This document shows, in pieces, positions 1-28,330 of a stretch of 28,330 nucleotides of DNA; position 1 is the first letter of the stretch, and every line of letters starts with the position of its first letter. Location of the stretch: positions 1 to 28,330 of the IMG/VR virus record IMGVR_UViG_3300030060_003887; one strand, given 5' to 3'. Made by a program: the position numbers and the translations under genes. The DNA is from a virus. The notes beneath the pieces were generated by a model. That model searched no databases. It was not told where the DNA came from and worked only from the letters and a program-made list of their open reading frames with translations.

Positions 1-133
1 CGTTTGCAAGTTTCTCAATAGCTTTATAGTCTTTAGACTTTCTTGCTTTCTCAACTTTGTTATCAAGTCTTTCTTTCACGCCCTCCATAATCTGATTGAC
101 TATGGCTTCCTGTTCAAATTTTCTAATTGTCAT
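1..133 (-). CDS. Unknown small phage protein, 3' end cut by window edge
   Basis: The first 44 residues read from an ATG at 133 leftwards and run off the window with no stop. The visible peptide is charged and helical (starts MTIRKFEQEAI, then a Lys/Glu-rich stretch), which suggests a soluble, possibly coiled-coil protein. An AGGAGA ribosome binding site sits at 140-145, and a good sigma70-like promoter lies just upstream at 161-189. It is transcribed away from the rightward operon at 668. I do not recognise the family. Confidence 0.7.
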   Translation of the reverse strand, partial: MTIRKFEQEAIVNQIMEGVKERLDNKVEKARKSKDYKAIEKLAN

Positions 134-160
134 AATACTTCTCCTATAAAGTAAAAGTAT

Positions 161-189
161 ATTCTACTACTTTTTATGCCTGTTGTCTA
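161..189 (-). promoter_or_regulatory. Sigma70-like promoter, leftward
   Basis: Read on the minus strand: -35 TAGACA (189-184), a 17-nt spacer, and -10 TAGAAT (166-161). Each box matches the bacterial consensus at 5 of 6 positions. The expected transcript start is about 154, giving a leader of about 20 nt with an AGGAGA site before the ATG at 133. This suits transcription of the leftward gene by host RNA polymerase. Confidence 0.6.
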
Positions 190-298
190 CAAATAGTAAC
201 TTATAGTTTTAGGAGCTTTTCCCAGGCACGCTGCAGCCTCTGGCAGCAATAACACCCAGGGAGCTGTGGATCTGTGTTATATTATGTGTATAGTTCAA

Positions 299-348
299 CC
301 CGACCCGACCCGACACAATATCCCGACAACCCGACTGCCCGACCCGAC
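299..348. repeat. CCCGA pentamer repeat with minus-strand G-quadruplex motif
   Basis: Seven CCC runs occur in 50 bases (299-301, 304-306, 309-311, 322-324, 330-332, 338-340, 343-345), nearly all inside CCCGAC units. On the minus strand the runs at 322-345 give G3-N2-G3-N5-G3-N5-G3, which satisfies the usual G-quadruplex pattern. The three runs at 299-311 add spare G-tracts. No coding feature explains the repeat. Confidence 0.65.
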
Positions 349-486
349 TGGCTTTGTAGCCATTTTGTGCATGATTTTTTTTGGAAGAGAGAGCGAGAGA
401 CAAGAGAAATGCGATTAATCCTTAAAATCCCTACATATAAATAAACACTATAATATTAATTAGATACATATTGTTTACAATAATGC

Positions 487-514
487 TTGACATATTGGTT
501 ACAAATAGTATCAT
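487..514 (+). promoter_or_regulatory. Strong sigma70-like promoter for the left rightward operon
   Basis: A perfect -35 TTGACA (487-492), a 16-nt spacer, and -10 TATCAT (509-514, 5 of 6 matches). The predicted transcript start is around 521, leaving a leader of about 147 nt before the first ATG at 668. The position upstream of a run of small genes fits an early promoter used by host RNA polymerase. Confidence 0.65.
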
Positions 515-520
515 TAAAGA

Positions 521-627
521 GTGGTTAGCCCACGCGACTTTGTAAAATCTTTGCTTATCAGTACATGATAACTGCAAGTTAAGTATGAAAGGGAGATAAG
601 AACTAAACCGTGCCTCTCACTAACCAC
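521..627 (+). promoter_or_regulatory. Structured 5' leader of the left operon
   Basis: GTGGTTAG (521-528), right at the predicted transcript start, pairs perfectly with CTAACCAC (620-627). Inside lies a hairpin: TTGC (551-554) with GCAA (574-577), and TTATCA (555-560) with TGATAA (566-571) around a 5-nt loop, with a CT bulge. The ribosome site AGGAGG at 655-660 stays outside the fold. This could stabilise the mRNA or regulate translation; I do not recognise a known riboswitch. Confidence 0.4.
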
Positions 628-667
628 ACTGGATAAACCATATATAATACTATAGGAGGTATACAAA

Positions 668-1096
668 ATGGGAACGAGAAGTAATATCGCTTACGAGCGA
701 CCAAACGGGCAAGTTGTAGTGGCTTATTGTCATTATGACGGATACCCAGAATATAACGGTGTAATACTCAATGAGAATTACAACACACCAAAAAAAGCAG
801 AAGAGTTAGCCAATCAAGGCTATTTCGTTTCTCTTCAAACTACCATTAAAGATTCTTTAGAAGGTAGAAAACACGAAGACCCACCAATGATATATCACTC
901 ATTACATTCATACTTGAATGATATCCAATGGGATATAGAGTGGATTTATATATTTAGACGTGGTCAATGGTATGTATGCGAAGGCATGGAAGTTGATGAT
1001 AACTATAAGATACTTGATAAAGATTTTATAGAAAATGACTTTCAACCACTTGTAGATAAGTTAACTAACATACACTTACAAGAGGAGTCAGCATGA
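668..1096 (+). CDS. Conserved phage protein of unknown function (MGTRS family)
   Basis: A 142-aa protein opening MGTRSNIAYE, followed by a motif around YCHYDGYPEYNG (about residues 21-32). This pattern is familiar from small proteins in many phages, including T4-like and cyanophages, but no biochemical role is established. It is aromatic-rich and soluble, with no membrane segment. A strong AGGAGG site lies 7 bases before the ATG, and the gene is first in the operon after a long structured leader. The 3' end overlaps the next start by 4 nt (ATGA), so translation is probably coupled. Confidence 0.85.
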   Translation: MGTRSNIAYERPNGQVVVAYCHYDGYPEYNGVILNENYNTPKKAEELANQGYFVSLQTTIKDSLEGRKHEDPPMIYHSLHSYLNDIQWDIEWIYIFRRGQWYVCEGMEVDDNYKILDKDFIENDFQPLVDKLTNIHLQEESA

Positions 1097-1470
1097 ACGA
1101 TACACATAAGTTAAAGTTCAGATCTAATAAGTCCCTAGTCAAACTGGCTAGGGATACTATCAAAGCAAGTAATTTTAAAGTTGCTTATCGTGATAAATAT
1201 ACTACAGAGAAATGCTTTTATCTTGTCAAAGATGACGGGATATATCTGATGAATTGTTACAAAGACAACCCTAACGAATCTAATACAGTTGTATATGCTA
1301 GTGGCTACAACCCAAAGTATAACGACAATGTTTGGGAAGATACTTATCAAGTAAGTCGTGATGACTTTGCAGATAATATGTATTTTACTGATGACCAGTT
1401 ACTTAGAATTGCAAATGGTGGCGATATCAATATTACTATCACACCAACATCATACGAGGTAAGAGCATGA
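1093..1470 (+). CDS. Unknown early protein, 125 aa
   Basis: It starts at the ATG overlapping the previous stop, with a GGAG site just upstream, and ends in another ATGA overlap with the next small gene. The protein is basic at its N-terminus (many Lys/Arg in residues 5-40) and acidic later, with no membrane segment. I do not recognise the family. A leftward ORF inside it (1135-1350) is an antisense shadow. Confidence 0.8.
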   Translation: MNDTHKLKFRSNKSLVKLARDTIKASNFKVAYRDKYTTEKCFYLVKDDGIYLMNCYKDNPNESNTVVYASGYNPKYNDNVWEDTYQVSRDDFADNMYFTDDQLLRIANGGDINITITPTSYEVRA

Positions 1471-1565
1471 GCAGAATAGATTATCGTAAGATACCAAAAC
1501 ATTTACGTCATTTATCTGAATGGCGTTTAAAAGCATTATTTTATTTATTCAGAGGAGGATTTTAA
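1467..1565 (+). CDS. Micro-gene, 32 aa, basic
   Basis: ATG at 1467 overlaps the previous stop (ATGA), preceded by a GAGG site at 1456-1459. The 32-residue product begins MSRIDYRKIPKHLRHLSEW and ends with a short hydrophobic tail. It is strongly basic, with a possible amphipathic helix in the middle. Its last codons contain AGGAGG (1553-1558), the ribosome site of the next gene, so the two genes are interlocked. It is likely real because start, stop and binding site all fit the operon's coupling pattern, although it is too short for family assignment. Confidence 0.6.
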   Translation: MSRIDYRKIPKHLRHLSEWRLKALFYLFRGGF

Positions 1566-1567
1566 CC

Positions 1568-1909
1568 ATGTCAACATATTACAGACCAACAGAACCAATA
1601 CCATTACAAGCAATAAAAGATAGTGAGTTTTTAAAGGATATTGGCTTTGAAGTTACTAACACAAAAAAAGCACAGTATTTTTATTGTGGCTCTTACATAC
1701 ATTTTTCACTAGACAAAGAAAATAATGTCATTGATTTGTATCGTTACGGTATGAACAACCCTGATCATGTTTTAGATCCTTTGAACCAAGAGTTTGAAGT
1801 TGATTTTGTTTCAGAACATGATGATGAGTATGACGATTACGACCACCCCGATACACCCGTTAGAAAAATTATGATAGAGGATTTAAAAAATGTCCAACGT
1901 AATAACTAA
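1568..1909 (+). CDS. Unknown early protein, 113 aa, acidic
   Basis: The start is placed at 1568 because AGGAGG lies 9 bases upstream (1553-1558). An in-frame ATG at 1520 has no such site and would overlap the 32-aa gene. The product begins MSTYYRPTEPIP and has an aspartate-rich stretch near residues 85-100 (DDEYDDYDHPD). No membrane segment or known motif is seen. The 3' end overlaps the next gene by 20 nt. Confidence 0.8.
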   Translation: MSTYYRPTEPIPLQAIKDSEFLKDIGFEVTNTKKAQYFYCGSYIHFSLDKENNVIDLYRYGMNNPDHVLDPLNQEFEVDFVSEHDDEYDDYDHPDTPVRKIMIEDLKNVQRNN

Positions 1910-2081
1910 TAGCGAAGTATCTGACTGGCTTGAAACCTTTGATGGCAATGACGCAGAAGTTTTACTTACTGCTATTGCAAACAATGAAATCAAGATAGAA
2001 GTCATGAACGATAGTATCTATGCTTTTAGTATTGGAGAAACAGAAGTATCTAAAAGTCTTTACAAGGAAATGTTTAGATGA
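1890..2081 (+). CDS. Unknown small protein, 63 aa
   Basis: It begins inside the end of the previous gene, with an AGAGGA site about 8 bases before the ATG, and ends in an ATGA overlap with the next micro-gene. The product is acidic and helical (starts MSNVITNSEVSDWLETF). No family is recognised. Confidence 0.75.
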   Translation: MSNVITNSEVSDWLETFDGNDAEVLLTAIANNEIKIEVMNDSIYAFSIGETEVSKSLYKEMFR

Positions 2082-2158
2082 TTGATACAGTTTTTTATAT
2101 CACGCTTGGAGTCTATGCACTTGTTTACTTTGCATCTAATCCAACTGATGAAGAATAA
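2078..2158 (+). CDS. Micro-gene, 26 aa, single membrane segment
   Basis: ATG at 2078 overlaps the previous stop (ATGA). The product starts MIDTVFYITLGVYALVYF and ends with a short polar acidic tail, a typical single-pass membrane peptide. A TTG-started ORF at 2082 in another frame overlaps it entirely and is less convincing at its 5' end. Small one-helix peptides recur in this genome (see 4986-5069 and 6939-7013), which supports reality. Function unknown. Confidence 0.55.
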   Translation: MIDTVFYITLGVYALVYFASNPTDEE

Positions 2159-2342
2159 ATACTATGTTAAAATAGTTCCTTTTAACCCTGTAGAGCATGA
2201 CTTGTCCAGTTTCCCTCAATTACTTCAAGTCAGCTTTACAGTCGGTTATCTTGTATTTCAAAACGATTTATTAACGCATACAGCTTGGTTTACCAATAGA
2301 CGGGCTTTGTTTCGTGATTTAGATAAGTTCTTGAATAAATAA
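2148..2342 (+). CDS. Unknown small protein, 64 aa, last gene of left operon
   Basis: The frame is open from 2082 but the natural ATG is at 2148, 11 nt inside the end of the 26-aa gene. This fits reinitiation, although no clear ribosome site is visible. The product starts MKNKYYVKIVPFNPVEHD and is rich in aromatic residues. It reads as the last gene before a hairpin at 2356-2380, where transcription meets the leftward terminase gene. Function unknown; start uncertain. Confidence 0.5.
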   Translation: MKNKYYVKIVPFNPVEHDLSSFPQLLQVSFTVGYLVFQNDLLTHTAWFTNRRALFRDLDKFLNK

Positions 2343-2355
2343 AAGTCTTAACATA

Positions 2356-2380
2356 TAATCGGGCTAGGCGTGTCCGATTA
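2356..2380. terminator. Hairpin between convergent operons
   Basis: TAATCGGGC (2356-2364) pairs with GTCCGATTA (2372-2380) over 9 positions (one G-T pair) around a 7-nt loop. It sits between the end of the rightward operon (2342) and the end of the leftward terminase gene (2421), where a two-way terminator is expected. Neither side has a clean T-run, so termination strength is doubtful. Confidence 0.4.
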
Positions 2381-2420
2381 CTGTATATAAATTTCACATA
2401 AATTTTTCATACTTCTCCTC

Positions 2421-2999
2421 TTACTCTGATACGCCTTCTTTATCTTCCTTTTCAATCTCAGTATCATCATTTACCAGGGGAGGATCTGGCTGCTTGTTTT
2501 CTATACTAGCCTCAACAACATTACCCATAAGCTGTTTAAGTCTGTTTTCAACTTCTTCCCGACTCATTTGATCAACTTTCCCGAACATTACCTCTTTACG
2601 ATCCACGATCAAACCCCCGACTTTCAACAGAGAGTTCTGGGCAGAAATTGCAGCGTTAAACGAACCTGCCTCTATCGCCTTGTCCCGAATATCATATAAA
2701 TCCTGGACAGCCCGATCATAATTAAGTTCATACTTCTTTTTGGCTTGGTTCATCAAATAATTATATTCTTTGCGAATAATAGGCTTACTCATTAATTTAT
2801 TAGCCATCTGGCGTGGAGACGTATAGCCTGCTTTATGAGCACACTCTACAAGTGATAAACGAGGATTATTTACTGCGATCCATATAAAGTTTCGTTGTCT
2901 ACGATTTAGTTTTTCGTCTAGGTTGCAGTATTCAATTGGAGCTTCTTCTTCTGAAGAGATGATAGGTTCATATTCTAATTTATTCTTTCTATGTCCCAT
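2421..2999 (-). CDS. terS: Terminase small subunit
   Basis: A 192-aa protein. Residues about 30-85 match the helix-turn-helix DNA-recognition domain of phage small terminases: an LNRRQRNFIW opening, then an AGYTSPRQMANKLM stretch and a KPIIRKEY segment. A helical oligomerisation region follows (about 85-165), then an acidic, disordered tail. The family recognises the packaging site and recruits the large terminase. It stands apart from the virion genes and faces the left operon. No good ribosome site precedes the ATG, and the leader may be only about 18 nt if the -10-like TATAAA at 3029-3024 is used. Assignment is by motif pattern; the large subunit is outside the window. Confidence 0.65.
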   Translation of the reverse strand: MGHRKNKLEYEPIISSEEEAPIEYCNLDEKLNRRQRNFIWIAVNNPRLSLVECAHKAGYTSPRQMANKLMSKPIIRKEYNYLMNQAKKKYELNYDRAVQDLYDIRDKAIEAGSFNAAISAQNSLLKVGGLIVDRKEVMFGKVDQMSREEVENRLKQLMGNVVEASIENKQPDPPLVNDDTEIEKEDKEGVSE

Positions 3000-3023
3000 G
3001 TTCGCATATTAGTCGTGGCGATA

Positions 3024-3100
3024 TTTATATACTAGCTATCCCCACTTTATCCTAAAGTGTATTGAGAGGATACTTGATAAGAGTAAACCTAGTCAAGTAT
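3024..3100 (-). promoter_or_regulatory. Putative control region of the terminase gene with two inverted repeats
   Basis: Upstream of the ATG at 2999 is a -10-like TATAAA (3029-3024, minus strand). CACTTTA-TCC-TAAAGTG (3043-3059) covers the likely -35 zone. ATACTTGA (3070-3077) and TCAAGTAT (3093-3100) form a second perfect 8-bp inverted repeat. Such repeats suggest operator sites or mRNA structure. No strong -35 pairs with the -10, so the promoter itself is uncertain. The remaining bases up to 3229 are AT-rich, with no gene seen. Confidence 0.35.
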
Positions 3101-3229
3101 TTTCTAATATTTTTAGAGAGTTTTAGTTATTCTCTTGTGACAAAAATGTAAAAAATAAAATATTCGTCAAAAGCCCATTCTTATCACGTTTTTAGCTGTC
3201 ATTTTATTTTGACAATAATAGACAAAAAT

Positions 3230-3469
3230 CTATTTCTTAGCTGTTTTGTCTATATATTGCTCTAAAAGTTCATCAACTAGCTTAGAAACTTCTTTATCAC
3301 CAAGCTCTAAACATAGCTGAGAAATGCAAAAACTTAAACTAGCTAGGACAATGTTTAAACGATCTTCGCCCCGATAAACCATGTTATCAAACATGCCATC
3401 AAGTCTGCTGATTACCTCTTGTAAGGTTGGTTTGCCTTGCTTATGTTTTATTTCAACAATTTTTGACAT
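3230..3469 (-). CDS. Unknown small protein, 79 aa
   Basis: A mostly helical protein starting MSKIVEIKHKQGKPTLQEV, with a central hydrophobic helix (about residues 40-57) that includes two cysteines. It follows the methyltransferase gene by 32 nt and is probably in the same leftward transcript. The ribosome site is weak. No family is recognised. It could be an accessory to the methyltransferase, but only position hints at that. Confidence 0.65.
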   Translation of the reverse strand: MSKIVEIKHKQGKPTLQEVISRLDGMFDNMVYRGEDRLNIVLASLSFCISQLCLELGDKEVSKLVDELLEQYIDKTAKK

Positions 3470-3501
3470 ATCGCATCATAACACGATATTTTATCTATTG
3501 G

Positions 3502-4989
3502 CTAATGCTGTAGTTCCATATTCTTGTATATATGCTTTATAACTTCAACAGTCCAACCATTGCCAAGCATCTTATATCTTTGCGTGTTTGATACATGATC
3601 TGTGTAATTGTCTGGTACTGTCTGCAACCTTTCGCACTCCAAAGGTGTTAGCTTCCTCCAGGTAAGATCTTCATGTGCTACAACACTATCTTTGCCGACT
3701 GTCGTTATTGCGTTTGACTTATTATCATTACGTAGTTCAAGCATTTGCTTTGTTTTATTAGCCACCGATACACCATCTTTATCCATGCGTTTACCGTCTT
3801 TATCATAGGCTCTACCACGAAAAGCACCACCAGTTACTACTTTTGGCTCTCTATGACCACCACCACAGGTTGTTACTGTGGGCGACTTACCTTCTGGACT
3901 ATAGACTCGTTTAATCTGATCGTGCCCCTTTATATCTACTGCAACGCCTACTTGTTTTGGCTTAGTTTCAATCATTTGCTCCTTGTTTGATGCAGTAAGT
4001 GTAGGTGATTTACCTTGATCGCTATAAACTCTTTGTGTGCTTTCATATACGCCATCTCTGTACTCAAATTCTAATAATGCTTTGTCAAACTCATTTGTTG
4101 TAATACCTAATACAAATTTAAGCTTGATCCACACTGTATCTTTGGGTATAGCAAAACTGCTATCAGTCCTAAACCAATGTTCAGCCTTGGTCAAAGGCAC
4201 ATTACATTCTTTTGATATATCTTTTATTGTCTTTTTGCTTTCTTTTTTTGCAGATCTAAGCAGTTTTTGTAATGCTTTTTCGTCTACCTGATGCTTTCTT
4301 ATCTTTACTTCCTCAACATTCATGCCTACTTTTATAGGCTTATTAACTAATTGCCTACGGTATTTATCCTTATAATGATGAGGTTTTGCACCAGTTTTTG
4401 AATAATTAGCGTCAATACAATAGCTTTTATCTCTATCACTATTAAAATTATCTTCCAATATATCTTTTAATACTATGCCTCTATCTTTTGGTTGTTGAAT
4501 ACTTGGTATGTTAGTCCAATAGTATCTTTGTCTGGATTGAGCACTTAGAAGCGAACTATTTATAAAAATAGGTTCTATGCCAAATATTATCTCTGGATAA
4601 CAAGCTGATACCTGTTCTGATATAACTTGTAAAAACTCTTTTTTCATCTTTACGTTTTCTAATAAAAAGTACTTTGGTTTGATGGCTTTTAGCAAACGTA
4701 TAAATTCAAAGAATAATGCTGATCTTGGATCGTCAAATGCCAACTGCTTACCTGCCATACTGAATCCTTGGCATGGCGAACCAGCTTGTATCAGATCCAC
4801 GTCCATGTAATCTTTTGGATCTAAATCGCACACATCACCAACTTGTATTATGTCTGGATAGTTTGCTTGAGCTACTTGTATGGCATATTTATCTATTTCA
4901 CTTGCATAATACTTTTCTACTGATATGCCTAATTGTTCTAGTGCGATACGACCACAAGCCATACCGTCAAACAAACTTAATACTTTCAT
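3502..4989 (-). CDS. DNA (cytosine-5) methyltransferase
   Basis: A 495-aa C5-methyltransferase that moves a methyl group from S-adenosylmethionine to cytosine in DNA. Conserved motifs are in order: SAM-binding LSLFDGMACG (4-13), catalytic SPCQGFS (71-77, Cys73), LLENVK (109-114), QSRQRYYW (151-158), the LTPLECERLQ block (447-456) and GNGWTVEVI (476-484). The middle holds a helix-turn-helix-like insert (about 250-300) and two copies of a VYS-x-x-GKSPT-x-T motif (321-333 and 362-374), a layout I associate with phage enzymes. No restriction endonuclease partner is visible, so a likely role is protecting phage DNA from host cleavage. The start is coupled (ATGA) to an upstream 27-aa gene. Confidence 0.93.
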   Translation of the reverse strand: MKVLSLFDGMACGRIALEQLGISVEKYYASEIDKYAIQVAQANYPDIIQVGDVCDLDPKDYMDVDLIQAGSPCQGFSMAGKQLAFDDPRSALFFEFIRLLKAIKPKYFLLENVKMKKEFLQVISEQVSACYPEIIFGIEPIFINSSLLSAQSRQRYYWTNIPSIQQPKDRGIVLKDILEDNFNSDRDKSYCIDANYSKTGAKPHHYKDKYRRQLVNKPIKVGMNVEEVKIRKHQVDEKALQKLLRSAKKESKKTIKDISKECNVPLTKAEHWFRTDSSFAIPKDTVWIKLKFVLGITTNEFDKALLEFEYRDGVYESTQRVYSDQGKSPTLTASNKEQMIETKPKQVGVAVDIKGHDQIKRVYSPEGKSPTVTTCGGGHREPKVVTGGAFRGRAYDKDGKRMDKDGVSVANKTKQMLELRNDNKSNAITTVGKDSVVAHEDLTWRKLTPLECERLQTVPDNYTDHVSNTQRYKMLGNGWTVEVIKHIYKNMELQH

Positions 4990-5069
4990 TTAAAACCGTC
5001 TGATACAACGATAAATATAGCTGGTATAACAAACACAGCTACTAAGAACCAGAATAAAAACTCTATCAT
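4986..5069 (-). CDS. Micro-gene, 27 aa, single membrane segment
   Basis: Read leftwards, ATG at 5069 overlaps the stop of the preceding gene and its own TGA overlaps the ATG of the methyltransferase gene (both as ATGA). The product begins MIEFLFWFLVAVFVIPAIF, an almost entirely hydrophobic membrane helix with a short polar end. Being locked between two coupled genes makes it very likely translated. No family is known; small membrane peptides in phages can affect the host envelope, but nothing here shows that. Confidence 0.65.
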   Translation of the reverse strand: MIEFLFWFLVAVFVIPAIFIVVSDGFK

Positions 5070-5269
5070 ATAATAGATTCCTGGCTATTATCCTCGTCAT
5101 AAAAATTAATTAGATCACCGTGTGGATCATAACACTCCATACCGACATTTATTCTGTAATGCTTACTATACGCATCTACTAAAGATGTATTTTTTTTATT
5201 TTCATAATCGTCAAGTGCTTGTTCAAACGATAGTCTCATCATGCTATATAAATTATTTGTTTTACCCAT
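5066..5269 (-). CDS. Unknown small protein, 67 aa
   Basis: First gene of the leftward methyltransferase transcript. An AAGGAG site lies about 8 bases before the ATG and a promoter lies at 5302-5331. The product starts MGKTNNLYSMMRLSFEQAL and ends in an acidic tail. No motif is recognised. It is coupled to the following micro-gene. Confidence 0.75.
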   Translation of the reverse strand: MGKTNNLYSMMRLSFEQALDDYENKKNTSLVDAYSKHYRINVGMECYDPHGDLINFYDEDNSQESII

Positions 5270-5296
5270 AATATTTCTCCTTAATGTTACGCATAG

Positions 5297-5331
5297 TAGA
5301 CATTATACATAAATTTATGTTAATATACCAA
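5297..5331. promoter_or_regulatory. Overlapping divergent promoters with a 14-bp palindromic operator
   Basis: Leftward: -35 TTGGTA (5331-5326), 18-nt spacer, perfect -10 TATAAT (5307-5302). Rightward: -35 TAGACA (5297-5302), 18-nt spacer, weak -10 TAATAT (5321-5326). The perfect palindrome ACATAAATTTATGT (5307-5320) fills the leftward spacer, where a bound repressor would block both directions. Its core ATAAATTTAT recurs at 8419-8428, just before the gene for the helix-turn-helix protein, suggesting a shared regulator. Confidence 0.5.
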
Positions 5332-5353
5332 CATATATATAAGGAGAAGTGTT

Positions 5354-5557
5354 ATGGATAAACCAAAACCAAAATCAATTGTGTCTGATATTATTGATGA
5401 AATGATATCTCTTACACAACCAAAGTCCAGACAGGACATACAAGATGAATTAGCCAGAGATAAAATTAATTATCTTATCTGGTCAATAGGGGTTGCAGTC
5501 AAAGATCTGCAAGAAGAAGTAGATAAACTTAATATTAATGATAGGGAGGCATCATGA
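5354..5557 (+). CDS. Unknown small protein, 67 aa
   Basis: AAGGAG lies about 8 bases before the ATG. The product starts MDKPKPKSIVSDIIDEM and is helical, with a likely coiled-coil end (about residues 45-62). It is first in the rightward recombination operon and overlaps the next start (ATGA). No family is recognised. Confidence 0.75.
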   Translation: MDKPKPKSIVSDIIDEMISLTQPKSRQDIQDELARDKINYLIWSIGVAVKDLQEEVDKLNINDREAS

Positions 5558-5775
5558 GTCGAACAAATAACCCAGATAAAATACGTCAACGTCTGTACGA
5601 AGATTTATTAGACGCAACGGAAAACGCACAAAAATTAGGAGTGCAAGAATTAGTATGGTTTGGCATATCTTTCTTTACCCAAATGGCTATAGATTGTGCA
5701 CCAAACGTTAGAGAAGGTAGAAAACTTGTAAGAGAGGCTTCCAAAACTGTAACAAAGACACAGGAGTTATCATGA
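5554..5775 (+). CDS. Unknown small protein, 73 aa
   Basis: A GGGAGG site precedes an ATG that overlaps the previous stop. The protein is basic and helical (starts MSRTNNPDKIRQRLYEDLL), with a moderately hydrophobic middle (about residues 30-47) that is probably buried helix rather than membrane. It overlaps the exonuclease start (ATGA), so it may be made with it. Function unknown. Confidence 0.75.
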   Translation: MSRTNNPDKIRQRLYEDLLDATENAQKLGVQELVWFGISFFTQMAIDCAPNVREGRKLVREASKTVTKTQELS

Positions 5776-6731
5776 ATCTACCTGATATGTTAGAAGACAT
5801 ACCACATAAGGTAGTAGGTGATGCGTTTTACTTTCCAAAAATGGATAATTACTTCTATCATAATGGCCCAGGCATATCTTCATCTAATATACGAAGATTT
5901 AGTCAGAGTCAGTTACATGCATTAGAAGAAGTTATAGAGCAGACACCAGCACTTAACTTTGGATCTGCTGCACATTCATTGATCGTAGAGGGAGAGGGTG
6001 CGTTTTTTAGTGATGTTGTTACCATAACTGGATCGCCATATACCAATACCAATAAAGCATTGAAACAAGAAAGCCTTGCAAAAGGTCTATCTGTTATTAG
6101 TGAAAAAGAGCGAGATACCATATATAGCATGAAAAACAGCTTGATAACGGAAGCGAGAGCTTATCTAAATCCAGAAAATGAGTATCCTAGTGCTTTTGAT
6201 TCACCCTACGAAGTGACTTTGTACTGGTATGAACAAGGTTTGCTATGTAAAACACGTGCAGACGTAATTATTAATCCATTTGACAAACCACATGGGGAAA
6301 ATGCCATAGTGCTTGTAGATTATAAAACAACGAGTGATTGTTCCGTCAGGGGTTTTACCAATTCGGTAAGGCGGTTCTCGTATGATCTACAAGCCGCATG
6401 GTATAAACGTGGCTTTGAGCGTGCTGGTTTCCAGGTGCATGACTTTGTGTTTGTGGCACAAGAAAAGAAAACACCCTATGCTAGTAAAGTATTCAAGATG
6501 AACCATACTGATATGGAGATAGGTTGGAACTTTCTGAGCGACTACCTAGAGTCATATAACAAAGTATTAGCTGGTCAAACACCAACTATATACAACAGCC
6601 CTAACGTTGTTGAGTTAGATACTGGTAATTTTTATAGAGAGGAACAAAATGAAAGTTATGAAGACATAACTAAACTCAAAAACGTATGGGAAGAAAAGTC
6701 ATCTAAAAAGGAGAAACAAAATGACAGATAA
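5772..6731 (+). CDS. RecE-like PD-(D/E)XK exonuclease (DUF3799 type)
   Basis: A 319-aa protein with the exonuclease VIII/RecE nuclease core: GSAAH (64-68, His68), a Glu in PYEVTLYW (Glu147), LCKTRADVI (158-166, Asp164), the LVDYKTT metal/catalytic motif (181-187, Asp183 and Lys185) and YDLQAAWY (204-211, Gln207). The family degrades double-stranded DNA to give 3' single-stranded tails for annealing. Its partners would be the SSB-like and Sak4-like proteins encoded on the other strand (7168-8341). The start has an AGGAG site and an ATGA overlap. The length fits phage-type enzymes, lacking the long N-terminus of E. coli RecE. Confidence 0.85.
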   Translation: MNLPDMLEDIPHKVVGDAFYFPKMDNYFYHNGPGISSSNIRRFSQSQLHALEEVIEQTPALNFGSAAHSLIVEGEGAFFSDVVTITGSPYTNTNKALKQESLAKGLSVISEKERDTIYSMKNSLITEARAYLNPENEYPSAFDSPYEVTLYWYEQGLLCKTRADVIINPFDKPHGENAIVLVDYKTTSDCSVRGFTNSVRRFSYDLQAAWYKRGFERAGFQVHDFVFVAQEKKTPYASKVFKMNHTDMEIGWNFLSDYLESYNKVLAGQTPTIYNSPNVVELDTGNFYREEQNESYEDITKLKNVWEEKSSKKEKQNDR

Positions 6732-6942
6732 CGTAAACCACCCCCCACACTATAAAAAAGGCTCTATTGAGTGTATAGACGCAATAGAATCAGCTTTATC
6801 CTTTGAAGAGTTTAAAGGGTATTGTAAAGCTGCAGCCATTAAATATGTATGGCGTGAAGACCATAAAGAATCTAATGTACAAGACCTAGATAAAGCAATA
6901 TGGTATTTAACTAGGTTGAGAAATAAAATGGTGGACAGATGA
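6721..6942 (+). CDS. DUF3310 family phage protein
   Basis: A 73-aa protein with the hallmark pattern NHPPHYKKG (6-14), IECIDAIES (16-24), GYCKAAAIKYVWR (33-45), then DLDKAIWYLTRL (56-67). This small family is widespread in phages and its biochemical role is not firmly known; it often sits among nucleotide and DNA metabolism genes, as here. An AAGGAG site precedes the ATG, which overlaps the exonuclease gene by 11 nt. The 3' end overlaps the next micro-gene (ATGA). Confidence 0.85.
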   Translation: MTDNVNHPPHYKKGSIECIDAIESALSFEEFKGYCKAAAIKYVWREDHKESNVQDLDKAIWYLTRLRNKMVDR

Positions 6943-7013
6943 TGGATATGAGTTTTTACGCTGTTATAGGCATGTTATTACTTATAGCTTATGCATTTAT
7001 GGAGAACAGATGA
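6939..7013 (+). CDS. Micro-gene, 24 aa, single membrane segment
   Basis: ATG at 6939 overlaps the stop of the DUF3310 gene, and its own TGA overlaps the ATG at 7010. The product starts MMDMSFYAVIGMLLLIAYAF, a one-helix membrane peptide. Coupling on both sides supports translation. No family is recognised. It is the third such one-helix peptide in the early genes. Confidence 0.55.
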   Translation: MMDMSFYAVIGMLLLIAYAFMENR

Positions 7014-7171
7014 ATAGAAAAGATAGAATAAAAGAGCTTGAAAAAAAAATTATTTACATAAAATCTGTGTTGAAAGAAACACAAGACGAACTTTTTTTAT
7101 TAAAAGTTGAAGAAAATCAAGCAAAAGAAAAGGGGCATAAAGCCCCTATCCACGAGAAGACTTTAGCTTAA
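7010..7171 (+). CDS. Short coiled-coil protein, 53 aa
   Basis: ATG at 7010 is preceded by GGAG about 6 bases upstream and overlaps the preceding stop. The product starts MNRKDRIKELEKKIIYIKSV and is a Lys/Glu-rich heptad-like helix of about 35 residues, then a short polar tail. Its 3' part contains the terminator hairpin for the leftward operon (7123-7147), and its end overlaps the facing gene by 4 nt. Function unknown. Confidence 0.6.
   Translation: MNRKDRIKELEKKIIYIKSVLKETQDELFLLKVEENQAKEKGHKAPIHEKTLA
7123..7147 (-). terminator. Rho-independent terminator of the SSB-like/Sak4 operon
   Basis: On the minus strand AGGGGC-TTTAT-GCCCCT (7147-7131) forms a 6-bp GC-rich stem with a 5-nt loop, directly followed by TTTCTTTT (7130-7123). 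It lies about 20 nt past the stop of the leftward gene ending at 7168. No T-run follows on the plus strand, so it should act leftward only. It is embedded in the facing 53-aa gene. Confidence 0.75.
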
Positions 7172-7629
7172 AAAGGTGGCACTGCCTCTGGTGGTGGGCT
7201 CATATCTGAATCCACAGCTAAAAGATAATTCTTAATTTTAGTTTTCATCATCTTTATTTCTTCACCATTGTCACCCTTGAATGAATCTTCTTTCTGATAC
7301 ATGTCAAGAGTTAAGTTCTTGCCTACAAAGTGACCATGCTCTTCAGGATACTTTTTAAGACCACAAGCTTTTGTAAGTCTTGTAAACAATTCTGTACTAA
7401 TACGCTTATTATCCTCATTCGTAGCCCATAGGTTATACCACTCGTTGTGATCTTTGTATTTGCCACCGTCAATTTGAAACGTTACTTTCAAAGTCCAGTT
7501 ACCAGCTTGTGACTTATACTTGTCAGTCGCTATAATTTTAGCGTTATGTTCGCCATCATCTGCAAGTGGGACGCCCGTAGGCATCTCACTTAAATTATCA
7601 AAAAATTCCACATCACCGAAATCAGACAT
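7168..7629 (-). CDS. DUF669-like, probable single-stranded DNA-binding protein
   Basis: A 153-aa protein. The central region (about 25-135) has the beta-rich pattern of DUF669 phage proteins, including WTLKVTFQI (45-53) and NEWYNLWATNE (62-72). These are thought to be OB-fold-like ssDNA binders and often sit beside Sak4-type recombinases, as here. The protein ends in a proline-rich tail finishing PPF, recalling the PF tip by which bacterial SSBs recruit partners, though the acidic residues of a classic tip are sparse. The start overlaps the end of the ATPase gene by 8 nt. Confidence 0.65.
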   Translation of the reverse strand: MSDFGDVEFFDNLSEMPTGVPLADDGEHNAKIIATDKYKSQAGNWTLKVTFQIDGGKYKDHNEWYNLWATNEDNKRISTELFTRLTKACGLKKYPEEHGHFVGKNLTLDMYQKEDSFKGDNGEEIKMMKTKIKNYLLAVDSDMSPPPEAVPPF

Positions 7630-8341
7630 TAGTTTCTCCCATATCGTTAGTTAATGAAAACCCTAACTTTTCAATTAAGGTCGTAATATCAGGCTTTTCA
7701 AAGTTTTCTAGTTTACCACTTCTATCTTTAGCCTTATAGCCTTGTGAATGAACAGTTTGCAACCATCTGTGTAAAACAGTTTTACCTTCATCATCTTGGC
7801 TATCAATAACTCTAAGTGCTAATACTTCATCAAAAAAGTATGTTATAGATTCGCCTAGTTTAGTACCAACCATTTTAGGTGCGTGTTTTAATATGCCATC
7901 ATCATTGACTACATCTTCTTTGCACAAAAATAGTACGTGCATGTTTAGATCTCTAAAAGCACGCATAAGATTTGTAACAGATTCCTGGACATTACCATAC
8001 GCCATTCTTGGATCTTTACTACGAGATTTCTCCCATGTAAGCAAGATCTCGCTTATTTCAGATACTGAATCTAAAACTACAGTGTCATATTGTAGGGTGC
8101 CAGATTTTAAAGCGTCATGAAGTTCCATAACTTCAGCTGCTTCTTTTACTTCAATAGCATCAACGTTGTCTGCATCTTTGATAGATAACAGTCCAGCTTC
8201 AGCACTTATTACAAGCACCTTACCTGGGCACGTCTTTGCCAGTGTTGTCTTTCCAGAACCAGCCATACCATACACCAGGATCTTTGCACCTTGGCTTTGT
8301 ACCAACTGACTCGGAGATACGATTCTACTTGTTAACGTCAT
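7622..8341 (-). CDS. Sak4-like RecA-fold ATPase (AAA_24), phage recombinase
   Basis: A 239-aa ATPase with Walker A GMAGSGKT (25-32) and Walker B TVVLD (87-91). The rest follows the phage AAA_24/Sak4 pattern, including EAGLLSIKD (48-56) and a late GESITYFFDEVL segment. Such proteins promote ssDNA annealing or strand exchange together with a phage SSB. It is the first gene of a leftward two-gene operon, with AGAGGAG upstream of the ATG and a perfect -10 TATAAT in its promoter. The matching exonuclease lies in the facing operon. Confidence 0.85.
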   Translation of the reverse strand: MTLTSRIVSPSQLVQSQGAKILVYGMAGSGKTTLAKTCPGKVLVISAEAGLLSIKDADNVDAIEVKEAAEVMELHDALKSGTLQYDTVVLDSVSEISEILLTWEKSRSKDPRMAYGNVQESVTNLMRAFRDLNMHVLFLCKEDVVNDDGILKHAPKMVGTKLGESITYFFDEVLALRVIDSQDDEGKTVLHRWLQTVHSQGYKAKDRSGKLENFEKPDITTLIEKLGFSLTNDMGETNV

Positions 8342-8375
8342 TTTTTTCTCCTCTTAAATTAAAATTAACTTGCAC

Positions 8376-8405
8376 ATTATATACTTAATCGTTACCATAT
8401 GTAAA
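8376..8405 (-). promoter_or_regulatory. Sigma70-like promoter for the Sak4 operon
   Basis: On the minus strand: -35 TTTACA (8405-8400, 5 of 6), 18-nt spacer, perfect -10 TATAAT (8381-8376). The inverted repeat GTAAA-N6-TTTAC (8401-8416) overlaps the -35 and could be an operator. This region also separates the divergent regulator gene at 8440. Confidence 0.6.
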
Positions 8406-8418
8406 ATTAAATTTACAA

Positions 8419-8428
8419 ATAAATTTAT
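8419..8428. promoter_or_regulatory. Candidate operator ATAAATTTAT before the regulator gene
   Basis: A perfect 10-bp palindrome ending directly before the AAGGAG ribosome site of the helix-turn-helix gene. The same 10 bases form the core of the palindrome at 5307-5320. This fits autoregulation by the downstream protein, but AT-rich palindromes arise easily by chance in such a genome. Confidence 0.35.
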
Positions 8429-8439
8429 AAGGAGAGTTT

Positions 8440-8787
8440 ATGGAAAATCAAAACCAAGAAAATACTTTGTGGCAAGCAAATTATTATTTCAGAACAAAGA
8501 CATTAGCAACAAAAAAATTAAAAGAATTTGAAACACTAGGTGTTAAACCAAATCACACTAATAGAAAAGTCAAACCGTACACATTAAAAGAATACATAGA
8601 GTTTTTAGGACAAAGAGAAGCTGCCGAAAAGTTTGGGTGCTCTGAAGCATCCTGTAAAGCATGGCGTTATGGTTATAGACAACCTACGATCAATCAGGCT
8701 AAACAAATCATCAAAGCTACAGACGGCAGATTGGATTTTGAATCTATATATGGGCCTGTATCAGAGATATTAGTAACAGAAGCTTAG
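8440..8787 (+). CDS. Cro/CI-like helix-turn-helix regulator
   Basis: A 115-aa protein with a lambda-repressor-type DNA-binding region in its C-terminal half (about 48-103). The likely helix-turn-helix is GQREAAEKFGCSEASCKAW (57-75), followed by a YRQPTINQAKQIIKA helix. The N-terminal 45 residues are basic and polar with no recognised fold. A good AAGGAGAG site precedes the ATG. It lies between divergent promoters and directly before the primase gene, so it may set the balance between the two early operons. Candidate binding sites are the ATAAATTTAT palindromes at 8419 and 5309. Confidence 0.75.
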   Translation: MENQNQENTLWQANYYFRTKTLATKKLKEFETLGVKPNHTNRKVKPYTLKEYIEFLGQREAAEKFGCSEASCKAWRYGYRQPTINQAKQIIKATDGRLDFESIYGPVSEILVTEA

Positions 8788-8788
8788 T

Positions 8789-10912
8789 GTGTTTCAGCTC
8801 AATATTACTGAGGACGACACATCCTTAGAGCAAGCACTTGCCTACTATGACGAAGGTTATAATGTCGTTCCTTTACAAAGATCCAACAAAAAGCCACCAC
8901 CTTTTTTAAAAGGTTGGGAGCAATACAAAGAGGAAAGACCCCCTAGAACCCTTGTAGAATCATGGTTTAAGGATAGGGACAACCTTGTTGTAGCTCTTGT
9001 ATGTGGATCATTCATTGTCGTAGATGCAGACTCGCCAGAGGCTATGGACTGGGTAGAGAAGAATCTACCTGCATGTCCTTTCAAAGTTATTACTGGTAAA
9101 GGTATGCATTACTATTATAACAATCCACAGAACTATACCACCTTTGCTACAAGAAGAACTGCTGAAACACCAATAGAAAGACTTATAGATATTAGAGGTG
9201 TTGGTGGTTTAATTATTGCACCTTGGAGCAGACACGCTAACGGTCAAATATACAAACCAATAACCTTTCCTGATTGGAAGATACACGATCATAATGACTT
9301 ACCAGACTTTACTGAAGTTGAGTTTACAAAGATAACTGGTGTACCTAAAACAGAATCAAGCGTACAAACAGCACCATTCTCGTTAGAGGGTGTGCATGAA
9401 GGTTCAAGAAACGATGGAGCGGCAAGGATTGCAGGCTATCTTATCTCTAAAAATGTAAACCTACAATTTGTAAAAATATTTTTGCATAATTGGAACAAAC
9501 AAAACACTCCACCACTACCACAAGCAGAGATAGATGGCGTAGTAGAAAGTGTTAAGAGCACGCACGATAGAAAGAATCAGATAGCACCTTTGTTCATACA
9601 AGCCTCAGAAACCATACAAAAACCAAAAGATCTATTTAATCCACCTGGCTTACTAAAGGACATGTTTAAGTTTTGCGAAGAGATAGCACAAGTGCCACAA
9701 CCAGAGCTATCCTTAATCGGTGCACTATCTTTAGCTAGTGTAAGCTGTGGTCGTATATATAGAACTAATATGAATAATTTTTCATCTATGTATTTCATGG
9801 GCATCGCTAAGTCTGGCCAAGGTAAAGAAAACATTAAGACATTTGTAGAGTCAGTGCTTAACGCTAGCGATCATGAAAAGCTAGTTGTTGGTGATGGTTA
9901 TACATCTAGTGGTGCTGTTCACTCTGTATTAAAGATGAGACCCACACAAATAACCATCATGGATGAGTTCGGTAAGAGATTAGAAGCCATAGGCAACTCA
10001 CAGAACACAAATAGAGAAGATGGTATTCAAACACTTATGGAAGCATGGGGTAGGTGTCATGGTACTTTAAGACCAGATAACTACTCGCTTATGAATGTCC
10101 AGGAACAATACAAAGAGACGATGATGAGTCGTGTTACACATAAACCAGCTATAACGCTTGTGGGCTTATCGGTGCCAAAGAACTTTTACAAAGCACTCAA
10201 TAGTGGTCGTATAGCAGATGGCTTTCTGAATAGGTTTGTAGTTGTTGAATCTAAAGAACCAAGAAGGGTAGGCGAACTTAGAAGATTTAAAGAGCCACCT
10301 ACATCAATAGTGAACTGGGTCAACTATATTAGAAGACAAAGAGGTAACATGGATGATGTTGCAAGAGACAATGCAGAGATAGATCTTAGCCAGATAGTAC
10401 TAAACTTTGATAGAGAATCAGAAGAAATACTGCAAGATTTCGCAAGAGAGATCGTAAAACGACAAGATATACTAGAAAAAGACAACCTAGAGCCTCTTCT
10501 AAGCCGTTCTAAGGAAAAAGCTATGCGTTTGTCATTACTTTGTACTCTGGCTTCAAATGCGGACGCTAGAGCGATTACAGGCGATATTACACAATGGGCG
10601 GTAGATTTTATTAGATATTACGATTTATTGTTTATAGAAGCCTGTAGAGACAAGGTAGCTAGTAGTGCTATGGAGTCTAAGATTAAGCAGGTTCTTTCGT
10701 TTATTAGATCTAGGAATGGCGAGGGTATTTCTAAACGTGAAGTAGACAGGCACGAGCTCTTTCGTAGTATGAAGTCTTATGAAGTAAAAGAGATAATAGA
10801 AAGGCTTATGAACGCAGGTGAAATACAAGAGGTAGAAATAAAGGTAGGTGGCAAAGGCAGACCAGCTAAAAGGTTTGTAGCTGTCGATCCTACTTTCTTT
10901 GAGGATACTTAA
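8789..10912 (+). CDS. Primase-polymerase/helicase fusion (Prim-Pol plus DUF3987-like)
   Basis: A 707-aa replication protein. The N-terminus (about 12-175) is a Prim-Pol domain: YNVVPL (24-29), the catalytic pair in VVDAD (77-81, Asp79 and Asp81), TGKGMHYYY (102-110) and DIRG (134-137). A primase C-terminal-like piece follows with EGSRN (204-208). The middle (about 290-500) resembles DUF3987 helicase-like domains, with a P-loop-like GIAKSGQGKE (338-347) and Walker B-like ITIMDEFG (388-395). The C-terminus (about 640-700) looks like a winged helix. The start is GTG, 2 nt after the regulator's stop with no clear ribosome site, so translation is probably coupled. It likely primes and unwinds phage DNA. 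No DNA polymerase is in the window. Confidence 0.85.
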   Translation: MFQLNITEDDTSLEQALAYYDEGYNVVPLQRSNKKPPPFLKGWEQYKEERPPRTLVESWFKDRDNLVVALVCGSFIVVDADSPEAMDWVEKNLPACPFKVITGKGMHYYYNNPQNYTTFATRRTAETPIERLIDIRGVGGLIIAPWSRHANGQIYKPITFPDWKIHDHNDLPDFTEVEFTKITGVPKTESSVQTAPFSLEGVHEGSRNDGAARIAGYLISKNVNLQFVKIFLHNWNKQNTPPLPQAEIDGVVESVKSTHDRKNQIAPLFIQASETIQKPKDLFNPPGLLKDMFKFCEEIAQVPQPELSLIGALSLASVSCGRIYRTNMNNFSSMYFMGIAKSGQGKENIKTFVESVLNASDHEKLVVGDGYTSSGAVHSVLKMRPTQITIMDEFGKRLEAIGNSQNTNREDGIQTLMEAWGRCHGTLRPDNYSLMNVQEQYKETMMSRVTHKPAITLVGLSVPKNFYKALNSGRIADGFLNRFVVVESKEPRRVGELRRFKEPPTSIVNWVNYIRRQRGNMDDVARDNAEIDLSQIVLNFDRESEEILQDFAREIVKRQDILEKDNLEPLLSRSKEKAMRLSLLCTLASNADARAITGDITQWAVDFIRYYDLLFIEACRDKVASSAMESKIKQVLSFIRSRNGEGISKREVDRHELFRSMKSYEVKEIIERLMNAGEIQEVEIKVGGKGRPAKRFVAVDPTFFEDT

Positions 10913-13900
10913 ACTACAGGTCTACCTGCAATACGTTCAGCAAAGTCTAGACGATCTGGCGATAAAGGATCTACAGATGCTTGGGTAGTATCTACTTGAG
11001 GTAACTGTGGTAGCTCTCTTATTGGTGCAGTCACTTGTTCTCTCAATTGTTTAAATAAATTTAATCCTTCGTCTACACCAGTGTCTACATCTTCGTCAGT
11101 AATACCTAATGCAGTTTTGCCAGCTTCAAAAGTTTCATCTAAAATGTTAACTCCGCCTTCACTAATAGGTATTATGTCTCCATCTACCATTCTCAAACCA
11201 AATTGTCTTAGTGTTGTATTAAATATTTGTAAAGCCTGACTAATAGATCCTTGATCTGATCTCGACATTAAACGTACAAAAGGAGGATAAGTTAATAAAG
11301 CTCTAGCTATGGCTAAACCAGCTACGGTTGGTAATGCAGTTAAAGGTTGAAAAACTATAGCCGCAGATAAACCAGCAGCTATCAATGCACCAGCAGAACC
11401 ACCTTTACCTGGTTCACCACCAGTTAATATTTCAATTTGTTCTTGTAAATCACGTAAACCTCTTCTAGTTTGCACACCAAACATCGAGTCTAATGTTTCA
11501 TCACCTATAGAATCTAATGAAGTTTTGAGATTGGTTGATTTAAATAAATCTGTTACCTTACCCTCTCCATTAAGATCTATAGATTTAGATAAAAGCTTTT
11601 GCATGCTTGCTTGTTGTATATCGTTAAAAACTTTTTCATCAACAGTATTACGCAGTGTGTTAATTACAGATGCAGATCCAGGTCTAAATATTGTGTTAAC
11701 AGTTTCCTCAATAGTCTTATTTGGTAAGTCTGCTATAGCTCTAGTTTTTTCAAATCTTATACGCTCTTCTGTAGCGTCTGCTAATTCATTTAGAGATTGC
11801 ACAAACAATTTACCTTGATCGCTTGGATTCAAACCAGTGGTTGCATTTCTCTCTGTAATATCATTAATTAATTTTCTTAATTCTTGTGGTTTTGGGTTAA
11901 AACCTATGGCATTTAGTTGATTTAGTGTTGCACGTACAGTCGGACCAGTATTTACTTGTGTGACTGGATCTGTAAATAATAAATCGAACTTGCCTTTGTG
12001 TGTTTTTTCAAACTTAAGTATTTCTCTAGCAAACTGCGTAAAATTTACATCTGTCAATTCATCTTTAGTGGATTCGTATAAAGCATCAGCAAACAATCTA
12101 TTTTTTAAATCAGCTTTAAGTTTTTTTTCGTAATAATTGTTTATGAAATTACCCGATGAATCTGTTTTTCTTAATTTAGGATCTAAACTTATATATTCAT
12201 CATAATCTCGTAAAGATTTAAAAATATTTTCAAGATCTGCATATTTACCACCGATCACAGCATTGTTAAATACATCATCTGCCGCTATTACACCTTGGCC
12301 ACCTTGTTGCACTAATCCTTCTACTTTTTTATTGTCGAAAGGCGACATCCTTTCAAAATGTGTTAGATTAGCTTCATCTAAATCCTGTAACGCTCTTCTT
12401 ATTAGAAGCTTTTCATTTGCACCCAAACGTAAACCCGTATTTGCTAAAGCAACATCAATGGCCTTACCACCCTCTTGTGCTAACTCTGTTAATATACTGT
12501 TTGCATTTTTTGTTCCATCTACACCTACACCAAAATCATCATATATTCTAGCTACTGCATTTATAATTTTTCTTTCATCACTTCTCTTTGCTATCTCACC
12601 TAAAAATCTTTTTAAAAAATTAGCGTCATTTCTAATCATTCTTAGATCATATTGACCCGCTTTAGCTAATTCTATTGCTTCATCTAATCTATCAGCTAGT
12701 TGTGTTCTAATATTACTTTTAATTTCTGCTCTTGGATCAACCATTTTTTGCATGGTGCCTTTGGCTTCGTCTAGTTCAACAATTCTTTTACCACGTTCAA
12801 GATGTTTTAAAATAATATTATTTATTGCTTTATTTATAGCAACTGATTTAGCTTGCTCATTAGGTGTTTTCAATATGGGTTGACCTGTAGCTTCGTCAAT
12901 TTGTTTAAAAGGTTGTCCTAAATCATCTATACCGTATATAAATTCATCGCTTCTAAAATTAAGTAATTTTGTATCTACACCATGATAGAGTTCACCGCTT
13001 TGTTCTAGTGCAGCGCTTTGTGCCTTTGCTAGATTAGTTTTTAGTTCTTCTCCAAAAGCTCTTACTGTGGGTATTTGTTTATAGTTACCTACGTTTAATA
13101 TATCTGCTCCTACATCATCTAATAATTTTCTTAATGATTCAGTTACATTTTGTTCTTTTACACGTAAATCTTGTAAAGCAGTGTTTACTTGATCATTCAA
13201 ACTTTTTTTAGATGCTTGTGATATGCCTTGATTTAAAGCCGCTCTTTCATTTTTAATGTTTCTAAGCACATCATTTGTAGCTGCACGTAAATATGGTATG
13301 TTGTATTTTGTTCTATTATCGCCTAAGACTCTTTCAAATATAGCTTGATATTGTGCTGGTAACTTCTGCTCAAATACTGCTCTTGAGGGTAAATATCCTT
13401 TTGAATAGTCAGAATCTAATGTTTTGACTTTACCATCTTTTGCTGCTTTTAATATCTGATTATTTGATAAAAACTTTCCTCCAGCAGCAACACTCTCTCT
13501 ATCTAGTTTTTTTACATCCATATAGCTTAAGTTTCTTGAAGCGACAAATGCAGCTCTTTGATTTTCTAAAGGTGCTTGTTTACCTAAAATGCTTTTAAAA
13601 ACGACTCCTGGTATCTCACCAAAAACACCCTGACCCACAGATCCTAAAACAAATTCACCTTTTAACAAATCACCTATTTCATCACGATCTTGTAATTGAA
13701 AGCCCTCTTGTGCGTCTAAATATTCTTCAGCACCTTTACCTATAGCAGATGCTCCACCAGCGACTAACGTTCTTGCTAATCTAGCTCTTTTACCAAGTAA
13801 TGATGTAACACCACTAACAACTTTAGCCTGTGGTAGAAAAGCTAAAAGTGTAGTTAAAACTGGACCTGCTATACCACTAAGATCTGCTAAGTCTCCTGTT

Positions 13901-14364
13901 TTAAGGTTGAATGAATTTTCATCAACTACAGTATTTAAATTTATTATTGTGCCGTCTTGTAATCTTCTTTGTTGTACTGGCAGCCCAAGTAATTGTAATC
14001 CTCTTGGTGTTAAGGCGACTTGTCCTTTTGTATTCCTAATAAAGCCATCGTCACCAACGGAGTTTTGTAATATTCCTTCTTGGTGTAATGGCGAATCTGA
14101 TTTTTCTAAATCATTTATTAGTTTACGTAAAACAACATTTTGTTCTGTTTCTGTTTCAGCTCTACCTAATTTTTGTCTTAAATCTTTACCAAGACCCTGT
14201 TTGATGTTAACACCAGTTTCGTAATCAAAATATAAATCGTCATAAAATGGTGATACAGCGCCTTTAGCTATTTCAGCCCTAGTTTTTTTTCTAGCTTCAT
14301 CTTCGTTTAGTGCATCTACGATATGTGTAACACCTGGAGCAATACCTACTCTGAATGTTGGCAT
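10909..14364 (-). CDS. Large virion protein, probable internal/ejection protein
   Basis: An 1151-aa protein, last in the late operon. It is largely helical and charged, with two hydrophobic glycine/alanine-rich stretches: one near residues 160-200 and one near the C-terminus, about 1000-1045 (starting GGSAGALIAAGLSAA). Long helical proteins with membrane-active segments at this place in podovirus genomes are often internal proteins ejected with DNA into the host envelope, like the T7 core proteins; that role is inferred from size, composition and position. There is no enzyme motif I recognise. Its end overlaps the facing primase gene by 4 nt, with no visible terminator between them. Confidence 0.7.
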   Translation of the reverse strand: MPTFRVGIAPGVTHIVDALNEDEARKKTRAEIAKGAVSPFYDDLYFDYETGVNIKQGLGKDLRQKLGRAETETEQNVVLRKLINDLEKSDSPLHQEGILQNSVGDDGFIRNTKGQVALTPRGLQLLGLPVQQRRLQDGTIINLNTVVDENSFNLKTGDLADLSGIAGPVLTTLLAFLPQAKVVSGVTSLLGKRARLARTLVAGGASAIGKGAEEYLDAQEGFQLQDRDEIGDLLKGEFVLGSVGQGVFGEIPGVVFKSILGKQAPLENQRAAFVASRNLSYMDVKKLDRESVAAGGKFLSNNQILKAAKDGKVKTLDSDYSKGYLPSRAVFEQKLPAQYQAIFERVLGDNRTKYNIPYLRAATNDVLRNIKNERAALNQGISQASKKSLNDQVNTALQDLRVKEQNVTESLRKLLDDVGADILNVGNYKQIPTVRAFGEELKTNLAKAQSAALEQSGELYHGVDTKLLNFRSDEFIYGIDDLGQPFKQIDEATGQPILKTPNEQAKSVAINKAINNIILKHLERGKRIVELDEAKGTMQKMVDPRAEIKSNIRTQLADRLDEAIELAKAGQYDLRMIRNDANFLKRFLGEIAKRSDERKIINAVARIYDDFGVGVDGTKNANSILTELAQEGGKAIDVALANTGLRLGANEKLLIRRALQDLDEANLTHFERMSPFDNKKVEGLVQQGGQGVIAADDVFNNAVIGGKYADLENIFKSLRDYDEYISLDPKLRKTDSSGNFINNYYEKKLKADLKNRLFADALYESTKDELTDVNFTQFAREILKFEKTHKGKFDLLFTDPVTQVNTGPTVRATLNQLNAIGFNPKPQELRKLINDITERNATTGLNPSDQGKLFVQSLNELADATEERIRFEKTRAIADLPNKTIEETVNTIFRPGSASVINTLRNTVDEKVFNDIQQASMQKLLSKSIDLNGEGKVTDLFKSTNLKTSLDSIGDETLDSMFGVQTRRGLRDLQEQIEILTGGEPGKGGSAGALIAAGLSAAIVFQPLTALPTVAGLAIARALLTYPPFVRLMSRSDQGSISQALQIFNTTLRQFGLRMVDGDIIPISEGGVNILDETFEAGKTALGITDEDVDTGVDEGLNLFKQLREQVTAPIRELPQLPQVDTTQASVDPLSPDRLDFAERIAGRPVV

Positions 14365-14365
14365 C

Positions 14366-16282
14366 TTATGTAGACTCTAGATTGATATCTATGATACCAC
14401 TTATATCGCTACTAGTTTGTGGTACGTTCGGATTACCATAGATAATTCTTAATATGTCAGTAACAAAAGGCTCAATAGCATCATTGCCTACGCCCTTATA
14501 TGCTGGATTTCTTACTATGTTAAAAGTTGATTCAATACTTCTTCTTTTGTCTTGATTATTTCTAATTAAGTTTTCTCTAGCGTTAAATAATTTTTTTCTA
14601 ATCTCAGATGGCTTGTCTGTTAAATTTATTTCACCAAACACTCTATCTACTATTTCTCTATCTAAATTAGATATAGTTCGACCTGATTCATTAAGTATTT
14701 CCCTTATACTTCTTTGTTTAACTTGATCTATATAATTAACAATTTTAGTTGAGTCAGATACGTTTTCATCGGTAGAACCAAAAAATGCTTTTAATTTATC
14801 TACACCTCTTACTGCATATCCAGGTAACCCTGTAATAGGAACTTTATTTTTAATAGCTTCATCAAATAAATCTATAGCTGAATCCATAATTGCAATAGAG
14901 GCTTCTGTACCTCCATAATCTTTAACGTCTGTGCTAAGTTTATTAATATCTTTTTGTAGAGCTCCAAGTTGTGATGGCTCTAATAAACTTGCACCTTGAC
15001 TTTTAATTTGTTGTAGTTCAATAGCTAGTTGTCTATCTCTTTCAAATTTTTTCCTTTCTTGTTCCTCGAGCAGATCTCTTGCCGTTCTTTCTTCAGCTGC
15101 TTTTGCAGCACCAGCGGCTAAACCTTCGCCTAGTTGTCCAGTTGCAACTAATTCACTTCCTACATTTCTAATAAAGTCTAAAAATCTGTCAGATCCAAAT
15201 ATACCCGTTGTTTGTTTTGGTATAGGTACTGGTGCAGGGGTTAAATCTACTTGTTCTAACTTAATTTCAGGTGGGTCAAACTTAATAAGATTTTCCGCTT
15301 GTGATTGTTCAACAGTTTTATCAGTATCAACTAAAACTTCTATTGGTGTAATCTCTTTCAAAGTTTTGTCTATTTCATCTTTTACATCAGGTGGCAACTG
15401 TATTTCATCTGGTCTTTCTATAATGTTACCAAATTGATCTCTGCCTATCATGTCTTGTTCAAAAGCTAATCTTCTACCTTGTTCTCTTTCAAAACCCACG
15501 CTTCCAGGCTCAAATCTTGTACCTAAAGTAGTTGACATTTCACTCATGGCATCTATATCAGGTGTAAAAGTTTTTGGTTCTACATCTGTCATACTTGTAG
15601 GTATTTCAGTGTCCAACGTATCTTCTGTTTCAACAACAGGTGTAGTAACCTCATCTAAAGCATCTATTTCGTTTGAAAAATCCTGTACTTCTCCAAGAGC
15701 TCTATCTAATATGGATGCTAATTGTGGATTAGTGTATCCTCTTCTTAATATGCCAGATTCATCAAAACCTGACATAAATCCTTCCTCCGTTCCAGGTCTG
15801 CCTGTAATAGTATCAGGCACATTGGGAAATCTTTGTGATGGAATTAAATCTAATGGTGCAAATTCTGGATCATCCACTGAACGTTCTCCAAATCCAGAAG
15901 TTAAACTTCTGCCTAAATTTACTGCACCTTCACCAATTTGACCTGCAAAATCCAAACCAAAGCCTGCAATATCTCTTAATGCAGATAGCCCTGTTAAATT
16001 ATCTGGTAAAAATTCACCAAACTGAAACAAAGAAGGATCAGTTGATGAAAAAGTAGCTTTTCTCTCTCCTACTATTTGTCTAAATACTTCTTGTGTGGCT
16101 GGACTATAGGTTACATCTGGATTTTGTATTAATGCTTCCAAAGCCGTAATATCTGTATTTCTAAGTATTGGTACGAGCTTTGCTTGATCTAAATATTTTG
16201 TATTACCAGTAGCATCAATATAAAAATAAGGATTTTCTGCACTACCACCTGTTGCAAACATTTTACGATTCATGAAGTTCAT
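14366..16282 (-). CDS. Virion structural protein, unknown role (638 aa)
   Basis: It begins MNFMNRKMFATGG; an MFATGG-like opening is familiar to me from marine phage virion proteins near the tail end of late operons. The middle is acidic and low-complexity (Thr/Asp/Glu/Pro, about 190-370). A long charged helix follows (about 395-435, rich in Glu, Arg and Gln), then a helical C-terminal domain. The start shares one base with the previous stop (TAATG), with a GGAAG site upstream. Probably internal or tail-associated with its neighbours; no catalytic motif seen. Confidence 0.65.
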   Translation of the reverse strand: MNFMNRKMFATGGSAENPYFYIDATGNTKYLDQAKLVPILRNTDITALEALIQNPDVTYSPATQEVFRQIVGERKATFSSTDPSLFQFGEFLPDNLTGLSALRDIAGFGLDFAGQIGEGAVNLGRSLTSGFGERSVDDPEFAPLDLIPSQRFPNVPDTITGRPGTEEGFMSGFDESGILRRGYTNPQLASILDRALGEVQDFSNEIDALDEVTTPVVETEDTLDTEIPTSMTDVEPKTFTPDIDAMSEMSTTLGTRFEPGSVGFEREQGRRLAFEQDMIGRDQFGNIIERPDEIQLPPDVKDEIDKTLKEITPIEVLVDTDKTVEQSQAENLIKFDPPEIKLEQVDLTPAPVPIPKQTTGIFGSDRFLDFIRNVGSELVATGQLGEGLAAGAAKAAEERTARDLLEEQERKKFERDRQLAIELQQIKSQGASLLEPSQLGALQKDINKLSTDVKDYGGTEASIAIMDSAIDLFDEAIKNKVPITGLPGYAVRGVDKLKAFFGSTDENVSDSTKIVNYIDQVKQRSIREILNESGRTISNLDREIVDRVFGEINLTDKPSEIRKKLFNARENLIRNNQDKRRSIESTFNIVRNPAYKGVGNDAIEPFVTDILRIIYGNPNVPQTSSDISGIIDINLEST

Positions 16283-18123
16283 TAACTACTTCCTTGTCTT
16301 GGTGCTAATGCACCATATGCACTAAATGCTGCACCTAGTCCAGCAGCAGTAGGATCTGTTGGCATACCATATTGTGAATCAATTTGCGTTCTTGTTTGTT
16401 GATAACCTGGTAACATAGCACCTATTTGTCCTAGAGTTTGTATTGGTCTGAGTTGTTGACCTAGCTGTTGTTCAAATAATCTCGACAAGCCAGTTTCTTC
16501 TATGCCTCTACCAGTTGTACCAAAGCCTGCTAGTTCTCTTCTTTGTCCAGATCTTAATTGTTCTTGCGTTCTACCAAGATCAGTCATTTGTCCACCAAAC
16601 CCAGCTAATCTTTGTGCTAAGTTACCTGCGGCACTGCCTCGACCTGTGCCAATACCTATTAAGCCTTGTGCTCCAGTCCTTTTAGCCTGTTGTTGTCTAG
16701 CAAACTCTCCAAGACCAGTTCTTTGTGCTTCACTAAACCCTTGTTGTCTGATTCTACCTAATGCTTGTGCTAAGCCTTCTCCTAACGCCTCTCTACGCTC
16801 CATAGCACCAAGTCTTGCTCTACTACCACCAAATGCACCAGCACCGATCTCACGAGCTCTAGCAGCTATATCTTGTTGCTCACCTGCTTCTAAGACATCT
16901 GATATGGTTTGTTGCACTACAGCGTCTTCAAATGGATTAAAAAATTGTTGTGTCATACTAGGATCATAAGCACCCATAGTGTCTTGATAGATCTGTTCTG
17001 CTTGTGTGTAGTATGGATCTTGTAGTTGTTCTGCTCTTCTTGATTGAGCTATAGCTTGATTTACTAACTCTCTATTTTGCTGTAAGAATGGTTCAAAACC
17101 ACCTATACCTGCTACAGCTTGTTGTCTTGCAAGAACTTCTAATGGTGTAAGTCCTGCTGTTTGTTGCAAAGGTACATCACTACCTATAAGGTTTGCACCT
17201 GCTTGTTGAAGTTGCTGGAAGAAACCTGGAGAGTCTACTGTACCAAAATATAACGACCTAATTAATGGATCAGTTAATGTTTCTGCTGTCGCTTGTTGTA
17301 ATAATACTGGATCTATTGCACCAATAGGCATATTTGTATCGGGTACTGCCCCCACATCTGTTGCCACTGCAGCTGGCGTGGTAGGGGCAGGGTCTATAAC
17401 TCCTTCAGAATTAGTAACTCTCGTATTAGGGTTAAGCATACCTGTGTCTGGTGGTGGTGGTGTGCCACCAAGTGACGTTTTAAAACCTGTATTTAAACCT
17501 ACACCACTCATCTCATCTATGGACATACCAGGACCACCTGGTGCAAACATCCCTGTAATGGTGGGGGCAGGGTCTGCAATATTTTGAATTGGCGGTTTTA
17601 TACCACTAGTAGGTGGAGCCACATTTGGTGGAGTAAATCCTGGTGGCAATTCACGACTTAGTTCACGCCCACTCGGATCTATTTGTAGTGGTACTGGTTT
17701 TATTCTGTCTGGGTAATATGTGTCTATAAAATCATCTGTTCCTCCAGTTCTTCCAACTGTATCCACAGATATTGGACCTGCTGAACCAGGAACTATAGGA
17801 GTTGTAGCAAAGTTATTGTTAATTTCAACTGGTGATGCTACTGGGCTTGGTAGTCTTTCTATAGACATAAAATCATCACGTCTTGGTGGTATTATTGGTC
17901 TTTCCAAAGGTCTTGGATCCTGATTTATACCACCTATACCACCTATTGATGGCGGTCTTGGAGGTATAACGGGAGGTGGTGTAACAGGTGGTAATTGTGG
18001 TGGTTGAATAGGTGGTATAGGTCTTACAAACGGCTCTGGTCTTTTAAATATTGGATTAAAACCAGTAATATTTATTGGCTCACCTATAGGTGCCATTATA
18101 GATGCTCTAAAATCTTGTATCAT
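16282..18123 (-). CDS. Proline-rich virion protein (613 aa)
   Basis: The N-terminal half is proline/glycine/isoleucine-rich and probably disordered, with a dense polyproline section at about residues 34-60 and repeated DPAPT-type motifs. The C-terminal half is a glutamine/arginine/alanine-rich helical domain. It contains NPFEDAVVQQTISDV and a GAFGGSRARLGAMERREAL stretch, which I recognise as typical of uncultured marine podovirus proteins, though without a known function. It overlaps the upstream gene by 4 nt (ATGA). Likely an internal or tail-assembly protein. Confidence 0.65.
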   Translation of the reverse strand: MIQDFRASIMAPIGEPINITGFNPIFKRPEPFVRPIPPIQPPQLPPVTPPPVIPPRPPSIGGIGGINQDPRPLERPIIPPRRDDFMSIERLPSPVASPVEINNNFATTPIVPGSAGPISVDTVGRTGGTDDFIDTYYPDRIKPVPLQIDPSGRELSRELPPGFTPPNVAPPTSGIKPPIQNIADPAPTITGMFAPGGPGMSIDEMSGVGLNTGFKTSLGGTPPPPDTGMLNPNTRVTNSEGVIDPAPTTPAAVATDVGAVPDTNMPIGAIDPVLLQQATAETLTDPLIRSLYFGTVDSPGFFQQLQQAGANLIGSDVPLQQTAGLTPLEVLARQQAVAGIGGFEPFLQQNRELVNQAIAQSRRAEQLQDPYYTQAEQIYQDTMGAYDPSMTQQFFNPFEDAVVQQTISDVLEAGEQQDIAARAREIGAGAFGGSRARLGAMERREALGEGLAQALGRIRQQGFSEAQRTGLGEFARQQQAKRTGAQGLIGIGTGRGSAAGNLAQRLAGFGGQMTDLGRTQEQLRSGQRRELAGFGTTGRGIEETGLSRLFEQQLGQQLRPIQTLGQIGAMLPGYQQTRTQIDSQYGMPTDPTAAGLGAAFSAYGALAPRQGSS

Positions 18124-19199
18124 ACTTTACCTATCTCGTTAAACTTTTCAAAAGTTTTCATAAGCTTATCCATGTTCTTTGCACCTTTTTGTCTGTCTGG
18201 TGCACCATTTGGTATTAACTCTATGCCAGTTTCAGTTTTTGTAATTTTAAAACCACCTAAACCATTGTTAGCAGATGATGTCATTACAAACTCACCATCA
18301 CTTAACATAGCTGGTATGTCATCACTTGTACCTGTGCCTGGACCTATACTTGGGCCGCCCATACGCAGGTCAAGTTCTTGTTCATCTATTCTGCCTCCAT
18401 AACTCATTCCTTGTCTTATACCAACATCAAAGCCCGTAAAAGTTGGTGCTGGCATAAGGTCTGGTCTAATAGATTGTCTTATATCTTTTAAACCACCTTG
18501 TTTACCTTCAAAATCTTCTTTAACTGCTTCACCATACAATCCAGCTAAAGCTAATAATGGAAAATTTATACCACCACCGTCACCTTCACCCTTTATAGCG
18601 TCTTCAGCTTTTTTTATGATGCTAGGAGTTTTTAAACCAAAAAAACTACCACTACCAAACCTATTTTGTAAATTAGGTAATATTTGTCCACCAAACGGTC
18701 CTGTTGATTTTGATGTTGAACTTGGTGTTGTCGTTGTAGTTGTGCTTGGTGTTCTGCCAAAAAGACCTGCTAAACCTGATCTAAATTTGCCTTTAGCACC
18801 AAAAAATTTACCAGATGTTGCTGAACTTGCACCTTTACCTAATAAACCCCCTAATGGTCCAACGCCACCAATACCAGCTATACCTAAACCAATAGCTGCG
18901 ACAGGTGCTACCTTTTTAACTACTTTCTTTAAACTTTTACCTAGCTTTTTAAGAAAACCAAACTCAGCCATACCTGTGATTGGGTTGATAGACATACCAT
19001 CGCCCACTGTATACTGATTAGGATCTAAACCTACAGCTATCATTTCTTTTTTTATTGTTTCTTGTGTTTCAGGAGAAAGCACTGGTGGTACTACCATTTC
19101 TCCTGGTGCTACGTGGGCAAGCATGGTGTCTTCTCCTCTACCTAGACCTGCTATACCGCCTGGATTTTCAATATCTATCATGCTCAATTCATTCCTCAT
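18120..19199 (-). CDS. Virion protein with repeated GE-(F/M)-V-motif (359 aa)
   Basis: Two related short motifs flank a low-complexity middle: VAPGEMVVPP (about 30-39) and LSDGEFVMTS (about 300-309). The middle has a basic Lys-rich and glycine-rich hydrophobic stretch (about 84-125) and a Thr/Ser run (about 150-165). Proteins with LSDGEFV-type motifs are common among marine phage virion genes; no function is established. The annotated ATG (19199) overlaps the oxygenase gene by 11 nt, and an alternative start is the ATG at 19181. Confidence 0.65.
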   Translation of the reverse strand: MRNELSMIDIENPGGIAGLGRGEDTMLAHVAPGEMVVPPVLSPETQETIKKEMIAVGLDPNQYTVGDGMSINPITGMAEFGFLKKLGKSLKKVVKKVAPVAAIGLGIAGIGGVGPLGGLLGKGASSATSGKFFGAKGKFRSGLAGLFGRTPSTTTTTTPSSTSKSTGPFGGQILPNLQNRFGSGSFFGLKTPSIIKKAEDAIKGEGDGGGINFPLLALAGLYGEAVKEDFEGKQGGLKDIRQSIRPDLMPAPTFTGFDVGIRQGMSYGGRIDEQELDLRMGGPSIGPGTGTSDDIPAMLSDGEFVMTSSANNGLGGFKITKTETGIELIPNGAPDRQKGAKNMDKLMKTFEKFNEIGKV

Positions 19200-19896
19200 T
19201 ACATTTTAGCCAAAATACTAATAAGTATCTATTGCCTGATTCTACTGCTAGTCCCCTGTGCATATGCGTAAAACTAGGAAATATTAGAGCGTGGCCAGTT
19301 GGTAATGGCTCGACTGTACCACGTTTTAAAAATTCAGTTCCGCCACCTTGGTAATCACCTGTGTTAAGAGGCACTACCATACTTATATCAGCACTTGCAT
19401 CGTGATGCCAAGCACCTTGTTTTTTATCCCTTAAATTATAGTTGGCTATTTGTATACCACCGCTATCTACGTGTCTATTCCAAATATTCAAAAATATAGG
19501 ATTTCCTATAGTATATATCGTTTGCATTAAAGATTGAAAGATTTGTGGACAATTATCTTGAAAAGTTATTTCTGGTATTTGTCTTAAATCATCCTCTTCT
19601 GGATTAGGATTAAAGCCGTAATGTCTTTCTAAATTATGCATTTCATCTAATAACACGCTACAAAACTTTTCTGAAAAGAAAGGAACTGTATACACATCTT
19701 TAAGTGGTTCTTGTATTATTTTATCTAAATCAGTGTCCTTTCTATCGTTTACACCACTATCTTCATAAAAATCCACTATAGGTTGTATTGAATTTCTAAC
19801 GGCATCTAAGGTTTCCTTTTGCACATACCAATCACTTGGATACATAAGTAAAAGGTTTTTTGGTTGATATATAAGTTGTTCTGCTGTATTAATCAT
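19189..19896 (-). CDS. 2-oxoglutarate/Fe(II)-dependent oxygenase
   Basis: A 235-aa protein whose C-terminal half carries the iron-binding facial triad of prolyl-hydroxylase-like oxygenases: HHD (164-166, giving His164 and Asp166) and His213 in HMHRG, with Arg223 in GNRYLL placed to bind 2-oxoglutarate. The GGGTEF (184-189) and PTGHALIFPS (199-208) segments fit the same fold. The enzymes hydroxylate proteins, nucleobases or small molecules; the substrate here is unknown. Its place among tail genes suggests modification of a virion protein or of host-surface material. Related genes occur in cyanophages and other marine phages. All key residues are present. Confidence 0.85.
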   Translation of the reverse strand: MINTAEQLIYQPKNLLLMYPSDWYVQKETLDAVRNSIQPIVDFYEDSGVNDRKDTDLDKIIQEPLKDVYTVPFFSEKFCSVLLDEMHNLERHYGFNPNPEEDDLRQIPEITFQDNCPQIFQSLMQTIYTIGNPIFLNIWNRHVDSGGIQIANYNLRDKKQGAWHHDASADISMVVPLNTGDYQGGGTEFLKRGTVEPLPTGHALIFPSFTHMHRGLAVESGNRYLLVFWLKCNEE

Positions 19897-20219
19897 AATT
19901 CTATTGTTATATCACCATTAGTCTTAACAGAAACATTACCTACATCTGATGCCATTTCAAAACCTTTGGGCAAAGATCTTTCACCAATATCAACCCATTT
20001 GTTACCTGTGTATACTTGCAAAACGCCTACAGTTGTATTCCAAATGATGCTGCCAGCATTAAACTGCAAAGTATTTTTTTCTGCATCACTTATTTGACGT
20101 ACGTTATCTAAATCAACAGCACCAAGATTTATTTCTAGTATTCTTACTAATCTATTAAAAATATCTGATGTAACTTGTTCAGAGGCTAATGGTAGTTGAG
20201 TTTGTAATATTTTACTCAT
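19893..20219 (-). CDS. Small probable tail protein (108 aa)
   Basis: It starts MSKILQTQLPLASEQVTSD and has a beta-rich end with WNTTVGVLQVYTGNKW (about 60-75), a pattern often seen in short tail-fibre or tail-appendage proteins where a Trp/Gly sequence forms a beta repeat. It overlaps both neighbours by 4 nt, between the tail nozzle-like gene and the oxygenase. The role is inferred from position and composition. Confidence 0.55.
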   Translation of the reverse strand: MSKILQTQLPLASEQVTSDIFNRLVRILEINLGAVDLDNVRQISDAEKNTLQFNAGSIIWNTTVGVLQVYTGNKWVDIGERSLPKGFEMASDVGNVSVKTNGDITIEL

Positions 20220-22084
20220 CGCTTACCATCTGGCTTAATATCTACTCTAGTAGCACCTAAACGCCAACCAATAGATAAATTGCCATCATTTGTAGCATCA
20301 TCGTCTGATTCAAAACGCAAAGCCATTTGTCTTGATCTACTACGCACAAATACTTGTTGAGTAGATGAGGTTATAGCACTTGTGGAATTTGTGGTTAGAC
20401 TATCGCCTGGAAAGTTTCTAGTTTTTAGAACAACATTAACATTTCCATTATTGTCATCTTGTATAAATTTGTAGTCTGGTATGATTCTTTTTATAAAACT
20501 GAACTGTTCTCCATCGCCGATATCCATATCAGAGCTTTCTATAAAAACATTAGTCATGGGTGAACCATCATCATTAAAACCTTTTTCTTGTTGAAATAGA
20601 TAGCTATTACCTACAGCTCTAGGATAATTTTCTATACCAGCATCTAACCAAGCTGTTCTTACAAGTTGTCCATAAAACCAGATGTTTTCAGCGTAATTAT
20701 AAATTACATATCTGTCTATTTCGCTTGAGCTAGCAGAACAGTAGAACCATCCAACTTCATTTTTATCTGCTATTGTGAAAGCATTTATTTTAAATGATTG
20801 TGTAAGGTTAATATCATTAAAGACATAGTTATGCACAGAGCAAGGTAAATGTTGGACAGATCCATTGTATACGTAAAAGTTGTTGTAGCTCATCCAATAC
20901 ACGCCTTGTGGTGCAGTTACAGCTGCTTTAGGACCTACTAAACCCACACCTTCGTTAATTAAATTTATACCAAAGGTAAACGGTGGTCCAATAAACTGCA
21001 TGCTATACAATGAAGTATCAGTCCATACCAATATTTCTTGTCTAGCTTTTACGCCACCAATAATTGCAGAACCGCTAGATAATCTTAATGAACCAGCAGT
21101 ATTTGTTGTCAGTGGCTCAAAATCTAGTTCATTTTCTTGGTCACTAAATGCAATTAACATCGGATCTATACTACCTGTTCTTGAAGAGCCTGATATTGGA
21201 TCTGCACCTAAAACTATTAAATGCCTGTCTTTTTCTGATGTTATTACTTGTAAGCCTACTGTTGGCACTAAATTAGCACCAGATATACCTGATAGCTCAA
21301 CGGCTCGTGTTGTAACACCATTATTCTCTGTCCATTTAAATATACCACCTGCTCTGGGATTTATAATTAGATCTTCACCAAAATTATCATGCGACCAAAT
21401 TCTAAGTTGGTTTGTTGCATCCAAAGCACTTGTACTTCCAAACGTGCCAACACCCCAACCATCTATACCCCATCCTGTACCAGGAACGAAAACATCTAAA
21501 CCGACATTAACTTGGTAAGCACCTACAACTGAAGATCCGCCATTACCACTGTCAGATGAGTTTGCAGTAACAGTTGAACCAGAAGTATCTTTAGCTTCTA
21601 TGGTATAGCTATTTGCATTAACTATGGTTGCTATTTGATACTCTTGATTTAGAACAGCAGCAGTAATATTACCTCCTAATGAAGATGCACCACTAAATGT
21701 TACAAAATCATTTTGCACAGCTCCGTGAGCAGCATCTGCAACAGTAATAGTAGCGTCACCATTTGTAGCAGAAAATGTTACGTCACCTGCGGATGTTGTT
21801 AATCTTATTGGTGTTATATCGTTAAATACAGTACCACTTTCTATGTAATATTTGAGGTGTGTACCAATACCAAGATATTTTGTACCACCTAATGATATCC
21901 ATCCATGTAACGCTCTAGCTGTGCCTAAGTATGTGGAAGATGATAATTTTTCCCAGCCACCAAACTTTTCTGGTCTACCTTTTCTAAAACGCACCAAGTT
22001 ACAATCAAACCAACCACCCTCATTGTCGTAAGCAGTACCCTCTCGATTAATACCTGGTCTAAAAACTAATTTTTGTAAAGGCAT
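20216..22084 (-). CDS. Tail nozzle / DNA stabilisation protein (P22 gp10-like, tentative)
   Basis: A 622-aa beta-rich protein opening MPLQKLVFRPGINREGTAY, then a GGWFDCNLVRFRKG motif (about 23-36) and FGGWEK. This N-terminus marks a widespread phage structural family often annotated as packaged-DNA stabilisation protein, and is probably equivalent to the P22 gp10 or T7 gp12 nozzle that extends the short tail. Repeated aromatic/Gly blades suggest a propeller-like body. The insert at about 100-190 (Ser/Thr/Ala-rich) may be an added domain. A GAGG site lies before the ATG, which directly follows the lysozyme stop. Confidence 0.65.
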   Translation of the reverse strand: MPLQKLVFRPGINREGTAYDNEGGWFDCNLVRFRKGRPEKFGGWEKLSSSTYLGTARALHGWISLGGTKYLGIGTHLKYYIESGTVFNDITPIRLTTSAGDVTFSATNGDATITVADAAHGAVQNDFVTFSGASSLGGNITAAVLNQEYQIATIVNANSYTIEAKDTSGSTVTANSSDSGNGGSSVVGAYQVNVGLDVFVPGTGWGIDGWGVGTFGSTSALDATNQLRIWSHDNFGEDLIINPRAGGIFKWTENNGVTTRAVELSGISGANLVPTVGLQVITSEKDRHLIVLGADPISGSSRTGSIDPMLIAFSDQENELDFEPLTTNTAGSLRLSSGSAIIGGVKARQEILVWTDTSLYSMQFIGPPFTFGINLINEGVGLVGPKAAVTAPQGVYWMSYNNFYVYNGSVQHLPCSVHNYVFNDINLTQSFKINAFTIADKNEVGWFYCSASSSEIDRYVIYNYAENIWFYGQLVRTAWLDAGIENYPRAVGNSYLFQQEKGFNDDGSPMTNVFIESSDMDIGDGEQFSFIKRIIPDYKFIQDDNNGNVNVVLKTRNFPGDSLTTNSTSAITSSTQQVFVRSRSRQMALRFESDDDATNDGNLSIGWRLGATRVDIKPDGKR

Positions 22085-22567
22085 TTACACCTCAGTCCAA
22101 TCTTTGCCTTCAAACAACAAAGCTTCACTTTTTCTTCTTTTTACTAATCCTTCGTTTACCTCACCATTTACTTTATTCCATCTTTGTATTTGATATGGTA
22201 TATCTGCCCAATCAACATGCGTGCTATTTAAAACTTTTAACATAGTTGAATTTTTAAGATTAGTTGGACCTAGATTAAAAACCCAAGAAACTAAAGCGTC
22301 AAACTGGTTTTGGTTTAACTCTACTTTTACCAAATCATGTACGTAACCTTCATATTCTTCAAGTTCATGAGCTAATAATTCTTCAGCTTCTTCCATAGTT
22401 ATAGTCATGTTATCTTCAACAGGTGTGCCATCTTTTAATTTTAAAGACCCATAGCCTATCGTAGGCTTGTTAGCAGGACATCTGTAAGACACAGCATTAC
22501 CATCTGCATCTTTGGGACAACCTTCATAATGTTTTATAAGCGTTACGCCTTCTTGTGATATTTGCAT
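22085..22567 (-). CDS. Endolysin, phage lysozyme (GH24)
   Basis: A 160-aa muramidase that cuts the glycan strands of peptidoglycan at lysis. The catalytic glutamate lies in KHYEGC (Glu15), followed by YRCPANKPTIGYGS, where Cys30 and Thr36 match the Glu-Cys-Thr version of the T4-lysozyme active site with an enlarged loop. NQNQFDALVSWVFNLG and a GLVKRRKSEALLF segment complete the fold. The start is set at 22567, where GGAGAG lies 5 bases upstream; the frame extends to 22624 but that start has no site and overlaps the holin gene. There is no signal peptide, so release depends on the holin gene just upstream. Confidence 0.92.
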   Translation of the reverse strand: MQISQEGVTLIKHYEGCPKDADGNAVSYRCPANKPTIGYGSLKLKDGTPVEDNMTITMEEAEELLAHELEEYEGYVHDLVKVELNQNQFDALVSWVFNLGPTNLKNSTMLKVLNSTHVDWADIPYQIQRWNKVNGEVNEGLVKRRKSEALLFEGKDWTEV

Positions 22568-22568
22568 G

Positions 22569-23048
22569 TTACTCTCCTTTATCGGGGGTGTGAGATGCTC
22601 CGAAATAAAACGAAATAATTGCACTCGCTAGTCCTCCTAAATAGCCAAGCACTAAGTTAATTAACGCTTCGCTGTTTTGTTCTGGTGGTTGTAAAGTTAC
22701 TAAAAATATATACCCTAAAAATCCACCAATAGTAAATAAACCTATAATACGAGCAGTCCAATCCTTACTAAACATACTTCTTGCATTTTGTTTATCTGCT
22801 ACCTCTAGTTTAAAAACATCAACATCAAGCTCTTTCATTTGTACTTCAAAGTCTTGTTCTGCTTTTTTTAACTCTAACATTTGTTCAGGAGTGGCGTTTT
22901 GAATGGCTTGTTGTATAGATTTTTGATCATTTGATACGCCTAAAACCTCTGCTATTTTTCCCATAGCCATATTGCCAAGAGGTCCACCCATGGCAGACCC
23001 TAGTGTAGGTGCTACTGCACCAACAATATTTTTTAGTAATCCTTTCAT
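22569..23048 (-). CDS. Holin-like membrane protein (159 aa)
   Basis: Hydrophobic segments lie at about 5-26 (glycine-rich), 100-119 and 128-150, separated by a charged helical region (about 55-95). The arrangement, with an NARSMFSKDWTARI stretch before the membrane hairpin, resembles the three-segment holin family known from gene-transfer agents and phages. It would open the inner membrane and free the lysozyme encoded 1 nt downstream. It overlaps the XhlA-like gene by 4 nt. Confidence 0.75.
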   Translation of the reverse strand: MKGLLKNIVGAVAPTLGSAMGGPLGNMAMGKIAEVLGVSNDQKSIQQAIQNATPEQMLELKKAEQDFEVQMKELDVDVFKLEVADKQNARSMFSKDWTARIIGLFTIGGFLGYIFLVTLQPPEQNSEALINLVLGYLGGLASAIISFYFGASHTPDKGE

Positions 23049-23260
23049 ATTAAAAACCTCGTTAGAACAGCAATACCAATAGCACCTATGAAACCAAACA
23101 CTCCAAAAGTTGCAGCTTTTATGGTTGAATTTATATAGGTAATTTCTTGTTTTATATCAGAAAACTCGTTAAAAGCAGTTTTCCAACGTTCATGAGATAT
23201 GGTTTCAAGCTTTGTAAGCCTTTCTGCTACATCATTAACTGTCATTTTTTTATCAATCAT
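23045..23260 (-). CDS. XhlA-like lysis-associated protein (71 aa)
   Basis: An N-terminal coiled coil (about 8-45) is followed by one C-terminal membrane helix (about 48-70), the layout of XhlA/hemolysin-type phage lysis accessory proteins. It lies between the cyclase and the holin genes, overlapping both (8 and 4 nt). An ATG at codon 6 is an alternative start. It may help the holin or tether the lysis complex; a spanin role is less likely because there is no lipobox or periplasmic partner. Confidence 0.6.
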   Translation of the reverse strand: MIDKKMTVNDVAERLTKLETISHERWKTAFNEFSDIKQEITYINSTIKAATFGVFGFIGAIGIAVLTRFLI

Positions 23261-25013
23261 TTTGTAACGTATATATTTTAATTGGCTTTACTTTGCCTTT
23301 TACAAAAATACTTTCAAGTTCTTTCAATACAATTTGATCGCTGAAGTCACTTGCACTGATAGTATCATAACCTATAACAATATCTTCTCCAACTTCCTTT
23401 GTTGAGCTTTCTAATCTCGCTGCTAAATTTACAGCATCACCTATAGCAGAATAATCAAATCTAGTTTCACTACCCATGTTACCAACCACAGCATATCCAG
23501 TGTTGATACCAATGCCTATTTGTACACCAAGATTTGCTTTTTTAAATTTGTCCTGTATATCCTGTGCACATAAAACTGCCACAGTTTCATGGTTTGGAAC
23601 GTCTATAGGTGCATTAAATATAGCCATCATAGCGTCACCAATATATTTATCTACCATACCATCATATTCTTTTACAGTATTTGCTTGTATCGTTAAAGCT
23701 TCATTCATAATTTTAGTAACTTCTTCTGGTTCAAGTTTTTCAGACATGGCAGTAAAACCTCTAACATCAGTAAAAAGAAATGTGCAATATCGTCTTTCTC
23801 CACCTAGTACTAAAGATTCTGGATTATCTTGTAATTTTTTTACCTGTCTTGGATCTAAATAATGCTCAAACTGTTTTTTAATCTGTTGTCTTAGCTTGTA
23901 TTGTTGTCTAAATCTAAGATAAAAGGCTATTGATCCTGTTATAAATTCAGATATCAATGTCCAGGACACATCTATTAATAATCCCTTTTGTATTAGAAAG
24001 TAACCAGTTGTAGTGGTAATTATCATTAAAACCGTTGCAATAGTTATACCCCAAGTAATACCCAATAGGTGCAAAGCAAACCAAACTAATGATACAAAAA
24101 CGACTAACGAAAGCATTTCTACAGCTAATGCATAATCAGGTATATAAGGGCTATCTTGAATTAATATAGATTCTGCTAGTGCAGCTTGTATTTTATGTGG
24201 TTCTAACAAACCAACACTTGTCGCTACTTGTGGCATCACTCCGTTAGCTGTAACACCTACGAACACAAACTTACCTGCAACGTGCATCTCTTGTAACGTA
24301 GTTTGTTTAGTATCTACCCAACTAATCCATTTACGTCCAAAACTATCTGTTTTAACTGGTGGTATTCCACGTATTGATATTTCTTCAATACCATTATCAT
24401 TAGTTTTTATAATATAAGTTTCTACATTTAATAAAGATTTATAGATTTGTGTACCAAAACTAGGTATCCAGTCGTTATTGGGTGTTTTTACTAATAAGGG
24501 TATTCTGCGTACTAATTGATCAATATCTGTGGGAGCAATGGCTAACCCTTGAAGTGTGTGATTGGATAAGAGAAGCAGGTTCTCCTTCACTCCCGTTGAC
24601 ATTATACCACCATTATCGTCTCCTAGCACAACCGTACCAGGTGTTTTAGGATAATTACCCTTACCATCTTCAAACATAGCCAAGACTGATGGTGCAAACT
24701 TTAATGACTCTGCAAATATTTCATCGCCACCCATACGGTCTTTTTGAGGAAAACTTATAACCCAACCTACGCCTATGGCACCATTGTTAATTAAATCTAC
24801 TTGTATTTCTGCTAATCTTTGTCTAGGTATAGGCCAACCTCCCTCACGCTCTACATCATCTTCAGTAATATTTAGTATTACAAAGTTACCAGATGGTTCT
24901 GGTGTTTTTACAAAAGCGTCAAATACTTTTAATTTAAGTATTTCTGTAGGTGTTGATTGATTGATTACTGGTACTAAAAGTATTATAAGTATTGGTAATA
25001 ATAGTTTCTTCAT
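23253..25013 (-). CDS. CHASE2-domain class III adenylate cyclase
   Basis: A 586-aa inner-membrane sensor enzyme that should make cAMP from ATP. Order: N-terminal membrane segment (3-18), periplasmic CHASE2 domain (about 25-290), three membrane helices (about 296-317, 320-341, 347-366), linker, then a class III cyclase domain (about 405-585). Active-site residues are intact: metal-binding Asp415 (FTDVRGFT) and Asp460 (KYIGDAMMAIF), purine-selecting Lys456 with Ser522, and Asn529 and Arg533 in VNLAARLES. Lys with Ser/Thr at these places favours ATP over GTP. It directly follows the FecR gene with no gap; FecR-CHASE2-cyclase neighbours are common in bacterial genomes, so the pair was probably acquired together. 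The signal sensed is unknown. Confidence 0.9.
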   Translation of the reverse strand: MKKLLLPILIILLVPVINQSTPTEILKLKVFDAFVKTPEPSGNFVILNITEDDVEREGGWPIPRQRLAEIQVDLINNGAIGVGWVISFPQKDRMGGDEIFAESLKFAPSVLAMFEDGKGNYPKTPGTVVLGDDNGGIMSTGVKENLLLLSNHTLQGLAIAPTDIDQLVRRIPLLVKTPNNDWIPSFGTQIYKSLLNVETYIIKTNDNGIEEISIRGIPPVKTDSFGRKWISWVDTKQTTLQEMHVAGKFVFVGVTANGVMPQVATSVGLLEPHKIQAALAESILIQDSPYIPDYALAVEMLSLVVFVSLVWFALHLLGITWGITIATVLMIITTTTGYFLIQKGLLIDVSWTLISEFITGSIAFYLRFRQQYKLRQQIKKQFEHYLDPRQVKKLQDNPESLVLGGERRYCTFLFTDVRGFTAMSEKLEPEEVTKIMNEALTIQANTVKEYDGMVDKYIGDAMMAIFNAPIDVPNHETVAVLCAQDIQDKFKKANLGVQIGIGINTGYAVVGNMGSETRFDYSAIGDAVNLAARLESSTKEVGEDIVIGYDTISASDFSDQIVLKELESIFVKGKVKPIKIYTLQND

Positions 25014-26132
25014 TTAATCACTCTGAGTGATAGTAATTATACTATCGCTACCACCATTTATTTTAATTACGTTAGATACACCATCTTGTATTAGTATCAC
25101 AGTGTAAGCATTACTACCGTTTACATCTACTCGCACACTCTCATTTACTTCTCTACGTAAACTTACTAAATTACCTGTAATAAATGCGGTGATTTGTGTA
25201 TCTGGATCTTTACCAAGTAAAGTGCCTGTGATTTGTGTTGTGGTAGCTTGAGCTAAAACATCTTCTTCTTCGTCTATGGCTAATGCATCTAACACATTAA
25301 GCAAGTCTTCTAAATAGTTCACATCAAGATAATTTATATCTAACTCAGTAAATTCTAAACTATCTTCTTTTAAATAATCCTCTGCAAGATAATCAATATC
25401 TAAATCATTAAAGTCCAGGACGCTATCTGATTTTGTTGTGGTAGCTTCTTCTTCAACCAATACTTCTTCTTTAGGTGGCGTAACAATAAGCATGTTATCT
25501 ATCACGTCTAAGGTAAGATCTAAAATAACAGGTTTAGTAGGAGCTGATTCAAACACGCTTACGGTGGTTGCTTCGTAAGGTTTATTAAGTATAACAGTGC
25601 CCATAGCAGTAACTACCTCTATTTCGCCACTAGAAAGCCCCAGAGCGTCTGGTAGCAAAATTATAAGGCTACGCCCTAATTCATCAACTGTTGCTGTAAA
25701 ATCCGTCCCACGTATTGCTATATTAGCTGTAGGTGTTTTAAGGGTAATATTTTGTTTATCTATACGATTTAGATTGCCTGTTATAAACCTTGCAGTGCCA
25801 AGACCAAAGGTTAGAGCCATCTTTGCTTTACTAGGATCGGGATCGTATATGTATTCGTCTATAAGAAGCTGACTATGTTCTGTAAGTTTTACAGTAGATT
25901 CATCAAGAAAAGTTATAGCCATACGCCCATCTTTGGTTATGGCTTCATCATTACTTTGTATAGCAAACTTTAAGCCTGCATCATAAGGCTTGTCTCTAAC
26001 AATTTGTGCAGTGCCGTTTAATTCAGATATGTCGCCAATATCAACAGCTTGTGCTTGTACCTTGGTCGTTTTGAACAACACAAACGGTAGAAGCAGCAGT
26101 GCCAGATACAGATATAATCTTGAGCCAGTCAT
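25014..26132 (-). CDS. Secreted FecR-domain protein with curlin-like C-terminus
   Basis: A 372-aa exported protein. A signal peptide spans 1-28 (hydrophobic LALLLLPFVLF, then VQAQA). A FecR domain spans about 35-190, with NGTAQIV (39-45), a DESTVKL strand (77-83) and the hallmark TPTANIAIRGTDF (133-145). A Val/Glu-rich linker and a very acidic tandem stretch built on an LDIxYL theme follow (239-290). The C-terminus (about 338-370) is beta-rich and contains Q349-x-G351-x-x-N354, the core spacing of curlin repeats. It may be a periplasmic or surface partner of the cyclase, or cargo of the CsgG pore; both are inference. The signal peptide is encoded inside a 92-nt overlap with the preceding gene. 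Confidence 0.8.
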   Translation of the reverse strand: MTGSRLYLYLALLLLPFVLFKTTKVQAQAVDIGDISELNGTAQIVRDKPYDAGLKFAIQSNDEAITKDGRMAITFLDESTVKLTEHSQLLIDEYIYDPDPSKAKMALTFGLGTARFITGNLNRIDKQNITLKTPTANIAIRGTDFTATVDELGRSLIILLPDALGLSSGEIEVVTAMGTVILNKPYEATTVSVFESAPTKPVILDLTLDVIDNMLIVTPPKEEVLVEEEATTTKSDSVLDFNDLDIDYLAEDYLKEDSLEFTELDINYLDVNYLEDLLNVLDALAIDEEEDVLAQATTTQITGTLLGKDPDTQITAFITGNLVSLRREVNESVRVDVNGSNAYTVILIQDGVSNVIKINGGSDSIITITQSD

Positions 26133-26769
26133 TATCTTGTGTACTTAGTTGTGAAATATTAAATGTTCTTGAGCCACCTGTGTGATCAAGATAAAAATAT
26201 CCACCTGCTGAGGCTGTAACACCTGTGCCAGTGTAAGTAACAGAGTTATCTGAACCGTCAATATCCATATAGTTTGTTGCACCATCTATATTTATATTAG
26301 ATGTTATAGTGTTATTAGAACCATTTATAATCCAATCTAAATCTAAATTTGATGCCATAGCACTTGTGCCTTGATTTAAAGTAAAAGTGTTACCGCTACC
26401 TGTAACATCTACATATTGATTAGAACCATCAGAGCTATAAGTGTCTGTTGGATCTACTTGTATTGTAAAAGTATTGGTACCGCCATCAAATTCATAAAAA
26501 CCAGTAAAGTTGTCTGCAAATATATCTCCTAGGAATTTATTGGTTGCACCAATCATATTTATATCAAGTGTCATACTATTACCGTCTAGATCAAAAGCAG
26601 TTAAGTTACCTGCTGAACTATTAAGACCACCAATAATATTTGATATACCTAGTTGTTCTAAATCTATATTTGCTCCTGTACCTGACTGATCAACATATAT
26701 TTCATTATCTGCTGAAAATAGTGCAAGTGAACAAACAGCTAATACGCTAATAAGTTTATTCTTCATCAT
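26041..26769 (-). CDS. Secreted curlin/beta-solenoid-like protein, candidate CsgG cargo
   Basis: A 242-aa protein with an N-terminal signal peptide (about 1-20). Just after it, Q28-S-G and Q39-L-G-I-S-N44 reproduce the curlin Gln-x-Gly-x-x-Asn spacing. The rest is made of short Asn/Gly/Asp/Thr-rich beta units (for example GSGNTFTLNQG at 124-134, GSNNTITSNINIDGATN at 150-166, GSDNSVTYTG at 172-181), as expected for a beta-solenoid or amyloid-like fibre. The end has two cysteines (230 and 242). It overlaps csgG by 14 nt, so it is a natural cargo candidate. It is not a plain CsgA or CsgB: the repeats are irregular. Function as an amyloid is inference. Confidence 0.7.
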   Translation of the reverse strand: MMKNKLISVLAVCSLALFSADNEIYVDQSGTGANIDLEQLGISNIIGGLNSSAGNLTAFDLDGNSMTLDINMIGATNKFLGDIFADNFTGFYEFDGGTNTFTIQVDPTDTYSSDGSNQYVDVTGSGNTFTLNQGTSAMASNLDLDWIINGSNNTITSNINIDGATNYMDIDGSDNSVTYTGTGVTASAGGYFYLDHTGGSRTFNISQLSTQDNDWLKIISVSGTAASTVCVVQNDQGTSTSC

Positions 26770-27604
26770 TTAATTCTACTCCTTCGTTATTATTTTGTAA
26801 AACCCAGAAACCTTTTTCATATCCAGTTTCAATTATTTCAAGCACACCACCTTCAATAGCTTTCATCAAGGCAATAGTGGACGATTCATTTCTTGCATTA
26901 CCAAACTCAACTTCTACAAGTTCGGTATTTGCTTCCACAAATCTAAAAACATCTTCTGATCTACCATAACTAAATATGGTTTTTTGACTTAAAACTTCTA
27001 ACAAAACCTCGCCAGTTGCTACAGAAACCATACGCATACTTATGGTTATATTATCTTCTCTGTATTGTACGCTTGCTCCTATACCTAGATATCTAGCACC
27101 AGAACCACCACTTTCTAAATTAGCTTCGTAAGATAAAACAGCTCCTTCTATAAGAATACCAGCAAATAATAAAGGTCGTAGAGCTTTTTTCTTTTCTTCT
27201 TCGTTTGCAGATTGTTCTCTGGCACTACGAATGAGCTGTCTTTCCTTAGTAAGGTTATCTAGTCCTACTCGCTCAACAACTCTAAAAAACTTGCCGTCAC
27301 CTGCATGTTTTAAAGCTCTAATTAATAAAGCATTTGGTTGTTGAGTTATAGCTGTACTAAACAAAGCGAATTCGCTATTGCTTTTTCTTTGACCTGTTTG
27401 ATCCGTAAATGACATAGGATATACGGCTACGACTGGACTAACTTGAGGTATTGGTACGTTTTTTAATTGTTGTGATTGTATATCTTGTATTTTGGCAACG
27501 TCTTTAGAAAACCTTTGCTCGTAAGTGTCTTCAATCTGATCTAATGTAGAACAACTAGAAAGTAAAAGTGCCAATAGGAATAACGATTTCGGTAACTGTA
27601 CCAT
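26756..27604 (-). CDS. csgG: CsgG-like outer-membrane curli secretion channel
   Basis: A 282-aa lipoprotein, close to the 277 aa of E. coli CsgG. The signal peptide ends in a lipobox LSSC with Cys18 as the lipidation site. It keeps the family pattern along its whole length: VAVYPMSFTDQTGQRK (59-74), FSTAI (82-86), the ERVGLDNLTKERQLIR helix (111-126), LIEGAVLSYEANLESGG (151-167), ARYLGIGA (170-177), SVATGEVL (194-201) and FRFVEA (220-225). CsgG forms a nonamer pore through which curli subunits cross the outer membrane. The residues lining the narrow ring (Tyr51, Asn55 and Phe56 in E. coli) appear changed except the Phe. It lies between a CsgF-like gene and a curlin-like gene. No CsgA, CsgB, CsgD or CsgE is visible. 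Confidence 0.93.
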   Translation of the reverse strand: MVQLPKSLFLLALLLSSCSTLDQIEDTYEQRFSKDVAKIQDIQSQQLKNVPIPQVSPVVAVYPMSFTDQTGQRKSNSEFALFSTAITQQPNALLIRALKHAGDGKFFRVVERVGLDNLTKERQLIRSAREQSANEEEKKKALRPLLFAGILIEGAVLSYEANLESGGSGARYLGIGASVQYREDNITISMRMVSVATGEVLLEVLSQKTIFSYGRSEDVFRFVEANTELVEVEFGNARNESSTIALMKAIEGGVLEIIETGYEKGFWVLQNNNEGVELNDEE

Positions 27605-28067
27605 CTGCCTCAGTAATTTTAAGGGTTAAAGTTACACCATCACTTGTATACTCAATAGTATTACCTTCTAAAGTGATGACACCTTCGCTCTGCGGTGTTT
27701 CTCCGAATAAGTTATTTACTAACTGTCTTGATAATTCTGCGTAAACTCTAGACTCTAAATTACGCATAAATCTTGCAAGAGTAGAGTTTTCTTTTTCTCT
27801 TTTTATCTCATCTTGTAAGGCTTTTATTTCTTCTTTTATTGTAAGTTTACGTGTATGTTCTTGGTTTTCTATTGTTAAATAATGACTAGACGTGCCTATA
27901 CCGTTAAAACTTGGAGATTTAAATTTATGTGTTATGGTATCTGATTTTAAATTTATAGCAATAACAGAAACAAACATAATTGCACCTATAAAAAATAACC
28001 AAGCAACTATTTTAGTTTTTGCAACTTCATCTTCTATCTGTCTTTTTTTAGTCTTTTCTTTGATCAT
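27555..28067 (-). CDS. csgF: CsgF-like curli assembly protein with membrane anchor
   Basis: A 170-aa protein. Residues 49-56 (FKSPSFNG) match the mature N-terminus of CsgF (FRNPNFGG in E. coli), the part that plugs into the CsgG barrel. The C-terminal beta region (about 130-168, TLTLKITEADGTVTEIVIP) matches the CsgF C-terminal domain. Differences from E. coli CsgF (138 aa) are a charged cytoplasmic-like leader (1-19), a hydrophobic segment (20-40) without a clear cleavage site, and an added charged helix (about 73-118). It overlaps csgG by 50 nt and the upstream gene by 20 nt. In the known system CsgF sits with CsgG and couples secretion to fibre nucleation. Confidence 0.8.
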   Translation of the reverse strand: MIKEKTKKRQIEDEVAKTKIVAWLFFIGAIMFVSVIAINLKSDTITHKFKSPSFNGIGTSSHYLTIENQEHTRKLTIKEEIKALQDEIKREKENSTLARFMRNLESRVYAELSRQLVNNLFGETPQSEGVITLEGNTIEYTSDGVTLTLKITEADGTVTEIVIPIGTFTF

Positions 28068-28330
28068 CTCTATCTGCTTTTGCTATTTTGTTACTATCAA
28101 TTAGTTGTGGAACACCTAATATAGTTTTAATTAAAGTGTCCTGGCGTATAATTTCATTATCTAAGCTACGCACTCTGTCTATCAATGCTACTAAAATACC
28201 ATGCTGAGAGTCAAGTTTTGTACCTAGCCTTTCTTCTATAGCTGCTATCTGACCTTCAACTTTTTCATCAACGGTATCAAGTTTTGTTTCCATACCGTCA
28301 ACAATACGCATTATAAGTTTATAAATAAAC
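28048..28330 (-). CDS. Coiled-coil protein, probably 5'-truncated by window edge
   Basis: From the ATG at 28311 the product has 87 residues, mostly a long charged coiled coil (from MRIVDGMETKLDTVDEKVE onward), then a short hydrophobic stretch and a polar tail. The frame stays open upstream to the window edge and no ribosome site precedes 28311, so the true start may lie outside. It overlaps csgF by 20 nt. It resembles small coiled-coil phage proteins beside lysis or tail genes; no family is assigned. Confidence 0.6.
   Translation of the reverse strand, partial: FIYKLIMRIVDGMETKLDTVDEKVEGQIAAIEERLGTKLDSQHGILVALIDRVRSLDNEIIRQDTLIKTILGVPQLIDSNKIAKADRDDQRKD

Follow-up and report, generated by a model that had tools for sequence, protein, structure and literature searches.

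We find that a stretch of marine phage DNA (IMG/VR record IMGVR_UViG_3300030060_003887; the window analysed here is its positions 1 to 28,330, 28,330 nucleotides in all) carries on its minus strand, at 23253–28067, five overlapping or abutting genes for a CsgF-like protein, a CsgG-like protein, a curlin-like protein, a FecR protein and a CHASE2-adenylate cyclase. Together with CC, a small gene upstream of csgF, the first four form an invariant core among related phages, whereas the cyclase is optional. In our reading this cassette is probably a minimal phage type VIII (curli) secretion module, which is produced late along with the lysis proteins and exports a curlin-like surface fibre.

A first-pass annotation of the window had proposed a five-gene curli-type secretion and cyclase cassette in a late operon, and all five genes are indeed present at those positions and on that strand, four of them with Pfam matches. 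The CsgF-like gene (27555–28067; PF10614 at 7.5e-14, phrog_35372 at 3e-40) encodes an N-terminal hydrophobic export segment and overlaps by 50 nt the gene for the CsgG-like outer-membrane lipoprotein pore (26756–27604; PF03783 at 6.9e-46). The latter overlaps by 14 nt the gene for a beta-rich, curlin-like cargo with an export signal (26041–26769), assigned by AlphaFold model and profile comparison, and this in turn overlaps by 92 nt the gene for a periplasmic or exported FecR-domain protein with a beta-rich C-terminal tail (25014–26132; PF04773 at 1.9e-9). The FecR gene abuts that of the CHASE2 class III adenylate cyclase (23253–25013; PF05226 at 6.7e-26, PF00211 at 1.0e-19), which overlaps the next gene by 8 nt. 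As the earlier reading had it, the cassette continues into lysis genes on the same minus strand: a 71-aa coiled coil with a C-terminal TM segment (23045–23260), 'XhlA-like' by eye from its sequence features and with no family match over cut-off in Pfam and PHROG scans, is followed by a holin-like gene (22569–23048; phrog_1544, of unknown function, at 4e-28) and a phage lysozyme, or endolysin (22085–22624; PF00959 at 2.1e-38, phrog_7 at 4.3e-54). The model of the holin-like protein hits a phage DSL-LC04 protein annotated 'holin of 3TMs' (E 4.9e-5). RNA structure at the cyclase/Xhl junction was nothing notable (z −0.96), and promoter and terminator scans returned fewer sites than in shuffled sequence.

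The first-pass annotation overlooked a sixth gene, CC, which comes first in the cassette (28048–28329, minus strand) and is truncated by the window edge. Its full-length copy, on an 11.85-kb contig (L003), is 116 aa long and has a hydrophobic segment at its N-terminus; family members measure about 80–120 aa, and this segment is over threshold in 270/275 copies. When 22 members were scanned against PHROG, all matched phrog_18771 (unknown function) and 10/22 the holin family phrog_4898 (best 6.1e-6; L003 copy 0.021), and none of the 25 Pfam families that they match at E ≤ 1 is a histidine-kinase family. These profiles suggest a small membrane protein with TM and coiled coil, weakly holin-like. 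CC is probably the gene labelled 'histidine kinase' in PMC9599517, an identity that the profiles do not support for the gene ahead of csgF, as they give no kinase family and the protein is not of kinase size; the census thus puts the published label in question.

Bacterial-type genes sitting within a phage contig might reflect a misassembly that joined phage and bacterial DNA. We therefore turn to close relatives, as defined by one virion gene: among related viral sequences the region is covered in 30 distinct ones (33 loci on 31 contigs, each having over 8.2 kb of sequence in front of the virion gene), and CC, CsgF, CsgG, curlin and FecR are present in all 30, the cyclase in 29/30. In L003, which has a 100% identical CsgG, the genes follow one another in this way too, on through lysozyme and the virion gene. 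Because the arrangement recurs in 30/30 distinct sequences and in L003, we take misassembly to be excluded for practical purposes and give it next to no probability. The possibility, raised with the first reading, that related phages never carry these genes together fails as well, the five core genes being held jointly by every covered sequence.

The same core emerges from a larger census, for which we used 212 of 315 loci, namely those with CsgG and one per identical central 500 bases. CsgF and CC occur in 173/173 loci with more than 1.4 kb upstream, and curlin and FecR in 108/108 loci with more than 4.8 kb downstream; since near-identical contigs remain, these counts are not of independent events. 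Most loci were found via CsgG, and the locus sets are the best 80 of 177, of at least 599 (virion-gene search), of 194 and of 185. Among the best 80 of at least 599 loci from the virion-gene search, 15 are fully covered (3 of these contigs are also among the CsgG-found loci); 15/15 hold the five core genes and 14/15 the cyclase. CsgG, curlin and FecR are under purifying selection, with median dN/dS (0.079, 0.083 and 0.078) near that of the virion gene (0.062) and below that of lysozyme (0.258). A profile search of genome contigs with the CsgG alignment gave 7 loci, each of which lies in a metagenome bin and has a cassette of the phage type, and the annotated phage collection held no near-identical DNA to window positions 10001–28330. 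The module, or as much of it as the contig spans, also occurs on a second phage backbone (L199), adjoining the same holin family.

The first-pass annotation had implied that the joined cassette might be new. It is not: a joined CsgF-CsgG-CsgA/B-FecR-adenylate cyclase cassette, with its genes in this order, is already on record for HTVC023P-type podophages and pelagimyophages (Wittmers et al. 2022, PMC9599517). Their module runs 'HK', CsgF, CsgG, CsgA/B, FecR, (second CsgA/B), adenylate cyclase and is without CsgE, CsgC and CsgD; the window lineage is likewise without CsgE. Unlike in that description, the window lineage has a single curlin and an upstream TM coiled coil without kinase match, and the cassette is present in 30/30 covered sequences, all close relatives by one virion gene, as against 9/80 genomes in PMC9599517. 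The words 'holin', 'endolysin' and 'lysozyme' have 0 occurrences in the available running text of PMC9599517, whereas the window cassette adjoins lysis genes. Those genomes were collected through PolA, whereas PolA (PF00476) was found in 0/9 records (the window and 8 relatives), eight of which may be fragments and one of which, of 52,455 bases, is near complete because its ends overlap, if imperfectly. A relative of the window phage (L164/L165) is 66–67% identical in MCP and 55–57% in TerL to HTVC023P/HTVC027P; MCP and TerL genes were not found in the window itself. In this sister lineage, with no PolA found over 9 records, the cassette looks to be fixed and coupled to lysis. HTVC008M (KC465899) and Melnitz (MZ577097) carry the same cassette genes in the order CC-CC-CsgF-CsgG-Cur-FecR-Cur-cyclase, but differ in having two curlins, two CC genes and no lysis genes annotated alongside, and their cyclase and CsgG are 31–35% and 45–46% identical to those of the window. 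Bacterial curli systems (csgBAC/csgDEFG; alphaproteobacterial csg loci) share CsgG, CsgF and a curlin cargo, but within 16 kb around csgF-csgG none of 5/5 genomes gave a CC, FecR or cyclase model match.

How far do the individual proteins fit an exporter? CsgG matches solved CsgG structures at 4.6e-48, and 202/208 complete copies have a lipobox pattern; because a lipobox marks a lipoprotein, this places CsgG in the outer rather than the inner membrane. CsgE (PF10627) was found in 0/13 phage records, with the control search positive in E. coli, which counts against fibre export; its absence is not decisive for curli membership because Alphaproteobacteria, according to the available part of PMC3521004, are also without csgE. 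The AlphaFold model of the curlin-like protein (pLDDT 79, pTM 0.77) is all-beta except for the signal helix. Several results on this protein also speak against a fibre: it matches no Pfam family over cut-off in the window, and a whole-record Pfam curlin-repeat search was positive in 2/10 phage records, 1 of them over cut-off. At E ≤ 1, Curlin_rpt is matched by 12/22 family members (best 0.025). In a single comparison, the window curlin profile aligned with that of the second curlin of myophages (hhalign 97.3%, E 2.5e-11), a family in which 7/9 members hit Pfam Curlin_rpt with E ≤ 0.01; judged by profile, the window curlin is homologous to myophage curlins that match Curlin_rpt. Equating its model with a solved amyloid was rejected, as no PDB entry matched at E ≤ 0.001, which likewise counts against a fibre; the best hit was a beta-helix of Fe-S assembly (0.13), and a CsgA fibril came at 4.1. 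FecR proteins match PF04773 in 20/20 members scanned. The 'curlin-like end' earlier assigned to FecR finds no support in profile comparison, another point against the export reading: although its tail is predicted as a beta ladder (strands at pLDDT about 60–77; mean pLDDT 39.5, the rest poor), hhalign probabilities are only 0.8% and 7%.

Single-curlin (podophage-type) loci as a rule have a lysis gene adjoining the cassette. A match to lysis models, which were derived from the window lineage, adjoins the cassette in 86/94 of them, a set that excludes 13 second-curlin loci and L268. Four of the remaining 8 were inspected by eye; three have holin-like and M15-peptidase-like genes and one a holin-like gene. 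The median gap is −4 between cyclase and Xhl (44 loci) and +8 between cyclase and holin (20 loci). The 13 second-curlin (myophage-type) loci show no lysis-model match beside the cassette.

From these genes, their order, their conservation and the selection on them we infer the following function. Sec would export CsgG (as a lipoprotein), CsgF, the curlin-like protein and FecR; CsgG would form a nonameric outer-membrane pore together with the CsgF N-terminus, through which the curlin-like subunit would exit and polymerise as a fibre on the surface of the infected cell before lysis. FecR may act on cargo or pore in the periplasm, as a nucleator, a chaperone or a gate replacing the missing CsgE, and CC would be an inner-membrane partner. 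Where the cyclase is kept, CHASE2 may read the state of FecR or the pore and turn it into cAMP, as an optional sensor. The likely benefit would be an altered surface of the dying cell, for capture of siblings or debris or for exclusion of rivals; PMC9599517 discusses superinfection defence, sibling capture and uptake for such modules and, in the part available, gives metatranscriptome evidence for their expression. That the pore is always accompanied by its cargo (curlin and FecR in 108/108) supports export. Against a fibre, none has been reported, and according to the available text on Melnitz (PMC9004378) its authors saw no clumping in cytograms or TEM.

That same text proposes a lysis link for the Melnitz cassette; on this idea CsgG and CsgF would alter permeability ahead of lysis, acting as a pinholin-like or outer-membrane channel, with curlin incidental. 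The lysis genes that follow the cassette, by model, in most single-curlin loci and the weak resemblance of CC to small holins fit such a pore, which we nevertheless consider rather unlikely: cargo and FecR, universal and under strong purifying selection, would be needless for a bare pore, the lipobox places CsgG in the outer, not the inner, membrane, and the second-curlin loci show no adjoining lysis-model match. PMC7029224 and PMC9599517 raise the idea that an ungated pore could instead let in nutrients or cofactors that serve phage replication, as the absence of a CsgE gate from 13/13 records would allow; we find this very unlikely, since it leaves both the conserved cargo and FecR and the late placement beside lysis genes unexplained.

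Other alternatives centre on the cyclase, whose catalytic columns D, K, D, S/T, N and R are kept in 120/120 sequences including the window (alignment-column count). At the base-selecting positions, K and S/T are the residues of adenylate cyclases. Intact catalysis would suit a system whose main purpose is envelope-state signalling, with the pore as a sensor part and cAMP tuning the infection, and FecR-CHASE2 pairs occur in bacterial biofilm operons: the Burkholderia BiofilmReg operon, as far as described in the available part of PMC5192318, has a FecR-domain periplasmic protein beside a CHASE2 sensor and is tied to biofilm, but its CHASE2 sits on a histidine kinase, its FecR carries LysM and no CsgG is described. 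In S. meliloti, per the accessible text of PMC13001267, CHASE2 cyclases (CyaD1/CyaD2/CyaK) are controlled through the outer-membrane beta-barrel NsrA; this CHASE2-AC architecture and its coupling to an outer-membrane barrel speak for our export reading with its optional sensor. No FecR/curli cassette is described there, and the cAMP is sensed by Clr, which is related to CRP, whereas 9 phage records contain no cNMP-binding domain. Within the order to which a Candidatus Pelagibacter genome belongs, 0/147 genomes have a class III or class I cyclase and 10/147 have a cNMP-binding fold, in long frames, and we found no literature joining Pelagibacter, adenylate cyclase and cAMP receptor. The cyclase is moreover missing from 11/108 downstream-covered loci, 10 after follow-up (for 8/11 the search took in the entire contig; 7 of these are without a cyclase and 1 has it farther on). 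Since FecR and curlin occur in 108/108 and about a tenth of loci are without cyclase, cAMP sensing looks accessory and export looks like the core, which weakens the earlier suggestion that the point of the cassette is to tie cAMP to envelope state; we regard signalling as the main purpose as decidedly unlikely. Less likely still is a Pycsar-type defence-like cyclase system or another superinfection-exclusion effector, which we hold to be extremely doubtful. The cyclase domain matches 12 PADLOC PycC models (best 4e-27), but class III cyclase domains generally resemble PycC, the K of adenylate cyclase type is invariant in 120 sequences, and the other seven cassette and lysis proteins match no Pycsar effector model and nothing in PADLOC at E ≤ 0.1 save a weak ZorB-CsgF match (0.0026).

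The cassette might also be a lysis checkpoint coupled to secretion, in which the late outer-membrane exporter, the holin-like inner-membrane partner CC and the periplasmic FecR signal the state of export or fibre to the lysis genes; in phages that keep the cyclase, cAMP would then be a messenger brought in by the phage. We think this unlikely. The hosts seem to be without class III or class I cyclase and without a CRP-sized cAMP receptor.

The split between CC, CsgF, CsgG, curlin and FecR on one side and the cyclase on the other guides which genes should be deleted first. If the module does export a surface fibre, many marine phages would equip curli-free hosts with an amyloid exporter just before lysis, with possible effects on aggregation, on superinfection and on what becomes of cell debris in the ocean.

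We find all five genes that the first-pass annotation placed at 23253-28067 on the minus strand of the window. Four of its family identities are borne out by Pfam, namely CsgF (PF10614, 7.5e-14), CsgG (PF03783, 6.9e-46), FecR (PF04773, 1.9e-9) and a CHASE2-adenylate cyclase (CHASE2 PF05226, 6.7e-26; Guanylate_cyc PF00211, 1e-19), while no Pfam family reaches its cut-off for the curlin-like protein. These four also have existing PHROG families, all labelled 'unknown function'. A sixth gene, encoding a small transmembrane, coiled-coil protein (CC), comes first in the cassette, ahead of csgF, and is truncated at the window edge. On the 3' side of the cassette lie a 71-aa transmembrane coiled coil (Xhl), a holin-like protein and a lysozyme. 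Elsewhere in the window, 3502-4989 matches a DNA methyltransferase family (phrog_116, 3.2e-74), and a family model for 19189-19896 weakly matches HTVC023P-type phage genes, among them genes annotated as 2OG-Fe(II) oxygenases (two) and as '2OG-Fe(II) oxygenate superfamily' (one).

Such a gene combination could be produced by misassembly of phage and bacterial DNA. A virion gene (20216-22084 in the window) is intact in 103 loci, 33 of which (31 contigs, 30 distinct sequences) reach more than 8.2 kb upstream of it; 15 of these 33 came from the virion-gene search, which gave the best 80 of at least 599 loci. CC, CsgF, CsgG, curlin and FecR occur in 30/30 of the distinct sequences and the cyclase in 29/30. 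The presence of the core cassette in every covered sequence rules out misassembly, and for the same reason the cassette looks fixed in the window group, meaning its closest relatives only. In the HTVC023P type, by contrast, the available part of Wittmers et al. 2022 (PMC9599517) gives the module in 9/80 genomes. Our csgF, csgG, FecR and cyclase models have no match in 16-kb stretches of five annotated phages related by virion gene, DSL-LC04, HTVC023P, HTVC027P, CRP-902 and 023Pt_psg01 (the curlin model has one weak match, 17 bits, in CRP-902), and these five are absent among the CsgG and cyclase hits to whole phage records. DSL-LC04 retains the holin-endolysin-virion gene order but has no cassette.

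Where does this phage belong? The window is an IMG/VR virus record of 28,330 bases, and no record in the annotated phage collection is near-identical to its positions 10001-28330. The window virion gene is nearest to that of DSL-LC04 (41.8%), then to those of the Roseobacter phages CRP-902 and CRP-901 and of HTVC027P, with HTVC023P further down. In G003, a window relative of 52,455 bases whose contig ends overlap imperfectly, the capsid protein is 66-69% and the terminase 55-62% identical to those of HTVC023P, HTVC027P and DSL-LC04. PolA, the gene by which HTVC023P-type genomes were collected according to the available part of PMC9599517, was found neither in the window nor in any of 8 relatives with lengths of 38-57 kb (0/9 records); five of these relatives carry the window-type virion gene (L103, L031, L019, L155, L123), L026 and L060 are without it in the locus, and L054 stops before it. 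Given this kinship and the PolA result, the window group looks like a structural sister lineage of the HTVC023P type without PolA.

We took a census of 212 distinct CsgG loci out of 315 examined, from four scans giving the best 80 loci each (of 177, at least 599, 194 and 185). All 173 loci covered upstream have CsgF and CC, and all 108 covered downstream have curlin and FecR; the cyclase is present in 97 of these 108. A whole-contig search of eight of the 11 cyclase-less loci (the remaining three being L282, L303 and L332), in which two positive controls were detected, found no cyclase in seven and one further on in L268; L128, which has the same CsgG as L127, is likewise without a cyclase. 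Single-curlin (podophage-type) loci without the cyclase retain the conserved FecR tail, and because FecR and its tail are kept there, FecR seems to have a role independent of the cyclase. At L012:8461-10223 two overlapping frames make up the cyclase gene (a possible frameshift or assembly error), and in L032, L034, L039 and L044-L046 461-640 bases with small reading frames separate FecR from cyclase inside the cassette. Median dN/dS, over 120 pairs per gene from loci L003-L158, is 0.079 for CsgG, 0.083 for curlin, 0.078 for FecR, 0.081 for CC (quartiles 0.042-0.520), 0.158 for CsgF and 0.152 for the cyclase; the neighbouring holin, lysozyme and virion genes give 0.085, 0.258 and 0.062. The catalytic columns of the cyclase are intact in 120/120 sequences.

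Of 94 single-curlin loci, 86 have a lysis-model match at most 2.6 kb after the cassette; four of the other eight, viewed by eye, all have holin-like genes, and three an M15-peptidase-like gene. The lysis module is variable by eye, consisting either of Xhl-holin-lysozyme, as in the window, or of nested Rz/Rz1-like genes and a lysozyme. From the cyclase, the median gap is -4 to Xhl (44 loci) and +8 to the holin (20 loci), and in 21 loci the next modelled gene is the lysozyme, about 980 bases on. By eye, a nested Rz/Rz1-like pair separates the cyclase from the lysozyme at L019:14752-15436, L021:9867-10551 and L026:7238-7931, loci without a window-type Xhl-holin pair. None of 13 two-curlin (myophage-type) loci has a lysis match adjoining the cassette. 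At L199:12503-15833 the cassette sits in a different phage backbone, in which a gene of the same holin family immediately precedes CC and does not follow the cyclase; this contig is binned with a Neomarinimicrobiota MAG and has collagen-like repeats upstream by eye.

Ahead of csgF we see either a single small protein or two (two each in the myophages HTVC008M and Melnitz), each about 80-120 aa long and containing a coiled coil and one hydrophobic segment. From position and number, we infer that these are the 'histidine kinase' of PMC9599517, as far as its available part describes it. No kinase family is matched at E <= 1 by any of 22 CC members, and the label appears doubtful. At the same threshold, 10/22 match the holin family phrog_4898 (best 6.1e-6) and 7/22 the holin family phrog_1296 (best 0.0054), although the copy closest to the window reaches just 0.021 and 0.016, respectively; phrog_18771, a family of unknown function, is matched by all 22. 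By these weak matches CC is putatively holin-like.

The curlin-like protein carries an export signal and is predicted, with fair confidence, to be all-beta; at E <= 0.001 its model has no counterpart among solved structures. Pfam Curlin_rpt is matched only weakly by 12/22 members of the window-type family, and at E <= 0.01 by 7/9 myophage second curlins; the two types match each other at 97.3% (E 2.5e-11) in a single comparison of shallow, repeat-rich profiles. Curlin repeats occur in 2/10 phage records searched whole. Two of the nine second curlins, such as that of HTVC008M (L200:10094-11419), have a PA14 domain before the repeats, as an adhesin might; this is a feature of the myophages and not of the window. 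Several others begin, by eye, with an unrelated region, so the myophage fibre subunit may have exchangeable head domains.

Trees in the available part of PMC9599517 derive the module from Alphaproteobacteria. Of 385 genomes in the class to which a Rhodobacteraceae bin belongs, 7 have a CsgF match (6 over the cut-off), one being the phage-bearing bin itself. Within 16 kb around csgF-csgG in five of the other CsgF-matching genomes, the CC, FecR and cyclase models have no match (E <= 0.01), though the FecR model, built from phage proteins, might overlook a remote FecR of bacteria. Among 197 genomes from the order of a Candidatus Pelagibacter genome, 5 have a CsgG match; the single strong one (9.3e-46) is a 3-kb contig whose cassette is of the phage type, and the remaining four are weak, partial and without a hit to the phage-locus CsgG model. 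Phage-type cassette contigs (L166-L172) are binned in Maricaulis, Neomarinimicrobiota, Flavobacteriaceae, Rhodobacteraceae and Pelagibacter MAGs, and CsgG in such bins may therefore be viral. The CsgG of OR851715.1, a 1,499-base 'Salmonella phage' record, is 42% identical to the window's and is perhaps host csg DNA.

In 147 genomes of the Candidatus Pelagibacter order we find neither class III nor class I cyclases, with controls detected for both. The cNMP-binding fold occurs in 10 of these genomes as eleven matches, of which ten fall in frames of 870 aa and the eleventh in one of 372 aa close to the end of a contig, none of them in a CRP-sized gene; 0/9 phage records have a cNMP-binding domain. 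HTVC008M, whose recorded host is HTCC1062, has the cyclase. The messenger made by the cyclase would have no known receptor if the phage infects SAR11.

It had been suggested that the joined cassette might be unreported. It has been known since 2022 in sister phages: the available part of PMC9599517 already describes the module, FecR and cyclase included, together with its distribution, its transfer and metatranscriptome evidence, and is the only paper to the point among literature combining four or more of phage, CsgG, CsgF, FecR and adenylate cyclase. From the parts available, PMC7029224 describes the CsgF/CsgG pair and 'sibling capture', and PMC9004378 proposes a lysis role and states that Melnitz is without csgA/B; contrary to this, two proteins in the Melnitz record are annotated as curlin-repeat proteins. 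The terms holin, endolysin, lysozyme, PA14 and coiled have zero occurrences in the text of PMC9599517, the word search covering neither figures nor supplements. Added here are the coupling to lysis, the doubt over the 'histidine kinase' label, the split into core and accessory genes, and the apparent fixation of the cassette in a lineage in which no PolA is found. The window carries a real, conserved and selected phage cassette with a putative function in curli export.

Follow-up and report, generated by a model that had tools for sequence, protein, structure and literature searches.

The question raised by this locus is whether a FecR-domain protein encoded in the curli operon of a marine phage carries a curlin at its C-terminus, and could thus bridge a CHASE2-cyclase sensor and the CsgG export pore. 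The window, i.e. the whole stretch of DNA analysed, comprises 28,330 nucleotides of the virus record IMGVR_UViG_3300030060_003887. The relevant features are listed below in the direction of transcription.

28048..28311 (-), small coiled-coil protein, truncated by the end of the window
27555..28067 (-), CsgF (PF10614, E=7.5e-14)
26756..27604 (-), CsgG outer-membrane pore protein (PF03783, E=6.9e-46)
26041..26769 (-), curlin 1, a curlin-like secreted protein of 242 aa, overlapping the FecR gene by 92 nt
25014..26132 (-), FecR-domain protein of 372 aa with ATG start, signal peptide, PF04773 and PHROG 37870
25014..25237 (-), C-terminal module of the FecR protein (residues ~300-372 and the stop codon), conserved among phages and Caulobacteraceae cassettes
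25071..25088 (-), Q-D-G-V-S-N motif (residues 349-354), present in the window-type lineage only
25017..25043 (-), terminal curlin-kernel strand S-I-I-T-I-T-Q-S-D (residues 364-372), with invariant Q370
23253..25013 (-), CHASE2 and class III adenylate/guanylate cyclase (PF05226, E=6.7e-26; PF00211, E=1e-19)

Architecture of the FecR protein and its operon

The FecR protein consists of a signal peptide (residues 1-~29, MTGSRLYLYLALLLLPFVLFKTTKVQAQA, recognised by eye), a FecR domain (residues 66-151), an acidic linker (~222-290) and a C-terminal module (~300-372), of which the final ~60 residues are rich in beta strands. The FecR domain matches PF04773 with E=1.9e-9 and 38.3 bits, compared with a curated cut-off of 24. 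PHROG 37870, a family of unknown function, covers residues 17-371 (E=3.2e-68) and hence includes the tail, which is therefore part of a phage protein family. With this full-length match and its place between curlin and cyclase, the protein is a FecR of the phage curli cassette. It is not an anti-sigma factor of the FecIR type, since its N-terminus is a signal peptide and its partner gene encodes a CHASE2 cyclase; a Pfam and ORF survey of the neighbouring genes found no adjoining sigma-factor gene. In a Foldseek search with the AF2 model of the full-length protein, the best matches were periplasmic domains of FecR-type anti-sigma factors (4m0h and 6ovk, E about 1e-3).

The preliminary description is supported in that the FecR protein, whose tail has curlin-like features, sits inside a csgF-csgG-curlin-FecR-CHASE2 cyclase operon. 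The CHASE2-cyclase gene directly follows the FecR gene, with no second curlin gene in between. A cyclase was found in 79 window-type loci, and in 71 of them FecR adjoins it; insertions occur in the remaining eight. Between the two genes, L065, L066, L052, L060, L067-L069 and L077 carry a DNA methyltransferase or small ORFs.

Where curlin 1 and FecR overlap (26041-26132), the final ~30 curlin codons also code, read in a different frame, for the FecR signal peptide. The two reading frames are preserved in 51 distinct relatives, and the variation follows the wobble positions of the curlin codons. In whole relatives the small coiled-coil protein is 116 aa long and comprises a single transmembrane helix at the N-terminus and a coiled coil (e.g. 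L007:2759-3109); a holin PHROG matches it weakly (E=0.02). Wittmers et al. 2022 describe one histidine kinase, in some cases two, preceding CsgF (PMC9599517). Neither the small protein of the window nor either of two ~93-aa proteins in HTVC008M is long enough to be a kinase.

A small membrane protein and a phage lysozyme follow the cassette directly on the same strand (20216-23048). Late expression near lysis would suit this position (compare the lysis idea for Melnitz, PMC9004378). A head protein also lies directly downstream of the cassette in the 28.3-kb virus record, and it is 34-42% identical to those of phages DSL-LC04, HTVC027P and HTVC023P. Judged by these affinities, the window phage is not close to HTVC008M and Melnitz, the cultured curli-carrying phages in the annotated collection.

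Comparison with published phage cassettes

The cassette as such, csgF-csgG-curlin-FecR-CHASE2 cyclase, has already been published for pelagiphages (PMC9599517). That study reports podo- and myo-pelagiphages that encode CsgF, CsgG, CsgA/B, FecR and adenylate cyclase. Genes and gene order of the window correspond to those of HTVC008M (gp14-19), and the FecR proteins of the two phages share 35% identity over 96% of their length, tail included. FecR is found directly after curlin 1 in the cassettes of all three phage types. The window phage nevertheless belongs to another group than HTVC008M and Melnitz. It lacks the second curlin gene that these phages carry between FecR and cyclase, and its FecR contains a Q-x-G-x-x-N motif which is missing from theirs. 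The second curlin of HTVC008M (L082:7055-8377) has a PA14 domain before its curlin repeats (PF07691, E=2.7e-6). A csgG gene is also carried by OR851715.1 (Salmonella phage S.Kent 1-2-1, 1.5 kb), which, given its size, may be a fragment of a bacterial chromosome. Within the available text of the literature searched, pelagiphage curli papers included, no description of the FecR tail was found. The curlin-like end specific to the cassette FecR is a new detail, and worth a simple experiment.

Conservation of the terminal strand

The curlin kernel is described as N-$-Psi-$-Psi-$-Q, preceded by an X-G-X-X arc (PMC10192328). The terminal strand of FecR fits this kernel together with the preceding arc, with N, S, T or D at position 1 (S in the window). 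Similar C-termini occur in phage curlins (DIDIIQRD, DIDISQTD) and in bacterial curlins (SVTVTQN, HITITQH). The conserved end of the tail is [NST]-x-I/V-x-I/V-x-Q-x(1-2)-COOH. An alignment of 31 FecR proteins from phages and bacteria shows N/S/T364, I/V366, I/V368 and Q370 in the last strand, with Gln in all sequences at position 370, and Y-x-Psi-x-Psi-x-Q in the strand at 343-349. Averaged over both strands, the core-facing positions have an entropy of 0.81 bits versus 1.87 bits for those facing outward (one-sided Mann-Whitney p=0.006). Phage FecR proteins place an invariant Gln at the core-facing end of two strands which are 21-22 residues apart.

The pattern G-x(2-4)-[NDST]-x-Psi-x-Psi-x-Q-x(0-3)-COOH closes every one of the 91 distinct phage FecR tails that are intact. 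This strict pattern was absent from 343 other phage ORFs and occurred in 2 of 328 bacterial ORFs, both of them FecR proteins of Caulobacteraceae cassettes, but since it was written after the FecR sequences had been seen, the zero background overstates its significance. A looser end, [ILV]-x-[ILV]-x-Q-x(0-3), is found in 91/93 FecR proteins, 31/48 of curlin 1 and 15/36 of curlin 2, compared with 7/671 in the background (two Caulobacteraceae FecR proteins included); the two FecR proteins without it are cut by contig ends. With a pattern derived from FecR itself and sequences that share ancestry, such counts characterise a family; they are neither probabilities nor independent events.

The Q-x-G-x-x-N motif is of a different kind. 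The preliminary description had placed it at curlin spacing in a beta-rich tail that follows acidic repeats. Tail, motif and linker are indeed present, the linker being acidic with repeated L-D-x-[ND]-x-L-like stretches as read from the translation, but the spacing is only partly curlin-like. The residue at +11 from Q349 is G360 instead of Gln, and the next Gln, Q370, follows at +21, a distance close to the ~23 residues of a curlin repeat. In shuffled versions of the FecR protein the motif arises in 3.0% of cases anywhere and in 0.3% within the last 45 residues; among 363 other ORFs, 26 contain it at some position. All 51 distinct window-type FecR tails have it, against none of 57 others (HTVC008M/Melnitz type). 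Being confined to the window-type lineage, it is not the defining trait of the FecR family.

Is the tail a curlin domain?

Profile searches did not identify the tail as a homologous curlin domain. PF07012 gave no match at E<=10 with the FecR tails of the window, HTVC008M, Melnitz and Caulobacteraceae, and the curlin models of NCBIfam did not match the FecR tail either. Aligned with three phage curlin alignments in hhalign, the tail reached probabilities of 0.2-0.5%, which is noise level: 9-27 of 100 column-permuted controls scored as high, and CsgG or the FecR domain itself does as well. These tests are of limited power, since curlin 1 of the window likewise has no PF07012 match, and since several true curlin segments score under 1% (compared with other curlins, 50-column segments gave values between 0.1 and 97%). 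A curlin-unit PSSM has its best match in most FecR proteins at the C-terminal end, with marginal shuffle p values of 0.02-0.13 for the phage members tested. The score is highest in the window type (2.9 versus -3.9 to 1.4 in the other phage types). When an HMM of the FecR tail was run against all fetched ORFs, curlins dominated the best matches outside FecR, at E-values of about 0.2 or worse. Compared with PF07012 curlins, the tail contains at most about 1.5 degenerate repeats.

Structure prediction was of low confidence. AF2 modelled the full FecR protein with a pLDDT of 45 and a low-confidence strand at 365-371. For the tail alone the pLDDT was 64, and strands were predicted, again with low confidence, at 314-319, 322-327, 343-349 and 352-358. 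This low-confidence model forms two hairpins rather than a solenoid, and its last strand is unpaired. Such an unpaired edge would be compatible with a strand awaiting a partner, yet the AF2 confidence is too low to conclude so. Foldseek returned no match for the tail-alone model, and a search of solved structures with profiles of the FecR family and of the tail gave nothing significant.

Because curlin models and profiles failed to match and the PSSM is marginal, we speak of a curlin-like strand and not of a curlin domain. The residue pattern supports the designation "curlin-like terminal strand". A fused homologous curlin domain is not supported, in view of the missing PF07012 match, the profile-profile noise and the low-confidence AF2 models, and it does not survive the refuting test named in the preliminary description, a profile search of limited power. 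Of the preliminary description as a FecR fused to a curlin-like C-terminus, the joining of FecR to a tail with a curlin-kernel strand is supported, but homology to curlin is not. The idea that the tail arose when the second curlin gene, absent here, was fused to FecR was also considered and rejected, since the FecR proteins of HTVC008M, Melnitz and Caulobacteraceae have the tail besides separate curlin genes.

Bacterial cassettes and FecR-CHASE2 pairs

Chromosomal cassettes of the type csgF-csgG-curlin(s)-FecR-CHASE2 cyclase were found in two Caulobacteraceae MAGs and one Hyphomonas MAG (L185, L186, L188). They were the only ones with a full-length FecR in our survey of samples of Alphaproteobacteria and Caulobacterales, so that the bacterial side rests on few cases. 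The FecR of the Caulobacteraceae cassette ends in VNGGGTVINVTQD, and its second curlin in NITITQ. In Hyphomonas the FecR retains the module, yet it lacks the terminal Gln and ends in GASGSVFILE.

FecR-CHASE2 clusters have been published for Campylobacterota (PMC9239204) and as Burkholderia BiofilmReg (PMC5192318). These pairs and those of L247 and L252-L257 combine, as in the window, a secreted or periplasmic FecR protein with a CHASE2 sensor; no curli genes were found alongside them. The curlin-like strand is absent from FecR proteins near CHASE2 without curli genes (L247, L248, L250, L252-L257; some of these ORFs are incomplete). Such proteins are short, have acidic or proline-rich tails, bear LysM, or contain long adhesin-like parts. 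Comparison of the tails across loci hence indicates that the curlin-like end goes with curli, and among the loci examined this last strand is restricted to FecR proteins of curli cassettes. The alphaproteobacterial loci L255, L256 and L257 encode FecR within long adhesin-like proteins with cadherin, Ig, RTX and nidogen-like domains, beside CHASE2 cyclases. FecR fused to surface modules next to CHASE2 cyclases shows that a FecR linking a surface protein and CHASE2 recurs.

Possible functions of the tail

We tentatively propose that FecR is a periplasmic adaptor, whose curlin-mimicking tail touches curlin subunits or the entrance of CsgG and reports to the CHASE2 cyclase. The FecR domain would serve the neighbouring sensor, as FecR proteins paired with CHASE2 are thought to do. 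The cassette-specific C-terminal module would present the curlin-kernel strand, able to pair with curlin subunits while these are unfolded, or to dock at their point of entry into CsgG. Curlin supply or export status might then be passed on to CHASE2 and change cAMP. Of the explanations considered this is the likeliest; in its favour count the domains and operon, the kernel-like conservation of the last strand, the similar ends of phage and bacterial curlins, the absence of such a tail from FecR proteins near CHASE2 without curli genes, and the recurrent linking of FecR to surface modules beside CHASE2 cyclases. Against this proposal count the lack of statistical homology between tail and curlin, the marginal PSSM scores, the Hyphomonas FecR without terminal Gln, and the weak AF2 models. 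The same observations suit a plainer explanation, in which the tail is an ordinary beta-rich domain that folds on FecR or contacts CHASE2, and its likeness to curlin reflects convergence of short strands with no curlin contact; the hairpins of the low-confidence model, in place of a solenoid, would agree with it as well. However, a pair of strands spaced 21-22 residues, each with an invariant core-facing Gln, is characteristic of curlins rather than of proteins in general, and the module was found only on FecR proteins of curli cassettes among those examined. We regard this explanation as possible, if somewhat doubtful.

The remaining alternatives assign the tail to the export machinery or to the fibre. 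FecR could replace the missing CsgE: its tail would gate or load CsgG at the periplasmic face, and pore occupancy would be reported through the link to CHASE2. No CsgE was found in the phage cassettes (PMC9599517) or among the Pfam matches of the window operon, and the constant place of FecR after curlin 1 in all three phage cassette types would fit such a role. FecR has no visible similarity to CsgE, however, a contact with CsgG is putative, and the alphaproteobacterial modules lack CsgE too (PMC9599517), which makes a substitution quite unlikely. Very unlikely is the version of the preliminary description, an export of FecR through CsgG, or a tail which caps or nucleates the fibre outside like the minor subunit CsgB, even though the terminal strand resembles curlin C-termini and the most curlin-like tail by PSSM occurs in the window-type phages, which have no second curlin gene. 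CsgG passes unfolded chains, so that the folded FecR domain should not pass it, and export or nucleation is accordingly less likely than a periplasmic role. Moreover, no export sequence resembling N22 was recognised by eye after the signal peptide, and an exported FecR could not touch CHASE2 in the inner membrane. Presumably FecR stays in the periplasm.

Extending the adaptor proposal, FecR adaptors of CHASE2 sensors may generally carry tails that mimic the exported surface protein encoded alongside them, and the curlin-mimicking strand may let the phage cyclase sensor measure the export of amyloid subunits and set host cAMP during infection. We consider this extension rather doubtful.

Significance

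No input signal is known for CHASE2 histidine kinases (PMC5192318). For the curli genes of phages, capture of siblings, superinfection defence and a lysis pore have been proposed (PMC7029224, PMC9599517, PMC9004378). A FecR tail that copies a fibre strand would be a concrete and testable link from amyloid export to cAMP. If true, it would favour phage modules that both produce and monitor fibres over modules that only form a pore.
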